A DNA stretch of 64,000 nucleotides from a virus, in IMG/VR virus record IMGVR_UViG_3300025280_000031, positions 1 to 64,000 of that record. The stretch is one strand, 5' to 3'. The position numbers were made by a program, and so were the translations under genes. Below are positions 1-64,000 of the stretch, piece after piece (the first letter of the stretch is position 1; every line of letters begins with the position of its first letter). The notes below the pieces were generated by a model, which was not told where the DNA came from, made no database searches, and saw only the letters and a list, made by a program, of their open reading frames with translations.

Positions 1-4
1 CGAA

Positions 5-673
5 CTAAACGATTTCGTCTGCTATTCCTAATTCTACAGCTTCATCAGCAGTAAGATAGACATTCATCCTTTTTGCTAAAAGTTTCTTGATATATCTTTT
101 GGTCATTTTTGTTTCCTCCAATAGACACACAACCAATCTTTCTTGAATCCATTTGGCCTCGGCCATTTCGTTTTCAAGATCGGAGAGGTTTCCATGCTGA
201 CCAGAAGTAACACCGTGAAGCATAACTCTACAGTTCTTTCCAATGCGTCTTTGACCTTTTGTTCCGGCTGCCAGGAGTAGAACTCCTGCTGACATAACTT
301 TTCCAAGGCCCAACGTTTTAATCTCGCAATCATCTCTTACCATTCGCATTGTATCGTAAATTGAGAACATGTCAACAGCGCTCCCTCCCCAAGTTGACAC
401 AATAAAATTCATGGGCTCATATGTAGTTGTGGTTTCTGATTCAGAATCCTCTGGATCTGAAAGTTCTTCTTTCTTCCCCATTTCTTTTAAAGCCATCAAA
501 GAATAAGTTGTCTCAGCAGCATTTCCCTCAGTGACTTCGCCGTACAAACCAATTAGTCTGAGCTTTGCTGGTTCAGCTGCAGTATCATTCAACAATAAAA
601 ATTGTGAAAGATCTGTTGGTGTTTCCTCTTCCGATTGTTCTTTTTGCGGTTCTTCAACTTCAAATTTACCCAA
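5..673 (-). CDS. ClpP-like serine protease
   Basis: The 222-residue protein has the ClpP fold signature. The nucleophile region GKVMSAG places Ser128, and RVMLHG places His153, exactly 25 residues later as in E. coli ClpP. The C-terminal block YLTADEAVELGIADEI matches the end of ClpP. The third catalytic residue, normally Asp just before this block, aligns with Asn204. The first 85 or so residues are acidic and low in complexity (Glu, Ser, Thr runs), which is not typical of cellular ClpP. The start is TTG, chosen because AGGAGA lies six bases upstream. ClpP-like proteases in phages usually act in head maturation or protein turnover, but this phage also has a gp21-like prohead protease, so the role here is open. 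It lies downstream of the promoter at 992-1018. Confidence 0.87.
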   Translation of the reverse strand: MGKFEVEEPQKEQSEEETPTDLSQFLLLNDTAAEPAKLRLIGLYGEVTEGNAAETTYSLMALKEMGKKEELSDPEDSESETTTTYEPMNFIVSTWGGSAVDMFSIYDTMRMVRDDCEIKTLGLGKVMSAGVLLLAAGTKGQRRIGKNCRVMLHGVTSGQHGNLSDLENEMAEAKWIQERLVVCLLEETKMTKRYIKKLLAKRMNVYLTADEAVELGIADEIV

Positions 674-682
674 TTACTTCTC

Positions 683-976
683 CTAATTAATTTTTTTTGC
701 TTTACCATTTCTGTTGAGTTCTTGCAACTCAAACGGAAATTCTTTTGCCCAACCGATCCAAGAGTCTTTATCCTGGAATGCTCTAATGAATAAACGTAGC
801 TCCGCTTTGCCGTTTTTGTGCCACCCATATCCAATTTCTTTCCAATCTTTTAATTCTGCTAAAATCTTCCTTCTTTCTCTCGCTGACATTTTTCCTTCAA
901 GTTGAAGTTTATAAGTGACCTCTTTATCTTTGCCAGTGATTTGTTTCCAAGCAACAATTGTCATCTCGCTCTCCAT
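683..976 (-). CDS. hypothetical protein, 97 aa
   Basis: I do not recognise this small protein. It begins MESEMTIVAWKQITGK and is rich in Trp, Lys and Glu, with no membrane segment or cysteine motif. The open frame extends 14 codons further upstream, but AGGAGA lies seven bases before the internal ATG at 976, and a strong promoter (992-1018) sits just above it, so the longer form would begin inside the promoter. It is probably the first gene of a short transcript that continues into the ClpP-like gene, with 9 bases between the two. Confidence 0.7.
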   Translation of the reverse strand: MESEMTIVAWKQITGKDKEVTYKLQLEGKMSARERRKILAELKDWKEIGYGWHKNGKAELRLFIRAFQDKDSWIGWAKEFPFELQELNRNGKAKKIN

Positions 977-991
977 ATCATGTTCTCCTAT

Positions 992-1018
992 ATTATAACA
1001 AAAAGAAAAAAAAGTCAA
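992..1018 (-). promoter_or_regulatory. sigma70-like promoter with extended -10
   Basis: On the minus strand TTGACT (1013-1018) is followed after 15 bases by TATAAT (992-997), preceded by TGT to give an extended -10. The spacer is a T-rich tract. The -35 overlaps the stop codon of the gene at 1015-1398. It would drive the genes at 683-976 and 5-673. The 15-bp spacer is short, but the extended -10 compensates. Confidence 0.7.
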
Positions 1019-1398
1019 CCATTTTTTTTATATTGATCTTCAAAATCTTTTTTCGCCTCTTTCCAGTTGTTAAACTTCAAGAGGTCTCTGTAATATTTAG
1101 GCCAATGAGTTTTCAAACGCGATATTATTACTTCTTTCCATATGCTTATTGCTTGTTTATCTTTTTCAATTTTTGCTTTTATATACTCTTCATCCGAATT
1201 TGCAGAGCGTACATGTTCATGTTTGAGTTCTAGTGCATGCTTCACATCTTCTTCTAAGATAGTTAGCAACTTAAGAATGTCTTCTTTCAAAGACTTCATA
1301 AAAGAATACATATGTCCATAGTTTAATATAGAAGAAATTATCCTATAGGAAATAACTCCTGTAGCAAACCATAAAAACTGATCCATGCCATTTGGCAC
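1015..1398 (-). CDS. hypothetical membrane-anchored protein, 127 aa
   Basis: The N-terminus (about residues 5-25, FLWFATGVISYRIISSIL) is hydrophobic and looks like a single membrane anchor. The remaining 100 residues are highly charged and predicted helical by eye, with many Lys and Glu. The start shown is GTG with GAGGG four bases upstream. An internal ATG four codons later is an alternative. I do not recognise a family. It lies 9 bases below the acidic late gene at 1408-2076 and is probably co-transcribed with it. Confidence 0.6.
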   Translation of the reverse strand: MPNGMDQFLWFATGVISYRIISSILNYGHMYSFMKSLKEDILKLLTILEEDVKHALELKHEHVRSANSDEEYIKAKIEKDKQAISIWKEVIISRLKTHWPKYYRDLLKFNNWKEAKKDFEDQYKKNG

Positions 1399-1407
1399 TA
1401 CGCCCTC

Positions 1408-2076
1408 TTATTTTTCAATGGAAGTGAATATTTTTTCAACAATCTTGTCAGTTAGTTGATTAATTTTTGTTTCTCTAAGCTCTTTAGCTGCAGTTGCGGA
1501 CTCGTTGAGTTTTTGTGCCTGCGTTAAGCGAGCAGCAACTTTTTGAGTAATTTTTTCAAGAAGATCTTCTTCATTAAGTTCTTCTGGTTCAGGCTCATTA
1601 ACTTCTTCAGTGCTTGTTTCCTCCAGCTCTTCCACTCCTTCCCCGCCTTCAACACCTTCAATATCTTCAATATCTTCAATATCTTCAACACCTTCAGGTT
1701 CTTCCCCCACTTCCAATTCGGCCTCTTCTCCACCTTCAACATCTAGCGAAAGATCTACATCATACCTTTCAGCAACTTCGTCCACGACGCCCGCAATTCC
1801 TTGCATCATATCAGTGAGAGCATCGCCCAAAGGCTCTTCTCCGCCGGGCTCTTCCGGTTCAAGTTCACCTTCAAGTTCACCTCCAAGTTTTCCTCCAAGA
1901 TCGCCTTCAAGATCATCTTCTCGGACGTAAGATACGCCAGCCTCCTCTAACTCTTCCTCTTTGGCTTCAGTTTCTTTAATTTTATCAACAAACGTTTCAG
2001 TCAAAGGATCGATTGAGGCCAGTTTCATAAAGCGGCGAATTGTGTTCTCATTAAGAAGTGGTTTTTTGTTGCTCAT
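1408..2076 (-). CDS. acidic low-complexity late protein, putative virion/internal protein
   Basis: The 222-residue protein has three parts. A short N-terminal segment, NENTIRRFMKLASIDPL, looks like an amphipathic leader. A very acidic middle, residues about 35-165, is built of Glu/Gly/Leu and Asp-Ile-Glu repeats. A basic amphipathic C-terminal helix starts near LLEKITQKVAARL. This resembles phage scaffold or internal proteins, but no defined domain is visible. A late-promoter motif (2116-2123) lies 40 bases upstream and the ribosome binding site is AGGAGA, so it is probably expressed with the structural genes although it is located among early genes. Confidence 0.7.
   Translation of the reverse strand: MSNKKPLLNENTIRRFMKLASIDPLTETFVDKIKETEAKEEELEEAGVSYVREDDLEGDLGGKLGGELEGELEPEEPGGEEPLGDALTDMMQGIAGVVDEVAERYDVDLSLDVEGGEEAELEVGEEPEGVEDIEDIEDIEGVEGGEGVEELEETSTEEVNEPEPEELNEEDLLEKITQKVAARLTQAQKLNESATAAKELRETKINQLTDKIVEKIFTSIEK
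1656..1691 (-). repeat. 9-bp tandem repeat, about four copies
   Basis: CTTCAATAT on the plus strand is repeated three times at 1656-1682, followed by a variant CTTCAACAC. In the encoded protein it gives a run of Asp-Ile-Glu triplets. Such in-frame triplet repeats can grow and shrink by slippage without breaking the frame. Confidence 0.85.
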
Positions 2077-2115
2077 TGGTGTTCTCCTATAACGTTATAA
2101 GCTATTATTTCATAG

Positions 2116-2123
2116 TAAATAGT
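2116..2123 (-). promoter_or_regulatory. late-promoter motif ACTATTTA
   Basis: ACTATTTA on the minus strand, 40 bases upstream of the start of the acidic late protein at 2076, in the intergenic stretch 2077-2153. It matches the motif found upstream of the sheath, tube, scaffold and pre-terminase genes. Confidence 0.6.
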
Positions 2124-2153
2124 ACGTTGATAAACAAAAAGTTCATTTAATAT

Positions 2154-2390
2154 TTAAATAATTTCTAATTCTTTTAACTGTAATTTTGATAACGCTCGGT
2201 CTTGAATTTGTTTCACTCTTACAAAGCTTATGTTTAATCTTTCTGCAACTTCTCGCAGAGTCATTGAGCCATTTTTTTCAACTGCAATTAATACACAATT
2301 TAAATCATCTTTATGGTCAATCCAATGTTTGCAGTCTTTAATTGGGCAGTTGGTATTATTGACAACGCAACTGTTGCAACAACTTCTCAT
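2154..2390 (-). CDS. minimal sigma factor-like protein (sigma70 region 4)
   Basis: Residues about 40-75 form a helix-turn-helix typical of sigma70 region 4.2: LREVAERLNIS, then VRVKQIQDRALSKL. The N-terminal 30 residues carry five cysteines and a histidine (CCNSC, C, C-H), which could bind a metal. At 78 residues it has no region 2 and cannot open a -10 element alone. It could be a specificity subunit, an appropriator-like factor or a transcription coactivator acting on host polymerase; the T4 analogues in role would be gp55 and gp33, but homology to either is not shown here. Its end overlaps the next gene upstream by 4 bases (ATGA), indicating coupled translation. Confidence 0.75.
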   Translation of the reverse strand: MRSCCNSCVVNNTNCPIKDCKHWIDHKDDLNCVLIAVEKNGSMTLREVAERLNISFVRVKQIQDRALSKLQLKELEII

Positions 2391-2719
2391 ATTTCTAAAT
2401 GCTCCTCTTCTATCAAATCAAATATATTCTCTAATTCATTAGGGTTTAAAGAAAATTGTTTTTCAAGCTCGCGCGCTTTTTCAATCAACTGCTTTGATTT
2501 TTTTCTGTTTACTTTACTTTGATTCCCTTTTTGTTCTTTATATCCATCAATAATTTTCATCATATTTTCGTCCTTGTTGATATATTTTCTCATCATCAAT
2601 CTGAAGAATTCATTTTGCCGCATCCCATCATAATGTAGCCTAATTTTCAAATCAGCATGTTTTTTATCAAAATCTTCAAAACAAACTTGCTTCTCAGCTT
2701 TTCTAAATTTGTGAAACAT
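2387..2719 (-). CDS. hypothetical protein, 110 aa, possible DNA-binding
   Basis: A basic protein. Residues 20-50 (LKIRLHYDG, then QNEFFRLMMRKYI) have a strand-then-helix pattern reminiscent of ribbon-helix-helix repressors, but the match is weak. The C-terminal third is a charged helix rich in Lys and Glu. It is translationally coupled on both sides: it overlaps the sigma-like gene by four bases and touches the GuaB-family gene at 2719. Its pairing with the sigma-like gene suggests a regulatory function, which is inference. Confidence 0.65.
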   Translation of the reverse strand: MFHKFRKAEKQVCFEDFDKKHADLKIRLHYDGMRQNEFFRLMMRKYINKDENMMKIIDGYKEQKGNQSKVNRKKSKQLIEKARELEKQFSLNPNELENIFDLIEEEHLEI

Positions 2720-3720
2720 TATCGCCTCAAAATATGAGTTGAACTCTCATACTGGCCAGCAGCTGTTTGAAGGAGAAATGTTGCGCTTGATTGAAACTCT
2801 TCTAAAGTACGAGCGCCGGTATAAGAAAACCCGCTCCTGACGTTACCTCCAATATCCCGTAGGATATCAGCCGCCGAGCCTTTGTATGGAATTGTAGTTG
2901 ATATTCCTTCAGGAGAAGATGACTGTCCTCTCCAATCCATCTGCGCAGACCTTGAAGCCATGCCCCTGTAAACTTTATATTTTTTATTTCCACTTGTAAA
3001 TATTTCTCCTGGTGATTCATCAGTGCCCGCTAACATTGATCCAAGCATAACAAAATCTGCTCCTGCCGCTAACGCTTTTACAATATCTCCGCTATTTTTA
3101 ATTCCGCCATCAGCAATTAATTTTGCATCTCTATTTGAATATGAACAATCACGTATCGATTGAAAAGTTGGGATACCGTGACCAGTATTGATTCTTGTGC
3201 TGCAAATTGAACCGCCGCCAATTCCAACTCTTATGCTGTCTGCCCCCCAATCTGCCAAATCATTAAAGGCATCAAGAGTCGCGACGTTGCCAGCCATCAA
3301 ATGAATTTCATTACCAAATACACCTCTCAACGTCTTAAGCGCATTTTTGGTTAACACATGATGTCCGTGAGCAACGTCCAAACAAAGTATGCGCACACCA
3401 GCATCCCACAAGGCACAAGCACGGGATTCATAATCACCCGTAACTCCAATGGCTGCTGCTATGTTAGCTTTCCTCTTCTTAGCGAGGACAACCTGTTCTT
3501 CAATTGTATTGTACCTATGAATTACACCCAATCCTCCTTCATCGTACATAGTCCACGACATTTCATCTTCGGTAACTGTGTCCATTGGACTTGATATAAC
3601 TGGTAAATCTAAATACGTCTTATCATCTAAAAAATTTCCAATATCAACTTCATTTCTACTTTTAATCTCTGAGTATTTTGGCTCCAATAAAACATCATCA
3701 AAACTAAGACTGTTCTGCAT
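2719..3720 (-). CDS. IMP dehydrogenase / GMP reductase family enzyme
   Basis: A 333-residue (beta/alpha)8 barrel enzyme of the IMPDH/GMPR family. Visible motifs are [14 protein letters not shown] at the N-terminus, the phosphate loop and nucleophile [11 protein letters not shown] (the Cys forms the covalent purine intermediate), [20 protein letters not shown] and [12 protein letters not shown]. The CBS domains of cellular IMPDH are absent. The mobile flap between [12 protein letters not shown] and EG is short, closer to GMP reductase, and the Arg-Tyr pair used by IMPDH as general base is not evident. The reaction may therefore be NADPH-dependent deamination of GMP to IMP (guaC-like) rather than IMP oxidation. 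The start has GAGGAA upstream. With dut, the deaminase and NrdJ it belongs to the nucleotide supply set. Confidence 0.9.
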
Positions 3721-3988
3721 TTATTTCCTCTTTCAATTTGTTTACTAAATCTGTTGCTTTTGCCCAACATTTGGGACAATAAAGATTAACTTTGTTTTGT
3801 TCTTTTCTTACAATAACATACCATGATTGTACCATATCTTTATTTTGTTTGTCAAATGGTTTTTCACAGACAAGACAAAAATCTTCAAGCTGCGAAAACA
3901 TACTGATTTTTTCTTTTAATTCTGCTTCTGCATGTTTCTTTTTTGCTTTTTTAATTCTTCTTTGTATTTTTTTTGCTGCTTTTGTCAT
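3704..3988 (-). CDS. small zinc-ribbon-like protein
   Basis: The 94-residue protein starts MTKAAKKIQRRIKKAKKK, a strongly basic helix, and continues into a CLVCEKPFD ... YCPKCW pair of CxxC motifs that probably bind one zinc ion. The start at 3988 is preferred over the longer frame because it forms a 4-base ATGA overlap with the stop of the methyltransferase gene. Basic tail plus zinc ribbon suggests nucleic acid binding, but I recognise no named family. The 3' end overlaps the GuaB-family gene by 17 bases. Confidence 0.7.
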   Translation of the reverse strand: MTKAAKKIQRRIKKAKKKHAEAELKEKISMFSQLEDFCLVCEKPFDKQNKDMVQSWYVIVRKEQNKVNLYCPKCWAKATDLVNKLKEEINAEQS

Positions 3989-4491
3989 TTTATCTCTAAT
4001 GTGGATATGCCAACAATTCCGGTAGCTCCGCCGCAACCATAAGTATTCTTAAAAATTACAACTGCGGAGGGGAACGGCGCAGAAGAAGAAACATCGGCAC
4101 TGAACTTATTTTCAAATTTTAATCGGCCTTTTATAAAGTGTATCTTCCACGCCTTCATACAATACTCATGCCAATATTTTGTATCTGTTCTCGATGGAAT
4201 TAAGCACACAACTACTGTATTTGGCTTTTGTCCTTCCTCGTAAGCCTTCTTGACCCATTTTTTAATGTCTCGACCATACGGAGGGTTCATAAAAACCCTT
4301 TCGCCTTCCCAACTTTTACTGAGGCCGTCATCCTTTTTAGTAAAATATTTTTCGCATTTGGCACTTTCTGTGGTTGAACACGGATCAAGAGTAAATCTGT
4401 AATCAAGATTTAAATAATCATATAAGTCTTGTGGTGTTTCCCATTCTGCAGATTTAGAAGAAAACATTGTTTGTTGTGTTTCTTTATTCAT
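3985..4491 (-). CDS. phage DNA N6-adenine methyltransferase
   Basis: The 168-residue protein matches the short phage Dam-type methyltransferase family. It has WETPQDLYDYLN at the N-terminus, LDPCSTTESAKC (SAM-binding Asp-Pro-Cys), the catalytic motif FMNPPYGR (NPPY) near residue 70, and a following segment ending in CLIPSRTDTKYWHEYC. It would transfer a methyl group from SAM to adenine N6 in phage DNA, either for protection from host nucleases or to mark replicated DNA. No restriction partner is nearby, so it acts as an orphan enzyme. It overlaps dut by four bases. Confidence 0.9.
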   Translation of the reverse strand: MNKETQQTMFSSKSAEWETPQDLYDYLNLDYRFTLDPCSTTESAKCEKYFTKKDDGLSKSWEGERVFMNPPYGRDIKKWVKKAYEEGQKPNTVVVCLIPSRTDTKYWHEYCMKAWKIHFIKGRLKFENKFSADVSSSAPFPSAVVIFKNTYGCGGATGIVGISTLEIK

Positions 4492-4967
4492 ATTAATCCC
4501 GTGCTTCCAAATCCTCCATCAGAACGATCAGTGTCTAAGTCTGATGGGTCATAATTAATTTCACCGGGTTCGCATACAACAATCGGAACCAACACAGCTT
4601 GTGCAATTTTTTGTCCCGGTTGAATGGTCCTTGTTGACCCTCCAATATTATGAAGATTAACAAAAACTTCGCCAGTGTAGCCCGGATCAACAACGCATGC
4701 GCCAACAATTAATTTTTGCTTGTGAGCAATACCAGATTTATTTTTTATTTCTAGCATGTGGTTTTCCGGAACCACAACTTTTAGCCCTGTTGGAACCAAA
4801 CAAGATTCTCCTGGCGGAATTCTGTACTCTCCTTCCGGCTGCCAATAACAGTCGGGCTCTTTAGAAGGATCTGGACAATAGAACAAATCTATCCCGGCAT
4901 CAAGTGAATGAACCCTTATCGGTAATTTTGCTTTCGATCTAATTTTGTAAAATTTAAGTTCCATCAT
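4488..4967 (-). CDS. dut: dUTP diphosphatase
   Basis: A 159-residue trimeric-type dUTPase hydrolysing dUTP to dUMP and pyrophosphate. All five conserved motifs are present in order: SLDAGIDLF (motif 1), NKSGIAHK (2), VDPGYTGEVFV with the catalytic Asp (3), PGQKIAQAVLVP (4) and RSDGGFGSTG (5, the Gly-rich arm near the C-terminus). It keeps uracil out of DNA and supplies dUMP for dTTP synthesis. It is the first gene of an operon that runs through the methyltransferase, zinc-ribbon and GuaB-family genes to the sigma-like gene, under the promoter at 4974-5002. Confidence 0.96.
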   Translation of the reverse strand: MMELKFYKIRSKAKLPIRVHSLDAGIDLFYCPDPSKEPDCYWQPEGEYRIPPGESCLVPTGLKVVVPENHMLEIKNKSGIAHKQKLIVGACVVDPGYTGEVFVNLHNIGGSTRTIQPGQKIAQAVLVPIVVCEPGEINYDPSDLDTDRSDGGFGSTGLI

Positions 4968-4973
4968 AACTCC

Positions 4974-5002
4974 TTTATATCATTAAATTTTTTATATGTC
5001 AA
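4974..5002 (-). promoter_or_regulatory. sigma70 promoter for dut operon
   Basis: TTGACA (4997-5002), exactly 17 bases, then TATAAA (4974-4979) on the minus strand. The -10 is followed almost at once by AAGGAG and the dut start, giving a very short leader. The -35 is a perfect consensus, consistent with use of the unmodified host holoenzyme. Confidence 0.85.
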
Positions 5003-5006
5003 GTCA

Positions 5007-5600
5007 TTATTTTATTTCGTTAAGGAGGACGTGTTCTTCGCCCCATAGTTTTATTGCTTTTTTATTATAAGCAAGGCCGGCGTCTTCTTCAACGGTAAAG
5101 AAACCCAAGTGAAAGGTCTTATCGACATGTCGGATCTGGGACCCCCATTTCTTGAGTCTCTTACACCAATAAACCCCTTTGTATTTAGAAGAGGAGTTCT
5201 TATTGGATCGCCTATTGTGCATATTCTGTGATCGAGTTACTTCTCTTAGATTTTCTTTTTTATTGTCCAGTCCATTATGATTTATATGGTCAATAACCAT
5301 TCCATTTTGGGGCTTGCCCATTATAACATGATGAAGGTAAAGTGAGGTCCTTCGTCTTTCTCTCTTTTCTTTTCCTTTGTAGGTACGATAATACCACCCT
5401 CCGTTTGGATGGTAAATCCCGGTATAAGCATAAGGGTAGGATTTATTAGCATCGCCAAAGAGTATCCAATTATAATCCTTAACCTTATCCCAGTCTTCTG
5501 TATCTATAATGATTGTCCATTTTCCTGGAAATTTTTTGTTTTTACTTTTTATAAAGATGTGAGTTGTTCCGTCTTCATTGTGTATAAATTTATTTTTCAT
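5007..5600 (-). CDS. HNH homing endonuclease with AP2 domain
   Basis: The 197-residue protein combines an HNH nuclease core around residues 95-130 (LHHVIMG, then MVIDHINHNGLDNKKENLR, then RSQNMHNR) with a C-terminal AP2-type DNA-binding module starting at SKYKGVYWCKRLKKW. This is the standard architecture of free-standing phage homing endonucleases, which cut an unoccupied allele and are copied into it by repair. It sits alone between dut and dnaE with its own strong promoter, so it looks like an inserted selfish gene. It appears intact. Confidence 0.92.
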   Translation of the reverse strand: MKNKFIHNEDGTTHIFIKSKNKKFPGKWTIIIDTEDWDKVKDYNWILFGDANKSYPYAYTGIYHPNGGWYYRTYKGKEKRERRRTSLYLHHVIMGKPQNGMVIDHINHNGLDNKKENLREVTRSQNMHNRRSNKNSSSKYKGVYWCKRLKKWGSQIRHVDKTFHLGFFTVEEDAGLAYNKKAIKLWGEEHVLLNEIK

Positions 5601-5606
5601 AGCCCT

Positions 5607-5635
5607 ATACTAACAAAGATTTAGTTAAATGTCAA
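5607..5635 (-). promoter_or_regulatory. sigma70 promoter for the homing endonuclease
   Basis: TTGACA (5630-5635), 17 bases, TAGTAT (5607-5612) on the minus strand, preceded by TGT giving an extended -10. It lies between the stop of dnaE and the endonuclease start, with a leader of only a few bases. Confidence 0.8.
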
Positions 5636-5640
5636 ACATT

Positions 5641-8600
5641 TTATCCTAATAATTTCCAATTATGTCTTATTGATCTCGAAGAAAACCCCCACTGTTCATC
5701 ATAATCAATTTTACACATGTAGGGACGATTAATGTGAATCATGTCTCTTTCTTTAACTCCCCAACACCTAATTGAAGTTTGGTTACTTGTTGAGTCAATT
5801 ACGTTTACAATCCAATATTCTTTTCCATTCTTTGTCCTTCTACGAACAATTTCACGAGGGATAAACCAAACAATCTGAAGATCCGGATCATACTCAGCGA
5901 TTGGGGGAACGAAGTGTTCTTCAAGTCTTCTGCGAACATGTTCATTCAACACAAGATCAATTGGAAACACTCCTGTCAAATCAGCCTTGTTGGCTATCTT
6001 TTCCTGAGCCGTAAAATCTCCTTCCGGCTCGTAGAGTTCAATGTTTTCATTTAGCTGTTTTTCTTTTTTTGGCCGATCAACAACGGCGGCAGACCAAAAA
6101 TGCTTCATTCCAGAAAATCTATCATCAATTAGATTATCCACTGCACCACTGCGAACAAGAACATCCAATGCCTTCTTATTCAATTTTCCATAAATAACAT
6201 CCGGATTAAATAATAATTCCTCAACGGTGTTAAATGGGCGGTGTTGAATAATTTGCTCAATTGCTTTGGCACCCAAACCTTTAATCGAAGTTAAAGGCTG
6301 AATAAGAGTTTTGCCGTCTTCAGAGATCTCCCAAACTATCCCTGACGAATTAATATTCAGAGGTTGAATATTAAATCCCATTGATTTAGCAATGTTAATT
6401 GCTTTTTCTTTTCTGCTCTCGGGCTCTTTATCAAGAAAAGCCGCTGTCCATTCAACAGAATAGTAGTTAAGCAGCCACGCACATTGATAACTCAAGATGC
6501 TATAGCTAACTGCATGAGATTTATTAAAGCCATACCCAGAAAAGTATTCAAAATTCTGCCAAAGTTGTTCTGTTTGCCCGTAAGACAATCCTTTTTCTAT
6601 ACAGCCATCAACAAACTTGTTATAAATCTTTTCCTTCTTTTTTGTCTCATCTCCAGTTCCTTTCTTCGTTAGATATTTTCGTAAAGCATTACCCTCGTCA
6701 AGAGAAATGTTTTTACCAAGCTTGTGAGCTAGTAAAGCAATTTGCTCCTGGAAAATTAAGAAACCATAAGTTTCTTTTGTAACATCTCTTACAAGTTTGT
6801 GGATATAATTAACGCCATTAGGATCTTTTTTTGCTGCAATATAAGACTTATCAACATCCGCTCCAAGTGGGCCCGGGCGATAAATTGATGTGACAGCTGA
6901 AATATCAATCAAACTCTTTGGCTTTGCTTTTTTACAAAAATCTTGCGCTCCCTGTTCTGTAAATTGAAAGATGCCAGTCCATTTGCCCTTTTGGAAGATA
7001 TTTTTGTATACATTTTGATCATTGAAATTAATAACATCCGGATGGAGCTTTTCATTATAAAAGTTCTTCACATCTTCGAATGTTGGCTCTTCAACATTGT
7101 AGTGCCTTTTAAGAATGTGTCGAACTGCTCCTTCAATCATTCTCAAGGATGCCAATCCAAGAATATCAAATTTAATAAAGCCAAGAGGTTCAAGATGTCT
7201 AACATTTTGACCCTCCGACCACGGAGTTTGTCTTACACCTCCACTGTTCACGAGGGGCATCCATTTGTCCAAATCTTCACCAACCACAATGCCGCCGGCA
7301 TGTCTTGACACGCTTCTAACTTGCCCAAGCAAAGCATCGATGTGAGTTTTAACTTGGGGATATTTATCAAGAAACTTTTTCAGAGTTTCTGAATATTCCA
7401 TTACTTCATCAAAAGTTGGCGCGTAAACACCTGATTTAATTCCATGTTTCTTTTTAGCAATTGGAGTTGCCTCAAAAATCATTTTGCCAGTCACATTATT
7501 GACCTCTACAAATGGAATATCATAAAACTTTGAAACATCTTTAACCAGAGAACGAAGCTGAAGTGTATTGTAATTTGAAATTGGAGCAACTGTGTTGTCT
7601 CCCCATTCTTCAATTAGCATTTCCTTTAGTTCCATAGGATCTGCAACATCATAATCGATATCAGGATAGTCAACGGCGTCGCGTCTCAAAAACCTTGAAA
7701 AAAGAAGCTCGTGTCTGATGGGGTCAACTTGAGTGATATCCAGAACATAAGCAACAAGTGATCCGGCAGCAGATCCTCTGCCGGGGCCGGTGAGTTGCAC
7801 TGAACTTGCTTTATCAGCAATTGCTTTCATTGTTAAAAAATATTTAGCAAAGCCGCGATCTCTAATGACAAACAGTTCTTCTTTGAGGCGGTCTACATAC
7901 TCTTGTTTATCGTTGAGAACTTTTTCTTTAAGACCCTCCAAACAATCTTGTGTCAGCGCTTGAATATCTGTTTTCCCAGCCGGAACAACAAAACTCGGAA
8001 GTCTGACGTCATTATCCGGCATAAAATCTTCAATCAAATCATAAGCAATATACTCTGTTCTTTTAATCGAGTCTAAAACAAGATCGTCATCGTAATCAAA
8101 TCCTGTTTCTTTAGAATATTTGTGGTAAGACTCCCACATTTGTTCACCATTTTTTGGATATAACTCATATCCAATTTCTTCAACTCCAGAAGGAAGTTCA
8201 GCAGGCATATAGTCTGGTAAGCCTCCTTTTCCCAACCATCCGATCCGCTTATATAATTCCCTGTCCTTCCATGCGTCCGGATTAGGATAATGGCTGTCAG
8301 CAGTTGAGATAAGCTTTACGTCATATTCACGACAAACTTGAACAATGTATTGATTAAGCTCGTGCTGCTCCGGAATACTGTTCCATTGAAGTTCTCCGTA
8401 CCACTTATCTCCAAATATGCCTTTCATGCGCTCCGTTGTTTGACGCATTGCATTTAGAACAGCAGCATTGCCAAAATCTTTATGATCCCAATAATCACCA
8501 GCGTAAACACCACCAAGACAAGCACTAGTGGCAATAACTCCATCACTATATAAATCAAGAAGCTCATAATCAATTCGAGGGTAGCGATAAAAGTTTTCAT

Positions 8601-9048
8601 CCTTGTAGCTCTCCGATATGAGCTTAAATATGTTGTTCAAACCGGTTTGGTTCCGTGCTAGTAAAATAAGATGATTTCTTTTTTTTAGAATATCGACAAC
8701 TTTTTGCTTCGAAGCTCTTTCATCCTCGATAGAAAGCTCTATTTCATTTTTGATTCCCTTCTTCTTTTCCTGCTTTGCTTTTTCATACTGTTCTCGCCAT
8801 TGATCCAAAGAAGGGTTGAAGTAAGCTTCGACCCCAAAAATTGGCTTAAATTTCTTGCCGGCAGCCTGCATTTTCTTTGCGTGAAGCAATTGATAAGGCA
8901 ATCCGTTCATGTGACCGTGATCGGTCAATGCAAGGGCATTTCCGTCGTTCTCATAGGCAAAATTCATATGATCCTGTGGATAGCCTAAACCATCATTCAG
9001 GCTTAAGCCGCTGTGCGCGTGTAGACCAACAAATGGAATTTTAGTCAT
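5641..9048 (-). CDS. dnaE: DNA polymerase III alpha subunit (C-family)
   Basis: The 1135-residue protein is a bacterial-type replicative polymerase. The PHP domain is at the N-terminus (GLHAHSGLSLNDG, ALTDHGHMNG, PIFGVEAYF). The palm carries the paired catalytic aspartates in YPDIDYDVAD near residues 461-466 and the third in IKFDILGL near residue 626. SRHAGGIVVG and YGFNKSHAVSYS are further family blocks. The C-terminus from about residue 1040 looks like an OB-fold ending HNWKLLG. Length is close to cellular DnaE and no intein is seen. It presumably replaces the T4 gp43 B-family enzyme. The start at 9048 has AGGAGG upstream. No proofreading DnaQ subunit is visible in this window. Confidence 0.96.
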   Translation of the reverse strand: MTKIPFVGLHAHSGLSLNDGLGYPQDHMNFAYENDGNALALTDHGHMNGLPYQLLHAKKMQAAGKKFKPIFGVEAYFNPSLDQWREQYEKAKQEKKKGIKNEIELSIEDERASKQKVVDILKKRNHLILLARNQTGLNNIFKLISESYKDENFYRYPRIDYELLDLYSDGVIATSACLGGVYAGDYWDHKDFGNAAVLNAMRQTTERMKGIFGDKWYGELQWNSIPEQHELNQYIVQVCREYDVKLISTADSHYPNPDAWKDRELYKRIGWLGKGGLPDYMPAELPSGVEEIGYELYPKNGEQMWESYHKYSKETGFDYDDDLVLDSIKRTEYIAYDLIEDFMPDNDVRLPSFVVPAGKTDIQALTQDCLEGLKEKVLNDKQEYVDRLKEELFVIRDRGFAKYFLTMKAIADKASSVQLTGPGRGSAAGSLVAYVLDITQVDPIRHELLFSRFLRRDAVDYPDIDYDVADPMELKEMLIEEWGDNTVAPISNYNTLQLRSLVKDVSKFYDIPFVEVNNVTGKMIFEATPIAKKKHGIKSGVYAPTFDEVMEYSETLKKFLDKYPQVKTHIDALLGQVRSVSRHAGGIVVGEDLDKWMPLVNSGGVRQTPWSEGQNVRHLEPLGFIKFDILGLASLRMIEGAVRHILKRHYNVEEPTFEDVKNFYNEKLHPDVINFNDQNVYKNIFQKGKWTGIFQFTEQGAQDFCKKAKPKSLIDISAVTSIYRPGPLGADVDKSYIAAKKDPNGVNYIHKLVRDVTKETYGFLIFQEQIALLAHKLGKNISLDEGNALRKYLTKKGTGDETKKKEKIYNKFVDGCIEKGLSYGQTEQLWQNFEYFSGYGFNKSHAVSYSILSYQCAWLLNYYSVEWTAAFLDKEPESRKEKAINIAKSMGFNIQPLNINSSGIVWEISEDGKTLIQPLTSIKGLGAKAIEQIIQHRPFNTVEELLFNPDVIYGKLNKKALDVLVRSGAVDNLIDDRFSGMKHFWSAAVVDRPKKEKQLNENIELYEPEGDFTAQEKIANKADLTGVFPIDLVLNEHVRRRLEEHFVPPIAEYDPDLQIVWFIPREIVRRRTKNGKEYWIVNVIDSTSNQTSIRCWGVKERDMIHINRPYMCKIDYDEQWGFSSRSIRHNWKLLG

Positions 9049-9061
9049 TAATGGGGGCCTC

Positions 9062-9331
9062 CTATTCCATACTCATGAGACTAGAAGGATCATCGTGTAC
9101 TACAGTCTCTACATCATATTTAGTTTCAATCCAACATCTCGCACCACAAGATAATGGTTTATGAGCGCTATATACGATCTTTGCAACCTCATTGCCATTT
9201 TCATCACGAATTATAGCTTCGTGCGCGTATCTGTTGTCCTTGTATGTTTTGACAGTCAAACACGGTTTACTTTCGCCTGTTTTCGTGTTCTTGCGAATGA
9301 TGTGTTGATTGACATGAATGATAGTTTTCAT
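9062..9331 (-). CDS. hypothetical protein, 89 aa
   Basis: A small protein with alternating strands (TIIHVNQHIIRKN, then EAIIRDENGNEVAKIVYSAHKPLSCGARCWIET) and two cysteines, C-terminus acidic. By eye it is mainly beta. I do not recognise a named family. It has its own consensus promoter (9350-9378), an AGAGGT ribosome site, and lies 13 bases before dnaE, so dnaE is probably expressed from the same transcript. Confidence 0.7.
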   Translation of the reverse strand: MKTIIHVNQHIIRKNTKTGESKPCLTVKTYKDNRYAHEAIIRDENGNEVAKIVYSAHKPLSCGARCWIETKYDVETVVHDDPSSLMSME

Positions 9332-9349
9332 TTTTTTACCTCTGCAGAT

Positions 9350-9378
9350 AATATAACACGATTACCCTGTCATGTCAA
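9350..9378 (-). promoter_or_regulatory. sigma70 promoter upstream of dnaE operon
   Basis: TTGACA (9373-9378), 17 bases, TATATT (9350-9355) on the minus strand, with TGT just before the -10. It precedes the 89-aa gene and, by spacing, dnaE. Confidence 0.85.
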
Positions 9379-9388
9379 GAACTTTTTT

Positions 9389-9472
9389 TTATTTACGATA
9401 TTTTACTACGTAATAAATTAGACCAGCATTGAGACTCAACCCAATTAAGGCTACAAGAATATATTCATTCAT
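9389..9472 (-). CDS. 27-aa single-span membrane microprotein
   Basis: The frame reads MNEYILVALIGLSLNAGLIY and ends VVKYRK, one hydrophobic helix with a basic C-terminus. AGGAG lies eight bases upstream of the ATG at 9472. A second in-frame ATG at 9478 would add two residues but sits too close to the Shine-Dalgarno. The stop is followed by the promoter of the next gene. The good ribosome site and clean membrane helix support a real gene; its role is unknown. Confidence 0.5.
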   Translation of the reverse strand: MNEYILVALIGLSLNAGLIYYVVKYRK

Positions 9473-9505
9473 CGTCATTTCTCCTAAAAATTTTTAAATG
9501 TGTAA

Positions 9506-9520
9506 GTAGCAGCGCGCTAC
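9506..9520. other. small perfect hairpin GTAGC/GCTAC
   Basis: GTAGC at 9506-9510 and GCTAC at 9516-9520 flank the 5-base spacer AGCGC. It lies between the two micro-ORFs and has no T-run on the minus strand, so it does not look like a terminator. It may simply separate two small coding units in the mRNA. Confidence 0.3.
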
Positions 9521-9548
9521 CGTTAGTGTTATAACATGGCCATTCATT

Positions 9549-9629
9549 TTAAAACACCATCAAAGTTATACTAACTAATATCGCAAGATCTGCAATTGTA
9601 ATTCCAACATATTTCATCGTATTATTCAT
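9549..9629 (-). CDS. 26-aa membrane microprotein
   Basis: The frame reads MNNTMKYVGITIADLAILVS and ends ITLMVF, one hydrophobic segment ending almost at the stop. AGGAGA lies five bases before the ATG, within the 3' end of the 298-aa gene, whose stop the start codon overlaps. The arrangement (strong ribosome site, coupled start) argues for translation. It forms a pair with the 27-aa protein at 9389-9472, both lying between the nucleotidyltransferase-like gene and the dnaE promoter. No function can be assigned. Confidence 0.5.
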   Translation of the reverse strand: MNNTMKYVGITIADLAILVSITLMVF

Positions 9630-10518
9630 TATCTTCTCCTACAGGATTCCATTCTTTATATTTTAACATTGTTCTTGAAGGTCTTTTAATCCCCTTTCTC
9701 ATTTCCGAGCCCATATACTCGCAATAATCATTCCAATTATCGATCTTAAAATACCAATCGACCTCTACGTTTAAACCACCATCCAAAACCAAAGAACTAA
9801 ATACTTGCTCGAGTGGAAAATGCCTAGCCGACCATCTTTTTTCTATCGGTAAAAGATTTTTACCAATTCCTTCGCCCGGAACGTATCTGCCTGTACCTTC
9901 TTTTCTTAACTTTGCTCTGCATTTTTTAAAGTCTTCTGCATTAAAAGTAAAGCCTAAATACTCACCATTTTTTACAGTGGAGTCAAGAAAAGATAGAACA
10001 AACGGCCTGTCACTAGATATTTGTTTTCTGTGAGATCTCAATATTTCTGGTGGGTAAACTCCATATGGGAATGCGACATAATATCTATTCGGGACAACGT
10101 AAGTGCTTATCTTTCTACTCGTGCTATACGCCACTAACGCTCCATATAATATACTCCAGCCAAGACAATCCCTTTTGTCTCGATCCTTCGGATGAATTGG
10201 AACATAATAAATAGGAATTTGTTTCCTTGTTTCTGATGGTCTTGGATCCATATTTCTTCCAAGCCAAACTGGATCTTCAATCATCTCACCTATTCTGTGA
10301 CGAATAAGAGGTTGTATGTCATCATGACATATGATCCAAATCGTTTCACAACCGGCATATGCACATTCAACAACGGCTCTCTCAACAGCAAGATAATCGG
10401 GAGCAATCGCCATACAAGAATCATGCCAGGGAAAATTAAAGTCTAATGGTTGCCCTGCTATTGGAATAATGCCGGCCAAATGAAAAGCATTTTGTATTTT
10501 AACGGGTTCCTCAATCAC
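9622..10518 (-). CDS. putative nucleotidyltransferase-like protein
   Basis: The 298-residue protein begins with a segment resembling sugar-nucleotide pyrophosphorylases: LAGIIPIAGQPLDFNFPW, then YLAVERAVVECAYAGCETIW followed by IICHDDIQP. This is the GT-A Rossmann pattern of beta strand, loop, helix, strand. The usual GxGTRL loop and Lys are not present in canonical form, so catalysis is uncertain. The rest includes YYVPIHPKDRDKRDCLGWSI and a positively charged C-terminal half. It overlaps the 303-aa gene upstream by four bases, suggesting they work together. A role in modifying a sugar, a surface structure or DNA is possible but not shown. Confidence 0.55.
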   Translation of the reverse strand: MIEEPVKIQNAFHLAGIIPIAGQPLDFNFPWHDSCMAIAPDYLAVERAVVECAYAGCETIWIICHDDIQPLIRHRIGEMIEDPVWLGRNMDPRPSETRKQIPIYYVPIHPKDRDKRDCLGWSILYGALVAYSTSRKISTYVVPNRYYVAFPYGVYPPEILRSHRKQISSDRPFVLSFLDSTVKNGEYLGFTFNAEDFKKCRAKLRKEGTGRYVPGEGIGKNLLPIEKRWSARHFPLEQVFSSLVLDGGLNVEVDWYFKIDNWNDYCEYMGSEMRKGIKRPSRTMLKYKEWNPVGEDNE

Positions 10519-11426
10519 TTTAATAAATCATACACCTTGTTCAAATACCCATCTTGTGAAGGAGAATCAAAATAAACATTTCTTTCATCTCTGTAATCAA
10601 AAATAAGTGATCCTTTATCTTCATAAATTGGTTTTTCTAATTTAATAATTTCTCTTTTGTAAGGTTCAACTTTTATTGAATGATATGCATGTTTATTTGG
10701 ATCATCGTGGCGGCGGCCATTTTTAGGCCCCCTAATACCATTCTTCTCCATCAACCCCTTGACCTTAAATTTAACATATGTATCAGAATAATTAAAGCTT
10801 TCAAGTTGTTCTTTATTTAAATAAGAGATAGAAACCAAATCTTTTCTTTCATCATTTTCTCCTCCGCCAGATCTCTGGGAAGGATAAAAGTACACCTCTT
10901 TGACAAAATCATCTTCAGTTTGAAAATAATCATATTCGTGTTTCATTCCGGCACGAACATTAATCCAATCAACAACTTTGTACTTGTCTTCAAATTTTGA
11001 TGGTCCCAAACCATTAACATTTTCGTCGTCAAATATTCTAAGTTTGTTGAATTTAAATTTTATCATTCTAGAATTTTTAGTAACCACTTTTAAAATATCT
11101 TCGTCTTCAACTCTAACAAAAGAAACTAGATCGTGTACTGGTAACAAACCTGAAAGAGATAAAGAAAAAACTAATCTCTCCCAAGTTTCTAATTTGGATG
11201 AACCGACTAATCTTGTTCCCTTGTTGGTGTTTAGTTCATATTTGTCTAATCCTATTCCATATTTCTGCAAATCAACTTCAGGTTCGAAAAAATCAAAAAA
11301 CTTTAGTTTGTGTTCGCCATTAAAAACCAAAATTTTATGATTCAAAAAAGCATAGCTTACAGCTTCCAAACTATTTCCAATGACAAGCTCATCAACGTCG
11401 TACAGGTGACGACTTAGATCACTCAC
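10515..11426 (-). CDS. hypothetical protein, partner of nucleotidyltransferase-like gene
   Basis: The 303-residue protein opens with VDELVIGNSLEAVSYAFLNH, a strand-turn-helix that faintly resembles a dinucleotide-binding start, but lacks a clear GxGxxG. The remainder mixes beta-rich and charged segments (KYKVVDWINVRAGMKHEYDY, a GGGENDERK loop, YHSIKVEPYKR). I do not recognise a family. It is coupled to the genes on each side: 8 bases overlap with the transglycosylase gene and 4 with the nucleotidyltransferase-like gene. Confidence 0.6.
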   Translation of the reverse strand: MSDLSRHLYDVDELVIGNSLEAVSYAFLNHKILVFNGEHKLKFFDFFEPEVDLQKYGIGLDKYELNTNKGTRLVGSSKLETWERLVFSLSLSGLLPVHDLVSFVRVEDEDILKVVTKNSRMIKFKFNKLRIFDDENVNGLGPSKFEDKYKVVDWINVRAGMKHEYDYFQTEDDFVKEVYFYPSQRSGGGENDERKDLVSISYLNKEQLESFNYSDTYVKFKVKGLMEKNGIRGPKNGRRHDDPNKHAYHSIKVEPYKREIIKLEKPIYEDKGSLIFDYRDERNVYFDSPSQDGYLNKVYDLLK

Positions 11427-11907
11427 GATTCATACAGCCAGGAATCATTTCTAAATCAATTTTACGAGACATCCTTAAAACTTTTCTAGCATAATATATG
11501 CCTCGCTTACTTTTATTTTTACCTCGACAAACATATCCAGCATTGTAAGCGCACAAGCCGATTGTCACATTTTTTTTAGCATAACCATAAATCCAATAAC
11601 TTAATATTTGCGCACCTTTTCTAATGGCAAGCGCGGGATCTTTTTGAAGGCGGCTGCAGCCTACATACCCAAACTTCCTTGAAAACTTTGGAATGACTTG
11701 AGTCAAACCACAAGCGCCCGCTTTGCTTTTTACTTTAGGGTTCCATCTGCTTTCAACATAAATTAAAGCAGTCAAAATGACGGGATCAATGTTGTATTCC
11801 TCAGAATATTTTACAACCGTATCCATATGTTCACAAGCATATTCCGCTCTAGGCATGCCAATTGCCAAAATGGCGGCACATATTAATTCTGCAGTTGTCA
11901 TCATCAT
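11419..11907 (-). CDS. lytic transglycosylase (SLT family), secreted
   Basis: The 162-residue protein has a hydrophobic N-terminus (residues 5-24) that could be a signal peptide. The SLT catalytic core follows: YVESRWNP with the catalytic Glu52, then AGACGLTQVIP with the GLTQ signature, and later LCAYNAGY (the AYNAG motif). It cleaves the glycan strands of peptidoglycan and would act in the periplasm or from the virion during DNA injection. It is separate from the M15 endolysin in the lysis cluster. ATG ATG ATG overlaps the stop of the GroES-like gene, so the exact first Met is uncertain by two codons. Confidence 0.9.
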   Translation of the reverse strand: MMMTTAELICAAILAIGMPRAEYACEHMDTVVKYSEEYNIDPVILTALIYVESRWNPKVKSKAGACGLTQVIPKFSRKFGYVGCSRLQKDPALAIRKGAQILSYWIYGYAKKNVTIGLCAYNAGYVCRGKNKSKRGIYYARKVLRMSRKIDLEMIPGCMNRE

Positions 11908-12182
11908 TTGTTATATATCACTCCACATATATGATTTTCTAAAACAATAGAAAAATTATACTCCCCAACATTAATATCTTGAACCAAATGAGTTGGAACA
12001 ACGACTTTTTCACCTTTTCTCGCTATTACAGCACAATCTGGACTTGTGGATAAAACACGCAAAAGTGTGTATTCATCAACTTGTTTATAACCTTCCGGTA
12101 ATAAAATATCTGTTCCTTTCTCTTCCTCATTTTTTTCCATTCTTTCTACCAAAAGATGTCTATTTCTTGGTTCAAATTTCAT
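11904..12182 (-). CDS. GroES-like co-chaperonin (T4 gp31 analogue)
   Basis: The 92-residue protein has the Cpn10 pattern: N-terminal KFEPRNRHLLVERMEK, a mobile-loop region followed by DILLPEGYK, then KGEKVVVPTHLVQDI and a final strand pair ending CGVIYNK. Length matches GroES (about 95 residues). It would cap host GroEL to fold a phage protein, as gp31 does for the T4 capsid protein gp23. The divergent mobile loop is the part expected to contact GroEL. It overlaps its neighbours on both sides by four bases. Confidence 0.85.
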   Translation of the reverse strand: MKFEPRNRHLLVERMEKNEEEKGTDILLPEGYKQVDEYTLLRVLSTSPDCAVIARKGEKVVVPTHLVQDINVGEYNFSIVLENHICGVIYNK

Positions 12183-12406
12183 GCTGCTTCTCCTAAAAGG
12201 TGTTTATAAGTTTCGTACTGCGCCGGAGTAAAAAAGTGCCAATATCTCCTTTCACATCTTTTACAAAAGAATTCAGACCCAACCGATCCGTCAACTGATT
12301 TGCGAATTTGACCTCCAGAAAGCCATGAGTGTTGTCGTAATTTTGTTCGCGATCCATCACAATTTTCTGTTGCTTCCTTTTCTGGCAATAAATAATTAAG
12401 TTTCAT
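12179..12406 (-). CDS. hypothetical small protein with CxxC
   Basis: A 75-residue protein with FFCKRCERRYWHF near the middle, a CxxC followed by aromatics that suggests half of a zinc knuckle, with an upstream Cys at residue 16. It ends YETYKHLLGEAA. The family is unknown to me. It is the first gene of the operon under the promoter at 12424-12452, with AGGAGG as ribosome site. Confidence 0.65.
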   Translation of the reverse strand: MKLNYLLPEKEATENCDGSRTKLRQHSWLSGGQIRKSVDGSVGSEFFCKRCERRYWHFFTPAQYETYKHLLGEAA

Positions 12407-12423
12407 TTTATCCTCCTTTGTCT

Positions 12424-12452
12424 ATTATAAAATATTTTGAAACAAATATTAA
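12424..12452 (-). promoter_or_regulatory. sigma70-like promoter for GroES/transglycosylase operon
   Basis: TTAATA (12447-12452), 17 bases, TATAAT (12424-12429) on the minus strand, followed by AAAGGAGG. The -35 is weaker than at the other early promoters and overlaps the stop of nrdJ. Confidence 0.65.
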
Positions 12453-14863
12453 CCACATTTTGCATAACCGCACTTAGTACAAGTTACGCATCCGTCTTGA
12501 TAAGTCAAACCTTCTTGTTCGCAAGCTTCACATACCTTATCGTTCTCTACTTTTTCTCCATTTTGAATATAATTTTTAAGAATTCTCGCAATACATCTCG
12601 AGAAGCTAAACATATCGCTATCACGATCCTTTTGTAGTTGTTCTACTAAAAAACTCGGTTTTGCGCCATGACGCAGAGATAGAGAAATCATTCTTGTAAA
12701 TGCTGAATTTGTTGGATTATCAAAAACGGTTACAACATCTTTAATAAAGATTGCGTCGTCTTCTTCACCTATTTGAAGATCATATCTGTTATTTCTGGTT
12801 TTAAAACTATGTTTTGTCAAAGTCCCACGTACATGTTTTTTTGGAATCTCGATTAAATTTGATAACCCGCCCAAAACTTCATAAGGTTTGTTATCATATA
12901 TGCCAACAAGGATTGTCCATTTTTCACCTTGAATTGTAGTGTGGTGGATGTCACAAGAAAGTTCATGTGGTCTCTTTGGAGCACCATTTTGTGGAAATAC
13001 TTCTTTTGTGGTTTCTGTTATTAAAACACCACTTCGGCTTCCATCAACATAAACTGTAATTCCTTTAAGTCCTTTTTTCCAGCCTTCGAAGTAAAGTTCT
13101 CCCACAACACTCGGCTCAGTGCCTTTTGGTAAGTTAATTGTTGAACTAATTGAATGATCAATATTTTTTTGAATGGCTGCCTGAATTTCTACTCTTTTTG
13201 GCCAATCAATTTGGTCACTTTCTACAAAAAAATCTGGGATTTCTTTTGTTTTGTATAAATTAAGATATTCTTGCAAATTATGATGAAACACTTTATATTC
13301 TAGCCATTTATCGCCGAGTTCATCCACATAATCGGTTTCAACATTTTGCTCATTATGAGAAAGTTTTCGTCGTCGCACATAAGAGTTTCTAAATACGGGC
13401 TCCAAGCCAGAACTAGTTTGAGACATAATAGAAACAGAACCGGTAGGAGCATTTGTAAGAATAGAAATGTTACGTCTTCCAAATCTAGAAATTTCTTCCC
13501 GCAAAATTTTTGGCAGTCGCGAGATATAGGAGTTCGATTTTTCTTTGTCCCAATCAAAAACTGGAAATGCGCCACGTTGCTTGGCTAAGTTAACGCTTTC
13601 GGTATAAGCGGCATCTCTTAAAGTCTCATAAATTTTTTCTATCACCTTCAAAGCCTTGTCAGAATCATAGCGAAGGTTTAAACAAGCAATTGCGTCTGCT
13701 AATCCGTGAGTTCCCAAACCAGTTCTTCTGCCGGCGCGACAAGCTTTTAAGAGATTCCTCCACAAAGCTTTTTCATCTTTTGTATCGCATGCTTTAATGA
13801 TTCTTTCGAGCTTTTCAATTTCAAGCTCAACAAGATCATCCGATAATCTCATTGCTTGAGTTGCGACTTCATACAATTTATAGAAGTCGAACTTTGGGCC
13901 CTTAAATGGGTTGATGACAAAGTTTTTGAGATTGATTGATATCAGCCGGCAACTATCATAAGCAGAAAGAGGTATTTCCCCACAAGGATTCGTTGTCAAA
14001 GTCTTGAATCCAACATCGGCATAACTTTCTGCTGGCAAATTATTGATAATATTGTCCCACATCATAAGTCCGGGCTCAGCAGTTTTTGTTGCTGATTCAA
14101 CAATGAGATCCCACAAATCTGCTGCCTGAATTTCTTTTGTAACGGCTGGATTGTCCGAATCAACAGGAAATTGTAGAGTAAAAGTATCTTTATCTTCAAC
14201 TGCTTTCATGAAATCATCGCTTATCTTAACCGAAACATTAGCACCAGTAACTTTTGTTAAATTGTGTTTCATTTTAACGAACTGTTCAATATCCGGATGC
14301 TTGATATCCATCGTAATCATCAAAGCTCCTCTTCGGCCATTTTGTCCAATCATGCGACAAACATATGAGTAGAAATCAGCAAACGACCAAGCGCCGGTTG
14401 TTGTTCCAGCGGAATTGTTAACGGAGGCATTTTCAGGGCGAAGTTTAGAAATATCTAAACCAACTCCACAGCGACGTTTAAATAGATTGGCAAGATACTT
14501 GCCAGAATCAACAATTGAAGAAATATTATCTTTCGGAGAGTCTATAACAACACAATTTGATAAAGACACATTGACATAATTATTTCCAATGCCCATCATG
14601 GGCGAACCTTGAGGAACAACATAGTTAAAATGCTTCAAAAGTTCGTAAATTGTATCATAAGAGAGTTTTTTATCGCCTCCAAACTTTTCTTCCATCCTTT
14701 CAAATTCTTTAGCAATTCGAACGTGCATGTCGTCAGGAGTTTTTTCTACAAATTCACCTCCTTTGTTTTTCAAGGCATATTTGGTCATCCAAACGTTTGT
14801 AGCTAATTGATCGCCACCAAAATACTCTGATGTGGCTTTATGAACTTCTTCTTCATTGTGCAT
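12449..14863 (-). CDS. nrdJ: ribonucleotide reductase, class II (B12-dependent)
   Basis: The roughly 804-residue enzyme reduces ribonucleotides to deoxyribonucleotides using adenosylcobalamin. Visible features are VSLSNCVVID (N-terminal active Cys), RRCGVGLDIS, the finger loop TTNPCGEIPLS with radical Cys and Glu, the second loop LTNAPTGSVSIMSQTSSG, and a Cys-rich C-terminus (CEACEQEG ... CVTCTKCGYAKCG) that relays reducing equivalents. No small subunit gene or glycyl radical motif is present. I chose the ATG at 14863 because AAGGA lies eight bases upstream. A longer form from 14881 has no ribosome site. Dependence on B12 restricts the hosts to cells able to make or import cobalamin. Confidence 0.94.
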   Translation of the reverse strand: MHNEEEVHKATSEYFGGDQLATNVWMTKYALKNKGGEFVEKTPDDMHVRIAKEFERMEEKFGGDKKLSYDTIYELLKHFNYVVPQGSPMMGIGNNYVNVSLSNCVVIDSPKDNISSIVDSGKYLANLFKRRCGVGLDISKLRPENASVNNSAGTTTGAWSFADFYSYVCRMIGQNGRRGALMITMDIKHPDIEQFVKMKHNLTKVTGANVSVKISDDFMKAVEDKDTFTLQFPVDSDNPAVTKEIQAADLWDLIVESATKTAEPGLMMWDNIINNLPAESYADVGFKTLTTNPCGEIPLSAYDSCRLISINLKNFVINPFKGPKFDFYKLYEVATQAMRLSDDLVELEIEKLERIIKACDTKDEKALWRNLLKACRAGRRTGLGTHGLADAIACLNLRYDSDKALKVIEKIYETLRDAAYTESVNLAKQRGAFPVFDWDKEKSNSYISRLPKILREEISRFGRRNISILTNAPTGSVSIMSQTSSGLEPVFRNSYVRRRKLSHNEQNVETDYVDELGDKWLEYKVFHHNLQEYLNLYKTKEIPDFFVESDQIDWPKRVEIQAAIQKNIDHSISSTINLPKGTEPSVVGELYFEGWKKGLKGITVYVDGSRSGVLITETTKEVFPQNGAPKRPHELSCDIHHTTIQGEKWTILVGIYDNKPYEVLGGLSNLIEIPKKHVRGTLTKHSFKTRNNRYDLQIGEEDDAIFIKDVVTVFDNPTNSAFTRMISLSLRHGAKPSFLVEQLQKDRDSDMFSFSRCIARILKNYIQNGEKVENDKVCEACEQEGLTYQDGCVTCTKCGYAKCG

Positions 14864-16250
14864 CTTTATTGTCCTTACCATTTTTGAATTCTTTGTATTT
14901 TTCCTTTAATTTTTCGGCCTGTTCCTTTGCTGTTGTTGTATTTTTTTGGTCAATATATTCTTTGATGTTATTAATTTTTTCAAACACTTCAATTTTGACA
15001 TTTGATGCATCCATAAATATTTGATGCAGTATTCCATCTGGTCCAAATCTGTTTTTTGCAACAAACATGGTTCCGCTGTTCATAGCCTTTTCATTGTCTG
15101 TTCTAGAGACAGAAAAAATAAAATCTGCAACAAAGCATTTGTTAAACGCCTCAGAGATCGATTCCATTGTTATGTAATCATTATTCAAGCCAGACCTGTT
15201 AGTTTGTGAAGCCGTCCAAAGAGGACAATCATTCTTTTGAGCAATTGCTCTTAATTCTTCGTAAATAGATTCTAGTTCCATTCTTTTCTCTTTACGAACA
15301 ACATTTGGTTTTAAAAGATCTCCATAGTCAACAAGAATCATATCAACCTTAAAATCGCGTTGTCGCAATTTTTCAAGATGATTTTCCAAAGTTTTTGTAG
15401 AAGCAGATTTTGTTGGATATTCTTTAACAATTAAACCGCCATCCAAGTCTTGAACTGTTTCATAAATTTGTTCTTTCATAGCAAACAAATCTTTGAGAGG
15501 AATTCCAGTTATACAACTATCATATCTTGATGCTACCATAGTATCAGATAATTCTAAAGTGTAGTGAACAACATTTTTTCCTTCTTTTATTGCTTGCGCG
15601 CCCAAATGAACCAAAACCATCGACTTACCAACACCTGTTGGTGCAATAACAACTCCAAGCTCTCCTTTACCCAAACCTCCCTTTATCACCTCGTCAATAT
15701 ATCTCCAACCAGTTGTTATAGGATTCCTTGTTTTAATTTGAAATCTTTCTTCAAAATCTTTTAGATAATCGTAACCAACATTGTTGTCGCAGCCAAGCTT
15801 GAGAGCGTCATTAATAGTACAGGCTATTTCATCAAAAGAAGAATTTTTGAGAAGGCCAACACTTTTGATCATCGCCTCTTTTAGAACTTGTTTTTTACAG
15901 AAATCGAGAGCAGTGTCTTTAACATATTCTTCGCCCTCAACCTCCATATCTGATTTATGAATTCTGGCGAAATAATCTCTTACTTGTGTTTGTGTAGCAT
16001 CGTTTTCATCGCTTAGTTCAGAACGAACTATTGTTAACATAATACGAACTGACGGATGAACGCCGTATTTTACTCTATAATCGAAAACCTTCTGAACAAA
16101 CACACGAAGATATTTCAACTCCAAAAATTGAATATCGAGCACTTCTTCGATTTGATCACAAAAAATTCTATCCTGCAGAACCAATTGACACAGCTTTTCC
16201 TGAAAATCTTTGCCGTATCTTGAAAAATCTGCTCTCTCTTCTATTGCCAT
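14853..16250 (-). CDS. replicative DNA helicase (DnaB / T4 gp41 type)
   Basis: A 465-residue RecA-fold hexameric helicase. An N-terminal helical domain (about residues 1-160) precedes the motor domain with NPITTGWRYIDEVIKGGL, Walker A PTGVGKS at residues 204-210, HYTLELSDTMVASR (H1a-like), Walker B MILVDYGDLLK and SQTNRSGLN (motif H3). It unwinds DNA ahead of the polymerase. The start at 16250 has AAGGAC upstream. A longer frame to 16301 would run into the tRNA and is rejected. No primase is fused. Confidence 0.92.
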   Translation of the reverse strand: MAIEERADFSRYGKDFQEKLCQLVLQDRIFCDQIEEVLDIQFLELKYLRVFVQKVFDYRVKYGVHPSVRIMLTIVRSELSDENDATQTQVRDYFARIHKSDMEVEGEEYVKDTALDFCKKQVLKEAMIKSVGLLKNSSFDEIACTINDALKLGCDNNVGYDYLKDFEERFQIKTRNPITTGWRYIDEVIKGGLGKGELGVVIAPTGVGKSMVLVHLGAQAIKEGKNVVHYTLELSDTMVASRYDSCITGIPLKDLFAMKEQIYETVQDLDGGLIVKEYPTKSASTKTLENHLEKLRQRDFKVDMILVDYGDLLKPNVVRKEKRMELESIYEELRAIAQKNDCPLWTASQTNRSGLNNDYITMESISEAFNKCFVADFIFSVSRTDNEKAMNSGTMFVAKNRFGPDGILHQIFMDASNVKIEVFEKINNIKEYIDQKNTTTAKEQAEKLKEKYKEFKNGKDNKDAQ

Positions 16251-16264
16251 AAATCGTCCTTTTT

Positions 16265-16341
16265 TGGTACGCCCGTCTGGACTTGAACCAGAGACTTCCA
16301 CCTTATAAGAGTGGCGTTCTAACCTACTGAACTACAGGCGC
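16265..16341 (-). tRNA. tRNA-Ile (UAU anticodon), CCA encoded
   Basis: The minus strand folds into a complete cloverleaf: acceptor GCGCCTG with CGGGCGT, D-stem GTTC/GAAC, anticodon stem CCACT/GGTGG with loop CTTATAA, a 5-base variable loop, and T-stem TCTGG/CCAGA with loop TTCAAGT. Discriminator A is followed by an encoded CCA (16265-16267). Anticodon TAT reads AUA, a codon common in this AT-rich genome. Bacterial hosts usually read AUA with a lysidine-modified CAU tRNA, so this gene probably supplements a scarce decoder. It has its own promoter and sits between the exonuclease and helicase genes. Confidence 0.93.
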
Positions 16342-16352
16342 TCAATATTAAC

Positions 16353-16381
16353 ATCATATCTCATTTTTCTTTTGTTGTCAA
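16353..16381 (-). promoter_or_regulatory. sigma70 promoter for tRNA-Ile and helicase
   Basis: TTGACA (16376-16381), 17 bases, TATGAT (16353-16358) on the minus strand. The -10 ends 12 bases before the tRNA 5' end. Transcription through the tRNA would also serve the helicase and nrdJ. It overlaps the 3' end of the exonuclease gene. Confidence 0.85.
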
Positions 16382-17332
16382 GCAAATTCTTTTCATTGTC
16401 GCGAACAACTCTGCCCAATCATATGCTCCGATGCCATCTTCGATCATCAATCCAATACATTGAGTTTTGTTTAATTCTGGTAGCATCTCTTTAATTGCAT
16501 ATTTAATCCTCTGACTCGCTTGAGCAGAAATTAAAGGCGTGTATAGCTGCATCATTTTGTAGTTTCTTTGTATTTTATCTTCGCTGTTCAAAATATTGTG
16601 ATGGACCTTCAAAGGATTTTCCACTATCTCGCAAGCCTCCAAAAGTGTTTTGATTTCATGAGTTTTTGCTTCTGCAAGAAAAGGAAATCTTTTGGCAACC
16701 GTTTTCAAGCCAGCGCCTCCAACTCCGTCCAAATTGTCGCTCTTGTCGCCGCAAATGGCCCTTGCGAGGGCGAAGTTGTTGGGGTGTATACCAAACAGCT
16801 CGACAAGCCTTTTCGTGTTAATAAGCTCCCTTTGAACAGGCCTGTACACTATCGTTTCATCGTCACAAAGTTGATAAAAATCCTTATCACTGGAAATGAT
16901 TACTTTTTGTTCATCTTTGAAGTATTGCATTTGAGCTACATAACTAATAATATCATCTGCTTCAGTTTCATCAATCATAATCTGAGAAACCGGCAAACAA
17001 TTGAGATATGTTATTAATCTCTGCTGTTGCCATACTTTATTGTATTGCTCTTCTTCTTCGGACATAACACGAACGCTACGATTAAGACGAACTGGTGATC
17101 GGCCTTCTTTATATCCTTTGTGTATCGTCTTTCTTTTCCTGCTTCCGCCAGGACCATCCCAACAAATTACAATGTGATCGGGCTTCATTTCTCTACAATA
17201 TTTCTGTAGAGATTTAAGAAACCCAAATGCGCCGCCGATGGGCTCGCCATTTAAAGCAATTGAAGGATTTGATATGTAAGCTCTCAGATAAATGTTGAGG
17301 GCATCAATTATTAATACTCTTTTCAAAACCAC
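16361..17332 (-). CDS. 5'-3' exonuclease / RNase H (T4 Rnh-like)
   Basis: The 323-residue protein belongs to the FEN/PIN-like 5' nuclease family. Metal ligands are visible in VLIIDALN (Asp10), VICWDGPGG (Asp59), DETEADDII (around 121-127), ISSDKDFYQL (149, 151) and ICGDKSDNLDGVGG (196, 199), the last leading into a helix-hairpin-helix. It removes RNA primers and 5' flaps from lagging-strand fragments. The start appears to be GTG at 17332, with AAAAAGG immediately upstream, inside the end of the preceding gene; exact initiation is uncertain by a few codons. Confidence 0.92.
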   Translation of the reverse strand: MVLKRVLIIDALNIYLRAYISNPSIALNGEPIGGAFGFLKSLQKYCREMKPDHIVICWDGPGGSRKRKTIHKGYKEGRSPVRLNRSVRVMSEEEEQYNKVWQQQRLITYLNCLPVSQIMIDETEADDIISYVAQMQYFKDEQKVIISSDKDFYQLCDDETIVYRPVQRELINTKRLVELFGIHPNNFALARAICGDKSDNLDGVGGAGLKTVAKRFPFLAEAKTHEIKTLLEACEIVENPLKVHHNILNSEDKIQRNYKMMQLYTPLISAQASQRIKYAIKEMLPELNKTQCIGLMIEDGIGAYDWAELFATMKRICLTTKEK

Positions 17333-17574
17333 CTTTTTTTGGGGTAAAGTTCGTGAATTTCATCGACGCAATATCCTAACAAGCGCTGATAATATTTTTC
17401 ATCTTTAATCTCTGATATTGGAGGGCTCCAAGATAATTTAAGCTTCTTTCTTCCTGCTTTAAGCGTTTGTCTTTCGCTGCAACCAAAAAGTGGACTAGAA
17501 AGTTCGATATTAACGAGTCTAAACTTCATCTTAGGAAAACATTGTTCGAGTTCATCTAAAAATCTTTCTTCCAT
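17323..17574 (-). CDS. hypothetical protein, about 83 aa
   Basis: A small basic protein, from MEERFLDELEQCFPKMKFRL to a C-terminus ELYPKKRWF, with a central WSPPISEIKDEKYYQRLLGY. No known motif is seen. The frame could start 15 codons earlier at 17619, overlapping the deaminase end by 32 bases. Neither start has a convincing ribosome site, so I give the one that avoids overlap. Its end overlaps the exonuclease start by 10 bases, consistent with coupling. Confidence 0.5.
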   Translation of the reverse strand: MEERFLDELEQCFPKMKFRLVNIELSSPLFGCSERQTLKAGRKKLKLSWSPPISEIKDEKYYQRLLGYCVDEIHELYPKKRWF

Positions 17575-17587
17575 ACTGTAACTAGAA

Positions 17588-17995
17588 TCACAGTTTATAA
17601 CATTCAAGAGTGCCGTCATCTGTAGTATAATATATCCTTTTTATTCCAACATGCTTTAAAGCTGATTCACACATGGAACATGGTTTGCTCATTTTAAAGT
17701 CGCCTGCTCCATTAACTCTAACAACATAAATATCTGTTCCTTGTGTCACGGACCGATCTAAATTAAGAACAGCTGCAAGTTCTGCATGCAGCGTTGATAT
17801 TCCCTTATCTCTCTCACGAAATCTTTTACCAAAAGAGGAATAAGACCATTTGTTGTGTGCAGCATTTATAATATTTCCGCCTTTCACTAAAACGGCGCCG
17901 TGACAAGTGCGAGATTCATTACTCTGTTGTGCCATCCTTTTGGCCAACGACAGATAGCTTTGTGTCTTCTTCGATATTTTCGTTTTCGATGTCAT
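17588..17995 (-). CDS. cytidine/deoxycytidylate deaminase-like enzyme
   Basis: The zinc deaminase signature is clear: STLHAELAAVL (HAE, with the catalytic Glu) and KPCSMCESALKHVGIKRI (PCxxC). The reaction is probably dCMP or cytidine deamination, feeding dUMP for thymidylate synthesis together with dut. The frame extends to 18049. I chose the ATG at 17995, which keeps the first helix (YLSLAKRMAQQS) but still overlaps the uvsX 3' end by 77 bases. A start at 17934 (MAQQSNES) would cut into the fold. Such a long overlap is unusual in this genome. Confidence 0.85.
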   Translation of the reverse strand: MTSKTKISKKTQSYLSLAKRMAQQSNESRTCHGAVLVKGGNIINAAHNKWSYSSFGKRFRERDKGISTLHAELAAVLNLDRSVTQGTDIYVVRVNGAGDFKMSKPCSMCESALKHVGIKRIYYTTDDGTLECYKL

Positions 17996-19088
17996 AAAAG
18001 TCTGCTGCTTCGCCTTGTCGCTTGTCAAACTTGAGGATGACTTCTTCATCCATTATGTTTAATACTCTATCACGAAATTTCTGATTTGTCAACATATTTT
18101 TCCATTTGGATGGCTGAAACTTTTCTTCTGCGCCATCCTTATATTGAAGCGAATACCATGCCCCGCTTTGTTTAAGGTGGTTAGAGCCTTTGATAGCTTC
18201 AAACCAGCTTTCCTCATCTTGAACGCCTATATCATCGCCCCAAAGAATTTTAAAACTAGCTTGCCTCCCTTGAGTTCCAAAACGACTTTTCTTCAAAGTA
18301 GCTTTGACCTCTGTTCCTACTCTAAACCCTCTTTCATCAAGCACAAAACTAGCCTTCGCTTTTCGTCCTGTAAGCCAAATGCGAAGAGAATAAGAATAAA
18401 TCATAGCTTTGCCGCCGGGCGTCATATAAGGTTCAACCATCGCCTCCGAAGGACTTCTGGTGATATTGGTTTTAAGTTGGTTAAGAACTAAAAATGTCGA
18501 TTGGCTGTTCGCAATTGGGACGGTCAACTTGGACATCCCTTTTGCGAGAATACGAGCTTTCACCGCCATCGACGAAAGAGGATTAAAATCACCTTCAACA
18601 TCGCTAACAGACGGTGTTAAAGCGAGACTATCCCAAATAAATAACATGCGATTATCATTGTTGGCAAGAAGGTCTTCAATTGTCTCAAGAACAAATTCTA
18701 CACTTTGTGCTTGGACATAAAGCAGACTTTCTAAATCACAACCGGTTCGTTCAAGGAAGGTTGGATCAATCGCTGATTCAGAATCAAAATAAATTACATC
18801 AATGCCCATATTTTGAGCATTGGCAGCAACTTGAGCGGCCATATAAGACTTACCAGTTGATTCCAAACCTGCAATTTCAACAATTTTCCCTAATGGGATG
18901 CCTGATAGCTGTCCACGACAAATAATTGAGTCGAGCCAGCGAGAGCCCGTTGGGATCCAATCTTTTACTTCTGTCGGATTGGCTTCAGTTAAATTGTGTG
19001 CAACAGACATGCCGGCCTTCTTATTGATAAGGCCTCGCATATCCGCCATAGAAAGCTTGCCTGCTTTATTTTTATTTTTCTTTGCCAT
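17919..19088 (-). CDS. uvsX: RecA/UvsX-type recombinase
   Basis: A 389-residue strand-exchange protein. Walker A is GLESTGKS (residues 74-81), the catalytic Glu is in YFDSESAIDP, and Walker B is RMLFIWDSLALTP. The loop region contains VLNQLKTNITRSP and the sequence PYMTPGGKAM. The N-terminus carries a basic stretch MAKKNKNKAGK. It would catalyse recombination-dependent replication and repair on SSB-coated DNA, working with the SSB just upstream and the SbcCD-type protein at 60.8 kb. The C-terminus is acidic, as usual for RecA-like proteins. Confidence 0.93.
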   Translation of the reverse strand: MAKKNKNKAGKLSMADMRGLINKKAGMSVAHNLTEANPTEVKDWIPTGSRWLDSIICRGQLSGIPLGKIVEIAGLESTGKSYMAAQVAANAQNMGIDVIYFDSESAIDPTFLERTGCDLESLLYVQAQSVEFVLETIEDLLANNDNRMLFIWDSLALTPSVSDVEGDFNPLSSMAVKARILAKGMSKLTVPIANSQSTFLVLNQLKTNITRSPSEAMVEPYMTPGGKAMIYSYSLRIWLTGRKAKASFVLDERGFRVGTEVKATLKKSRFGTQGRQASFKILWGDDIGVQDEESWFEAIKGSNHLKQSGAWYSLQYKDGAEEKFQPSKWKNMLTNQKFRDRVLNIMDEEVILKFDKRQGEAADFYDIENENIEEDTKLSVVGQKDGTTE

Positions 19089-19111
19089 GTTGTAAGCCTG
19101 TGTTTAAAGTT

Positions 19112-19591
19112 TTATTTGACACTCAAAACTTCAATTTCAAAGTTTAACGTTTTACCAGCAAGCGGATGATTAAAATCCAAAACAACGGAACTTTCGTCGA
19201 TTGAATTAATTTTCGCAGTTACCGATTGGCCGGCAGGATTTTGTCCTCGCACCATAGCCCCTTCTTGAAATTCAAAATCAGGGGGGAAAGCTTGGCGAGG
19301 GACAGTCTGGAAAGCTTCAGAAAGAACCTCTCCGTAAGCTTCTCCCGGTGGCAATTTGACGTTTTTGACTTCACCAATTGTCATTCCTGGCAAAGCTGCC
19401 TCAAAACCAGGAATTAATTGACCTGATCCAACCTCAAGAGACATAGCCTCTTCGCGTGCACGTGAGTTATCAAATTCAGTTCCGTCATCAAATGTTCCAA
19501 CGTAGTGTATACTCACCGTCTGTCCATTCTCTACTTTACTGCTTTTTGTTTTTTTGCTCACTGACTTTTTACTTTTTGTTTTTTTACTCAT
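19112..19591 (-). CDS. SlyD-like FKBP peptidyl-prolyl isomerase
   Basis: A 159-residue protein with a Lys/Ser-rich N-terminal tail (residues 1-20) followed by an FKBP domain with the SlyD-type inserted flap. Motifs: VSIHYVGTFDDGTEFDNS, GSGQLIPGFEAALPGM, PPGEAYGEV, the inserted PRQAFPPDFEF region and VLDFNHPLAGKTLNFEIEVL. It catalyses proline isomerisation and, in SlyD, acts as a chaperone through the insert. The His/Cys-rich metal tail of E. coli SlyD is absent. No export signal is seen, so it works in the cytoplasm. A phage copy between uvsX and ssb is unusual. Confidence 0.92.
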   Translation of the reverse strand: MSKKTKSKKSVSKKTKSSKVENGQTVSIHYVGTFDDGTEFDNSRAREEAMSLEVGSGQLIPGFEAALPGMTIGEVKNVKLPPGEAYGEVLSEAFQTVPRQAFPPDFEFQEGAMVRGQNPAGQSVTAKINSIDESSVVLDFNHPLAGKTLNFEIEVLSVK

Positions 19592-19662
19592 TATAGCTTG
19601 CTCCTTTTTTATTAAAATTGAGACATCTGTAACCCCATGCCTCCCTGCGGGTGAGAGAGAAC

Positions 19663-20403
19663 TTATGAAAGAAGCTCACTAAAAGCTTTATCCACTGAAT
19701 TACTTGATTCAGTACTGTACTTCTCTAAATTCTCAGAAGAGCCGGTATCTGCATTGCCCGATAAATATTCATCGAGAATAGCTTCAACTTCTTCTGGAGT
19801 TTTGCGCTCAAAGAGCGAATCGAGATCTGGAATTGTGTCCAGCCATTCGGCGCACTGTGCTTCATCTTCACACAAGAGCGACGGGCGGCGGCGAGGAGTA
19901 ATTTCCGTTTGAGGAAAAGAAGCTCCTGCTGGCTTTCCATATCGAATTACAAGATCTGTTCCAGCTTCAGAGTCTGTAATATCTCCATATTCAGGATTAA
20001 GAACAAGATTAAGAAGCTTTTCATAAGCCATCTTGCCAAAGCCCCAAACACGCACGCCTTTATCTTCTTCTCCGCGAACAACCACTGGAGCGAAGAAACG
20101 CTGGCGAGCTGACAAAGATTTTGCCATCTTAATGCTCTCTTCGGTACCCTCTTTATAGAGCTTGCGAACAAATGCATCAAGCGCATCATCTTCTCCAAAA
20201 TTCTTTTTTGGGCTCAAGAATCCTGGAGCGTTTCCAACATTATAATGGAACCAATAATCCTTGAAAGGATCGCCATCAGGAGTAGGAACGATTCGAATCG
20301 TCGTTTCTCCGTCTTGCGGCCTCCAAAACATTTCTCGGTTATTGCCATTTTTGTTGTCGATTGCAACGCGTCTGGCTCGCATTTTTTCCATATCAATACC
20401 CAT
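19663..20403 (-). CDS. single-stranded DNA-binding protein (gp32-like)
   Basis: A 246-residue protein resembling the T4-superfamily SSB. The N-terminus MGIDMEKMRARRVA is basic and could mediate cooperative binding. The core contains FWRPQDGETTIRIVP, KDYWFHYNVG, ARQRFFAPVVVRGEED and VRVWGFGKMAYEKLLNLVL, the OB-fold aromatic-rich strands. The C-terminal 60 residues are acidic and Ser-rich, as expected for the protein-recruiting tail. The Cys/His zinc site of T4 gp32 is not evident. The start at 20403 has GGAG seven bases upstream and is preferred over a 13-codon longer frame. A hairpin lies in its mRNA leader. Confidence 0.88.
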   Translation of the reverse strand: MGIDMEKMRARRVAIDNKNGNNREMFWRPQDGETTIRIVPTPDGDPFKDYWFHYNVGNAPGFLSPKKNFGEDDALDAFVRKLYKEGTEESIKMAKSLSARQRFFAPVVVRGEEDKGVRVWGFGKMAYEKLLNLVLNPEYGDITDSEAGTDLVIRYGKPAGASFPQTEITPRRRPSLLCEDEAQCAEWLDTIPDLDSLFERKTPEEVEAILDEYLSGNADTGSSENLEKYSTESSNSVDKAFSELLS

Positions 20404-20430
20404 ATTATTTCTCCTTTGTTTGAGTAAAGT

Positions 20431-20454
20431 CAGAATGACCAATTTCTCATTCTG
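20431..20454 (-). promoter_or_regulatory. 8-bp hairpin in the SSB mRNA leader
   Basis: CAGAATGA and TCATTCTG pair perfectly around the 8-base loop GAAATTGG in the leader RNA, between the promoter and the ribosome site. Further along, CTTT and AAAG (the latter overlapping the Shine-Dalgarno) could form a second weak stem. T4 gene 32 is repressed by its own product binding a structured leader, so an analogous autoregulatory site is plausible. This is inference. Confidence 0.6.
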
Positions 20455-20462
20455 CTATGTTC

Positions 20463-20491
20463 ATAATACCACAATGAATTCTGTTTGTCAA
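20463..20491 (-). promoter_or_regulatory. sigma70 promoter for ssb
   Basis: TTGACA (20486-20491), 17 bases, TATTAT (20463-20468) on the minus strand with TGG before the -10. It gives a leader of roughly 50 bases, much longer than at the other early promoters, which leaves room for the hairpin at 20431-20454. Confidence 0.87.
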
Positions 20492-20500
20492 GTGTTTTTT

Positions 20501-21334
20501 TCACTTTTTTTGTCGTTGAATTTCTGATGAATAAGCGACCGTGTAAACATAATCCTGTTCGTATTCTGTTGCATATATTCCATAACCAGTTGGAATTTCA
20601 TTTCCAATTTGCTTTCGAATATTTTTCAAAATTTCACCATCAGTTTCTAACTTTTTCTTATTGATAGCATAATAATAGCGCATTTCTCCAACATTGTCAA
20701 GTAAATAAAATAATTTATTTTCATTATTCTCCGAATCATAAAAGCCAATTGTTGAGATTCTACGCCCCTTCCGTGGTTCAGAGAAATTATTATTGACTGA
20801 GTCAATGTGGTTATATACGTTAACCATATGAAATGATGATACAATCATTTCGTTTAAACGCTCATAATATCCAATAACTGGAACATTGCCTATATGCTTT
20901 TCAACTTGTGAGTTGTCGATAAGATATATTCTTTTAAATACGCCAGATCTAGCATATTCTTGCAAGATATTAAATGTTGTCCACTCTTGTCTAATTTTTA
21001 TTATATCGATAACTTCTGTTTCAGGTCTGATGTATAAAATATTTACATCGCAGTTTTTGAGATATTCAAGAACTCTCAAGGAAGCGCCAGATATATTTCC
21101 AGAGCCACCAACAACAAAAAGCACTTCACCTTCTACATCTTTAAAGAATTTGCTCATGTCCGGACATCGTTCTTCATATCTTTCTGGTCCATCTTGCCAT
21201 GGCATTGTGTAATTGCCATCTTGTCTGAGACCCTCTAAACCATGATCAACTTTGTAAATTTTATATTGTTTATACTTTGAAAACTCGTCAGCAATATTGC
21301 AGCCGGCTTGCCCTAATCCAATAATAGTCTCCAT
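20501..21334 (-). CDS. tubulin/FtsZ-like GTPase
   Basis: The 277-residue protein starts METIIGLGQAGCNIADEFSK. This matches the first nucleotide-binding loop of FtsZ and tubulin (GxGGxGxN) at residues 6-13. At residues 74-86, VVGGSGNISGASL corresponds to the tubulin signature GGGTGTG, with one extra residue, followed by a helix and the strand NILYIRPETE as in FtsZ. A canonical T7 catalytic loop (NxDxxD) is not evident; the best candidate region is around VNVYNHID. It is shorter than FtsZ or PhuZ (300-400 residues). It could form filaments that position or organise phage DNA, or be a non-polymerising relative. The ATG overlaps the stop of the family-A polymerase gene as TAATG, indicating coupling. 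Confidence 0.7.
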   Translation of the reverse strand: METIIGLGQAGCNIADEFSKYKQYKIYKVDHGLEGLRQDGNYTMPWQDGPERYEERCPDMSKFFKDVEGEVLFVVGGSGNISGASLRVLEYLKNCDVNILYIRPETEVIDIIKIRQEWTTFNILQEYARSGVFKRIYLIDNSQVEKHIGNVPVIGYYERLNEMIVSSFHMVNVYNHIDSVNNNFSEPRKGRRISTIGFYDSENNENKLFYLLDNVGEMRYYYAINKKKLETDGEILKNIRKQIGNEIPTGYGIYATEYEQDYVYTVAYSSEIQRQKK

Positions 21335-22533
21335 TATGTTGTAAGCTCCCTAATATTTCCAAAATCTTTACCAGCTTTAACACTGGTTCGAAAAATGCCA
21401 AACCTTGTATTCGAAAATTCATCTATAACATCTTTCATGAGATCTTTGTCATCTGCATGCAAATCAATAATTATACTGTCATGTACACAAAAGGCAATAT
21501 TAGATTTCTTGCTCTCTAGTATATCATATATTTTAATCATTTTTTGCAAAATAAGATCAGCACACGTACTTTGAATAATATAATTCAATGCGTGATGCTT
21601 GTCTGCCGGTATTTCTCTGCCGAAACAAGTTTTTACAGTTTCGCCGTCCCAATATTCATTTAGTACTTTATCTTTGTCAAACACTTTTCTTAAAACTTCT
21701 TCATTTGGATGTTTTTTCGAATTGTAAAGCCATGCAAAAATAGAATTTTTAACTTCTTGTCTCGATGAAATCTTATTTTCAGATAAATGCTTTCTGTTCC
21801 ATTCGTGAATGTCTATCGTTGGTTGATTTTTATCTGATAAGGCTAACAGTGTTCTTAACTCTGCACCGTTGTAATCTAATTCAACAAATAAATCATTATT
21901 TGGCTTAAGGATAGAGCGATATTTCTTTGGAAAGGTAAGAATTGGAAAGCTATATCTTTTTGTTGTTAACCTTCCTGTTTTGGTGCCAAAAATATCATAT
22001 TTTATATATGGTGAAATATCATTAATTTTTTTTCTCCATTGTCTTGCTTTGTGCTCAGCAAGAAATGGCTTAAACTTGTCAACGTCAATATTAAGTTTTT
22101 GCTGGCTTATATCTTCAATTACTTTTGTTAGTGAGGTTAGAAATCTCATATTTTTAGGCGGCAAAAAATTTTCAAAAACGTGTTTTGTGATTCGGTTTTT
22201 GATCTCGCAGTATTCTAATAAAAACTTTTCTGGAATTAAATCATAGAAGCAATTGTCGTCCAGAGAAACCTTTGCCAAGTGAATTGACCTCATGAAGGCT
22301 TTTAATTTATTATTGATTTTATTCCAGTCATCTTTTATATTTGAGGGACAAACACTGTCAAGAGATTTGCCACCACATTGCAGATAGCCGTATCTAAATT
22401 CTCTGTCCCGGAGAGAAGAAGAATAACTCCATGTTTCACTAATTCCCTCAGGAAGTTCATCGCTAAAGTGAAGATTTCCGTCATAATATACTCCTATACA
22501 CTTTTGTTTATTATCCAATGTCTGAAATAACAT
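21334..22533 (-). CDS. short family-A DNA polymerase (PolA-like core)
   Basis: The 399-residue protein carries the family-A polymerase motifs in order: GTKTGRLTT (184-191), motif A FVELDYNGAEL with Asp220 and Glu225, motif B Arg258/Lys262/Phe266/Tyr270 in the exact R-x3-K-x3-F-x3-Y spacing, QSTCADLI (321-328) and motif C FCVHDSIII with His351-Asp352. In motif C the usual Glu after HD is Ser. There is no 3'-5' or 5'-3' exonuclease domain and the fingers between motifs B and C are compact. Residues 1-130 are unrecognised. It probably acts in repair or lagging-strand processing beside DnaE. It is coupled to the tubulin-like gene. Confidence 0.87.
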   Translation of the reverse strand: MLFQTLDNKQKCIGVYYDGNLHFSDELPEGISETWSYSSSLRDREFRYGYLQCGGKSLDSVCPSNIKDDWNKINNKLKAFMRSIHLAKVSLDDNCFYDLIPEKFLLEYCEIKNRITKHVFENFLPPKNMRFLTSLTKVIEDISQQKLNIDVDKFKPFLAEHKARQWRKKINDISPYIKYDIFGTKTGRLTTKRYSFPILTFPKKYRSILKPNNDLFVELDYNGAELRTLLALSDKNQPTIDIHEWNRKHLSENKISSRQEVKNSIFAWLYNSKKHPNEEVLRKVFDKDKVLNEYWDGETVKTCFGREIPADKHHALNYIIQSTCADLILQKMIKIYDILESKKSNIAFCVHDSIIIDLHADDKDLMKDVIDEFSNTRFGIFRTSVKAGKDFGNIRELTT

Positions 22534-22542
22534 TAATTGGCC

Positions 22543-24003
22543 TTAATAATTACCGCCGTTGGATCCAGCTGAAGCAGGCGATGGCGCCAGTTGCCCCTCT
22601 GATATTGAAAATTTTGTTACTACTCCTTTCACTTTCGTAAATCCTTTCATCTCCATATTAATATACTCTACTGTGTGTCCGTTGTCAAGATCTTTTTTAT
22701 CAAAATATATAAAAATTCTACTTGCATTCCTCATTATTTGATCAAGCCTTGGTTCTGAAATTTTTATTCCTTCCTCTTTTGCTTTCATAGAAATATACAT
22801 TTTTAAAAGTTTTTGTGATGACCATTTAGATAATTCTTCTTCTGTAATCATTTTTCTTTCTATAATTGTCCTAGAAAGTGTTGCGTACCCTGAAGTCGGT
22901 CTCCCCGCCTTAATCCAAATTTGATTCGCGCAACTTTCTTGTTTTTCAACTATAATTTTTGGAAACGAAGAAACGTATTCATTGTAAAATTCAAACAAAA
23001 ACATTGCTATTGAATAAACATCGTGTCGATATGCCCTAGTATAATACGTATCAAATAAATTTGCAACTGAATTTGGCTGCAAATATTTTTCTATTTTTTC
23101 TCCTTTCAACTCATATTGTAATTCTATAAGGCCGGTGGCCGATGTTGCTTCCGTAATTTCCCTGCACTTTTCTCTAATCTTTTTCTCTTCTTCGGGAATA
23201 TCATATGGAGGCAGATCAGATTCCCTGTCACCCCTAATCCAATACCTCTGCATTTGAGGAGAAGAAATATTAGCGACCAACCTCCATGGAGCGTTCTTAT
23301 CTACATAAAAGCCGTATTGTTTTACAATGGCATGATAAAAATCGAAATTGAGATCATCAATGTACTCCCCTTTTTTATTATCATCGTCATGATCATCAAA
23401 AGAGATCTCCAACATAAGTCCGCTAATTAAAGGTGAGCAATATTGCGATTTTACAAAACCGGATGGTGTTATCGGGACTCTTGAACCCGATATCTTAAAA
23501 AACTCAAAAAAGAATTTGACGAAATCATCAAAATTTTTAACTTGTGCATCTCTAAATGTAGAACGCAAGTAATCTTTCATAAAAACATCAAAATATCTTT
23601 TAATGTGTTCCTCAAACAAAGGTAGAGCATGTACAAGGCCTTTCTTCACAGTAAAATCTCTTATTACACTATGTTTACTTATGGTCGGGCCACCAAATCT
23701 CCCCGTGTATGTTAAAATATTATCAATTCTTCTTTTCAAATCAGTGAACGCGTCAGCGACAAAGTCAAGAACATAAATTCCATCATCTGTTAGCATTTTT
23801 AACTTATCTTGCGATGCAAAAACATCGTCGCCAATAAAAACAGCATTGTTTCGTTGATCAACTCTACCATAAAAATTCTTTTCATACCACAGATCTATTG
23901 GTTCAGGATCGCGAAAGGTATCAAAATTATCTACACCAATAATTGATCCATCAAATTGATGATAATCTTGTCTGTCTTCAAACATGTCTATTGTAGATGC
24001 CAT
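22543..24003 (-). CDS. putative tail/baseplate structural protein, 486 aa
   Basis: I do not recognise a family. The protein is mixed, with aromatic-rich helical stretches (FVKFFFEFFKISG, FDTYYTRAYRHDVYSIAMFL) and a Gly/Ser/Ala-rich C-terminus. It has no signal peptide, cysteine motif or nucleotide site. It is the last gene of the baseplate/tail cluster, sharing one base with the 1043-aa gene upstream, so a virion or baseplate-wedge role is likely by position only. Confidence 0.55.
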   Translation of the reverse strand: MASTIDMFEDRQDYHQFDGSIIGVDNFDTFRDPEPIDLWYEKNFYGRVDQRNNAVFIGDDVFASQDKLKMLTDDGIYVLDFVADAFTDLKRRIDNILTYTGRFGGPTISKHSVIRDFTVKKGLVHALPLFEEHIKRYFDVFMKDYLRSTFRDAQVKNFDDFVKFFFEFFKISGSRVPITPSGFVKSQYCSPLISGLMLEISFDDHDDDNKKGEYIDDLNFDFYHAIVKQYGFYVDKNAPWRLVANISSPQMQRYWIRGDRESDLPPYDIPEEEKKIREKCREITEATSATGLIELQYELKGEKIEKYLQPNSVANLFDTYYTRAYRHDVYSIAMFLFEFYNEYVSSFPKIIVEKQESCANQIWIKAGRPTSGYATLSRTIIERKMITEEELSKWSSQKLLKMYISMKAKEEGIKISEPRLDQIMRNASRIFIYFDKKDLDNGHTVEYINMEMKGFTKVKGVVTKFSISEGQLAPSPASAGSNGGNY

Positions 24004-27000
24004 TAATTGGTCTCTCCTGCCGGTTTCGCCTCTTCGAAAACTCCTTGAGGCAGTGGAGTTTGAGGAGGCGGCGCGGCGTGTTTAAGGATGGTGCTCTTCT
24101 TTAATTTAGCGATAGTGGCCTTTCTTGAGGACCTATCGCTACTGGTGGGACTATTAGAATCAGGAGGAACTGTTCCTATTTGTTCCCATAATAATGGATT
24201 AAGGCCTTTGATGTCGGTGCCTCCCGAGTAGTTGGAAGGGGCGCCCCAACCCTTTGGCTCCCCAAAATCAACGAATCCTCGGATGGGTACAGCTGCTTCA
24301 TTTGGTGTTGGTCTTGTCATGGTCCCGCCAAAATCTGTCCAAAGTGCTTGAACTTTTGTTTGCCAATCTAATCTTCCGCTTCCAGGAAGGAGAACAACAG
24401 TGTTGGAAGCCTTTGTCATCAAAAAATATCCACCCAGCCCCAAAGCTCTAGAGTGTGAACCCTCTTGAGCAGGATCTTGAAACCAAGCAATAGGAAATCT
24501 GATATGAATATGTCTTCCTGGCCTGAACAGTGTATTACCATAAACCGTAAAATCACAGTTATAGGGTTCGCTCCAGTGAACATTTTTTTGTAGATATCCA
24601 GCATCATGAGCTTTTGCTTCTAGCCAAAAAGGTTGATCAGTTTTTGTAAACGATATCTGCTGCAGTGGAGAATTGTATTGGCCTGGAACCAAATGATACA
24701 ATCCATATTTATTATCTTGCTCTTTGTCATTAGATTTTAAATAGCCGGGTTTATTTGATACGTCGAACATGTATAAAATTCTCTCATCTCGTACTATTGA
24801 TTCTACAGTAGTCTCATTACTGACAGTTGTAAATCTTTTGGGGCGGCCATTGGCGAGGGCGTTCTCGTTTCGAACGAGATAATATGAGTCATCATTATTT
24901 ACATCTTCCACGAGTTTTTTTTGTTGAATGCTATATTTTGAATTAAAGTCAACTCTTGGAACATCCAGATAATCAACACCGGGAATCATTGTTATGACAG
25001 GATCTCCAGGAAGTTTTGCTCTGTTTGTCAGAGATGCCTTAACCAAGTAAGCAAAGCTGTCACTTAAAAAAGTTTTAAAATAATACACATCTTTGAATAC
25101 GGAAGTGACAAATTTAAACCAAAACTCTTGCCAAAGTTTTAATGAAATAGGAACCTTTGCAATATTGATAAGTTTGTGATGACCAGTTTGGTGGTCTATA
25201 TATTCTATATTCCCCAAAATTACTTTTAATAAACCCTCATTCCCCGCACTCCAAAAATCGACGTCTAAGTTTTTTTTCCCTGCATTAACTTTGATAACGT
25301 CTAAGACAACATCCAACAGGTCTCCGTAATAAAACCAATATACAAAATGTTTGTTTTCGGCGGTCCCTTTATCTCCGCCCATGCGATTTTGAATAAATTT
25401 GCCATATGCAACGGCATCTAAATTAGTCTGGTTAAGATAGGCCGCATAATGAATTTGTTCATTTTGAAGCGCTTCGAGTTGTTCTTTCAGCGCTTTAGGG
25501 TCCGGAGATGGTAAGCCTTTGCCAAAAAATGATTTTTTAAGCGCAGACATGGAGGACATATAGCCATTCGAGAACCTTTGATAATCTTTCATCTGTTTTC
25601 TTAATACAGCTTTTTCGAACGGATCTTTAGTCTTTTTAATAGCAGCACGGAGTTTTTTTGGATCTATGCTGCTGTTTTTAATAAAGTCTTCTCTATTGTT
25701 AGAGTAATTTTCAAACTCCTTCGAATCAACTTTTAAATTATAAATCTTTCCATGATCGTTCAATTTGCATATAATTCTTTTATAAATATCTAATTTACTA
25801 ACTGGAGATAACAGCATTTTATCTTCAAAGTTGCCCCTTTCTGAAGTTGCTTTTAGGTAATCTGCAACGATGTCGAAGGGGTTATGGTGCCTGCCCGGAG
25901 CCTCCGTGTACCGGTACCATGCGAAACCATGCTGCTCTTCCGGGGTGGAAAGAGTCTCGGCCATCATGACCGCGGCGGTGGCGCCGATCCGTTGATTTGG
26001 CGTTGCAGCGCCCTCCTTTGAGCGGCGCGACTCTTCGCGGAGCACAACACCAAGATCTAGATCTTCCACAATTTCGCGTTCTTCCGGGGTCATTCCCGGA
26101 ATCAGTTTTAACAGACCTCTAGCTTTTTGAGCTTTAGCTTCTAATCCTTTAAGTTTTTGTTCAAAATTTTCATTTTCCCTTACCAGAATATTAGCATCAT
26201 CTGATATAAAAGCCTGCTCAATTGAGCCAACAAATTGTATATCCATTTCAAATCCAAAATCAGAAGATGAAAAAATAGGCAGAAATGTATGTTTTACAAG
26301 TGTCAAATATAATATGACTTTATTACTCGTTATAGCATCTTTAAAATTTTTGGCAGCTGAAATCGCGCCTTCTCCAGATAGCCCTTGTTCTATAAAAGCA
26401 TCCAAAAGTCTTTGCTCGGACGGAGGAGCGTACCCCACTTCAATTTTTATTCTATAGTCTTTTTGGTGGTAATCCCGATGTGCGGTACTGCCCCTTGCTA
26501 ATTCATCTTGAGATCTGAATTTGGATGCACCATCTTCAGCTCGCGCCCCTCTTCTGTAAATAAGATTGTAAAAGCCATACTTTTCTTTTTTGCTGTTATC
26601 ATATTCATGAAATAGTGCTCCTGGAGATTCAAAATAAAGTTTTAGTTTGCAATTGATCCAATAGTCTATATCTCCCGGATGAGAACCTAAATAATCCCAT
26701 GAAAAAGATCGAAAACCAACACGCAAACCTTTGCGATCTCTTGTTATATCATCAAATGGTAAACCGGATGGATCTTTGGCGTTATTAAAAGGAAGAAGAA
26801 GCTCTTTATAGCTGTCTTTGCTCATGCCCTCGACCAAATAAAGTTTTAAATATGGCTGTAAGTCTCCTAATATAGAACGAGGAACGTTTTCTATTAAGGA
26901 TTGACCTTTGTCTGCTTTTGTTATTTCATTTAAAAAAAGAGATGAATCCCAGCGAGGATCCATCATGATAAAATTTTTAAAACTTTGCCTCAAAGGAAAC

Positions 27001-27134
27001 CCTTTCATCTTGTCGAACTCTGATAAGAAATCGACCAAAAACGTTTGTTCCGCATACGGAGGCAACCTATGTTTATTTTCGGAATCGAATCCAGTAACTT
27101 TCGCTAATAATTCGCTAGTTTCGTCGGTGGTCAT
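24003..27134 (-). CDS. large putative baseplate/tail structural protein, 1043 aa
   Basis: A large protein with no motif I can name. The N-terminal 300 residues mix strands and helices (SFSWDYLGSHPGDIDYWIN, FGFEMDIQFVGSIEQAF). Residues about 340-400 hold an Ala/Glu-rich, GC-rich coding patch. The second half has strand-rich stretches (VYGNTLFRPGRHIHIRFPIAWF) like a particle-forming domain. The C-terminus is a disordered Pro/Ser/Lys-rich tail. Position between the LysM wedge gene and the 486-aa gene points to a baseplate component, perhaps a hub or wedge protein. No enzymatic site is visible. Confidence 0.6.
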   Translation of the reverse strand: MTTDETSELLAKVTGFDSENKHRLPPYAEQTFLVDFLSEFDKMKGFPLRQSFKNFIMMDPRWDSSLFLNEITKADKGQSLIENVPRSILGDLQPYLKLYLVEGMSKDSYKELLLPFNNAKDPSGLPFDDITRDRKGLRVGFRSFSWDYLGSHPGDIDYWINCKLKLYFESPGALFHEYDNSKKEKYGFYNLIYRRGARAEDGASKFRSQDELARGSTAHRDYHQKDYRIKIEVGYAPPSEQRLLDAFIEQGLSGEGAISAAKNFKDAITSNKVILYLTLVKHTFLPIFSSSDFGFEMDIQFVGSIEQAFISDDANILVRENENFEQKLKGLEAKAQKARGLLKLIPGMTPEEREIVEDLDLGVVLREESRRSKEGAATPNQRIGATAAVMMAETLSTPEEQHGFAWYRYTEAPGRHHNPFDIVADYLKATSERGNFEDKMLLSPVSKLDIYKRIICKLNDHGKIYNLKVDSKEFENYSNNREDFIKNSSIDPKKLRAAIKKTKDPFEKAVLRKQMKDYQRFSNGYMSSMSALKKSFFGKGLPSPDPKALKEQLEALQNEQIHYAAYLNQTNLDAVAYGKFIQNRMGGDKGTAENKHFVYWFYYGDLLDVVLDVIKVNAGKKNLDVDFWSAGNEGLLKVILGNIEYIDHQTGHHKLINIAKVPISLKLWQEFWFKFVTSVFKDVYYFKTFLSDSFAYLVKASLTNRAKLPGDPVITMIPGVDYLDVPRVDFNSKYSIQQKKLVEDVNNDDSYYLVRNENALANGRPKRFTTVSNETTVESIVRDERILYMFDVSNKPGYLKSNDKEQDNKYGLYHLVPGQYNSPLQQISFTKTDQPFWLEAKAHDAGYLQKNVHWSEPYNCDFTVYGNTLFRPGRHIHIRFPIAWFQDPAQEGSHSRALGLGGYFLMTKASNTVVLLPGSGRLDWQTKVQALWTDFGGTMTRPTPNEAAVPIRGFVDFGEPKGWGAPSNYSGGTDIKGLNPLLWEQIGTVPPDSNSPTSSDRSSRKATIAKLKKSTILKHAAPPPQTPLPQGVFEEAKPAGETN

Positions 27135-27147
27135 AATAAATTTCCCA

Positions 27148-27483
27148 TCAATAAAAATGCCTCAATACATTCTCTAGAGGCAGAGGAATATAAATAACTC
27201 TGCCAATTGTAATGTCTGTTTCTAATGGCATTTGATTATACCAAGCGACGACCCACCAATAAGTTGGGTCATCGTAATGTTCAGCTGCCAATTTATAATA
27301 TCTGTCCCCCAAAGACCAAACGTGAGGAATAGAATTGAGTTGAGCACGAATTGATGCGTCCAAAAAAGGAATCTTTGGGGTTTTATATTGGTTTATATAA
27401 CTTACGCCTCTTTTTAAAAAGAACTCTCTATAAAGACCGCTTGCATTTATTTTGGTTTTTCTATTTTTATATCTGCTTGGCAT
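27148..27483 (-). CDS. LysM-domain baseplate wedge protein (gp53-like)
   Basis: The 111-residue protein has a LysM-like fold in its second half: HVWSLGDRYYKLAAEHY, DPTYWWVVAWYNQ and VIYIPLPLENVL. T4 gp53, a baseplate wedge subunit, also consists of a small domain with a LysM motif, and the position between tail tube and large baseplate genes agrees. It probably joins wedges around the hub. The basic N-terminus (MPSRYKNRKTK) may contact another wedge protein. Confidence 0.75.
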   Translation of the reverse strand: MPSRYKNRKTKINASGLYREFFLKRGVSYINQYKTPKIPFLDASIRAQLNSIPHVWSLGDRYYKLAAEHYDDPTYWWVVAWYNQMPLETDITIGRVIYIPLPLENVLRHFY

Positions 27484-27489
27484 TATTTT

Positions 27490-28575
27490 TTAAAAAGTCT
27501 CCTCACTTCCTGCAGGCGCCTTTAGATCCGGATTCGCGAGGAGGGCCGCGGTGTCTTCAGGGTGGATACCAAAACCCAACGAGGTGAGTCCTCCGACGAG
27601 GGTGACGGTCGCCCCGGCGATTTCGGCCTCTGCAGCTTCTCCTCCCGCGGGGGGATCGCCAGCGGGTGCTGCAGACTGGCCATCGGCTGTTTGGTTTGCA
27701 TCGATCTTTTGCGCGGCTATTTCTTCGGCCGAGTAGACTGCGCCAGGGAAGCCCGCGTCGAATTCCGCCAATCGAATAGCGTTAGCAAATTCTGCATTTG
27801 CACCATGTACAGGCTTGCCTTTTGGTTGGACATCGGTTGCTTCACCTTCTTTTGTGTTTACTCCATATGGATAATCCGAAACATCATTTTTATTGACAGT
27901 AAATACTGCAATATCACTATCCGTCCTCCAACCAGGACTTCTTTCATAAACTGGAAAGAATGTAAAACTTAAATTTATTGTTTGCGGATACACCAAATGG
28001 TCTTGACCGAGAGCGCGCTCGGAGGGTTTTATAGGTCTTTTTACTTCTTTTGCACCCGCCAACGATGAAGGGGCATGAAAAAGTATTCCACCTTCTGGAT
28101 CAATTCTATAGAGAAGATTTGAAATGTAACCTTGTAATCCGGTTTGCCATGCATCTCCCCATGGAATTCCTGGAGCACCAATTAAATTAAGAAATCTAAC
28201 TTTAAATATTGGAGAACCTCCAAGTTTTGTTATCATTCCATCTCCATCGGCTTGTTGTTCTGGATAAAGCATATTTGTTAATAAAGATACTTTTGCCAAA
28301 TTGTCTCTCGCCTCTGCTAAACCAGAAGCAACAGCAGCAAAAGCTATATCAATTTGTCTTACAGTGCTTTTCCACTTTTTAATTGGCTCTGTTTGCCCAA
28401 TAAAGAATTGATCATCATACGACGTATTATACACATCATTAAAATCTTTCATAAATGCTTTAAATCTAACAGTTTTTCTACTGTTTATATGAAAGATCTC
28501 GATATAAAAACCATATTTATTTGCCATGGAATTTGTAGGATCTACTTTTAATTCTGGTATTATTTTATATGGCAT
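27490..28575 (-). CDS. putative baseplate hub / tail-tube cap protein (gp54/gp48-like)
   Basis: The 361-residue protein has FKAFMKDFNDVYNTSYDDQ, KWKSTVRQIDIAFAAVA, LAKVSLLTNMLYPEQ and INLSFTFFPVYERSP, a strand-helix-strand pattern like tail-tube initiator and gp48/gp54-type proteins. The final 90 residues are an Ala/Gly/Pro/Glu-rich linker encoded by unusually GC-rich DNA and ending in a hydrophobic ATVTLVGGLTSLGF. It lies directly after the tape-measure gene, where proteins at the tube tip are usually found. Assignment is by position and pattern, not by a decisive motif. Confidence 0.55.
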   Translation of the reverse strand: MPYKIIPELKVDPTNSMANKYGFYIEIFHINSRKTVRFKAFMKDFNDVYNTSYDDQFFIGQTEPIKKWKSTVRQIDIAFAAVASGLAEARDNLAKVSLLTNMLYPEQQADGDGMITKLGGSPIFKVRFLNLIGAPGIPWGDAWQTGLQGYISNLLYRIDPEGGILFHAPSSLAGAKEVKRPIKPSERALGQDHLVYPQTINLSFTFFPVYERSPGWRTDSDIAVFTVNKNDVSDYPYGVNTKEGEATDVQPKGKPVHGANAEFANAIRLAEFDAGFPGAVYSAEEIAAQKIDANQTADGQSAAPAGDPPAGGEAAEAEIAGATVTLVGGLTSLGFGIHPEDTAALLANPDLKAPAGSEETF

Positions 28576-28583
28576 TTACTTAA

Positions 28584-30908
28584 TCAAGGCCCCTTTCCTT
28601 GTGCTTTTGCGCCGACGCCTGTTGTGGTCAGATTAGGTTGAGCTTGTATAAGTCTGAGCAGGGCATCGCTAGCAGACGCGCTTGAATTTAGTCCCTCTTT
28701 TGCTTCCTGCAGGGCGCGAGTAGTGCGGGTCAAATCGTCTTGTAAACGTTTAAGGTCTGCGCGGGCATCTGCGAGGTCTTGCGGCGCTGCTTTGGGCCCC
28801 CACCAGGTCTGCGCCTGCTGCATTCGCAGTTTTTGCCACTCAACCATCTTTTTCGCCTGCGGGACGGAGGTTGGTGTCCCTCCTAAGGGCGATGCTCCTT
28901 TCTTCTCTTTCAGCCTTTCTATTTTATCCTCATACATCTCCGTCAAGTTGAGCCAAGATTTAGCTTTGCCACCCAATGAACCAGCAATTTTACGTCGTAG
29001 TTTAGTTGCAGCGCCACCTATATCTATGTCACCAAAGGGGGTCTCAATTTTAACATCCTTAAGTAAACTAAGAAAATCCATAAGACCTCCTTTGAGTCCA
29101 ATGAGAAGCACGTTCCCCAGTGCTTTTGCAATGGGCGTTATAGTGTTTATCATATATTTTTTAAATTCTTTAATGCCAGCTGCAACTTCTGGATCGTTCA
29201 CCATTTCTTTATATATGGACCCCACTTTTAGTCCTACTCTTCTGATAAGAGCCGGCACTTCTCTAAGAAAATTTTTCAACTTTTCCTTATAGCCATTAAG
29301 AATTTTTAGACCTCGAGGACCAAGAAAGTCTTCAACATTATGCCACTGATCGTAAAGAAGGAGCAAAGAACCCGCCAAGCCTAACGGTCCAAACCATTTT
29401 GTTAGCATTGCAACTCCGCCGGCGAGCAGACCAATTTTTCCAATTGCTTGTTTGCTTTCAAAATTCATGTCTGCTAATCTAAGGATAACGTTACTAATCA
29501 TAGTCAATATAGGCCTAAAAGCTATTGCGAAACCCATTAATGCATTTTGAAAGTTCTCCCATATTTCTGTTGCCATTCTTGCAGCCTTTGTTAATATTGC
29601 CTGCTTCTTTGCAGCCTCTGAAGCCTTTTTTGCATGCATATCAAAAGCAACTAGCCCGCCTGCAAACAAATCATTAGCCTTGGACATGTCTCTAATGCCG
29701 GCTGCATGAGCATATGCCATCTTTGTAAATCTGCCCATCGATTTCCAAGACTGTCCAGAAGCTTCCATTTGAGCCAAAACTGTTCGAACTCTCTCATCCT
29801 CCTTCATATAAACCATCTCAATTGAATTAAGAAATGGTCCCCCCAACATAGCATTTAATCTACCAACTGACTGTGCGGATTTTTCAAAAGTATCAAATTG
29901 TCCAGCAACTGTTAATAAATCACTAATGCCCAAAGTAGTTGCGCTGGATTGGGTTAACAAACCTTTGAATACCTCTTCCATTCCCTCGCCATGAGCAGCA
30001 ATAACTACCGCAGCACTACCAAAATCTGATGCAGCGGTTCTTGCGCTAATTCCCGACGCCCTTGCAAATTGAATAATTCTTTCTGTTGCTGCTTTCGTCT
30101 CTCTGCCCGAGTCACCATAAGTTTTATTTAAAATTTGAATCATTCTAGCCGCTGAATCAGCAGTAATTCCAGCCTGATCGAGAACAGAAACAAATTTGAC
30201 TAACTCAATTCTTGTAGTTCTAGATGCTTCCCTAAATAATACTGTTTTATCATATAAAGACGCAGCAACTTTATTCACATTGCCAATCGCTAATCCTTGA
30301 GCCCTTAACGCATCGATACTCCCATCAATAACACTGGTATATTCACCTCCCGCTTGTGTTAATTTAAAGAATCCTGCTGCCTGTTGATCAAGAAATTTAT
30401 TAAATTTAATATTGAAATCAACTATTTGTTCTCCCAATTTCTTAAATTGATTATAAAGATATTTAACAGCGTCGAGAGCTTTTCCAATAGCACCAACAAG
30501 AACATCCATAATCATTGATGCTAATGATTCCACCACATTAATAATTGCTTTGAATGCCTTTTCAATTACTACCAAAACTGCAGTCCATGCAACAAGGGAC
30601 AATTTTATACTTTCAAATATCTTCCATGCATTCTTAAGTTCGGGTCCGAGATTAGCAAATACATTAACAAACTTACTGGCACGTCCCGTCATTTTGTTAA
30701 AAAGATCTGGCATTTTTGAGCCGGCCACGTTCATTTCCTTAAGATCTTTAGTTAATTTTTCAAACTTTGCAAGATCTTCTGGCTTCATGTCCTCCATGGC
30801 CTTATTCACGCTCATAAGCCTTTCTGCCAGTCTTATTGAGGCGGTATCAGATGCTTTCAATGCTTTCGCAAGTTCAGCAGCTTTTTCAGCTGGAGTTTTT
30901 TCTGGCAT
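28584..30908 (-). CDS. tail tape measure protein
   Basis: A 774-residue protein with the classic tape-measure layout: charged helical ends, Ala-rich coiled-coil stretches and hydrophobic segments in the middle (LSLVAWTAVLVVIEKAF near residue 105; IGLLAGGVAMLTKWFGPLGL near 490). Predicted length is consistent with a myovirus tail of modest size. The C-terminus is Ala/Gln/Gly-rich. It follows the tail chaperone pair as in most tailed phages. T4 instead uses gp29, which sits elsewhere, so this arrangement resembles simpler myoviruses. Confidence 0.88.
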   Translation of the reverse strand: MPEKTPAEKAAELAKALKASDTASIRLAERLMSVNKAMEDMKPEDLAKFEKLTKDLKEMNVAGSKMPDLFNKMTGRASKFVNVFANLGPELKNAWKIFESIKLSLVAWTAVLVVIEKAFKAIINVVESLASMIMDVLVGAIGKALDAVKYLYNQFKKLGEQIVDFNIKFNKFLDQQAAGFFKLTQAGGEYTSVIDGSIDALRAQGLAIGNVNKVAASLYDKTVLFREASRTTRIELVKFVSVLDQAGITADSAARMIQILNKTYGDSGRETKAATERIIQFARASGISARTAASDFGSAAVVIAAHGEGMEEVFKGLLTQSSATTLGISDLLTVAGQFDTFEKSAQSVGRLNAMLGGPFLNSIEMVYMKEDERVRTVLAQMEASGQSWKSMGRFTKMAYAHAAGIRDMSKANDLFAGGLVAFDMHAKKASEAAKKQAILTKAARMATEIWENFQNALMGFAIAFRPILTMISNVILRLADMNFESKQAIGKIGLLAGGVAMLTKWFGPLGLAGSLLLLYDQWHNVEDFLGPRGLKILNGYKEKLKNFLREVPALIRRVGLKVGSIYKEMVNDPEVAAGIKEFKKYMINTITPIAKALGNVLLIGLKGGLMDFLSLLKDVKIETPFGDIDIGGAATKLRRKIAGSLGGKAKSWLNLTEMYEDKIERLKEKKGASPLGGTPTSVPQAKKMVEWQKLRMQQAQTWWGPKAAPQDLADARADLKRLQDDLTRTTRALQEAKEGLNSSASASDALLRLIQAQPNLTTTGVGAKAQGKGP

Positions 30909-30949
30909 GATTTAAAGTCCTCAATAACAAATAACAAGCTATCCATGGA

Positions 30950-30957
30950 TAATTAGT
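30950..30957 (-). promoter_or_regulatory. late-promoter-like motif ACTAATTA
   Basis: ACTAATTA on the minus strand, 42 bases upstream of the tape-measure start, in the only non-coding gap (30909-30970) of this cluster. The same AAACTAATTA appears upstream of the neck gene and the 154-aa head gene, as a variant of ACTATTTA. A short palindrome ATCCATGGAT lies just downstream. Confidence 0.45.
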
Positions 30958-30970
30958 TTTATTTTAAACT

Positions 30971-31174
30971 TTATTCATCTTTAGAATTTGATTTCTGCTC
31001 CATTTCTTTTTGTTCAACTAACTTTTTAACAAACCAATTTCTTAACTTCACTGGCAAATTATACGCCTCAGTAAAGCTCCAGCCACCATAATATTTTAAA
31101 AAGAAGAATTGTTCATAAACATCTGCAATGTAATCTTCACTTAGGCCAAAAAAATTGTACCGTAATCGGTACAT
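30971..31174 (-). CDS. tail assembly chaperone, downstream frame
   Basis: The 67-residue frame encodes SEDYIADVYEQFFFLKYYGG, then AYNLPVKLRNWFVKKLVEQK, a short helical protein of the kind found as the distal part of tail assembly chaperones. It overlaps the 284-aa gene by 38 bases in another frame. Two expression routes are visible. An AGGAGG lies three bases before the ATG at 31174. Alternatively, a run of seven T (31148-31154) allows a +1 slip from TTT-TGG to TTT-GGC, fusing it to the upstream protein. Its place between tube and tape-measure genes fits the chaperone role. The open frame extends to 31231 but without a better start. Confidence 0.7.
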   Translation of the reverse strand: MYRLRYNFFGLSEDYIADVYEQFFFLKYYGGWSFTEAYNLPVKLRNWFVKKLVEQKEMEQKSNSKDE

Positions 31175-31991
31175 CAACCTCCTCGGCGTGGCCACAATTG
31201 TCACACTCAAACATGCTCGATAATTCGACATTTGGAGTTATTTCTGCATATGTATCTCGGAGAGATTTAGCATCAATTGCTGGAAGATTATCAATAACTG
31301 CATTTATTGTAGAAGGTTCACTCATACCATTGACTGAAACAATAATTGTTTTAAATTGATCTGTTAACAATGATTCTTGTAGTTTGAGTTTCTTTTTTCT
31401 AGTTGCCATGTTCAAAAGTTTTGTTTCATCTTTGCCTGTTAGCAGCTTAGTTTCAACAGTTATTTCAGTTAATGGAAGTTTGATAAGAAACGTCCCATTG
31501 TCTGTCAACTCTGCTCCAAGTTCTTTATGATTATCTGCATAATCTATCTTTAGGGCCTCATTTAAATCAAAAACATGCTCAGAATTATCTCCACAAGCTG
31601 GACAATCAATTCTAGATCCATATTCCGGCCCATAACCTGTTACTCTCGCAGCAACAGTAATTGCATTTTTATCACCAAGCAATAGATCTTGTGTTCGAAC
31701 TTTTTTATCAAGAAGAACATTCTGAATTAATTTATCAATGACAATTCCTTTTTTAATCAATGACTGCGAAGATAAAATATCTTCATCCTTTGCAGTCATA
31801 TAACGAATTTCAACTGATTCTTCGCCACATAAAGGGTGCCCTTCTGGATAATATCTTCCTCTGGATGGAAGATCTACAAACTCGGTAGGAGTTACAAAGG
31901 AAAGTGGGCTTTCATGCATTTCTTGCGGACTCAAATCTGAATCCTGGACTTCGACTCCCCCGAGCCTGTCCTGATTATTTCTAGTTGACAT
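31137..31991 (-). CDS. T4 baseplate/gp26-like protein, putative tail assembly chaperone
   Basis: The 284-residue protein begins with a polar 30-residue tail, then TPTEFVDLPSRGRYYPEGHP, a block typical of the T4 gp26-like baseplate family. Two CxxC motifs (CPACGDNSEHVF near residue 127 and CDNCGHAEEVDV near 270) probably form a zinc ribbon. The middle carries TVETKLLTGKDETKLLN. Its gene sits between the tail tube and tape-measure genes and is followed by an overlapping frame, the position of tail assembly chaperones in other tailed phages. It ends at a T-run, 18 bases before its stop, that could serve as a slip site. Confidence 0.78.
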   Translation of the reverse strand: MSTRNNQDRLGGVEVQDSDLSPQEMHESPLSFVTPTEFVDLPSRGRYYPEGHPLCGEESVEIRYMTAKDEDILSSQSLIKKGIVIDKLIQNVLLDKKVRTQDLLLGDKNAITVAARVTGYGPEYGSRIDCPACGDNSEHVFDLNEALKIDYADNHKELGAELTDNGTFLIKLPLTEITVETKLLTGKDETKLLNMATRKKKLKLQESLLTDQFKTIIVSVNGMSEPSTINAVIDNLPAIDAKSLRDTYAEITPNVELSSMFECDNCGHAEEVDVPITVQFFWPK

Positions 31992-32036
31992 ATTAACCTC
32001 TTTAGTATTATATTATAATGTCATTTCAATTAAATG

Positions 32037-32591
32037 TTAAGCTGTGCCCGTATCAAAAGTGGCATAGTCGTAACGAATTGTCACATTTATCTCGACCATT
32101 GCGTCAGACTCATAATCAAGTGAGCCAAATTCAACGCTAATGATCCAAGGATTCCAAAGAGAGAACTGATCAACTACTTCATTATCGGGGCTGAATTGTC
32201 TAAGTGTGATAATATTGCCAAGAGCTTTAACGCTTAAATCTTTTGACAAAGTGTTAACCCCAATTGGCCCATCGGGAACATTATATCCAGATTTAGTAAG
32301 AGCATCATATAGTATTCTTGAGACGTCAGGATCAACTGGATCTACAAGAGTGAAAGTTGTTTGCTGCCACTCAACAATACCCGGAAAATAAAATCTATGA
32401 CCATAAAAAGTGTGAGGAGTTTCAGTAACATTAAATTGAGGTTTTGTTACCTTCTTGACAACATAAGTAGGAATTCCAATTGTTGATTGTTTTGCCCCCG
32501 GAGCGATTTTCGGTTCTCCACCAACATATAACAGCCACCTATGCTGTCTTTTTGGTTCTAAGCTCGATTGATTCCAAAATTTTTCTGCCAT
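32037..32591 (-). CDS. tail tube protein (gp19-like)
   Basis: The 184-residue protein matches tail tube proteins in size and pattern: KRQHRWLLYVGG at the N-terminus, TYVVKKVTKPQFNV, FPGIVEWQQTTFTLVDP, then LWNPWIISVEFGSLDYESD followed by VTIRYDYA. These form the beta-sandwich that stacks into hexameric rings. It lies directly below the sheath gene as in T4 (gp18, gp19). The gene has its own late-promoter motif, consistent with high expression. Confidence 0.92.
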   Translation of the reverse strand: MAEKFWNQSSLEPKRQHRWLLYVGGEPKIAPGAKQSTIGIPTYVVKKVTKPQFNVTETPHTFYGHRFYFPGIVEWQQTTFTLVDPVDPDVSRILYDALTKSGYNVPDGPIGVNTLSKDLSVKALGNIITLRQFSPDNEVVDQFSLWNPWIISVEFGSLDYESDAMVEINVTIRYDYATFDTGTA

Positions 32592-32613
32592 ATTTTTATT
32601 ATCTCCTCAATAT

Positions 32614-32621
32614 TAAATAGT
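32614..32621 (-). promoter_or_regulatory. late-promoter motif ACTATTTA upstream of tail tube
   Basis: TTACTATTTA on the minus strand, 23 bases upstream of the tube start and within the 52-base gap between sheath and tube genes. A separate promoter here would let the tube protein be made in amounts matching the sheath. Confidence 0.62.
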
Positions 32622-32643
32622 AAGTTCTATGAAAATCCTTTTA

Positions 32644-35600
32644 TTAATCTTCAAAAGATGCTCCAGAATCTGTAATAATGAAATCAAGAGCAATGAATTC
32701 AATGGCTCGAGCAGGTTTCAAGAAAATCTTGGCATACATTATATTTCTATCAATTAAGTCTGGAGTAGTAGTTGTCTCATCGAGAACAACTTTATAGTCA
32801 ACAAGGCCCAATTGGCTCTTTACGCCACTAAGGAAACTCTTAACTCTGCTGCTAAAGTTTAACCAAGTTGCCTGAACATTTTGTTCGAATAACGTTGTCG
32901 CTGCAATTCTTGAAACTTCCTTCTTGAGAAAGATAAGAAGACGACGAACATTAATTCTATCAAGAGCAGAAGGCGTTATTTGAAGAGTTTTTTGACCAAA
33001 TACTACAATTCCTTCTGCTGGGAAAGTAGCAATTGGATTAATATTTGCCTCATAAAGTTTATCTCTGTCTTCAGATGTAAGTTTGTGAGTCACGCCAACA
33101 ACATTCAAGCCTGCGCCTCCATCTGAAAGGCCACCTCGAGTGAACCCTGCAGGAGCAAACCATGGAGCGCGTGCCGCATCACTAAATGACATTGCCCCAA
33201 GCGCCACAACAGAGGGCGGAATTTTGAGAATAACAGCTGAACTTTCATCTCTAATTTGAACCCATGGATAATACGTACAACCATAGCTTGAATTAATTTC
33301 TCTATTTTCAAGATTGGTGCGAACAGTGTCAATATTCTGATTATCAATACGAGTTATTTCTGTTGAATTATTTTCTGTATTTGGCTGATACATGCCAGTT
33401 CCAGTCCCATTGTTCTCGAGATCAATAATTGCAAGGGCGTCGCCGCGATCTTCACACTGATCTACAAGAAGTTTTGTAAGAGTTGCATTTGACATACCGG
33501 GAACTGTAGCAATATTATATTCTATCATGTCTGCGTCTCTAATTGATTGGATTGCTCTCTTGACAGTGTTATATGTATAATTGCCAAGCTCTGTAGCATC
33601 ATCAAGTTTTTCATTTCGAAGTGGTTCTTTTTCTGTAATATCGAAACCATCAAATCCGCCGTGAAAAAGAGTTGTAAAGCGATTCCACTTTTTCTCGTTA
33701 ACAAGTTTCTTAGCACTGTTTTCAGCGGTATAACTTGTTCCAGCTACGCGGCTTCCAGATTCATAAGCAACTCCAAGAGCCGCGCCTTCGTCTTTAAGAT
33801 CGTCAAGAGAGAAAACCCATGAAACATTAGTATGGGTCGAACCGTCTCTTGCGCTATCCAGTTCGGCTGGCATCGCGCGAACGACGTCTAGAATGCTGTC
33901 GTCAAAGATTCTAGATCCTGATCTTTCAGTCCTAACTCCCCAGTAAGCTTTTCTTGGATCATCAATATCTCCGGTCAAAGAAGAACTTCTTAAAGCAAGT
34001 TCCGGGAAATGGAAAGAAGAGGACATTGCCGCTTTCGCGACGCCATGCGTGACGTAGCCCGTAGCGGCGCCGCGTGTGCCTGCGCCGACTGTAACATTCA
34101 TAGAAGATGTAAACAAAACAGTAGTAGCGACTGGAATACCAACTTTTTCATCTCCAACAATCATATGATATTGAGTTAAGTTCGCGTCGTCGGAGTCTTT
34201 ATCATATTCTGCTGGCGCGCCGGTGAGCGCACTACCGGTAACAGTTAATGCATTGTAAAAGCGATAAGGCCCAAAGACGCCAAAAGGAGCAAGACCTTCG
34301 CCAACTGAGCCGAGATCAACGCTTTCGTCCATGTCTACACGAATATATTTTGATATATTTGCATATTCGCCATATTCTCTATATCTTTCCTCAGTGGTGT
34401 TCCATTTATAATATTTGTCACCAATTCTTCTTTTAATATAATTTTGAGAATTAGGATTAAGATTTAAACCTTTGAACACTTCAATAACCTGTGTAGAAGC
34501 ATCTCGATCTCTAAGGTGCCTAATCACAACTGAAAATGTCGTATATTTATTATATTTGTCTGTTGGAAATTTAATATCTTCAATAGCAATTTTAATGTTA
34601 TTTTGTGTCCACTCGCCCTGATCGAGAGAAATGAAGCGGAAAAGCTTTTGTGTTGCTTCAATATCGTAGTTGGATTTATCTCCAGTATCTTGAGAAATAT
34701 ACCAACCTGTGTAAGCATTCTTTCTTCCGTAACGGAAATCTGCACCATCTTTTGGAGTATCCTCGCGAGATCTTAAGCCCATAAGCAATCCGTGAGTTAC
34801 CTTGCTCCAACCCCCAATCTTATCTTCTACCCAACCTTCATATGATTCACCAAGAAAATATCCTTTGCTTGCAGTTACTGTAATCGCTGTATTTGTCAAA
34901 GTTGGATTTGTGTTGAAAACTTTTCGAATGAAAGAATCAGAGCCGCGAGTAAAATTAAAATCTATTTTTGTGGCGCCTGAATCTTCTTCAGTTCCTGTTG
35001 CTGCACTAGCTGATGCGATATTGTCCGGAGTTCCGATAAGAATCGAAAGAGTTCCGTTTGAACTTGTTCCAATTGTTGCTGCTTGCGAAGCGGTAGTTTG
35101 TGTCGGCACGACATTATCAAAATCAAACGTTCCAGAAAGGGCAATTGTCGTGTCGGCATTACAATAAAATATAGCACCCAGCGCGCCGGTGGCGTAGGTA
35201 TCGCACTCCCCCGTCGTCTCAATTTGTTGAGAACCATCGAAAAGCCAAAGGGCATAAGCGCCGCCGCCGTTATTTCCAAAAGTTGTACCATTATTCAGTA
35301 CGGCGTCGGTGTCCCTCGAGGATTGATTTTGAATCAAGTTAACAATACCGCTTGTTTGAGCGGTGCTGCTATTTGCACCCCAGCCAGCTTCACCGGTGCC
35401 TGCCGTGGCGCTAGTATGTTGTTCGCCCAAAAGTCTAACAAATGTAAGAGGGCTGTTGTTTGCAAGCCAAGCCTTTGCAGCATAAGAAGCGTAAGTTGGT
35501 GCGAGTCTATTTCCATCTCTAAAAACATCCCCTTGTTGAACGCCGGGAACCGGTTCTCCAAAAATTTCAACAAATTCAGCATAAGAACGAACTTTAATTG

Positions 35601-35736
35601 GAGTTCCCGCAGGACCCTTTTCAGAACGTCCGATAACCAATGGACCAATTGTCCCCGGCTCCACATCAAGAATTGACTTATCAATTTCATTAATGAAGAT
35701 TCCGGGTGATACAAATTTAAACTTCTTTACAGACAT
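32644..35736 (-). CDS. tail sheath protein (gp18-like), enlarged
   Basis: The N-terminus FVSPGIFINEIDKSILD and GPLVIGRSEKGPAGTPIKV is the classic sheath start. Late blocks include SYGCTYYPWVQI, VPPSVVALGAMSFSDAARAP-like sequence (IPPSVVALGAMSFSD), RAPWFAPAGFTRGG, RRLLIFLKKEVSRI and a C-terminal arm PARAIEFIALDFIIT. These are the C-terminal contractile core. At 1030 residues it is about 370 longer than T4 gp18; extra sequence lies in residues about 120-650, probably surface-exposed insertion domains. It forms the contracting outer sheath around the tube. A late-promoter motif lies 44 bases upstream of its start. Confidence 0.93.
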   Translation of the reverse strand: MSVKKFKFVSPGIFINEIDKSILDVEPGTIGPLVIGRSEKGPAGTPIKVRSYAEFVEIFGEPVPGVQQGDVFRDGNRLAPTYASYAAKAWLANNSPLTFVRLLGEQHTSATAGTGEAGWGANSSTAQTSGIVNLIQNQSSRDTDAVLNNGTTFGNNGGGAYALWLFDGSQQIETTGECDTYATGALGAIFYCNADTTIALSGTFDFDNVVPTQTTASQAATIGTSSNGTLSILIGTPDNIASASAATGTEEDSGATKIDFNFTRGSDSFIRKVFNTNPTLTNTAITVTASKGYFLGESYEGWVEDKIGGWSKVTHGLLMGLRSREDTPKDGADFRYGRKNAYTGWYISQDTGDKSNYDIEATQKLFRFISLDQGEWTQNNIKIAIEDIKFPTDKYNKYTTFSVVIRHLRDRDASTQVIEVFKGLNLNPNSQNYIKRRIGDKYYKWNTTEERYREYGEYANISKYIRVDMDESVDLGSVGEGLAPFGVFGPYRFYNALTVTGSALTGAPAEYDKDSDDANLTQYHMIVGDEKVGIPVATTVLFTSSMNVTVGAGTRGAATGYVTHGVAKAAMSSSFHFPELALRSSSLTGDIDDPRKAYWGVRTERSGSRIFDDSILDVVRAMPAELDSARDGSTHTNVSWVFSLDDLKDEGAALGVAYESGSRVAGTSYTAENSAKKLVNEKKWNRFTTLFHGGFDGFDITEKEPLRNEKLDDATELGNYTYNTVKRAIQSIRDADMIEYNIATVPGMSNATLTKLLVDQCEDRGDALAIIDLENNGTGTGMYQPNTENNSTEITRIDNQNIDTVRTNLENREINSSYGCTYYPWVQIRDESSAVILKIPPSVVALGAMSFSDAARAPWFAPAGFTRGGLSDGGAGLNVVGVTHKLTSEDRDKLYEANINPIATFPAEGIVVFGQKTLQITPSALDRINVRRLLIFLKKEVSRIAATTLFEQNVQATWLNFSSRVKSFLSGVKSQLGLVDYKVVLDETTTTPDLIDRNIMYAKIFLKPARAIEFIALDFIITDSGASFED

Positions 35737-35779
35737 ACTTCGTTCTCCTATGTGGCAGATATGATAGTGATTTCTTTAA

Positions 35780-35787
35780 TAAATAGT
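35780..35787 (-). promoter_or_regulatory. late-promoter motif ACTATTTA upstream of tail sheath
   Basis: TTACTATTTATTA on the minus strand, 44 bases upstream of the sheath start, in the gap 35737-35811. One of the cleanest examples of the motif; flanking TT before ACTA is shared with the scaffold and tube sites. Confidence 0.65.
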
Positions 35788-35811
35788 AATTCATTCCCTG
35801 AAAATCCATTA

Positions 35812-36675
35812 TTAACTTTTATAAAATGCATCATCATCGCTGTCCGGTTCGTCTCCCATAATAACCCTTTCTCTTGGTATTTTAATACTAACTGCATTCT
35901 CACGAACAACAATTTTTGGTTGGTCTTGATTTATGTCCTCGCCAATTAGATGCCCTAAAACTTTAATATTGATAGTTGTTTGATACATTTTTTCTGCCTC
36001 TTCTAAAGAAGAGATGTTGTTCTCTTGTGCGAATTCTTGTTCAATGAATGCCTCATAAGTGTGGCCATCTTTTTTAAATACAAAATAATTAATTCCACCA
36101 GTATTGGTTATGAATGGGGTAATTAAGTCATTCATTTGTTGTTGATATTCTGTCCTCAACGTTATTGAATAATTTATTGTTACATAGACAGGCATCGGAA
36201 CCGACACTGTTTGATAAACAACTTTTTTGTTTTTGAATGGATAGTTCAGTTGACCAAATAAGCGATAAGTGTCCGCTGATGCAAAAATATTTGTTTTATC
36301 TTGTTTAATTCTTCTCGCTATAACAACTGAGCCACCTTTCACATCCTTATTCGGAGGAATGTTAGCAAAAAATATACCTTTATTTGCTGGATTTTTTTCA
36401 ATAGAGGACCTTTCAATTGTCATAATTGGTAATATTAGTGAACCATTTTTATCTCTTAAGTTTTGATCATTTTTAATCTGATAAGATCTTTCGGCTGTCA
36501 TCCACAATACAGGAACTTTTTCAAATCCATTTCTTGTTGTTGTGTGGACATCAAGTTCTTTTTTAACGTGCTGAAAGAACGCCTCATCGATTGTTTCTAA
36601 AGTTGATGGCATCACCACTATTTCTTCAATAACGTTTGTGTCTTCAACTCCTGTATGGTCATATTTAGGTGGCAT
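35812..36675 (-). CDS. putative tail sheath stabiliser / tail completion protein (gp15-like)
   Basis: A 287-residue protein with a conserved-looking core: FGQLNYPFKNKKVVYQTVSV, VPMPVYVTINYSITLRTEYQ, then QQMNDLITPFITNTGGINYF and a C-terminal acidic tail. The segments resemble gp15-like sheath terminator proteins, and the gene lies just before the sheath in an order (neck, small protein, this, sheath) parallel to T4 13-14-15-18. The start at 36675 has GAGGG upstream. A 22-codon longer frame would run through the preceding gene. Function is inferred mainly from gene order. Confidence 0.6.
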   Translation of the reverse strand: MPPKYDHTGVEDTNVIEEIVVMPSTLETIDEAFFQHVKKELDVHTTTRNGFEKVPVLWMTAERSYQIKNDQNLRDKNGSLILPIMTIERSSIEKNPANKGIFFANIPPNKDVKGGSVVIARRIKQDKTNIFASADTYRLFGQLNYPFKNKKVVYQTVSVPMPVYVTINYSITLRTEYQQQMNDLITPFITNTGGINYFVFKKDGHTYEAFIEQEFAQENNISSLEEAEKMYQTTINIKVLGHLIGEDINQDQPKIVVRENAVSIKIPRERVIMGDEPDSDDDAFYKS

Positions 36676-37150
36676 CGAATAATCCCTCGCGGGCGCGGAT
36701 ACATTTAGCTGAAATTTCAAAACGATGATCGATCTGTCCAAATAGTTGTTTGGGTTCGCTCAAAGAAACAATTTCAAAATGAATATCTCCATATAAAACA
36801 AAGTCTCCAACACGGACAACAAGATCTTGATCCTCAGTTAATCTTCTTTTATGAAAATGAATTATTATAGATGCATTTTTATCAATTGCGACCTTGTTCA
36901 TAAACTCTGTTTGCATCCCCTCCCACTCAACTAAAGCGTAAACACGAACTGGTGGGAGGAAAGTTTTATTAATTGCCTCTCCATAAGTTGAATGGAAATT
37001 TGTATGATCCAAACTAATAGGATAATATAATACTTGTTGACCAATGACGCGTTCAATTAATTCGTCATTAACTTGTTTAACCAGATCCCTTTCTTTCTTT
37101 CCAATAAAAAGTGGTGGCGGTGGCTGTGTTGGCTGTTCCCATCTAGACAT
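36665..37150 (-). CDS. putative neck / head-tail connector protein (gp14-like), 161 aa
   Basis: The N-terminus has a poly-Pro turn (QPTQPPPPLFIGKKERDLVK) followed by NDELIERVIGQQVLYYPISL and a strand-rich half (VVRVGDFVLYGDIHFEIVSL, then FGQIDHRFEISAKCIR). It resembles small neck or completion proteins by size and position between the gp13-like and gp15-like genes. No other clue exists. It overlaps the gp15-like gene by 11 bases. Confidence 0.55.
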   Translation of the reverse strand: MSRWEQPTQPPPPLFIGKKERDLVKQVNDELIERVIGQQVLYYPISLDHTNFHSTYGEAINKTFLPPVRVYALVEWEGMQTEFMNKVAIDKNASIIIHFHKRRLTEDQDLVVRVGDFVLYGDIHFEIVSLSEPKQLFGQIDHRFEISAKCIRAREGLFDAT

Positions 37151-37157
37151 ATTTTAT

Positions 37158-38471
37158 TTATCCTGTGAAAACAGGAAGAGGTATCCTTTCCTGAACTTTA
37201 TTAACAGAATCAGCTATTGCTGCATCTTTTTCTGCCAATTTCGCATAAGTTAATTCGTCTAGAACTGTTTTCAGCTCCTCTCTCAACTTATCCTGTTCTT
37301 CTTTAGATTGAGTAATCAGAGCCTCCCCATTCAAAGAAACTGATTCTCCTGGTATAGGTATGGTGCCAAATTTGCCTCTAATCTGCCCTAAAGTTTCTTT
37401 TGATAGCGAAAGAGCAAATCTTCTAATCCATTGTTTACCAATCGAATTAATATTTCTATATGGAATATTGGCGAATGGCAAAGTGTTCATATTATTTACA
37501 CCATCTGAACCAATAGAACGATCATCGTCCTCTTCCCACGCGTCTCTTCTGACTGTAAATTTGACCCACATTTTCGAAGGGGCCACTGTAGTTGACGCTG
37601 GGAATAATCTTAATTTATTATTTTTTAATTCAAAAGAATAATGAGAGTTCCTTGTATAAATTGAATCTTCAAACATTTGGGCTTGTTGTTTATTTTGATA
37701 GACCGGAACAATTTGAAACTGTGAATCATCTGCCCATTGACCGTATGTCTGAAGATTCCCAACTGTATTTAATCCGCCATAATAACCATAAAACCTCCAT
37801 ATAGCTTGTGGGGTTTTATAATATACTTGTTTAACTGTGATTTTACTTTTATCTAATTTGTTATAATATGGCAAGTCTGAATTACTTGAATCTATAGAGC
37901 CGGAATAGATAATAGTTTGTAAATCATAATCCTGCTTTTTATCTTCAGTATCAAACGAAGCTGAATATTCTATTTCGTCTCCACCGACTCCTACTGCGGC
38001 CCCGACTCCTAATCCAACTCTTTTTGCATATTCAAATCTCACACTTGGATATTTGAGGGCAACTTCTTCAGCGTCAGGACCAGTTCCTAAACTAGAAGTT
38101 AAAACTCCCTCGCCAACAAGAAGTCCATCGTGATCAAAAGTTCCAGTTGTGTTTCCAAGCATATCGCCTAACACGTTTTTTGCTTGATGTATATTGACAA
38201 TATATGAGTATTCTAAAACAGACTCCTCATAAGAGGCAAATACATTTTCTTTAGTTATTTCTATATCTAATACGTCTCCGCCAAGTTTTTTATATGTATA
38301 AGCAACCTGATCAACCGCACCGGTTATAAAATCATCTGAATATAATACAGAGTCTGTATCATTATATATGTTAAATGGTAAAGTTGTTGTCGTGATATCT
38401 GACAAACTTGCCGTCGCTGGGAGCGTAATTGCGCTTACAGAACTTGAAGGCGAAAGAGTAGGGACAGCCAT
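37158..38471 (-). CDS. neck protein (gp13-like)
   Basis: A 437-residue protein with an N-terminal low-complexity segment of Ser/Thr/Ala/Leu. A central region with VYYKTPQAIWRFYGYYGGLN follows. Near residue 350 is QWIRRFALSLSKETLGQIRG followed by KFGTIPIPGESVSLNGEAL, which is typical of the neck/head-completion proteins of T4-superfamily phages. The C-terminus is a charged helix (KEEQDKLREELKTVLDEL). It would close the portal vertex after packaging and join head to tail. It begins just after the capsid gene's terminator, with its own promoter-like motif. Confidence 0.72.
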   Translation of the reverse strand: MAVPTLSPSSSVSAITLPATASLSDITTTTLPFNIYNDTDSVLYSDDFITGAVDQVAYTYKKLGGDVLDIEITKENVFASYEESVLEYSYIVNIHQAKNVLGDMLGNTTGTFDHDGLLVGEGVLTSSLGTGPDAEEVALKYPSVRFEYAKRVGLGVGAAVGVGGDEIEYSASFDTEDKKQDYDLQTIIYSGSIDSSNSDLPYYNKLDKSKITVKQVYYKTPQAIWRFYGYYGGLNTVGNLQTYGQWADDSQFQIVPVYQNKQQAQMFEDSIYTRNSHYSFELKNNKLRLFPASTTVAPSKMWVKFTVRRDAWEEDDDRSIGSDGVNNMNTLPFANIPYRNINSIGKQWIRRFALSLSKETLGQIRGKFGTIPIPGESVSLNGEALITQSKEEQDKLREELKTVLDELTYAKLAEKDAAIADSVNKVQERIPLPVFTG

Positions 38472-38495
38472 TCATATACACTCCTATTACTACCT

Positions 38496-38503
38496 TAATT
38501 AGT
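38496..38503 (-). promoter_or_regulatory. late-promoter-like motif ACTAATTA upstream of neck gene
   Basis: AAACTAATTA on the minus strand, 25 bases upstream of the neck gene start and 6 bases beyond the T-tract of the capsid terminator. Placement directly after a strong terminator supports its being a real start point. Confidence 0.5.
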
Positions 38504-38508
38504 TTTAG

Positions 38509-38551
38509 AAAAAAGAAAACCCCAGTTCAACCGAAGCCAAACTGGGGTTTT
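38509..38551 (-). terminator. Rho-independent terminator after the capsid gene
   Basis: On the minus strand AAAACCCCAGTT pairs with AACTGGGGTTTT (outer 12 bp at 38516-38551), continuing through G-U pairs to a C(UUCG)G tetraloop, and is followed by CTTTTTT (38509-38515). The UUCG loop and U-tract make this a strong terminator. It lies 24 bases after the capsid stop codon and would also protect the capsid mRNA 3' end. Confidence 0.93.
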
Positions 38552-38574
38552 CAATAAAAAGGTTAATTTAAATA

Positions 38575-40347
38575 TTAACCGTGAAGGTCAGCAACTACTA
38601 CAAGACCGTACATATCAGGACGTACCATCTTTTTAGCATAGCGAGTCATGACACCCTTACGGGGCACGAAGTCTTCAATACCAAAGATAGTAGGCGTTAC
38701 CTGGAGAGGCACGTAAGGAGCATATACATAGCCGCTCTCAAGGAACGAACTACCCTTACGACCAACAAGAACAACGTTCCTGGGGAAGTAAGGATCTACG
38801 TAGATATCCCATTTCTTGCTCAGACTACCAGTTTTGACAGCACCAACTGAGCCTCTGTCGTAATCCCCTGTTACATCAGCGCGGAAGCCGGCTGTGAACT
38901 CAAGGATATTAGCAACCTCAGGGCTGCAAACTACAAAGTTGGCTCCACCACGAAGCGTCTTACGGTGAATCTGAGCGGAAACATCATTGATGGTTTCGCA
39001 AAGAGTCTCATACCATTCAGACACTGTGCCAGTGAAGTCAGCACCAAGAAGACTCTCATTGGAGAGAGTGCTAATTGGAGCGCCAGTTGTGCGATCAAGG
39101 AATTTACCTGGTCGACGAGACCAATACAAAGTACTAGCAGTGGCACCCTTAACAAGATCCTCGAGAATCTCACGATCAAGTTCTAGAGCAATTTGCTCAG
39201 AAAGAATACCAGTAAGCTCTACTTCGGCATCAAGATTGTGATAGGCGTTAAGGTCTTGACCAAGCTCCGGAGTCCATTTGGCCTTCAGTTTCTTGGTTTG
39301 TGCCGTAACGGAGACACTATCAACTTTGATATCGATCTCAGGGATGCCAGTATCGTTTTCCAGTGCCCATTCGGACTGGCCAACGACGACACCAATGGAG
39401 TCCGCACTTGCTGCAGCTGCAGAACCACCAAAATCATCAGCAGTAGGATACGTAAATGATAATGAGTCATTGGCACCTAGCGCCGTGTTAACAACGCTCG
39501 GGTCATCGGAATCAGATGCGGCATAGAGAAAAACAACTGTTCTGCTTGAACCAGAGAACTGTGTCAAACGACGAACTTGTTTGACACTATTTCCCAGAGT
39601 ACCTGAAGTCGTTGTAATCGTAATCCCTTGAAGATTGTTCTTGTTAACATCGTCAAGGTTACTAATGTCGACTGTTGCAACAGCAATACTAGTTGTTCCT
39701 GACGTAAAATCAGGATCAAAACGACAAAGCTTATCAAAATCAGCTTGAGTTTGAACATGAAGGCCGGCAAAGGTATCGCCAGAACTTACCTGCGCACCAC
39801 CGAAGGTGCCGGAACAAACTGCAGTGATTGTGACATCAGCATTTGAAGCCGTAGGTGAAGAATAACCGTTGTTAAGTGAGTAGGGCCCAAGCTCTACATT
39901 AACACCGGTCAGGTCAACACCACCAGTAAGTTGTTGACCTAACTTTCCGCCGCCATAAAGTGACATTTCATCGCCATGAGTGGAGAGTGAAAGTCCAAGA
40001 TGATCTTTCAAATTATGCGAAAAGTCTAGAAAGAAAATGAGACCCGAAGGGAGACTCATTGGTTGCACTGACACAAGGTCATTTGCAATAAGAGAGCCGA
40101 ATACACGGCGTACAATTGGAAACGCAACAGCAGCAAAGCCTTCTACATTACCAGCTTCCATTGAAGAAGCTTCGCGAAGAAGCTCTCTGGCCTGGTTCTC
40201 TAGAAGACGAGACATGCTCTGTCGCGTGGCATCGTTATTGATTCCTTCAAGAAGTCCAGTCTTTTCCCACTTATCAAGTAGAGCAGCACCTTCCTTCTGG
40301 AGGTCACGATTAACCATGCCTTCAGTTAATTTATCTAATACAGACAT
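38575..40347 (-). CDS. major capsid protein (gp23-like)
   Basis: The 590-residue protein has the gp23 pattern: an N-terminal helical delta region with SRLLENQARELLREAS, then AVAFPIVRRVFGSLIANDLV and SVQPMSLPSGLIFFLDF, and a C-terminal half with FVVCSPEVANILEFTAGF, WDIYVDPYFPRNVVLVGRKG and YAPYVPLQVTPTIFGIEDF. The N-terminal part is expected to be removed by the gp21-like protease during maturation; candidate (I/L)-x-E sites occur before residue 70. It builds the hexamers of the head. The start has AAGGAGG upstream and the gene ends in a strong terminator. Confidence 0.95.
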   Translation of the reverse strand: MSVLDKLTEGMVNRDLQKEGAALLDKWEKTGLLEGINNDATRQSMSRLLENQARELLREASSMEAGNVEGFAAVAFPIVRRVFGSLIANDLVSVQPMSLPSGLIFFLDFSHNLKDHLGLSLSTHGDEMSLYGGGKLGQQLTGGVDLTGVNVELGPYSLNNGYSSPTASNADVTITAVCSGTFGGAQVSSGDTFAGLHVQTQADFDKLCRFDPDFTSGTTSIAVATVDISNLDDVNKNNLQGITITTTSGTLGNSVKQVRRLTQFSGSSRTVVFLYAASDSDDPSVVNTALGANDSLSFTYPTADDFGGSAAAASADSIGVVVGQSEWALENDTGIPEIDIKVDSVSVTAQTKKLKAKWTPELGQDLNAYHNLDAEVELTGILSEQIALELDREILEDLVKGATASTLYWSRRPGKFLDRTTGAPISTLSNESLLGADFTGTVSEWYETLCETINDVSAQIHRKTLRGGANFVVCSPEVANILEFTAGFRADVTGDYDRGSVGAVKTGSLSKKWDIYVDPYFPRNVVLVGRKGSSFLESGYVYAPYVPLQVTPTIFGIEDFVPRKGVMTRYAKKMVRPDMYGLVVVADLHG

Positions 40348-40368
40348 TTTTTAAATCCTCCTTATAAA

Positions 40369-41361
40369 TTATTTAATACCTGCTAAAGTCTTCCACCTAT
40401 CTCTATGTGGATTACTTTTGTTTTCCTCTTTTCTATGAGGAATAGTTGTTGAAGAATTTCGTTTAACGGCTTCGCTCAGTGATTGCGGAGTGCGCTTTCG
40501 CGAACTTCCCACTGCGCTTTGAAGAGTCTCGTAAATAACTCTGGCTTCTTCAACTGAATCGACATTAGACAGGGTTTCGACAATTTTAGTTTTTTGCCGC
40601 TCATTCAGGGAGGTGCTACCCAATACACGATTCGTGTACAACAACTTGGCATTTGAAAGGTTTACTTCTTCAAGTTTTTCTTTCACCTGCACAAGCATGT
40701 TCTTATATTTTTTGTTTTGCTCACGAAGTTTTTTATTGTTTTCTTTAAGTTTTTTAACAGATTTTTCGAGTTCTTTTTTCTTTTCATCTTCTTCTAATTC
40801 TTCAGCTTCGTCTTGAGCGTCTTGAGCTAATGCAATTTCTGCATTTTCTCTATCAAGTGCTTTATTTGAGGCGCCGCCCAATTGGCCCGACGGGACATTC
40901 TTCACATCAACAGTTAATTTTTCAATAATAGAAGCAAGCTGCTCTTCCGTAAGTTCAACTTCGTCATCCGCCTCTGTCAATTCTTCAGATTCTTCTTCGG
41001 ATTCTTCTTCTAGAGTTTGCTCATCGCTGTCTATTTCTTTTTGTAGCTCTTCAGCAAGTTTATCTAGATCAATGTCAACTTCTTGATCTTCATCAATTTC
41101 TTCTTTCTGATAATGTGCGTGTGGAACATCTTTAAATTGATCTTCTTCTTCTTCTAAAGGCTCTTCTAAAGGCTCTTCTAAAGGCTCTTCTAGCGCTAAA
41201 TCATCCGGAGCGACTTCATCTTGTTCCAAGAGGGAATCAATCGTTTCTTTAACTTCAGTAGAATATTTTTCAAGAATAGAAGATTCAGCGCTTCTCAGAG
41301 CTGTTTCTCTCAAAGCATCTGCATCAACAATTGCTTGCTCCAACATACTAGTATTTGACAT
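40369..41361 (-). CDS. prohead core scaffold protein (gp22-like)
   Basis: A 330-residue, very acidic, coiled-coil protein directly upstream of the capsid gene, as gp22 is in T4. Residues 55-75 hold a repeated Glu-Glu-Pro-Leu motif encoded by a 12-bp tandem repeat near 41155-41190. The central part (about 175-230) is a Lys/Glu-rich coiled coil (KKLKENNKKLREQNKKYKNM). The C-terminus becomes basic (HRKEENKSNPHRDRWKTLAG). It would form the scaffold core and be degraded by the prohead protease. It has a late-promoter motif 28 bases upstream. Confidence 0.85.
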   Translation of the reverse strand: MSNTSMLEQAIVDADALRETALRSAESSILEKYSTEVKETIDSLLEQDEVAPDDLALEEPLEEPLEEPLEEEEDQFKDVPHAHYQKEEIDEDQEVDIDLDKLAEELQKEIDSDEQTLEEESEEESEELTEADDEVELTEEQLASIIEKLTVDVKNVPSGQLGGASNKALDRENAEIALAQDAQDEAEELEEDEKKKELEKSVKKLKENNKKLREQNKKYKNMLVQVKEKLEEVNLSNAKLLYTNRVLGSTSLNERQKTKIVETLSNVDSVEEARVIYETLQSAVGSSRKRTPQSLSEAVKRNSSTTIPHRKEENKSNPHRDRWKTLAGIK

Positions 41362-41388
41362 ATTTAGTCTCCTGATACGTATCTAAGA

Positions 41389-41396
41389 TAAATAGT
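41389..41396 (-). promoter_or_regulatory. late-promoter motif ACTATTTA upstream of scaffold-capsid operon
   Basis: TTACTATTTATC on the minus strand, 28 bases upstream of the scaffold start, in the gap 41362-41432. The transcript from here would carry scaffold and capsid genes and end at the terminator at 38509-38551. Confidence 0.65.
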
Positions 41397-41432
41397 AACA
41401 TAATCGTTTAAATGCCATATTATAATGCGGTT

Positions 41433-43469
41433 CTACTGGTTTTCAAGCTTTGCCTCTAGTTCTGCAACTTTTGCTGATAATTCTTGAACTGCTTTTACGA
41501 GAATAGTAGTCATTGACGATTTTGAGACCCTTTGTCTACCATCGGGGTCGACTGACCAAGAATTATGGTCAGGAACATTATATTTATCGACTACTTCTTT
41601 TACTTCTTGAGCTATAAATCCCCAATGATATTTATTACTGCCGCCCATGGGAGTGGTATCCTCTGGATTGTATGCAGTCCATTCTTGAGGAAATTCGCTT
41701 GGAGATTTATGTCTATACTTAACTGGATTTAAATCGTTTATAAAATCTAATCCTATATCTATACATTCAATATCTTTCTTTTGCCTTCGATCTGAAGATG
41801 CATCCCAAGTTTCATCAGAATTAAAATCACACCTGATGTGGCTTGTATCATTTCCAATATGAACTGCATTGTCAGCAGTTCCATTCATATTGTTGCCAAT
41901 AACAATTTGATTGTGTGCCGTTGCATCTTGAGCATCACAACTTACACCTATGCATGTATTCTCGTAACCAGTCGTAGTATCATCACCTGCGTAGGCGCCA
42001 ATAAAGGTATTAGAATGAGCGGTTGTTATCATGACCATGCCGGCGGCGGCTCCGACGCATGTGTTGTTGTTACCATCTATGTCATTAGTTCCACCGCCGG
42101 TGGTGTAGTCGCCCAACATTGCGTTTGCACCGATAGCGGTATTGCCGGCGCCCGTTCCAACATAACCTCCTGCTGACGCTCCAACTGCGGTGTTATTGCC
42201 GTCACCATCTGCTGATACGGCCGCGGCGAGGGTGCCGTAGCCGATAGCGGTATTGCCATCACCAACAATGTTAACAGCCAAAGCGGAGTTCCCAATGGCG
42301 GTTTGATATTGTCCTACTGTGAGGGATGAGCCGGCATCAAGGCCTATGGCAACAGTGCCGTCTGCATCTGCAGTCATGACGTCTGCACCAGCGCCGTAAC
42401 CAATACAAACTGTACCGTCAACAAGCTGTGTCGATCCGCCGGCGTCTTTGCCAACAAAAACATTTTTTATGCCTGTAGTAACAGCATCACCAGCAGCGGC
42501 GCCTATGGCAGTGTTCGAGTTCGGCTGATTGCCACCGGTTTGACTGGCGAGAGCATTATATCCTACTGCTGTATTAAAATCGCCGACATCCTCCAATAAT
42601 AGCGCAGTGTGACCAATGGCTGTATTATATTGGCCAGTTGTAATTGCAGCACCTGCACTTTTACCGACCAAAACTGTACCGTCAGCAAGAGTACTACCAG
42701 CAGCAAGAGCAACGCCGGCGCCCGAACCAATAACAACAAGATCGCTCATCGTCGTCGCGACTACAGCGGTGTTGTAACCAATAATTACATTATCGTCCCC
42801 AGTTGTAAGGTCATTTCCAGCGTTTTCGCCCATCAAAAGATTGTAATTTCCACCAGCTTCGATAGCAGCGCCGGCGAGCTTGCCAAACACCGTATTTGAA
42901 GTGCCGAGCACGTTTGTAAGAATATCTCCTTTAAAAGAAACAGAACCAGAGAAAGTGGCGTTGCCGTCGTCGGTGAGGCAAAGGGCAGTGGCAGCCCGTG
43001 GCTGGAAATCAATTCTTCCGCCGGTGCTTGCTGTCGTCGACAAGAGCATCTCACCGGTGGCGGTGTTAACGTTAAACGAAACTCCCGTACTCCCATGGCC
43101 AGAATCGCCGATGCCCCACGCGGGGTTGTCGTTCATCCCGATCCCCCTTAGATAATAACGATTGCCTCCGACACCGGAGTGCAGGCCAGAATCCTTCAAT
43201 GTGAGAATACAATTCCCTTCTGCCTGTGTGCCCGTTTCGTCAGTGTTCGTGGATTCCATCAAAATGCCCCTGCCTCCACTAACATGAAGAGCGTAGGGAT
43301 GATTTCCGTCGGCTTCGCTGCCGCTGGCGATAATAAGCACAGAGCCTGAAACTATAAGGTTTCTGTTACCTTTATCGCCTCTAATTTCAACACTATTTGA
43401 AGCAGTTAAATAGGATGTACTAGTATTGCTTGGTTCAAAACTGCTTCCTCCACCACCTGGTCCTGACAT
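41433..43469 (-). CDS. fibre/adhesin with YadA-like head repeats and S74 chaperone domain
   Basis: A 678-residue protein. Residues about 180-540 consist of repeats of the form NTAIGxxA...TGxxNTAVGxxA, a left-handed beta-roll like the head of trimeric autotransporters. The last 120 residues are an intramolecular chaperone/peptidase S74 domain (SSDRRQKKDIECIDIGLDFI, WGFIAQEVKEVVDKY, then a C-terminal coiled coil). S74 domains trimerise the fibre and then cut themselves off. The N-terminus MSGPGGGGSSFEPSNTSTSY is flexible. The gene is unusual in lying inside the head cluster, between the scaffold and the bS21 gene, so it may be a head-decorating fibre rather than a tail fibre. Confidence 0.85.
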   Translation of the reverse strand: MSGPGGGGSSFEPSNTSTSYLTASNSVEIRGDKGNRNLIVSGSVLIIASGSEADGNHPYALHVSGGRGILMESTNTDETGTQAEGNCILTLKDSGLHSGVGGNRYYLRGIGMNDNPAWGIGDSGHGSTGVSFNVNTATGEMLLSTTASTGGRIDFQPRAATALCLTDDGNATFSGSVSFKGDILTNVLGTSNTVFGKLAGAAIEAGGNYNLLMGENAGNDLTTGDDNVIIGYNTAVVATTMSDLVVIGSGAGVALAAGSTLADGTVLVGKSAGAAITTGQYNTAIGHTALLLEDVGDFNTAVGYNALASQTGGNQPNSNTAIGAAAGDAVTTGIKNVFVGKDAGGSTQLVDGTVCIGYGAGADVMTADADGTVAIGLDAGSSLTVGQYQTAIGNSALAVNIVGDGNTAIGYGTLAAAVSADGDGNNTAVGASAGGYVGTGAGNTAIGANAMLGDYTTGGGTNDIDGNNNTCVGAAAGMVMITTAHSNTFIGAYAGDDTTTGYENTCIGVSCDAQDATAHNQIVIGNNMNGTADNAVHIGNDTSHIRCDFNSDETWDASSDRRQKKDIECIDIGLDFINDLNPVKYRHKSPSEFPQEWTAYNPEDTTPMGGSNKYHWGFIAQEVKEVVDKYNVPDHNSWSVDPDGRQRVSKSSMTTILVKAVQELSAKVAELEAKLENQ

Positions 43470-43482
43470 TTACTTGTTCTCC

Positions 43483-43947
43483 TTATTGATTGGACTCGGT
43501 CCACGCATCATCATCGGGACCTATTGTTAATCCCGAACCGGTAAGAGTATACATCTCACCTGTGTCGATATGCGTTATCTCAGCATATATTTCATAAGCG
43601 CCTTCGTCCGATGCGTCGACATTATAAATATAAATTTCTTTGCACTTACAACGGAATGTATATGAATCACGGTTTTCAGTTAAAGTGACATAATGCAATC
43701 CATCAAAAGTGCTTGTTCCGGCAACATTGTCTGTGAAATATACTCTTAAATCGGGAGCTGCTTTGTTGACAACAACAACCTCTCTTGCAATTCTTGGAAA
43801 AACAATTTTATGCTGCGCTGTCGTTGCAATAGTTAAAGCACCAGTCATATACGGAGTGCCAGCAACTAAATAAGAACTTGCATTTCCAATTCCTGGTCGG
43901 GGATAGTGATTATAATTTTTTCTATCATCTTTATAAGCCTCTGTCAT
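43483..43947 (-). CDS. putative head-associated structural protein, 154 aa
   Basis: A beta-rich protein with a Tyr/Pro N-terminus (NYNHYPRPGIGNASSYLVAG) and strands such as RVYFTDNVAG, YVTLTENRDSYTF and EIYAEITHIDTGEMYTL. It is like small capsid decoration or adaptor proteins that anchor a fibre; the S74 fibre lies 13 bases downstream. I recognise no named family. It has a late-promoter-like motif 21 bases upstream of its start. Confidence 0.6.
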   Translation of the reverse strand: MTEAYKDDRKNYNHYPRPGIGNASSYLVAGTPYMTGALTIATTAQHKIVFPRIAREVVVVNKAAPDLRVYFTDNVAGTSTFDGLHYVTLTENRDSYTFRCKCKEIYIYNVDASDEGAYEIYAEITHIDTGEMYTLTGSGLTIGPDDDAWTESNQ

Positions 43948-43966
43948 TATATTCTCCTACTTTTTA

Positions 43967-44179
43967 TTAATTAGTTTCTTGTTTGGCTTTCAACTTGTCC
44001 AAAGTTGCTTTTCTTCTCTTTTTCATCCTTCTTTTTTCCTCAGATTTTTTTTCATAATACATCCTTTCACGAATGTCTTCTATGATTCTTTCTTTCTTAA
44101 CTTTCTTTGCAAATCTTTTCAAAGCCCTTTCAATGTTCTCGTCCCTTTTAAGTCTGACTTCTACGTTAACTGACTTCAT
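43967..44179 (-). CDS. rpsU: phage ribosomal protein bS21
   Basis: The 70-residue protein begins MKSVNVEVRLKRDENIERAL and continues KRFAKKVKKERIIEDIRER, a clear match to bS21 (VxVRxxExxExALRRFKKxxExxGILxDIRxRexYEKPSxxRRRK). The Lys/Arg-rich C-terminus, EKRRMKKRRKATLDKLKAK, also agrees. bS21 sits at the mRNA exit of the 30S subunit near the anti-Shine-Dalgarno. A phage copy may replace the host one and steer translation initiation. The start at 44179 is used because AGAGGA is well placed; the longer frame adds ten unmatched residues. It lies in the late head cluster. Confidence 0.92.
   Translation of the reverse strand: MKSVNVEVRLKRDENIERALKRFAKKVKKERIIEDIRERMYYEKKSEEKRRMKKRRKATLDKLKAKQETN
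43968..43975 (-). promoter_or_regulatory. late-promoter-like motif ACTAATTA upstream of 154-aa head gene
   Basis: AAACTAATTA on the minus strand, 21 bases before the start of the gene at 43483-43947. It overlaps the last codons of the bS21 gene (Thr-Asn-stop), so part of the match could be coding chance. Confidence 0.4.
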
Positions 44180-44184
44180 ATTTT

Positions 44185-44616
44185 TTATCCTCTCGCCAAC
44201 GTTTTCCAAGCAGCCACATTTCCCATTAAACCTGAAATGTCCACGCCGGCGTCGTTGGGATCCACATTGGAAAGTGGGCCTTGCGGCGAGCTTCCATCTT
44301 CCGGACTTCCTGCTTTTGACATTGGCGCTGTTCCTTCGAATAAATTGACTCCATTATAAGAGTCTTTGCCAACTGCGTCTAACATTTTCTTTCTGGTCTC
44401 GTTGATCTTTTGAGACCTCTTTTGTTTTTCTTGCAATTGCAATTGTTTTATTTCGTCATCATTTTGCCTTTGTTCAACAATTGGTTGTCGTGTTGCTCCC
44501 AAGCCTTTGACAACTTCAGAAATGACATTAGACAATAAACCTTCTTCTAAGAGGGCTTCTTGAATGCATTCTTTAATAAGCGGCTTTAATACTTTTTTGA
44601 GTTCTGATTTTTTCAT
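44185..44616 (-). CDS. putative virion/internal protein, 143 aa
   Basis: Starts MKKSELKKVLKPLIKECIQE, an amphipathic Lys/Leu/Ile helix of the same style as the MKITKSQLKQIIKEE leaders of its neighbours. It then has a coiled-coil stretch of Gln/Lys/Glu and a Gly/Ser/Pro-rich C-terminus ending WKTLARG. The start at 44616 makes an ATGA overlap with the upstream gene. A longer frame to 44823 would be Arg-rich antisense-like sequence and is rejected. Its role is probably in head assembly, judged by place. Confidence 0.65.
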   Translation of the reverse strand: MKKSELKKVLKPLIKECIQEALLEEGLLSNVISEVVKGLGATRQPIVEQRQNDDEIKQLQLQEKQKRSQKINETRKKMLDAVGKDSYNGVNLFEGTAPMSKAGSPEDGSSPQGPLSNVDPNDAGVDISGLMGNVAAWKTLARG

Positions 44617-45050
44617 TTTTCTCTGGAGGTAGTTAGATCTAGCTGTAAGTAATCTATTTGTATCGGTTTCACCCTCCGCTTGCCGGCGAGTTGGTCCTCT
44701 CTCGGCCATGCAAAATTTACAGGCGGCACATATAGTTGCTCCGCCGCCTTCAGTTCTTCTTCGGTTTCTGCTGCCACCTTCGCCTCGACTTTGAGGGCGT
44801 GCGCTAGCTTGGCCGAGTTCCATTCGTCTTCAGGCACCTCGCCCTCTGTTTCGGGGGTGAGGCCCGGAAGAATCATGTTTTCCTGTTCAGGTCTTAAGTG
44901 CTCCGGAGGAGGGCCATTTTTAGATGATGGTTTTACACGAACGGAAACTGTTGATTGTCCGAATCCTGCGACTGCTGGTGCAGCTTCATTCAAAACCTTT
45001 TCAAGTTCTTCTTTGATGATTTGTTTAAGTTGTGATTTGGTTATTTTCAT
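44613..45050 (-). CDS. leader-bearing putative internal head protein, 145 aa
   Basis: The N-terminus is MKITKSQLKQIIKEELEKVL followed by NE, the best example of a leader shared by several proteins here. The following body, Pro/Glu/Val-rich with little predicted structure, has no recognisable domain and is encoded by GC-richer DNA. The leader contains two (I/L)-x-E sites (IKE, LNE), the recognition type cut by T4 prohead protease gp21. Internal proteins of T4 are likewise targeted to the prohead by an N-terminal leader removed by gp21. The gene follows the protease directly, with a four-base overlap. Confidence 0.65.
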   Translation of the reverse strand: MKITKSQLKQIIKEELEKVLNEAAPAVAGFGQSTVSVRVKPSSKNGPPPEHLRPEQENMILPGLTPETEGEVPEDEWNSAKLAHALKVEAKVAAETEEELKAAEQLYVPPVNFAWPREDQLAGKRRVKPIQIDYLQLDLTTSREK

Positions 45051-45667
45051 TTATCGCCTTCTCCTCTTAATATATCATTTAATGCGCGATTGATTCTATC
45101 TGCTTTTGTGAAAGCGCCTTTTGCAGCGTTTTCATGAAGGTGTCTTGGCTTCATGTAAGCGCCGGTTGTTGAAGGTTCTGAGACCATGTCGAAACAAATC
45201 AATTGGAAATCGTCTTCAACGATTGTATCTCCGTTGGATTCAGTAACTGATCCCATTCCTCTCGAAGAAATTCCTAATTTTACTCCAGCATTGACAAGTT
45301 CTTTTAATACTTGGCCTGAAGGAGTGTTTAAAACTTGAATTTTGCCCATTACAGCGTCTTCTTGCCACCAAACCTCTGTTACAAGATGAGAAGCATTCCT
45401 GAGATTAATAACTGACTCATCTGGATGATCTAATTCTCCCAATGCTCTCCTTTCTTTTACAATCTTTGTGTAATTTTGGACTTCTCTTTCTAAAATAGCA
45501 CCAGGATAAACACGACCATTCCCATTTTTAGCATTTGCTCTTTGCATAACTCCAGAAAGGAAAACGTGACCTTCTTTGACCATTTTTTTTTCGGCCTCGG
45601 TTAAAAAGTCTTGGCAAACGCCGCCTTCACAAAGCTCATAGTATTCTCTTAGTAATAATTTTGACAT
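45047..45667 (-). CDS. prohead core protease (gp21-like)
   Basis: The 206-residue protein matches the T4 gp21 assemblin-like protease. VFLSGVMQRANAKNGNGRVY is the N-terminal block. GELDHPDES holds the catalytic His, and GVKLGISSRGMGSV holds the catalytic Ser. The C-terminus contains FDMVSEPSTTGAYM, also typical. It cleaves capsid, scaffold and internal proteins after (L/I)-x-E during maturation. It is adjacent to two leader-bearing genes, which fits the idea that those are its substrates. Confidence 0.92.
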   Translation of the reverse strand: MSKLLLREYYELCEGGVCQDFLTEAEKKMVKEGHVFLSGVMQRANAKNGNGRVYPGAILEREVQNYTKIVKERRALGELDHPDESVINLRNASHLVTEVWWQEDAVMGKIQVLNTPSGQVLKELVNAGVKLGISSRGMGSVTESNGDTIVEDDFQLICFDMVSEPSTTGAYMKPRHLHENAAKGAFTKADRINRALNDILRGEGDK

Positions 45668-46083
45668 TATCGCGGTGTCTCCAACTCAGCCTCTGCCGAT
45701 GGAAGTGTTTCTTCCTCAAAGAAATGGTCATCTAATACATGATCCAAATCGATTTGGCCTTCGGTAGTTCCTTCAATAAATCCAGTTAGAGCAGCCTCAA
45801 GAACCATAATTATCTCTTTTCTTGCAGCCTCTTTGTTAAATTCTTCATACCCTTTATATTCTTCAAGTACTCCTTCCGCAATTTCTTCAAACATATCCTT
45901 CAACGTATTAAGCAAATCGTCGAAACCGAGAACGGCGGTGCCGCCATATGCGTGTCCCAAGCGTTCAGGACTAAACTCTGTCTCACTTTCGCCTTCAGGA
46001 TAATCTGTTATATCGACTTCCTTTAAAGCGTTTCCAATCTCTTCTTTAACAATTTGTTTGAGTCTCAATTTAGTTACTTTCAT
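45667..46083 (-). CDS. leader-bearing putative head protein, 138 aa
   Basis: The N-terminus MKVTKLRLKQIVKEEIGNAL is a variant of the shared leader, again followed by an L-x-E site (LKE). The body is acidic, with helices (LLNTLKDMFEEIAEGVLEEY, then ARKEIIMVLEAALTGFIEGT) and an acidic tail. No known domain is visible. Its stop overlaps the protease start by one base. Most likely an internal or scaffold-associated protein. Confidence 0.65.
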   Translation of the reverse strand: MKVTKLRLKQIVKEEIGNALKEVDITDYPEGESETEFSPERLGHAYGGTAVLGFDDLLNTLKDMFEEIAEGVLEEYKGYEEFNKEAARKEIIMVLEAALTGFIEGTTEGQIDLDHVLDDHFFEEETLPSAEAELETPR

Positions 46084-46130
46084 ATAGTCACGATCCTTTA
46101 CAGCAATGCCTCACCGGCTGGAGCATCCAT

Positions 46131-46427
46131 TTAGCTGTCCAATTTTCTGTATTCATGTTTAACTCCGTTATCTCCAAATAATGTACATAAGATATAAGAT
46201 GTTCCAGAACTCAAACATCCCAATAAAAAGTAATTAACAATATTATTATCAAATATAAATAGTTCTGTGTACCTGTTTATGCCTACTAAAAATACACCAA
46301 TCCAAAAGCCCACACATATGGGACAATGAAAAAAATGATGCTTTGGTCTGACTCTATTAAATATTGTGCCGTAGACCAAAATTTGTGTCAACCCATAAGC
46401 ACAAAGAATAAAATATATCAGCTCCAT
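46131..46427 (-). CDS. small membrane protein, DUF1360-like
   Basis: A 98-residue protein with two or three hydrophobic helices: LIYFILCAYGLTQILVYGTI, then FWIGVFLVGI, then IVNYFLLGCLSSGTSYILCT. HHFFHCPICVGFW holds a CxxC with a preceding His, similar to the DUF1360 family. A host-membrane location is likely; the role is unknown. It stands in the head cluster between the 178-aa and 138-aa genes. Confidence 0.7.
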   Translation of the reverse strand: MELIYFILCAYGLTQILVYGTIFNRVRPKHHFFHCPICVGFWIGVFLVGINRYTELFIFDNNIVNYFLLGCLSSGTSYILCTLFGDNGVKHEYRKLDS

Positions 46428-46428
46428 T

Positions 46429-46965
46429 TTAATACCTATAGAAGGATGTCATGCCATATGGCCCACGAATATATCCAGGAATAAGCGTGCCTTTTCTTTC
46501 TTCATGAGGCACTTCGCCAAGTTCTGTTGAATGCTCCGCATCCGGCTCTGTAAGATAATCTAATTCATCTTCCTCATATTGTTTTCTTCTGTTGAAATAT
46601 GGCTCCTCTTCTTTAAGGAACTTTGATACTGAATATAGAGCAACCTGTACTGGATCGATATCTTCATTAATTGAATTTAGTATTACAGCTTCCATAGAGC
46701 CGTAAATATTTCCGCCTTGAACACTTTCAAAAGAGATAACTCCTTTTTTTCTTAAAAATCTAAAAAGCCTATCTTGCGCTTCGTAAACCTTATCCGAAAA
46801 CATATCTTTTGCGAAAGATAATACTTTTTTGTTTTCGCCATTTTCCGTCAATACAATATCAATGTCTTCGTGATCGAAAATCATAAGACTTCCATCAAGA
46901 CCTTTTCTTGCGTTTAAAGTAATAGTTTCTTGAATTTTACTTCCAATGGTTATTTTAATGTTCAT
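46429..46965 (-). CDS. hypothetical protein in head cluster, 178 aa
   Basis: N-terminal half with strands (IKITIGSKIQETITLNARKG) and a helical middle (FAKDMFSDKVYEAQDRLFRF). The C-terminal third is acidic and Tyr-rich (EEDELDYLTEPDAEHST) and ends in a Gly/Pro/Tyr tail IPGYIRGPYGMTSFYRY. I recognise no family. It overlaps the 276-aa gene by 11 bases and lies close to portal and protease genes, so it may be a head assembly factor. Confidence 0.6.
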   Translation of the reverse strand: MNIKITIGSKIQETITLNARKGLDGSLMIFDHEDIDIVLTENGENKKVLSFAKDMFSDKVYEAQDRLFRFLRKKGVISFESVQGGNIYGSMEAVILNSINEDIDPVQVALYSVSKFLKEEEPYFNRRKQYEEDELDYLTEPDAEHSTELGEVPHEERKGTLIPGYIRGPYGMTSFYRY

Positions 46966-47785
46966 CTTTGTGGATCTCTTTTACTAAATTTTGAATTTTA
47001 AGAACTTTCATAATCACGTTTTTGTTAATCTTTTCTTTTTTAAAATTTTCCAAAATTTGCAAAACTTTTTTTGTTTTTTTTGTCATTTCTAAATCTTGCT
47101 TTATGTCTTTTAGCTTCAAAGAATCTTCAACAACCTTCCTCAACCTAGACACCTCTTCGTTTAAAAATATTTTTAATTCAACACCATTATTAGAAAAAGA
47201 AGAAATATATTTATTTAAAAGCTCTTTTTGTTCCGAGATCAACTTTGATGCATATTCTAAATTGAATTTGTTTACAAACGATTTATATACTAAATTGTCA
47301 ATAGGCTTAATTGTTAACTCGTTGATTTCAGTTTTATTTGATATTTTTTTAATTAATGCCTGTTCTAATAATACGCGTTTTTTAGTTGGGGTTTCTTCGT
47401 TAAATATTTGATAAGCTGTAGCTAAACTTTTATAGTTCGATACAAAATTTGAAAAAACAGAATTCGAAAGAAGGGAATTGATTTTTTTAATTAAAGCACT
47501 TTGCTCTAGAAATAATTGTTTTTTGTCTATACTGCAATGTTCCTTTCTTATTTCGTAAACAAGCTTTTCAGCAGTCTGTGGTTCTAAATCATACGATTCA
47601 CAAAGAGTTTTATACAATTTTAATTCTTTATAAAGCAGTGACTTCTTTTCAAAATGTTTTTTTATAATGGAAACTATTTCATTTTTTAATTCTAAATTTT
47701 TTTCCAAAACTGCTTTCGTCATTTCTTTAATTAAAGATTCATAAAGAAAAGCAGTATTACGTTTCTTATTGTGTTTTAGTTTCAT
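46955..47785 (-). CDS. hypothetical coiled-coil protein downstream of portal, 276 aa
   Basis: A Lys-, Leu- and Glu-rich, almost entirely helical protein (KAVLEKNLELKNEIVSIIKK, LRKVVEDSLKLKDIKQDLEM). It has no Pro/Gly-rich linkers or enzymatic motifs. It overlaps the portal 3' end by 20 bases. Its DNA is markedly AT-rich. It may be a chaperone or scaffold partner for the portal; the family is unknown to me. Confidence 0.6.
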   Translation of the reverse strand: MKLKHNKKRNTAFLYESLIKEMTKAVLEKNLELKNEIVSIIKKHFEKKSLLYKELKLYKTLCESYDLEPQTAEKLVYEIRKEHCSIDKKQLFLEQSALIKKINSLLSNSVFSNFVSNYKSLATAYQIFNEETPTKKRVLLEQALIKKISNKTEINELTIKPIDNLVYKSFVNKFNLEYASKLISEQKELLNKYISSFSNNGVELKIFLNEEVSRLRKVVEDSLKLKDIKQDLEMTKKTKKVLQILENFKKEKINKNVIMKVLKIQNLVKEIHKDEH

Positions 47786-49733
47786 TATCTTTCAACTCCA
47801 ATTCTGTAATCAAAAATTTAACTTCATTATTTACTTCGAATAATCTTTTTTCCTCACTTGAATAATTAGTATCTTTACCCTCAGGAAGCCCCCTTCCAAG
47901 TCCTAATAAATCTGAAAAGCCTTTATGAGTGTTTCTTCTGGTTGCTTTCCCCGTTTCGGAAGAATACTGACTCATATAACTCCTTTTTCTTGCACCAGAT
48001 TTTCTTTTATCAGTCTTGACCGGCATATACCACCTGTTATTTGAATTAGATGTTGTGGTCGCTCCATCTTTTCTTTTAAGTTTGTACCAATCTGCATCAT
48101 CTCTTTTCGCTGGTGTGGCTGGAGGCGGCAAAATAGCAGTTTCTGGCTCTTCTCCAGGTACTTCTTCTCCTGCGGGGAGAGCTTCAGGAGCCGGTTCTTC
48201 TCCCGGGAGGGCGGGTTCTTCACCTTCTAAACCAAATTCGCCGCCGGGCATTCCTCCTAATCCAATTTCCCCTTCACCTAATTCTTCACCTGCAGCTGCG
48301 GCTTCCAATAGAGCTTCAAATTTGCGATCATAAAACATCTCTCTTTGTATTCTAATAAACTCTTCATCAGAGATATTAAATACATTTTTAGCAACCCAGC
48401 CTTTACTAAAGAATCCTTCTGTTGCAGAAGTTGCAACTTCAAATTTCGTTCTCCAGTTTTCAAGCTCTTGAAGTTCTGCAATCCTGGATGGGTTGTTTAA
48501 TGTCAAGCCAAATGATATTAAATCATCTCCACGATAGCCAAGAGTATATAAATGAATGATTCCTATTTTTTCTAATTCTGATAATATTGACCTCTGAAGT
48601 CTCTGAATTGTTCTCGCGAAACGAATATCCTTTTGTGCAAGAGTTGTCTTATCTTCTTCTGCTCCATCACCTCTAAAAAGATATGATTGAGGGATTTTTA
48701 AAGCAGCAAATAATTTATCCTTAAGATATTTAATATCATCAATATCACCAGTGTAACTTCCACCAGGAAGATTTTCAACTCGAGTCGAAGCACCACCTCT
48801 AACAGGAATAAAATAATCTTCTTCAATGCTTAAGGGGTTATAACGCAAATCAACTCGCCCGGTATCTGAATCAATAACTTGATTTCGTTTCATTTGCGTC
48901 ATCGCTCTTTGCATAAACTGTTCAACATCTTCTGGCGGAATATTTCCAACATCTATGTAGAAAATCTTTCTTTCTGGAGAACGAACAATACGATAGGCCA
49001 TCACAGCGTCTTCCAAAAGATTCAGTTGTCTCCAAATTCTTCTTGCTGGTTCTAAAATACTTGTTCCATATGGAGTATATTTGTCATTTCCTAAAACTCG
49101 AAAATGAGCAACCTGCCAATTTTCCAAAGTTAAGCCGCCGGTGTTCCATTGAAATTGAACATAATTTGGATTAGTATCATCCTGCGCCTCCATTCTTTCT
49201 AGATCTTGTCCTGGAAGGCCAATAACATTTCTCACGCCCAGTTCTTGGTCGACGTCCAAATAAAGAAAGTAATCACCAAATTTACACATCGAACGACACC
49301 AGCCAAAAAGATTAAATTCAATATTTAAAATATTATTATAAAGATTATCAAGAACGCCTTTAATTTCTTCATTTGGACATTTTATATCCAACAAACGAGA
49401 TAATCCAGTTGAAGTTGTCATTTCGTCTGCGTAAACATCTAAAGCAGAAGCAATAATTGGCTCATATTCCATTTGATCAAAATCTGCATATCTCTCAATA
49501 CGATTTTGGTTTGCCATAATATTTGCAGTCATATTCGCAAATGGGTCATACGTCGTCTTTTTAAATTGTTTACCGGCTGCAGAAGTAAAACTATATTTAT
49601 CTAACTCTCTTCTCTTTTCTTTTCTTGGTCTCTGGCTTTTATAGTTCGTAATTGGACCAGAGAACAGTCTTGTTAGTTGTTTGAATAATTTAGATTGTGG
49701 ATTTCTTGGATTTTTTTTATCTTTATCGGCCAT
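47766..49733 (-). CDS. portal protein (gp20-like)
   Basis: The 655-residue protein has the gp20 pattern: NRIERYADFDQMEYEPIIAS and ALDVYADEMTTSTG at residues about 75-110, then GWCRSMCKFGDYFLYLDVD, WRQLNLLEDAVMAYRIVRSP, ERKIFYIDVGNIP, LKDKLFAALKIPQSYLFRGD and EDKTTLAQKDIRFARTIQRL. It forms the 12-fold ring through which DNA enters. Near residue 480 begins a Glu/Pro/Ala/Gly-rich, GC-rich linker (to about 550), probably disordered. It sits directly after the terminase gene. Confidence 0.95.
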   Translation of the reverse strand: MADKDKKNPRNPQSKLFKQLTRLFSGPITNYKSQRPRKEKRRELDKYSFTSAAGKQFKKTTYDPFANMTANIMANQNRIERYADFDQMEYEPIIASALDVYADEMTTSTGLSRLLDIKCPNEEIKGVLDNLYNNILNIEFNLFGWCRSMCKFGDYFLYLDVDQELGVRNVIGLPGQDLERMEAQDDTNPNYVQFQWNTGGLTLENWQVAHFRVLGNDKYTPYGTSILEPARRIWRQLNLLEDAVMAYRIVRSPERKIFYIDVGNIPPEDVEQFMQRAMTQMKRNQVIDSDTGRVDLRYNPLSIEEDYFIPVRGGASTRVENLPGGSYTGDIDDIKYLKDKLFAALKIPQSYLFRGDGAEEDKTTLAQKDIRFARTIQRLQRSILSELEKIGIIHLYTLGYRGDDLISFGLTLNNPSRIAELQELENWRTKFEVATSATEGFFSKGWVAKNVFNISDEEFIRIQREMFYDRKFEALLEAAAAGEELGEGEIGLGGMPGGEFGLEGEEPALPGEEPAPEALPAGEEVPGEEPETAILPPPATPAKRDDADWYKLKRKDGATTTSNSNNRWYMPVKTDKRKSGARKRSYMSQYSSETGKATRRNTHKGFSDLLGLGRGLPEGKDTNYSSEEKRLFEVNNEVKFLITELELKDNETKTQ

Positions 49734-49738
49734 TAACT

Positions 49739-51325
49739 TTATCCTTTAAGAAGCCAAGAAAACTTCTCTTGCTCCTTTACATTTTTTTTTATTCGATTAC
49801 TTTTTTCAATTGACTTATAACCGTGCATTCCGGGTACAGTTGTATTAATAATACTATCAGATTTAAACATTGAAGTTAAACAAGCCTTGTGGTGTTCGAT
49901 CTTTCTTTTGTTTTCCACAAATACAGTATCTTTGATCCAGCATCCAATTGCAAAAGACATAACTAAATCATCATTTTCTGAACGCATTGCTTGAGCCTTT
50001 CCGTTGTGCCAAATAAAAGTTTTAAACTCATTATAAAGTCTAGACGAATACGTTGTAATTAGCTTGTTCCTTATAAATTCTTCCATTTTTGCTACAATGA
50101 TTGGTCTTGTTTTTAGCGACGTAGTAAAACCAGCTACTCCATTAGAAATATTTTCTGCAGTCAACTGATCAATATATTCATGAGTTGACTTAACAGAATA
50201 ATAAATATTCGAATATTCTAGTTCTTTTAACTTTTCCAAAACTGCAAAACCAACTGAATTGTTTTCAACAACTAATAAGCAATCGCCATATTCCTTACCA
50301 GCATCAAAAAGTATATTTGAAAAAATATCTGGTGTTACCTTACCTTGATATTCTGCAATTATTTCTGCTGTTTCTAATTTAAAAACATGAAATACAGAAT
50401 AGTCTTGTCCATCGCCTCTCGCAACATCTGCGGTCAGCATGTATGTGCATTCTGGTTTATATTCTTCCCAAATCCAAAAATTTCTATCAAAACCAGTTCT
50501 ATGCTTTGGTTCCTTAACACACTGTTCCATAAATGTTATATCATCCGGATGAATTACAGTTTCGCCAGAAGTGTTAAAGTTGCATTCTAGTTCTTGAGAC
50601 ACTTGTCTAATAGACATATTTTTAGTTTCTTTTTCAAACCAAGTTTGATCACGATCTGGATGGACATCCCATAATAACTTTATTGAATGAAAATCATTTC
50701 TTCTCGATTCTGCATCAATGTACGTTTTGTAAAACCAACCACCAACACCATTCGGAGTACTGAGTGCAATGACGCGCCCACCAGTTGAAATTGTAGGATA
50801 TAACCCTGTCCACAATTCATCAAGACCATCAACATGTGCTGCCTCATCAATAACCAATAAGGACAACGCCTCTGAACGACCCGCATCAGGAGAAGTGGTG
50901 GATGCTTTAATTTGTGAACCGTTGTCCAGTTCAAAGCTAGTTCTATTATCGACTATAACTTTAGAAATCTGCATCCATTCCGGGAGACGCTTAATAATAG
51001 ACTTAACTTTTTTGACAAGATTTCCTGCTGTACTAAATTTTGTTGCCATAACAAGAACATTTTTATCTCTATGGAACAACATCAACCAAACAATATAAGC
51101 CGCTGTAATCGTTGAAATGCCAAGCTGTCTGGCTTTTAGAATAATATTAAAACGATAATCATTAAAATCGTCGATAAGATCCTCTTGATAATCATAAAGT
51201 TTAAAAGGGATTAACCCTTTCATTGGATGAGAAATCTTGCAATAATTATTTATGAAGTAAGTTGGATTCTTACCACTCTTAAGAATCTCTTTTGTAATCT
51301 CTTTTTTTGTTAATTGATAGGACAT
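49739..51325 (-). CDS. terminase large subunit (gp17-like)
   Basis: A 528-residue packaging motor. FKLYDYQEDLIDDF (Q-motif-like), the Walker A-like NIILKARQLGISTITAAY (residues 60-77; Arg66 in place of the usual P-loop Lys position), and Walker B SLLVIDEAAHVDG form the ATPase. The C-terminal nuclease has TADVARGDGQDYSVFHVFK (first Asp), CLLVVENNSVGFAVLEKL (Glu) and ENDDLVMSFAIGCW (Asp). It translocates and cuts concatemeric DNA. No small terminase subunit is evident immediately nearby, although the 191-aa gene upstream is a possible candidate by place. Confidence 0.95.
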   Translation of the reverse strand: MSYQLTKKEITKEILKSGKNPTYFINNYCKISHPMKGLIPFKLYDYQEDLIDDFNDYRFNIILKARQLGISTITAAYIVWLMLFHRDKNVLVMATKFSTAGNLVKKVKSIIKRLPEWMQISKVIVDNRTSFELDNGSQIKASTTSPDAGRSEALSLLVIDEAAHVDGLDELWTGLYPTISTGGRVIALSTPNGVGGWFYKTYIDAESRRNDFHSIKLLWDVHPDRDQTWFEKETKNMSIRQVSQELECNFNTSGETVIHPDDITFMEQCVKEPKHRTGFDRNFWIWEEYKPECTYMLTADVARGDGQDYSVFHVFKLETAEIIAEYQGKVTPDIFSNILFDAGKEYGDCLLVVENNSVGFAVLEKLKELEYSNIYYSVKSTHEYIDQLTAENISNGVAGFTTSLKTRPIIVAKMEEFIRNKLITTYSSRLYNEFKTFIWHNGKAQAMRSENDDLVMSFAIGCWIKDTVFVENKRKIEHHKACLTSMFKSDSIINTTVPGMHGYKSIEKSNRIKKNVKEQEKFSWLLKG

Positions 51326-51335
51326 TCATCACTTA

Positions 51336-51911
51336 TCACTGTTCTTTTTTTCGAGTTACATTCTTGGCATAGTTCTTGCCTTTCCCAATTTCAAAGTTTT
51401 TATTATATGCTAACCAGTTTTTAGTAACTTTATCTAATCTTTCTTTTGCAGAAGAGCCTTCCTCAACGGGGAGCACTCCATCAAGACCGCCAATTTTATA
51501 TACACAAGTAGCTTGGCAGTTGCTTCGAACATTACTAATGTGTTGAACCATAATATCGACTTCGCCTTCTTTTGTAAGAGTTAAAATGTTACCAGTGACT
51601 TTTTTATATTCTCTCTTCAAATAATTTGCTACGTCATTGACAGTCGCTGTAATATTATTTTCAAACTTGTTTCTGTCGTGAGTCTCTTTTAATTTAATTT
51701 CTGCATGATACAAAATATTTAATTTGTTTCCCGCGAGTCGAACTTTGAAACCATCAACCTCGCGAGAATCCAAGACTGCATCGCCTTGTTCTCTACGAAG
51801 CCCCATACTTCTCTCTTCGCCATCAGCGTTGTAACGGGCATCGTGAGAGCCATCGTAAGCATTTGCGGCGGCTTGTGAGATTCCTTGAATAATATCTAAT
51901 ACAGTTGCCAT
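51336..51911 (-). CDS. hypothetical late protein upstream of terminase, 191 aa
   Basis: The protein begins MATVLDIIQGISQAAANAYD, has a strand-rich middle (FKVRLAGNKLNILYHAEIKL), a helix (NDVANYLKREYKKVTGN) and a basic C-terminus KGKNYAKNVTRKKEQ. Family not recognised. Its stop lies 10 bases before the terminase start and it heads the terminase-portal operon under the motif at 51942-51949. By place it could be a small terminase or head-completion protein, but nothing in the sequence proves this. Confidence 0.6.
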   Translation of the reverse strand: MATVLDIIQGISQAAANAYDGSHDARYNADGEERSMGLRREQGDAVLDSREVDGFKVRLAGNKLNILYHAEIKLKETHDRNKFENNITATVNDVANYLKREYKKVTGNILTLTKEGEVDIMVQHISNVRSNCQATCVYKIGGLDGVLPVEEGSSAKERLDKVTKNWLAYNKNFEIGKGKNYAKNVTRKKEQ

Positions 51912-51941
51912 TAATTTTCTCCTGAATAAAATAACCTAATG

Positions 51942-51949
51942 TAAATAGT
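51942..51949 (-). promoter_or_regulatory. late-promoter motif ACTATTTA upstream of terminase operon
   Basis: GACTATTTACATTAG on the minus strand, 31 bases upstream of the start of the 191-aa gene. The downstream CATTAG matches the TTAG following the motif at the scaffold site. Confidence 0.65.
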
Positions 51950-51971
51950 CTTTTCTTATTTCTTAATCCTT

Positions 51972-52082
51972 TTATTCTATAATTTTCAAAAAGAGTTTTA
52001 TGTCTTCTTCGAGATGAACAACTCTCTTCTTAGAAAGCTCATCTTTGATGATCTGTTTTAGTTGGGATTTGGTTAGTTTCAT
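51972..52082 (-). CDS. 36-aa mini-protein made almost only of the shared leader
   Basis: The frame reads MKLTKSQLKQIIKDELSKKR, then VVHLEEDIKLFLKIIE. The first 15 residues are the leader seen at the start of the 145-aa and 321-aa proteins. TAGGAA lies eight bases upstream of the ATG at 52082. The gene is far shorter than its relatives and may be a minimal internal peptide, a truncated paralogue left after loss of its body, or an internal peptide released by the prohead protease (LEE fits the (I/L)-x-E site). Confidence 0.65.
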   Translation of the reverse strand: MKLTKSQLKQIIKDELSKKRVVHLEEDIKLFLKIIE

Positions 52083-52095
52083 TTTGTTATTCCTA

Positions 52096-53061
52096 TTAAT
52101 ATTGCTGCGTCCAGTTAGTGATCATCTCTTTAGCTGCTTGCTTGGCATAATTATACAACATGCCTCCTCTGGGTGCTGAAATCGTTCTTTTCGTAGACAT
52201 TTCTGCAGCTTTTTGTTCGATTGCATTAATCAGTGTCCCTTCATCGTAATCATGAAGCACTTCGCCTCTGGGGCCCTTGAAGTTGCCCTTAGGATCATAT
52301 TTTTGTTGTTCTTCTTTTAACTCATAAACAATTGCTAGCGCATTCATTCCCACGGTAGTAGATGTGACACTATTTACCTGTTCCTTCCATTTCACCTTAT
52401 CAAATTTCTTTATGGCTTCTCCTGACCAGAGGCCTGCGGAGATATTTGGAGTTCCTGAAGAATCTGTGCGAGGATCTGGCCATGCTGAGATGAACCCGCT
52501 GGTGGCAATATCAGGATGATAATAGCGCACTTCTCCTGGTTTTCTAGGGGGAGCTTGGCCGCTGCCTTGGCCACGTGGGCCATGGTACCAAATGATTGGA
52601 TATGGATCTCCGGGTTCTCGTTTTCCAAATCGTATCATTTGGTCGTCGGCGACTTGGGCCTTTTTTTCCCAGTCGGTCTTTGCGGGTGGTCGTCTAGTTT
52701 TATGATCTTCGAGAGCGTTCAAATATTCTAAAGGGGTCTTAAAAGATGAAGTGCCATGGCGTTTCCACCCCTGATTCTTCGCGGTGCTGAGCAAATACTT
52801 TTCAAATTCTTCTGGTGACATGTGCTTTTTCATCCCCCCATAGCCTCGCGGTATACCTTCAGCATCTTCAAAATCGCGCATAGCCTGCTTTGCCGCTGCG
52901 TCCGTCTCGCGGAATTTTGCTGCGCGTGCCTGGGCGGCTCGGCGCTCTGGCGTATCCGGTGCGCCCTTCTCGTAGGCTTGGACAATGTCCGCGTAGTCTT
53001 CGAAAATATGTGTCACCCCTTCTTTAATAATTTGTTTAAGTTGTGATTTTGTAATTTTCAT
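52096..53061 (-). CDS. leader-bearing putative internal/virion protein, 321 aa
   Basis: Begins MKITKSQLKQIIKEGVTHIF, the shared leader, followed by an Ala/Arg/Glu-rich helical part (RAAQARAAKFRETDAAAKQA) in GC-rich DNA. A globular-looking domain, residues about 140-310, contains YPIIWYHGPRGQGSGQAPPR, YYHPDIATSGFISAWPDPR and VTSTTVGMNALAIVYELKEE. YHGP followed by charged residues recalls ADP-ribosyltransferase-type proteins only faintly, so I do not assign it. The start at 53061 overlaps the upstream stop as ATGA. If packaged, it would be injected with DNA and could act on the host. Confidence 0.6.
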   Translation of the reverse strand: MKITKSQLKQIIKEGVTHIFEDYADIVQAYEKGAPDTPERRAAQARAAKFRETDAAAKQAMRDFEDAEGIPRGYGGMKKHMSPEEFEKYLLSTAKNQGWKRHGTSSFKTPLEYLNALEDHKTRRPPAKTDWEKKAQVADDQMIRFGKREPGDPYPIIWYHGPRGQGSGQAPPRKPGEVRYYHPDIATSGFISAWPDPRTDSSGTPNISAGLWSGEAIKKFDKVKWKEQVNSVTSTTVGMNALAIVYELKEEQQKYDPKGNFKGPRGEVLHDYDEGTLINAIEQKAAEMSTKRTISAPRGGMLYNYAKQAAKEMITNWTQQY

Positions 53062-53441
53062 TTGCTTGGTCTCCAGCCTTCTTGCCATCTTTCTTCTCTA
53101 TCCTCAATGTACTGAACATAACAGCTATAACAAGATCCGAATTTGTTCATATAAACATCATCCTTGAGATCGAAAGAATAAATATCGCATGCTTCGCAAG
53201 TTCTATTGCTTTCTCTATTAAGTAGTTTTTTACTAATTAAAAATCCATCTTTCTCAACCTTTTCGGATTTCTCTTTTTTTCTATTTTGTTTCTCTGTAAA
53301 CTCTTTGAGCTGAGAAAGATATTCTTTTTCTTTGGTCTCGTCCCAATTAGCTTTTGGATGTTGCACTGCTTCTTCGCCATATTTCTTTTGAATGGCTTGT
53401 TCAATTTTTGCAACAAAGTTTGGATCTTTTTCTTTTTTCAT
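53058..53441 (-). CDS. small CxxC zinc protein, 127 aa
   Basis: An N-terminal basic helical half (QKKYGEEAVQHPKANWDETK, then a Lys/Glu run) leads to RTCEACDIYSFDLKDD ... FGSCYSCYVQYIEDREERWQ. The CxxC pairs at about residues 82-85 and 103-106 probably bind zinc. The highly conserved-looking C-terminus (YVQYIEDREERWQEGWRP) suggests a real family, unknown to me. It is coupled to the 321-aa leader protein. Confidence 0.65.
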   Translation of the reverse strand: MKKEKDPNFVAKIEQAIQKKYGEEAVQHPKANWDETKEKEYLSQLKEFTEKQNRKKEKSEKVEKDGFLISKKLLNRESNRTCEACDIYSFDLKDDVYMNKFGSCYSCYVQYIEDREERWQEGWRPSK

Positions 53442-53467
53442 CTTTGCTCTATAGTATACAATATTGT

Positions 53468-56400
53468 TTACTCAGATGTTAATTTACTAACAAGATTTTT
53501 GAGATCCTCAATTTGATTCTGTTGTTCTTTAACCGTTGTGGATAATTCTTGAACCGCTTTGACAAGAGGCGCTATCATATTAGAATATTCTAAATGTTGT
53601 TTTGTTGTGTTTTTATCAACATAAACAAGATCATTGTTTGTGCTAAATCCAAACTCTTCCAATGCACTCCCCACGTCTTGTGCGAGGAAACCAACTCTTA
53701 GTTTGTTTTTTTCATCGTCTTCCATAATTCTAGGTGCGGAACCATCTTTACTCCAAGACAATTTCGCTTTCAGATCATCGTCATAATCAACAGGCTGTCT
53801 CTTTTCATATTGAACAGGCTGAAGTTTGTTAATGAAACCTAGCCCAAGAGATATATCTTCGATTTTTTCTTTTGTTCTCTTATCAGAAGTGTTAATAGTG
53901 CCATCAGCATATAGAACTGCGTCGCCATCTGATGCAGCATACAATCTTGTTATACTTGCGTTTCCTATAGTAGCATAATTAGCTCCTTGACTAACAGTCC
54001 CATAACCAATAGCTATCTGATTTGCTGTACCAGCAGCTGCCGACTCTGCATAGTTCCCAATAAGAGTGTTTTGTAACCCAGTGGTAAGAGCGGCACCGCC
54101 AAAGTTGCCACCTCCACAATTCGCCCCAATGAGTGTGTTGTTCCTGCCTGTGGTGACAGAAACGCCAGCCTCGGTTCCAACTGCAACGTTGCCAACAAAA
54201 TTACCTTCGTCGGAATCGCCGTCCCAGGATCCAACATTTTGAACATAAAGCGCGTGGTATCCAACAGCAGTAGTAGCACTGTCATTGGCTGAAGAGCCCA
54301 TGGCGCTATCGCCGACTGCTACATTGTATGAACCCGTTACGAGTACATCTCCTGTTTGCCACCCAACAAGGATATTGTTGTCGCCAACTGTAAGATCGTT
54401 TCCAGCTTGTTCTCCAACTATCACATTATAGTTCCCGCCTGAAGCGATGTTTGCTCCCGCATTAAGACCGAACACTGTGTTCGAAGTACCGCTATCGTTA
54501 CTAGAGAGCGAGATTCCAGTAGCCTTCAAAGTAGTAAATGTCGCTGCAGCAGCAGACTCTCCACCAATAACAGCACCATCGATCTCGCCGGCGTTTACAT
54601 AGACAGAAACAGGATCTGCATCTGTTCCGAGCTGATCGATGTAGCCGATGCCGTGGACATAAAGATCTTTCCATTGAAGGCCTGCTGCTCCTAAATCATA
54701 AGTAGCGTCAGTTTTTGGATCAATATCTTGAGCAATGCGTCCAGTGATCTTTACATCGACATCGGTCGCCATGCCAAGAGTTACGGCCCCGTCAAATTGG
54801 GCCGCGCCAACAACTTCCAAAGTTCCTTGCAGTTGTGTAAGGCCAGTTGCATGAAGCGAGCCAGTAACTGCAGCATCACCGGTCATATTCATTCCGTTAG
54901 AAGCAGTCAATTTGCCAGTGACAGTTGTTATATCAGATGTAGCATTTCCCAAGGTTACGTTAGCATCGAAGCTTGAAGCACCAACAACCTCTAGAGTTCC
55001 TTGCAATTGTGTAGGGCCAGTTGCATGAAGCGAGCCAGTAACTGCAGCATCACCGGTCATATTCATACCATTGGAGGCAGTCAATTTGCCAGTGACAGTT
55101 GTGACGTCAGTTGCAGCATTTCCCAAGGTTACGTTAGCATCGAAGCTTGAAGCACCAACAACCTCCAGAGTTCCTTGCAGTTGTGTAATGCCAGTTGCAT
55201 GAAGCGAACCAGTAATTGCAGCATCACCGGTCATGTTCATGCCATTGGAGGCAGTCAATTTGCCAGTGACAGTTGTGACGTCAGTTGCAGCAACGCCTAA
55301 AGTCACGTTGTTGTCGAAAGTTGCATCTTGTTCAAAAGTAACAGCTGCTCCTGCAAAACGTAACTCGTCAGTGCCATTTTCGTCATATTCAATAGTAGCA
55401 TCTTCTCCAGTTCCAAATAAAATTTTCCTATCATCGGGGATTAGCAATCCCTTTGAAGCGGTCAATTGGCTTGAAACAGTTGTAACATCATTATCAGCGG
55501 TGATATGATTTGAAACCAAAAGACCTTGCGAAGCTGTAACATTCGTCGTAGCCTGAAAGTCTCCAGTTACTTTCAACCCATTACTAGAGACGAGGTGAGA
55601 AGTTGTTGAGCCTAAAGAGTCAGCCTCGAAGAGAAGCGTAGAGATCGGAGAATCCGATGAGCCACCAAAATGAATACCAGCACCATCTGTATTGGCTTCA
55701 TTCGAACCAGAGGCAACAAGAATTATTTTGTCAGCAATATGCAATTCTGTTTCATGATTTGTGATAGTGTTCACAATACCCTGTACATCTAAATCGCCCT
55801 GAACTGTAACTTTGCTACTAAATATAGCATCTCCGGTAACTGACAAGCCATTTGAACCTGTAAGTTTTCCAGTAACAGTTGTAACGTCGGTTACGGCGTC
55901 TCCCAAAGTAACATTGGCATCAAAAAGTGCATTACCAACTGAACGAAGTGTACCGTTTACATCAAGCATGTAAGAAGGAGATGTATCCCCGATACCAACC
56001 TTCTGGTCCTTCATCGTAATTGTTGTGCTGGTTGAACCATCGTTCATAACAAGATCGACTCTGGAGTTTCCTGCTCCATTTTGAATTTGGAAGTTGGAAG
56101 AGTTTGAAGCGTTGTTGTCTATTTCAAATATCAAGTCGCCAGAAGAACCTTCAATTTCCAAAATGCTGCTTGGAGTTGCTGTTCCGATGCCGATTCGGCT
56201 ATTACCACCATCAACAAAGAACATATTCGCATTATCATCTGATTCAACACGAAAATCGAAATCGCCGCCGGCTTCATTAGAAACGAAAGGGCCGTAATTA
56301 ATCAACGTATTGCTTCCAGAAACTGTAAGGCTACCTGTAATATTTATAGACCCAGAAAGAGAGCCAGAACTATAAGTCGTCTCCCCAGCAGAACTACTTA

Positions 56401-56509
56401 CAATAGTACCACTACCACTAATTGTTGTTGTGCCCTGAGAGCCGCTTACCGTAGTATTACTACCACTAATTGTTGTTGTGCCCTGCGAGCCACTAATAAT
56501 AATAGGCAT
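53468..56509 (-). CDS. tail fibre with repeat shaft and S74 chaperone domain
   Basis: A 1013-residue fibre. The N-terminus is Ser/Gly/Thr repeats (TTTISGSNTTVSGSQGTTTI). The shaft, residues about 180-600, consists of beta-rich repeats with TDVTTVTGKLTASNGMNMTG, including three 58-residue copies encoded by a 174-bp tandem repeat. A beta-roll region with NTVFGLNAGANIASGGNYNV follows. The C-terminus is an S74 domain (NTSDKRTKEKIEDISLGLGF, VGFLAQDVGSALEEFGF) plus a coiled coil. The S74 part should trimerise the shaft and be released. It recognises the host surface. Its start overlaps the stop of the 492-aa fibre by one base. Confidence 0.9.
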   Translation of the reverse strand: MPIIISGSQGTTTISGSNTTVSGSQGTTTISGSGTIVSSSAGETTYSSGSLSGSINITGSLTVSGSNTLINYGPFVSNEAGGDFDFRVESDDNANMFFVDGGNSRIGIGTATPSSILEIEGSSGDLIFEIDNNASNSSNFQIQNGAGNSRVDLVMNDGSTSTTITMKDQKVGIGDTSPSYMLDVNGTLRSVGNALFDANVTLGDAVTDVTTVTGKLTGSNGLSVTGDAIFSSKVTVQGDLDVQGIVNTITNHETELHIADKIILVASGSNEANTDGAGIHFGGSSDSPISTLLFEADSLGSTTSHLVSSNGLKVTGDFQATTNVTASQGLLVSNHITADNDVTTVSSQLTASKGLLIPDDRKILFGTGEDATIEYDENGTDELRFAGAAVTFEQDATFDNNVTLGVAATDVTTVTGKLTASNGMNMTGDAAITGSLHATGITQLQGTLEVVGASSFDANVTLGNAATDVTTVTGKLTASNGMNMTGDAAVTGSLHATGPTQLQGTLEVVGASSFDANVTLGNATSDITTVTGKLTASNGMNMTGDAAVTGSLHATGLTQLQGTLEVVGAAQFDGAVTLGMATDVDVKITGRIAQDIDPKTDATYDLGAAGLQWKDLYVHGIGYIDQLGTDADPVSVYVNAGEIDGAVIGGESAAAATFTTLKATGISLSSNDSGTSNTVFGLNAGANIASGGNYNVIVGEQAGNDLTVGDNNILVGWQTGDVLVTGSYNVAVGDSAMGSSANDSATTAVGYHALYVQNVGSWDGDSDEGNFVGNVAVGTEAGVSVTTGRNNTLIGANCGGGNFGGAALTTGLQNTLIGNYAESAAAGTANQIAIGYGTVSQGANYATIGNASITRLYAASDGDAVLYADGTINTSDKRTKEKIEDISLGLGFINKLQPVQYEKRQPVDYDDDLKAKLSWSKDGSAPRIMEDDEKNKLRVGFLAQDVGSALEEFGFSTNNDLVYVDKNTTKQHLEYSNMIAPLVKAVQELSTTVKEQQNQIEDLKNLVSKLTSE
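54811..55332 (-). repeat. 174-bp tandem repeat, three copies, in fibre gene
   Basis: The 174-bp unit (58 codons) is nearly identical in three successive copies; for example TTGCATGAAGCGA occurs on the plus strand at 54847, 55021 and 55195. The frame is kept. Copy-number change would lengthen or shorten the fibre shaft. Confidence 0.85.
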
Positions 56510-57987
56510 TAATCTTTAATCTCCTGTAACATCATTTTATATTTCTTTCCTGTCGCGTTATTTACTACGCATAAATAGTCTTCTTCCTCAAGTATTGTCC
56601 AATCGCCTCGATCATTTTTGAGGTGTAAGTCACCGGTGTATACGTTGGCCCAGCGATAAGTAGCGGAGCCTAAGTTATACGTGTCATCAGTGCCAGGTGT
56701 GACGTTTCCAGTGATTGTAGCGCCGCTTGTGATGCTCATTCCGTTAGAAGCAGTGAGCTGGCCAGTGACAGTTGTGACGTCTGTTCCAGCAACGCCCAAA
56801 GTCACATTGTTGTCAAAGGTTGCATCTTGCTCAAAAGTAACAGCAGCGCCTGCAAATCTAAGTTCATTAGTTCCATTTTCGTCATATTCAATTGTTGCGT
56901 CAGCTCCAGTTCCAAACCTGATCGTTGTATCATCAGGAATTAACAAGCCATTAGACGCAGTTAAGTCTGAACTTATAGTAGTGGTGCCATTACTCGCTGT
57001 GATGTGATCAGAAACGACCATTCCGTTGGAGGCAGTTAATTGGCTTGAAACAGTTGTAACACCATTACTCGCTGTGATGTGATCAGAAACGACCATTCCG
57101 TTGGAGGCAGTCAATTGGCTTGAAACAGTTGTTACGCCGTTATTGGCAGTAACATGATTTGTGATGACCGCTCCATTAGAAGCAGTTAACTGGCCAGTGA
57201 CTGTTGTTACGTCAGTTGCAGCATTTCCTAAAGTTACAGCTGCGTCAAAAGTAACTGCTTGCTCAAATGTAGCGGCTGCTCCAGCAAAACGAAGTTCGTC
57301 AGTTCCATTTTCGTCATACTCAATAGTTGCGTCGCCTGCGCCAGTTCCAAACCTGATCGTTGTATCATCAGGAATTAACAAGCCATTAGACGCAGTTAAA
57401 TCGGAACTTACAGTCGTGACACCATTATTTGCTGTAATATGATTTGAAATTAAAAGACCTTGCGAAGCTGTAATATTTGTTGTTGCCTGGAAATCTCCAG
57501 TTACTTTTAGGCCAGTGCTAGAAACGAGATGATGGGATGTTGAACCCAGCGAATCGGCTTCAAAAAGGAAAGTGGCAATCGGTGTATCGCTTGAGCCACC
57601 GAAATTAATACCAGCACCATCGGTGTCAGCTTCGTTAGAACCGGAGGAAATAGTAATTGTTTTATCTTTAACGTAAAGTTCTGTTTCGTGATGAGTAATA
57701 GCGTTTATAGTTCCTGCAACCTCTAAATCTCCAGTGACCACAAGATGTCCTTGAACTTCGGCTCCGTTAGATGCGGTTAATTTACTCGAAACAGTTGTAA
57801 TATTATTGTTAGCAGTAATATGATCTGTGACGACCATTCCGTTGGATGCTGTAAGGTGGCCCGTAACAGTTGTTACATCAGTTGCTCCATCTCCTAAAGT
57901 TGTAGAGCCTGAAACGACGAGATGAGCGTCGATACCAACACGATCTCCTGCTTGTGGCGTTATTGTGTTCACATAAAGAGTGCTCAT
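56509..57987 (-). CDS. tail fibre-like repeat protein without S74
   Basis: A 492-residue paralogue of the shaft of the 1013-aa fibre. N-terminus MSTLYVNTITPQAGDRVGID is typical of fibre-attachment ends. The body shares whole blocks with its neighbour, such as GINFGGSSDTPIATFLFEAD, TGDFQATTNITASQGLLISN and IEYDENGTDELRFAGAAATF. Three or more 25-residue units (TTVSSQLTASNGMVVSDHIT) come from a 75-bp tandem repeat near 56976-57200. The C-terminus has YNLGSATYRWANVYTGDLHL and then VNNATGKKYKMML, without a chaperone domain. It may be the proximal half-fibre. Confidence 0.82.
   Translation of the reverse strand: MSTLYVNTITPQAGDRVGIDAHLVVSGSTTLGDGATDVTTVTGHLTASNGMVVTDHITANNNITTVSSKLTASNGAEVQGHLVVTGDLEVAGTINAITHHETELYVKDKTITISSGSNEADTDGAGINFGGSSDTPIATFLFEADSLGSTSHHLVSSTGLKVTGDFQATTNITASQGLLISNHITANNGVTTVSSDLTASNGLLIPDDTTIRFGTGAGDATIEYDENGTDELRFAGAAATFEQAVTFDAAVTLGNAATDVTTVTGQLTASNGAVITNHVTANNGVTTVSSQLTASNGMVVSDHITASNGVTTVSSQLTASNGMVVSDHITASNGTTTISSDLTASNGLLIPDDTTIRFGTGADATIEYDENGTNELRFAGAAVTFEQDATFDNNVTLGVAGTDVTTVTGQLTASNGMSITSGATITGNVTPGTDDTYNLGSATYRWANVYTGDLHLKNDRGDWTILEEEDYLCVVNNATGKKYKMMLQEIKD
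56572..56579 (-). promoter_or_regulatory. late-promoter motif ACTATTTA upstream of S74 fibre
   Basis: GACTATTTATGCGTAG on the minus strand, 63 bases upstream of the fibre start. It lies within the 3' end of the preceding fibre gene (Asp-Tyr-Leu-Cys-Val), so chance cannot be excluded. The full flank resembles the terminase and first-fibre sites. Confidence 0.5.
56976..57200 (-). repeat. 75-bp tandem repeat in fibre gene
   Basis: The unit containing GATGTGATCAGAAACGACC begins at 57001 and again at 57076, and a degenerate copy follows. It is 25 codons long, in frame, and nearly identical between the first two copies, indicating recent duplication. Boundaries are approximate. Confidence 0.75.
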
Positions 57988-58012
57988 ATTTTATTCCTTC
58001 TTTGACCTAACA

Positions 58013-58020
58013 TAAATAGA
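58013..58020 (-). promoter_or_regulatory. late-promoter motif TCTATTTA upstream of first fibre
   Basis: CTCTATTTATGTTAGG on the minus strand, 26 bases upstream of the 492-aa fibre start, in the 34-base gap after the 286-aa gene. One mismatch (T for A) at the first base of ACTAWWTA, but the trailing TTAG agrees with the scaffold and terminase sites. Confidence 0.58.
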
Positions 58021-58021
58021 G

Positions 58022-58882
58022 CTAATTATACTTAATAGCACTAAAAACGTCAGAAATGTTTATGATTTTTGCTGCAGATCCATCACCAATATTAAAAGAA
58101 TCTCCCTCTTTCACAGTTATCGGTCCGAAAAGAACCGCGTTATAATTATCTAAAATTGTAGTATTTAAAGAAGTGGAATTTCCTAGGCCACCATAAAGCC
58201 CGCCAACATCATTGACTGTTGTAATTTTTAATTCGGCGCCGTCGTCAATTTTTAAATCAAAGCCAGAGTTTACTGTCACTGGTCCATACAACACAGTGTC
58301 TATATTATGATCTCTCACGACAGTGTCCGTCCTTATAGTGCTGTCGCTACGATCTATGATTCGAAGAGTTCCATCAATGTTAACAACGCTATCTCCACCA
58401 AGACTAATATCTGATACCGGTTTTGAGACAGCGACATCGTCAATTGATTTGATAGTCAAAGACGCACCATCGCCAATTTTCAAATAAGAATCAGAATAGA
58501 TTGTTACCGGATCATAAAAAATAGTATCATGGCTTGAAAGAATGGTATCTCTGTTTATGGTACTGTTATCTTTATCAACAATTCGGACGGCGCCATCAAT
58601 AACCACAAAACTGTCGCCTGCGACGCGGGCTGGTGGGATTTCTACAGGATTAGCATCATCAAGTTTTAAAACAATTAAATCGGCATTATTGCCGATTGTC
58701 AACGAAGCACCATCATTAATTGTTACTGGCCCATAAAGAACAGTATTATAATTTTCTGGGATGACAGTCGCAGCGGTTATATCACTATCATTTCCAAGCG
58801 GAATAGTTACTTCGCCTTCTTGAAATAGCTTCTCGGTTTTTTTAACTATGGCGCCAAAAGTAAGTACTCTACGGGGTGCCAT
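58022..58882 (-). CDS. repeat-rich fibre or spike protein, 286 aa
   Basis: Four repeats of about 65 residues, each containing a version of NTVLYGPVTINDGASLTIGN (also TIFYDPVTIYSDSYLKIGDG, TVLYGPVTVNSGFDLKIDDG, AVLFGPITVKEGDSFNIGDG), make nearly the whole protein. This suggests a beta-helix or stacked beta-strand fibre. The N-terminus MAPRRVLTFGAIVKK could attach to the virion. No enzymatic motif. It stands directly ahead of the two larger fibres, so an adaptor or short fibre is likely. Confidence 0.72.
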   Translation of the reverse strand: MAPRRVLTFGAIVKKTEKLFQEGEVTIPLGNDSDITAATVIPENYNTVLYGPVTINDGASLTIGNNADLIVLKLDDANPVEIPPARVAGDSFVVIDGAVRIVDKDNSTINRDTILSSHDTIFYDPVTIYSDSYLKIGDGASLTIKSIDDVAVSKPVSDISLGGDSVVNIDGTLRIIDRSDSTIRTDTVVRDHNIDTVLYGPVTVNSGFDLKIDDGAELKITTVNDVGGLYGGLGNSTSLNTTILDNYNAVLFGPITVKEGDSFNIGDGSAAKIINISDVFSAIKYN

Positions 58883-58883
58883 T

Positions 58884-59048
58884 TTATTTCTTTTCCTTGC
58901 TAGCTATTCTTCTTTCTTCTTCCCAAAGTTTATCAATGACTTCCCATGTATGTTCCTCGCCAATCTTCTCATACATCTCATGAAGATTTTTCCAAGCTTC
59001 ATCTAAAGTTAATTTATTTTTATTGTATTCGACACAAATCAAACACAT
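58884..59048 (-). CDS. 54-aa hypothetical protein
   Basis: A short gene: MCLICVEYNKNKLTLDEAWK, then NLHEMYEKIGEEHTWEVIDK and a charged C-terminus ending SKEKK. It is helical, with a CxxC at the very N-terminus. GGGAGA lies nine bases upstream of the ATG at 59048, overlapping the end of the spanin-like gene. Codon use and length match genuine small phage genes. I do not know its function. Confidence 0.7.
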   Translation of the reverse strand: MCLICVEYNKNKLTLDEAWKNLHEMYEKIGEEHTWEVIDKLWEEERRIASKEKK

Positions 59049-59049
59049 C

Positions 59050-59511
59050 TTAATTGGTCTCCCTTATTTCTACTGCTGCATAAAAAATTGCAATGGATGT
59101 TACGATGCCTGCTACAATTCCTCCAGCAAACCACCAATGAGAATTTTTATTTGGTCTCTCTAAAGCAAATTTTTGGAGTCTATTTACTTCTTCATCTTTA
59201 ATTTTTAGAATTGAATTGTATTTTTGTTGCAGAAAGTCGACTTCTACTTTTACTGTCGAAACCAAAAGATCGCACCTGATCTTTTCTTTTTGTTCTATAT
59301 GGGCAGTTCTTAATCTGCATTGTTCAGCATTGTATTCTTTCTCGGCAATAGATTGAGCAACAGCAGATGAATTAAAAAGGACTCCAGGAAAAGGAGCCGT
59401 TTCGCCCTGATTCATTGGTTTAATTTTTGGCACTTCATCGGCAAAAACAAATGCTGGAAAAGTCATAAGCAATATTATTGCTATTATTTTATTCAACAAT
59501 TTCAAAACCAA
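59050..59511 (-). CDS. putative spanin-like membrane protein (outer/periplasmic partner)
   Basis: A 153-residue protein with a signal peptide (MVLKLLNKIIAIILLMTFPA, cleavage expected after VFA), a periplasmic helical middle with two Cys (QCRLRTAHIEQKEKIRCDLL) and a C-terminal membrane helix (WWFAGGIVAGIVTSIAIFYA). This resembles spanin proteins that fuse or disrupt the outer membrane in lysis. The C-terminal helix rather than a lipobox would make it a unimolecular type or an inner-membrane protein. It overlaps the other spanin-like gene by 23 bases. Confidence 0.6.
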   Translation of the reverse strand: MVLKLLNKIIAIILLMTFPAFVFADEVPKIKPMNQGETAPFPGVLFNSSAVAQSIAEKEYNAEQCRLRTAHIEQKEKIRCDLLVSTVKVEVDFLQQKYNSILKIKDEEVNRLQKFALERPNKNSHWWFAGGIVAGIVTSIAIFYAAVEIRETN

Positions 59512-59893
59512 AAGCCTCCTTTACTAAATGTGCCAATGCTTTCGGATTATCAGAATGTTTCTCAACAATTTCTTTAACTCTTTTCTTTTTATTCCTATCA
59601 AGAGCTTCATTGTTCTTTTTCAATTCTGTTTCAACTTTTTCAATTGTTTCATTGAAAACTTTATTTAGTTCTTCTTTCTTTTTGATCTCGGCCTCATGAT
59701 TTTCATTGATAACTTCAATTTGTTTTTTATAGCTATCGCTTCTTATTTCTAAAACTCCAATGGCAGCAGCACTATCTTTTCTAAAGAAAACCCAAAGAAC
59801 AAGAGTATACAATATAACTACTGGAAAATGCCAATAAGTTTTTAACCAAGTCCAACTCTTCTTGACAAGAAGTTTAAAAGCAATCCAATTCAT
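59489..59893 (-). CDS. putative inner-membrane spanin (i-spanin-like)
   Basis: A 134-residue type II membrane protein. Residues about 22-42 (WHFPVVILYTLVLWVFFRKD) form a membrane helix preceded by a basic cytoplasmic start. The rest is an extended coiled coil (EINEELNKVFNETIEKVETELKK-type heptads, shown by KKEELNKVFNETIEKVETEL). This is the i-spanin architecture. The gene lies between the endolysin and the second spanin-like gene with 4-base and 23-base overlaps, a nested order typical of spanin pairs. Confidence 0.65.
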   Translation of the reverse strand: MNWIAFKLLVKKSWTWLKTYWHFPVVILYTLVLWVFFRKDSAAAIGVLEIRSDSYKKQIEVINENHEAEIKKKEELNKVFNETIEKVETELKKNNEALDRNKKKRVKEIVEKHSDNPKALAHLVKEAFGFEIVE

Positions 59894-60312
59894 TTGTAAA
59901 ATCTTCCTTCGCGATCATCTTTCATTCCTTTGCCGTACCATCGCACTTTCTTATTTCTTATATCATAATGCAAAAAGGTTTTATACAAGCCGACACCGCC
60001 TTGTTTCATCTTTCCTTCTTTGATAAGTTTTTCGACAACCTCTTTTACTTCTTGCGGGGTCATCCCTTTTATTTTTACATCAGCCGCAGAAGCAGTCAAA
60101 TGTTGGCTTCGTCTTGCTCCGCCCACTTTACGATTGTATTTGGAACTTCTATAGCCGCTGATCACTCTAATTGATTTGTTCAAATGTTCTCTCAACACTT
60201 GAAGATTTTCAGCAAGTTCCTTTACATTGTCCATGTGTTCATCTGGAACATCGCTTCCATCTTTACAACGGAACTCGCTTAGTGCAAAGTTTTTTGTAAG
60301 TTTACTACTCAT
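59890..60312 (-). CDS. endolysin, peptidase M15 family
   Basis: A 140-residue zinc peptidase. The metal ligands are His71 in RRSQHLTASAADV, Asp78 in the same motif and His115 in TFLHYDIR. SGYRSSKYNRKVGG precedes them. This is the D-alanyl-D-alanine carboxypeptidase/L-Ala-D-Glu endopeptidase type, cutting the peptide part of the cell wall. It has no signal peptide and so depends on a holin to reach the wall. The start at 60312 with AGAGGA upstream is preferred over a frame that begins 7 codons earlier. Lysis cassette neighbours support the role. Confidence 0.92.
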   Translation of the reverse strand: MSSKLTKNFALSEFRCKDGSDVPDEHMDNVKELAENLQVLREHLNKSIRVISGYRSSKYNRKVGGARRSQHLTASAADVKIKGMTPQEVKEVVEKLIKEGKMKQGGVGLYKTFLHYDIRNKKVRWYGKGMKDDREGRFYK

Positions 60313-60517
60313 CGTCAGATTTCCTCTCGCCATGTTTCCATCTTGTTGCGATATCTGCTAATCCTTGAATACCAATGTAAGCCAACGAGACGGCAACCCA
60401 CTCATCCGAACCCAATTTGTCCAAAGCCAAAAATGCTGTGGCTGTGGACCAAACCAAAAGTTTACGAGACGTCCACCTTTCCAAATGCTTGTCTACAAAC
60501 GCTTTTATTCTAGCCAT
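60305..60517 (-). CDS. putative holin, 70 aa
   Basis: A small protein with two hydrophobic stretches, RKLLVWSTATAFLALDKLG and EWVAVSLAYIGIQGLADIA, an N-terminal charged helix and a charged tail (TRWKHGERKSDDE). Size and topology fit a class II holin. It directly precedes the endolysin, overlapping it by 8 bases. Assignment depends on context because holins share no motif. Confidence 0.62.
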   Translation of the reverse strand: MARIKAFVDKHLERWTSRKLLVWSTATAFLALDKLGSDEWVAVSLAYIGIQGLADIATRWKHGERKSDDE

Positions 60518-60538
60518 AATTTCTCTCCTATAATAATA

Positions 60539-60546
60539 TATTTAGT
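60539..60546 (-). promoter_or_regulatory. late-promoter-like motif ACTAAATA upstream of lysis cassette
   Basis: AAACTAAATATATTA on the minus strand, 22 bases upstream of the holin-like gene, in the gap 60518-60566. It would drive holin, endolysin and spanin genes, which need late expression. This instance is closest to the T4 late box TATAAATA (TAAATA in common). Confidence 0.5.
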
Positions 60547-60566
60547 TTATTACAGGAGAAAAATGC

Positions 60567-60776
60567 TTAGTAGCGTTCTAAAAACAATTCATATTCTTCT
60601 ATTGTTTCGCTCAACTTGTCAAAAGCATATTCTATTTCATTGTATGAGGCGAATTCATCTTTATGTGTTTCTATAAGTTGGGATGCCAATTCAGCAATCC
60701 TTTGTAGTTTAGCATTCTTCTCTAAAAGCTCTTCTAGTGACGGCTCACTGATGTCAAGTTTCTCAGCTGTTTGCAT
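60567..60776 (-). CDS. hypothetical protein, 69 aa
   Basis: An acidic helical protein: MQTAEKLDISEPSLEELLEK, then a Leu/Ile/Glu-rich stretch, ending EEYELFLERY. AAGGAGG lies eleven bases upstream of the ATG at 60776, so the 20-codon longer frame is rejected. It begins 17 bases after the SbcD-SbcC fusion gene and probably shares its transcript. No family known to me. Confidence 0.65.
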   Translation of the reverse strand: MQTAEKLDISEPSLEELLEKNAKLQRIAELASQLIETHKDEFASYNEIEYAFDKLSETIEEYELFLERY

Positions 60777-60792
60777 TATATATTTTTCCTCC

Positions 60793-63700
60793 TTAATAGT
60801 TAACATAAGCAAAATTACCTTTCTTCTCAATCTCAATTGTCATGTCTACACAATCTTTCAGTGTATCCAAATGAGAAATGAGAAGAACAGTTTTGAAGTA
60901 TGATTTGACCATATCTAAAATTCGTATGAAGCCTTCCATATTTTCTTCATCTAAAGCCGTTGCCGGCTCATCTAATATAAATAGATCTGGCTTTGGCAAA
61001 CTTGATACATTTAATAGCGCCAAACGAATTGCCATCGCTGCAATTGTTTTTTCTGAACCAGATCCTAATTCAATTGGTCTCGCGTCAAATTTGGGATGCC
61101 TAATAAATATTTCAAGCTTTTTGTCTTCCGCTTCGAAGAAAACTTCAAAATCAACAATATTTACCAATACTTTTGCGACCTCTGCATTAATGATTGGTAA
61201 TCGTTTTTTAATTATATCATAAGCAATGCCATTGGAATGTACGCACCTCATAAACAAATCATAAGCAGCATATTCTTCGCGGAGATCGTAAAGTTCTTGT
61301 TTGTTGTTCTCAAGATTTGTTAGCATCTGTTCAATTGAGCCGTGCTCTTTAGAAAGCTCAATGAGACGATTTTGGCATTCTGACAAGTTGTCTTTTTCTT
61401 TTGTTATAGCTCTCAAGAAGTTGTCCTTTCCAAAATTTAATGCTTCCAAATTTTCAATTGCTAACTTGTTGTTGTTGTATTCTGTTGCTGTTTCATTTAA
61501 GTTTTCAATCTCTTTTCTGAATCCAACAATTTTTGTTTTATTTTTTTGTATCTCCAGTTCGTAAGAAGAATTTTCAGAACTTAATTGACTTTGCTTTTCA
61601 ACAAGCTTATCATGTTTTTCAATATGTTCTTCAATCTTTTCTGGATTTAATTCTTGAATTTCATTGGAAGTTTCTGCTTCTGTATTTTTCAACTCAGCAA
61701 TTTCTTGTTTTACTTCATCAAGTTGTTTCAAAGCGCCATAAGCATCTTTGATGAATTTGCAATGAGAAAATTCCTCTCCACAAGGAACCTCTTCCAAAAG
61801 TGATGCTTTGCCTTCTTTAACTTTTAGTTTGGTTTCATGCAGCTTGATGTCGTTGCAAATTAGATTTAATTGATTTTGCTTTTCAATAACAATAGATTTA
61901 TTGTTTTTGGTCTCTTCGATATCAAAATCATCATCTAAAAAGTTTACAATCTTATCTAAAAGCTCGTTGTTGTTTTCGATATTTTCGAAAAACTTTTTAT
62001 TCCTTCCAGTTAATAAATCTTTTTCTTTCTTGTTTTCTTCTAGAGATTTTTCTATTTTATCTATATCAATCATTTCGACTGGAATAATATTTATTCTTTC
62101 GTTGATGTCATCTATTTGCAATTGATAGGAATCAATCTTTTCTGCTAATTCCTCGCAAGCATTTTCTTGACTTTTATTTTCATTTTCAATTGCGACAAGT
62201 TTTTCATTGACTTCTTTAATTTGTTCATCGAATTCTGTACCTTCTAATCTTTTAAGCATTCCTCTCAGATCAGAGACATCATCTTTTGCTAATTTAAACT
62301 TGCGCTCGAACATTTCTAAATCAAGGAACTTGGCAAGAATTTCTTTTCTTCTCGTTGATCCTTCGCTGATAAACATAAGAGATCCTAATTGCGAGGCCAT
62401 CGATGTAAAAAGAAAATCATCTATCGTCCCAAACATCTTTCTTATGTTCCTGTCGGTGTCATTTCTTGACAAGCCATTTAAACTAATATTTTCTCCAACA
62501 ACTTCATCTCGCATAGAGAAGTCTATATCTGTTTTTGCTTCAACTGTTGCGCTGCCATGAAGTTTCTTTTCATATTTTTCTGAGGTTCTTTCGATTTCGT
62601 AAATATTGTGGTCAATAACAATTTCAACTTTGCCGCGGCAATTGTCTTTTGTTTGATTAATCAAATGAAGATTCTTACGATTGTTTTTGGAAGTCGAATT
62701 ATAAATTGTATATAACAAGCTATCGATAATACTTGATTTGCCTGAAAAGTTCTTTCCAAATATACCAACGACTCCATTCAAATTTTCAAAATTGATTTTA
62801 TTCTTTTCGCCGTAATTGAATAGATTGTCCCATTCAATGCTTTTGAGTTTCCAATTAATATTTCTTGCTACTTCTTCGTCTTCTTCAACAACGGAACTAT
62901 ATTTTGTATTGAGGTCCAAAACTTTTTCCATCACTTCGTCACTGGGATCATAATCTTTAAGATAATCTTTTATAAGTCTTTTTTGGACTGCCATATCTCG
63001 CAAGTTTTCCTGAAAGATGTTCTTAATAGAATCAGCCATATCTGCTCCATCACTGGCGGCTCTATTTAAAAACGTCACACTTTCTGGTTTAAATTTGGTC
63101 TTTGCCACATCAACTGCTTTTTTTAATACATCTAGTGAAAGATTATTATTAGAAACCAAACGAAGGCGTGCACCATCTGGAACCTTTGTTTGGTTTGGTA
63201 TTCTTCCTTTCGGCGAAAGTTGAATTGTAATAAAAGGCTTTGGATTTATAAAAGAAACATGCTTGCAAGTGAACTTATCTTTATCTTGAATATCCCATAT
63301 CAACAAGCCTTTATCATTTGTCTCTCCTTGATTCTGTTGAATTGTGCTGCCGGGATAACGAACTCTTCCTTTAAGATCTAATATCTGATTTGTCTTGTGA
63401 ATGTCTCCGAGAAAAGCAAAATCAAATTTATCAAAGATTGACATATCATGATCTCCATATTCCATTGTCCAGCCAAGATCAGTTTTGACACCAGAGATAG
63501 ATCCGTGATAAAGCGCAATATTAATTTTGTTTGTATCGGTTGGTTTAACCCACTTGTCTTCGTCAAAAATTGAAAGCACATTCAAGGTAAACTTGTCATC
63601 CACTAGCACCTCACCAGATGCCTTCAGGAGGCACAGAGATGGGTGTTCTAGGGCCTCAACGATAGGAGTGATGGCATCTTGCCTACTCGAGTTTCGGAGG

Positions 63701-63948
63701 TTTCCATCGTGGTTTCCGGGGATTATATAGGTAGGTGCAATATCCGCTAAATTCTTGAGGAAGTTTGATGCCATCTCAAAGTATTCAGGACTCAATTGAG
63801 TTTTTGTATGTGCAAGATCTCCGCAGTGAATAATGCAATCAACTTTCTCTTCTCGCAATTTCTCGTAGATCTGGTCGAAAATTACGCGATATTCATAGTG
63901 GTATTTTAAGTTGCGGATGTGCGTATCCGCAAGATGGGCGAACTTCAT
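60793..63948 (-). CDS. SbcD-SbcC (Mre11-Rad50; T4 gp47-gp46) fusion protein
   Basis: A 1051-residue protein in two parts. Residues 1-340 are an Mre11/SbcD nuclease with HLADTH (Asp8, His10), HCGDLAH (Asp44), PGNHDG (79-82), LYHGS (His148) and FLGDIHK (His184; the usual first His of GHxH is Asp182). From about residue 366 begins a Rad50/SbcC ATPase: Walker A GKNFSGKSS (398-406), a long coiled coil with a hook region VPCGEEFSHCKF (Cys723 and Cys730), the signature ELGSGSEKT and Walker B LFILDEPATALDEE. In T4 and bacteria these are two genes. The complex resects DNA ends for recombination with UvsX. Start 63948 has AGGAG upstream. Confidence 0.95.
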   Translation of the reverse strand: MKFAHLADTHIRNLKYHYEYRVIFDQIYEKLREEKVDCIIHCGDLAHTKTQLSPEYFEMASNFLKNLADIAPTYIIPGNHDGNLRNSSRQDAITPIVEALEHPSLCLLKASGEVLVDDKFTLNVLSIFDEDKWVKPTDTNKINIALYHGSISGVKTDLGWTMEYGDHDMSIFDKFDFAFLGDIHKTNQILDLKGRVRYPGSTIQQNQGETNDKGLLIWDIQDKDKFTCKHVSFINPKPFITIQLSPKGRIPNQTKVPDGARLRLVSNNNLSLDVLKKAVDVAKTKFKPESVTFLNRAASDGADMADSIKNIFQENLRDMAVQKRLIKDYLKDYDPSDEVMEKVLDLNTKYSSVVEEDEEVARNINWKLKSIEWDNLFNYGEKNKINFENLNGVVGIFGKNFSGKSSIIDSLLYTIYNSTSKNNRKNLHLINQTKDNCRGKVEIVIDHNIYEIERTSEKYEKKLHGSATVEAKTDIDFSMRDEVVGENISLNGLSRNDTDRNIRKMFGTIDDFLFTSMASQLGSLMFISEGSTRRKEILAKFLDLEMFERKFKLAKDDVSDLRGMLKRLEGTEFDEQIKEVNEKLVAIENENKSQENACEELAEKIDSYQLQIDDINERINIIPVEMIDIDKIEKSLEENKKEKDLLTGRNKKFFENIENNNELLDKIVNFLDDDFDIEETKNNKSIVIEKQNQLNLICNDIKLHETKLKVKEGKASLLEEVPCGEEFSHCKFIKDAYGALKQLDEVKQEIAELKNTEAETSNEIQELNPEKIEEHIEKHDKLVEKQSQLSSENSSYELEIQKNKTKIVGFRKEIENLNETATEYNNNKLAIENLEALNFGKDNFLRAITKEKDNLSECQNRLIELSKEHGSIEQMLTNLENNKQELYDLREEYAAYDLFMRCVHSNGIAYDIIKKRLPIINAEVAKVLVNIVDFEVFFEAEDKKLEIFIRHPKFDARPIELGSGSEKTIAAMAIRLALLNVSSLPKPDLFILDEPATALDEENMEGFIRILDMVKSYFKTVLLISHLDTLKDCVDMTIEIEKKGNFAYVNY

Positions 63949-63974
63949 CGGTCTCCTATTTTGCCTCTCTTGTT

Positions 63975-63983
63975 ACTATAGCA
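63975..63983 (-). promoter_or_regulatory. extended -10 promoter for SbcD-SbcC
   Basis: TGCTATAGT on the minus strand, a full extended -10, 27 bases upstream of the ATG. The -35 region falls at the edge of the window, where no clear TTGACA is visible. Early expression by host sigma70 is expected. Confidence 0.6.
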
Positions 63984-64000
63984 CAAAGTATTTTACTTGT

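Follow-up and report, generated by a model that had tools for sequence, protein, structure and literature searches.

A putative capsid-targeting leader on unrelated proteins of uncultured T4-like phages

Head module and leader genes of the contig

The source contig is 66,002 bases long, and the window, the whole stretch of DNA analysed here, comprises its first 64,000. A T4-type head module lies on the minus strand and includes genes for the terminase large subunit (TerL), the portal, a gp21-type protease, a protein in the scaffold position and the major capsid protein. TerL is the basis for placing the virus among T4-like phages, and its nearest cultured relatives are those of Flavobacterium phage immuto (43% identity) and Microcystis phage Mel-JY01 (41%). 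The features of the region are as follows.

38575..40347, minus strand: T4-type major capsid protein, with a propeptide ending in NQARELLRE before ASSM
40369..41361, minus strand: acidic coiled-coil protein in the scaffold (gp22) position, found at the same place in immuto and Mel-JY01
44185..44616, minus strand: 143-aa protein, MKKSELKKVLKPLIKECIQEALLEEG..., with a looser leader-like amphipathic start; a conserved gene downstream of the protease
44613..45050, minus strand: leader protein of 145 aa, MKITKSQLKQIIKEELEKVLNE followed by AAP..., predicted cut after E22
45047..45667, minus strand: gp21-type head maturation protease of 206 aa, the presumed processing enzyme (phrog_207, E = 1.1e-55)
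45667..46083, minus strand: leader protein of 138 aa, MKVTKLRLKQIVKEEIGNALKE followed by VD..., predicted cut after E22, between a 98-aa membrane-like gene and the protease
47766-49733, minus strand: portal
49739..51325, minus strand: TerL
51972..52082, minus strand: 36-aa ORF with the leader MKLTKSQLKQIIKDEL...HLEE
52096..53061, minus strand: leader protein of 321 aa, MKITKSQLKQIIKEGVTHIFE followed by DYA..., predicted cut after E21, with GGAG upstream of 53061

The leaders that a first-pass annotation of the window had described at 45050, 46083, 53061 and 52082 are all present as written on the minus strand. Each start is preceded by a Shine-Dalgarno-like GGA or GGAG; the one at 53061 makes this position, and not 53088, the likely start. 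The annotation had also placed an [ILV]-x-E site in every leader, and at least one downstream site indeed occurs within residues 16-32 of each, as it does in every leader of the contig. A further I-x-E lies inside the leader itself at 45050, 46083 and 53061, while 52082 reads IKD there and has the downstream site only. The protease also matches phrog_3014 (E = 1e-9), which places it in the gp21-type prohead protease family, and its gene (45047-45667) is flanked by the leader genes at 45050 and 46083, in agreement with the adjacency described before. The leader genes at 53061 and 52082 sit upstream of TerL, and the 36-aa ORF at 52082 is a candidate for a short cargo or a decayed cassette. Five further leader genes, absent from the first-pass annotation, lie past the window end at about 64,000-65,590 of the same contig. 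An AlphaFold2 model of the 321-aa protein made from the single sequence had a pLDDT of 45 and was set aside.

The protein at 44616 had been proposed as a fifth, looser bearer of the leader. Its amphipathic, leader-like start (MKKSELKKVLKPLIKE) is real, but the protein is a member of a separate conserved family downstream of gp21 and on present evidence should not be counted as leader cargo. It is probably a head core protein, and no cultured homologue was found. From its place and composition, the acidic coiled-coil protein in the scaffold position is a candidate docking partner of the leaders. Other genes of the region include a small bS21-like protein beside the head genes (43967-44179, minus strand; Pfam Ribosomal_S21, E = 1.4e-13), whose equivalent slot in Mel-JY01 holds a gene annotated as RpsU. 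Two long repeat-rich head-region proteins (41433-43469 and 53468-56509) have C-termini that resemble an S74-type fibre chaperone domain, as judged by eye only.

Leader sequence, predicted cleavage site and distribution

A degenerate DNA pattern of the leader found at least 120 stretches in IMG/VR, which were pooled with other fetched loci. They encode at least 473 leader proteins with distinct bodies, of which 463 are complete, and the median length is 113 aa; the leader analyses took in 352-473 body-distinct proteins. The consensus is M-K-I-T-K-x-Q-L-[KR]-x-I-I-[KR]-E-E. The information content is 2-5 bits per residue up to residue 15 (1.8 at residue 6), with about 3-5 bits at most positions from 1 to 14. 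It drops to 0.3-0.6 at residues 17-22 and is practically zero further on, beginning with residue 24. The leader is amphipathic and basic, with a hydrophobic moment of 0.31 against 0.24 for shuffled sequences.

Conservation ends with an [ILV]-x-E motif of sliding position, which follows the rule of T4 gp21. In T4 this rule is L/I-x-E, and the propeptides of the internal proteins (IPs) measure 10-19 residues (PMC9026906). Within residues 16-25, [ILV]xE was observed 235 times against 102 expected by shuffling (z = 16.4). A two-residue spacing was enriched less (z = 8.9), Asp in place of Glu was unenriched (z = -2.4), and no enrichment of [ILV]xE was present deeper in the bodies. The site occurs within residues 16-30 in 252 of 347 proteins, compared with 63 of 347 for an equally long stretch of the body. 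A second [ILV]xE in residues 16-30 is missing from about 26% of the leader proteins, which retain the IKE at residue 14. After the site, G, Q, S and A are enriched and L is poor, the opposite of what follows [ILV]xE in the bodies.

Bodies that meet the protease inside the prohead would be expected to avoid its site. We compared [ILV]xE with [ILV]x(D/K/Q) in leader bodies and, as controls, in 756 proteins of 82-250 aa that lack the leader and are encoded in the same loci. [ILV]xE was depleted in the leader bodies (log ratio -0.240; CI -0.319 to -0.163), whereas the depletion in the controls was not significant (-0.052). The difference between leader bodies and controls was -0.188 (CI -0.287 to -0.090; bootstrap P 0.00025); this length-matched, spacing-controlled test refined an unmatched count with the same direction and is not a blind prediction. 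Spacings of 0, 2, 3 and 4 gave no difference between bodies and controls, so the depletion is limited to the exact spacing, and it is seen separately in both leader types. These results bear on the suggestion that the leader is a helix targeted elsewhere, to a host or phage complex, a membrane or the tail, with [ILV]xE being merely the helix end. The amphipathic, basic character of the leader and the internal position of some copies would suit such a helix, but it predicts neither the Glu and spacing specificity of the site nor its depletion in the bodies, and we regard it as quite improbable.

The leader loci contain 945 matches to a profile of residues 2-15, and in 98% of these an ATG, GTG or TTG immediately precedes the match; random IMG/VR loci totalling 1.12 Mb contain no match. 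The reversed leader pattern had 0 matches across all scanned contigs. Among 84,980 prokaryote species genomes, the pattern occurs in seven stretches on four contigs, all from metagenome-assembled genomes. One of the four equals an IMG/VR viral contig in length, and the genome with a 306-kb leader contig also has the protease and TerL. These counts support an occurrence that is strictly N-terminal and confined to viruses. In tblastn searches against cultured phages, the 22-residue leader matched only LR756508, and a 44-residue double leader had no match. LR756508 is a distant phage of 484 kb. Of its 19 leader-like N-termini, 16 carry [ILV]xE within the next 14 residues, compared with 6 of 19 body windows. 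The leader-like proteins of immuto, a phage of Flavobacterium sp. LMO8, are gp080 (MKKSQLRQIIKEAL...) and gp094 (MKKSQLREIIRKEL...); their leaders are looser versions of those in the window. A literature search did not find the leader string in published papers, nor a proteome of a leader-bearing phage such as immuto, nor one of phiM12. From its sequence distribution, the leader appears to be common to a large, uncultured group of T4-like phages from aquatic environments.

Gene arrangement, protease coupling and cargo bodies

Whole-contig scans found up to about 28 leader genes per contig, often in head-to-tail arrays. The same slots hold different bodies in related loci. In one (L311), a leader gene again stands between the 98-aa gene and the protease, but its body differs from the one in the window, and in another (L312), the slot upstream of TerL holds other leader-type bodies. 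Relatives of the 45050 protein with 53-61% identity retain the leader, the place beside the protease and the same neighbours. Such tandem arrays and swapped bodies could also arise if the shared start anchored recombination, or stemmed from recent gene duplication, and had no function in itself. However, within one genome the leaders are 0.68-0.83 identical in amino acids, and identical leader residues use different codons at a frequency of about 0.32-0.51, against 0.57-0.64 expected if independent, which amounts to roughly half to four fifths of the independent value. Because the codons differ while the amino acids stay, selection acts on the peptide. Recombination does not predict the avoidance of the site in the bodies either, and this explanation can practically be dismissed.

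A second, internal in-frame leader is present in 17 of 473 proteins, after Met in eight and not in nine; none was found in shuffled or reversed bodies. The eight preceded by Met may be independent starts within a fused frame. Internal copies were seen in several longer leader proteins (L153:7297-8949, L093:12560-13345, L343:3362-4267 and others), and proteins of this kind are possible polyproteins.

In two sets of viral leader contigs, the protease family phrog_207 was detected in 20 of 29 and in 12 of 18 (32/47 together), compared with 4 of 27 random contigs of at least 30 kb (Fisher P about 3e-6, computed with 32/45 instead of 32/47, which makes no material difference). Each of the 19 TerL-bearing leader contigs tested has the protease. 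Eight of the nine without TerL also lack the protease, and the absences therefore seem to reflect head modules that are missing from the contigs. Because the leader phages are related, with TerL proteins 46-69% identical to that of the window, the coupling cannot count as independent evidence for a function. At the expected boundary, the capsid-protein propeptides of the clade end in a conserved LL[RK]E, followed by A, S, G, T or Q, which would suit a protease specific for [IL]xE; those of the cultured relatives immuto and Mel-JY01 end in VSE and ISE before A.

In the window's clade, the protease is no more than 20 kb away from 75% of the leader genes, compared with 45% for rotated positions (p = 0.0005). 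No enrichment was found within 10 kb, and the large-genome clade showed none at all; leader positions of one array (G022) were approximated by even spacing in this test. The proximity is thus dependent on the clade, and the idea that leader genes are always clustered next to gp21 was rejected as a general rule. The expectation that leader proteins would recur in related contigs near gp21 was borne out as to their wide occurrence, but the clustering is weak and restricted to the window's clade at the 20-kb scale.

A candidate promoter motif, ACTATTTA[TC], occurs ahead of the scaffold-position gene and of several more genes on the minus strand. It precedes 18 leader genes, compared with 0 for its reverse complement, and may be a late promoter. 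If so, it would fit packaging. Minus-strand sites (CTATTTA at some) are found at 41395, 51948, 58019, 35786, 32620 and 2122; the sites lie 29-50 bases ahead of gene starts and are biased to the coding strand. The T4 late promoter (TATAAATA) was found upstream of leader genes in one case only.

The bodies have few recognizable domains. Pfam searches with 150 bodies matched at most 17 members in 16 families, mostly weakly, and PHROGs matches were mostly to unnamed families. The bodies are acidic on average (mean net charge -4.8). Two cargoes resemble DEDD-type exonucleases (RNase_T, E = 4.7e-6 and 1.8e-4). The leader-exonuclease-like fusions are L324:2495-3628 and L375:1382-2446, and the former had no homologue in the cultured phage collection. 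Among other bodies, the leader protein L359:2406-3155 has one annexin-like repeat (E = 6.5e-5, just under the Pfam cut-off). The leader-like gp080 of immuto (L145:13188-13943) has a DUF5661 match and a weak, sub-threshold match to the T4 RegB endoribonuclease; its C-terminal domain is common to a protein of Sinorhizobium phage phiM12 and others.

Small, acidic bodies and the two leader genes beside the protease, in the position of gp67 and gp68, recall the prohead core of T4. The leader proteins could then be core or scaffold components that dock by the leader, are chopped and are expelled at maturation, serving head assembly and not injection. Core proteins destined for degradation would be expected to carry many cleavage sites, whereas [ILV]xE is avoided in the bodies. 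The extreme diversity of the bodies and the 28-gene arrays suit an assembly role poorly, and at least two cargoes have exonuclease-like domains. We consider such a role unlikely, if less so than a helix with another destination.

Proposed role of the leader and comparison with known systems

We propose that the leader is a cleavable head-targeting sequence, with a probability of roughly 0.8 on sequence evidence. The proposal of the first-pass annotation that the leader targets proteins to the capsid and is cut by the gp21-type protease is favoured by the sharp end of conservation at [ILV]xE, the Glu- and spacing-specific enrichment, the depletion of the site in the bodies, the N-terminal, virus-only occurrence and the coupling to the protease; a general adjacency to gp21 did not hold, the 44616 protein is doubtful as cargo, and the packaging and injection that the annotation proposed are predictions. 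In the proposed pathway, late proteins would dock, soon after synthesis, onto the prohead core through the amphipathic, basic leader of about 15 residues. The gp21-type protease would then cut after [ILV]-x-E, either at the IKE at residue 14 or, more often, at the second site at about residues 18-27, most often 21-22. The leader peptide would be released, and the mature body would stay in the head with the DNA and would most likely be injected at infection. Bodies would be freely swapped behind a constant leader, as in the T4 internal proteins.

To judge from the sequences, injected effectors are about as probable as not, or slightly more so, as the main cargo. There is about an even chance of the broader picture, in which the head of this very widespread, uncultured T4-like group serves as a general delivery vehicle and a constant, cleavable tag packages for injection tens of unrelated effectors per genome that are rapidly exchanged, some of them as fused units with internal tags split by the prohead protease. 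If the reading is correct, the proteins injected by a large and for the most part uncultured group of aquatic phages can be recognized by one short sequence. They would be small, number in the hundreds and match next to nothing in databases, and they would be natural candidates for anti-defence or host takeover. ORFs of unknown function would become a testable class with predicted mature N-termini, and the leader would be a candidate packaging tag.

The elements of T4-type capsid targeting, namely an N-terminal leader on unrelated proteins, an [ILV]-x-E end and a gp21-family protease in the genome, are all found here. IPI, IPII, IPIII and Alt of T4 similarly have a short N-terminal leader, an L/I-x-E rule and a gp21-type protease, and the T4 internal proteins likewise have diverse bodies behind a conserved leader (PMC9026906, PMC3012670). 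The leaders of T4 measure 10-19 residues, whereas those described here have a different, longer sequence, usually with two candidate sites. T4 has three IPs and Alt, compared with cargo genes that number as many as about 28 on a single contig here, and the head-to-tail gene arrays, some with in-frame internal leader copies, are unlike the T4 IPs. While T4 IP bodies are small, basic and DNA-associated, the leader bodies are acidic. Owing to these acidic bodies and the unrelated leader, the proteins are functional analogues and not members of the T4 IP family.

In SPN3US (gp53 and gp54) and phiKZ (gp93), diverged paralogues share an identical 15-residue N-terminus with protease motifs (PMC5694885). 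These phages also have a gp21-like protease and proteins inside the head (PMC5694885), a location that is predicted for the leader proteins. Their paralogues are few and large, the propeptides are long and the motifs are A-x-E or S-x-E, in contrast to the many small, unrelated bodies and [ILV]-x-E of the present group. On the best reading of these comparisons, the leader system would be of the known T4-like kind but with a new leader sequence and a far larger cargo.
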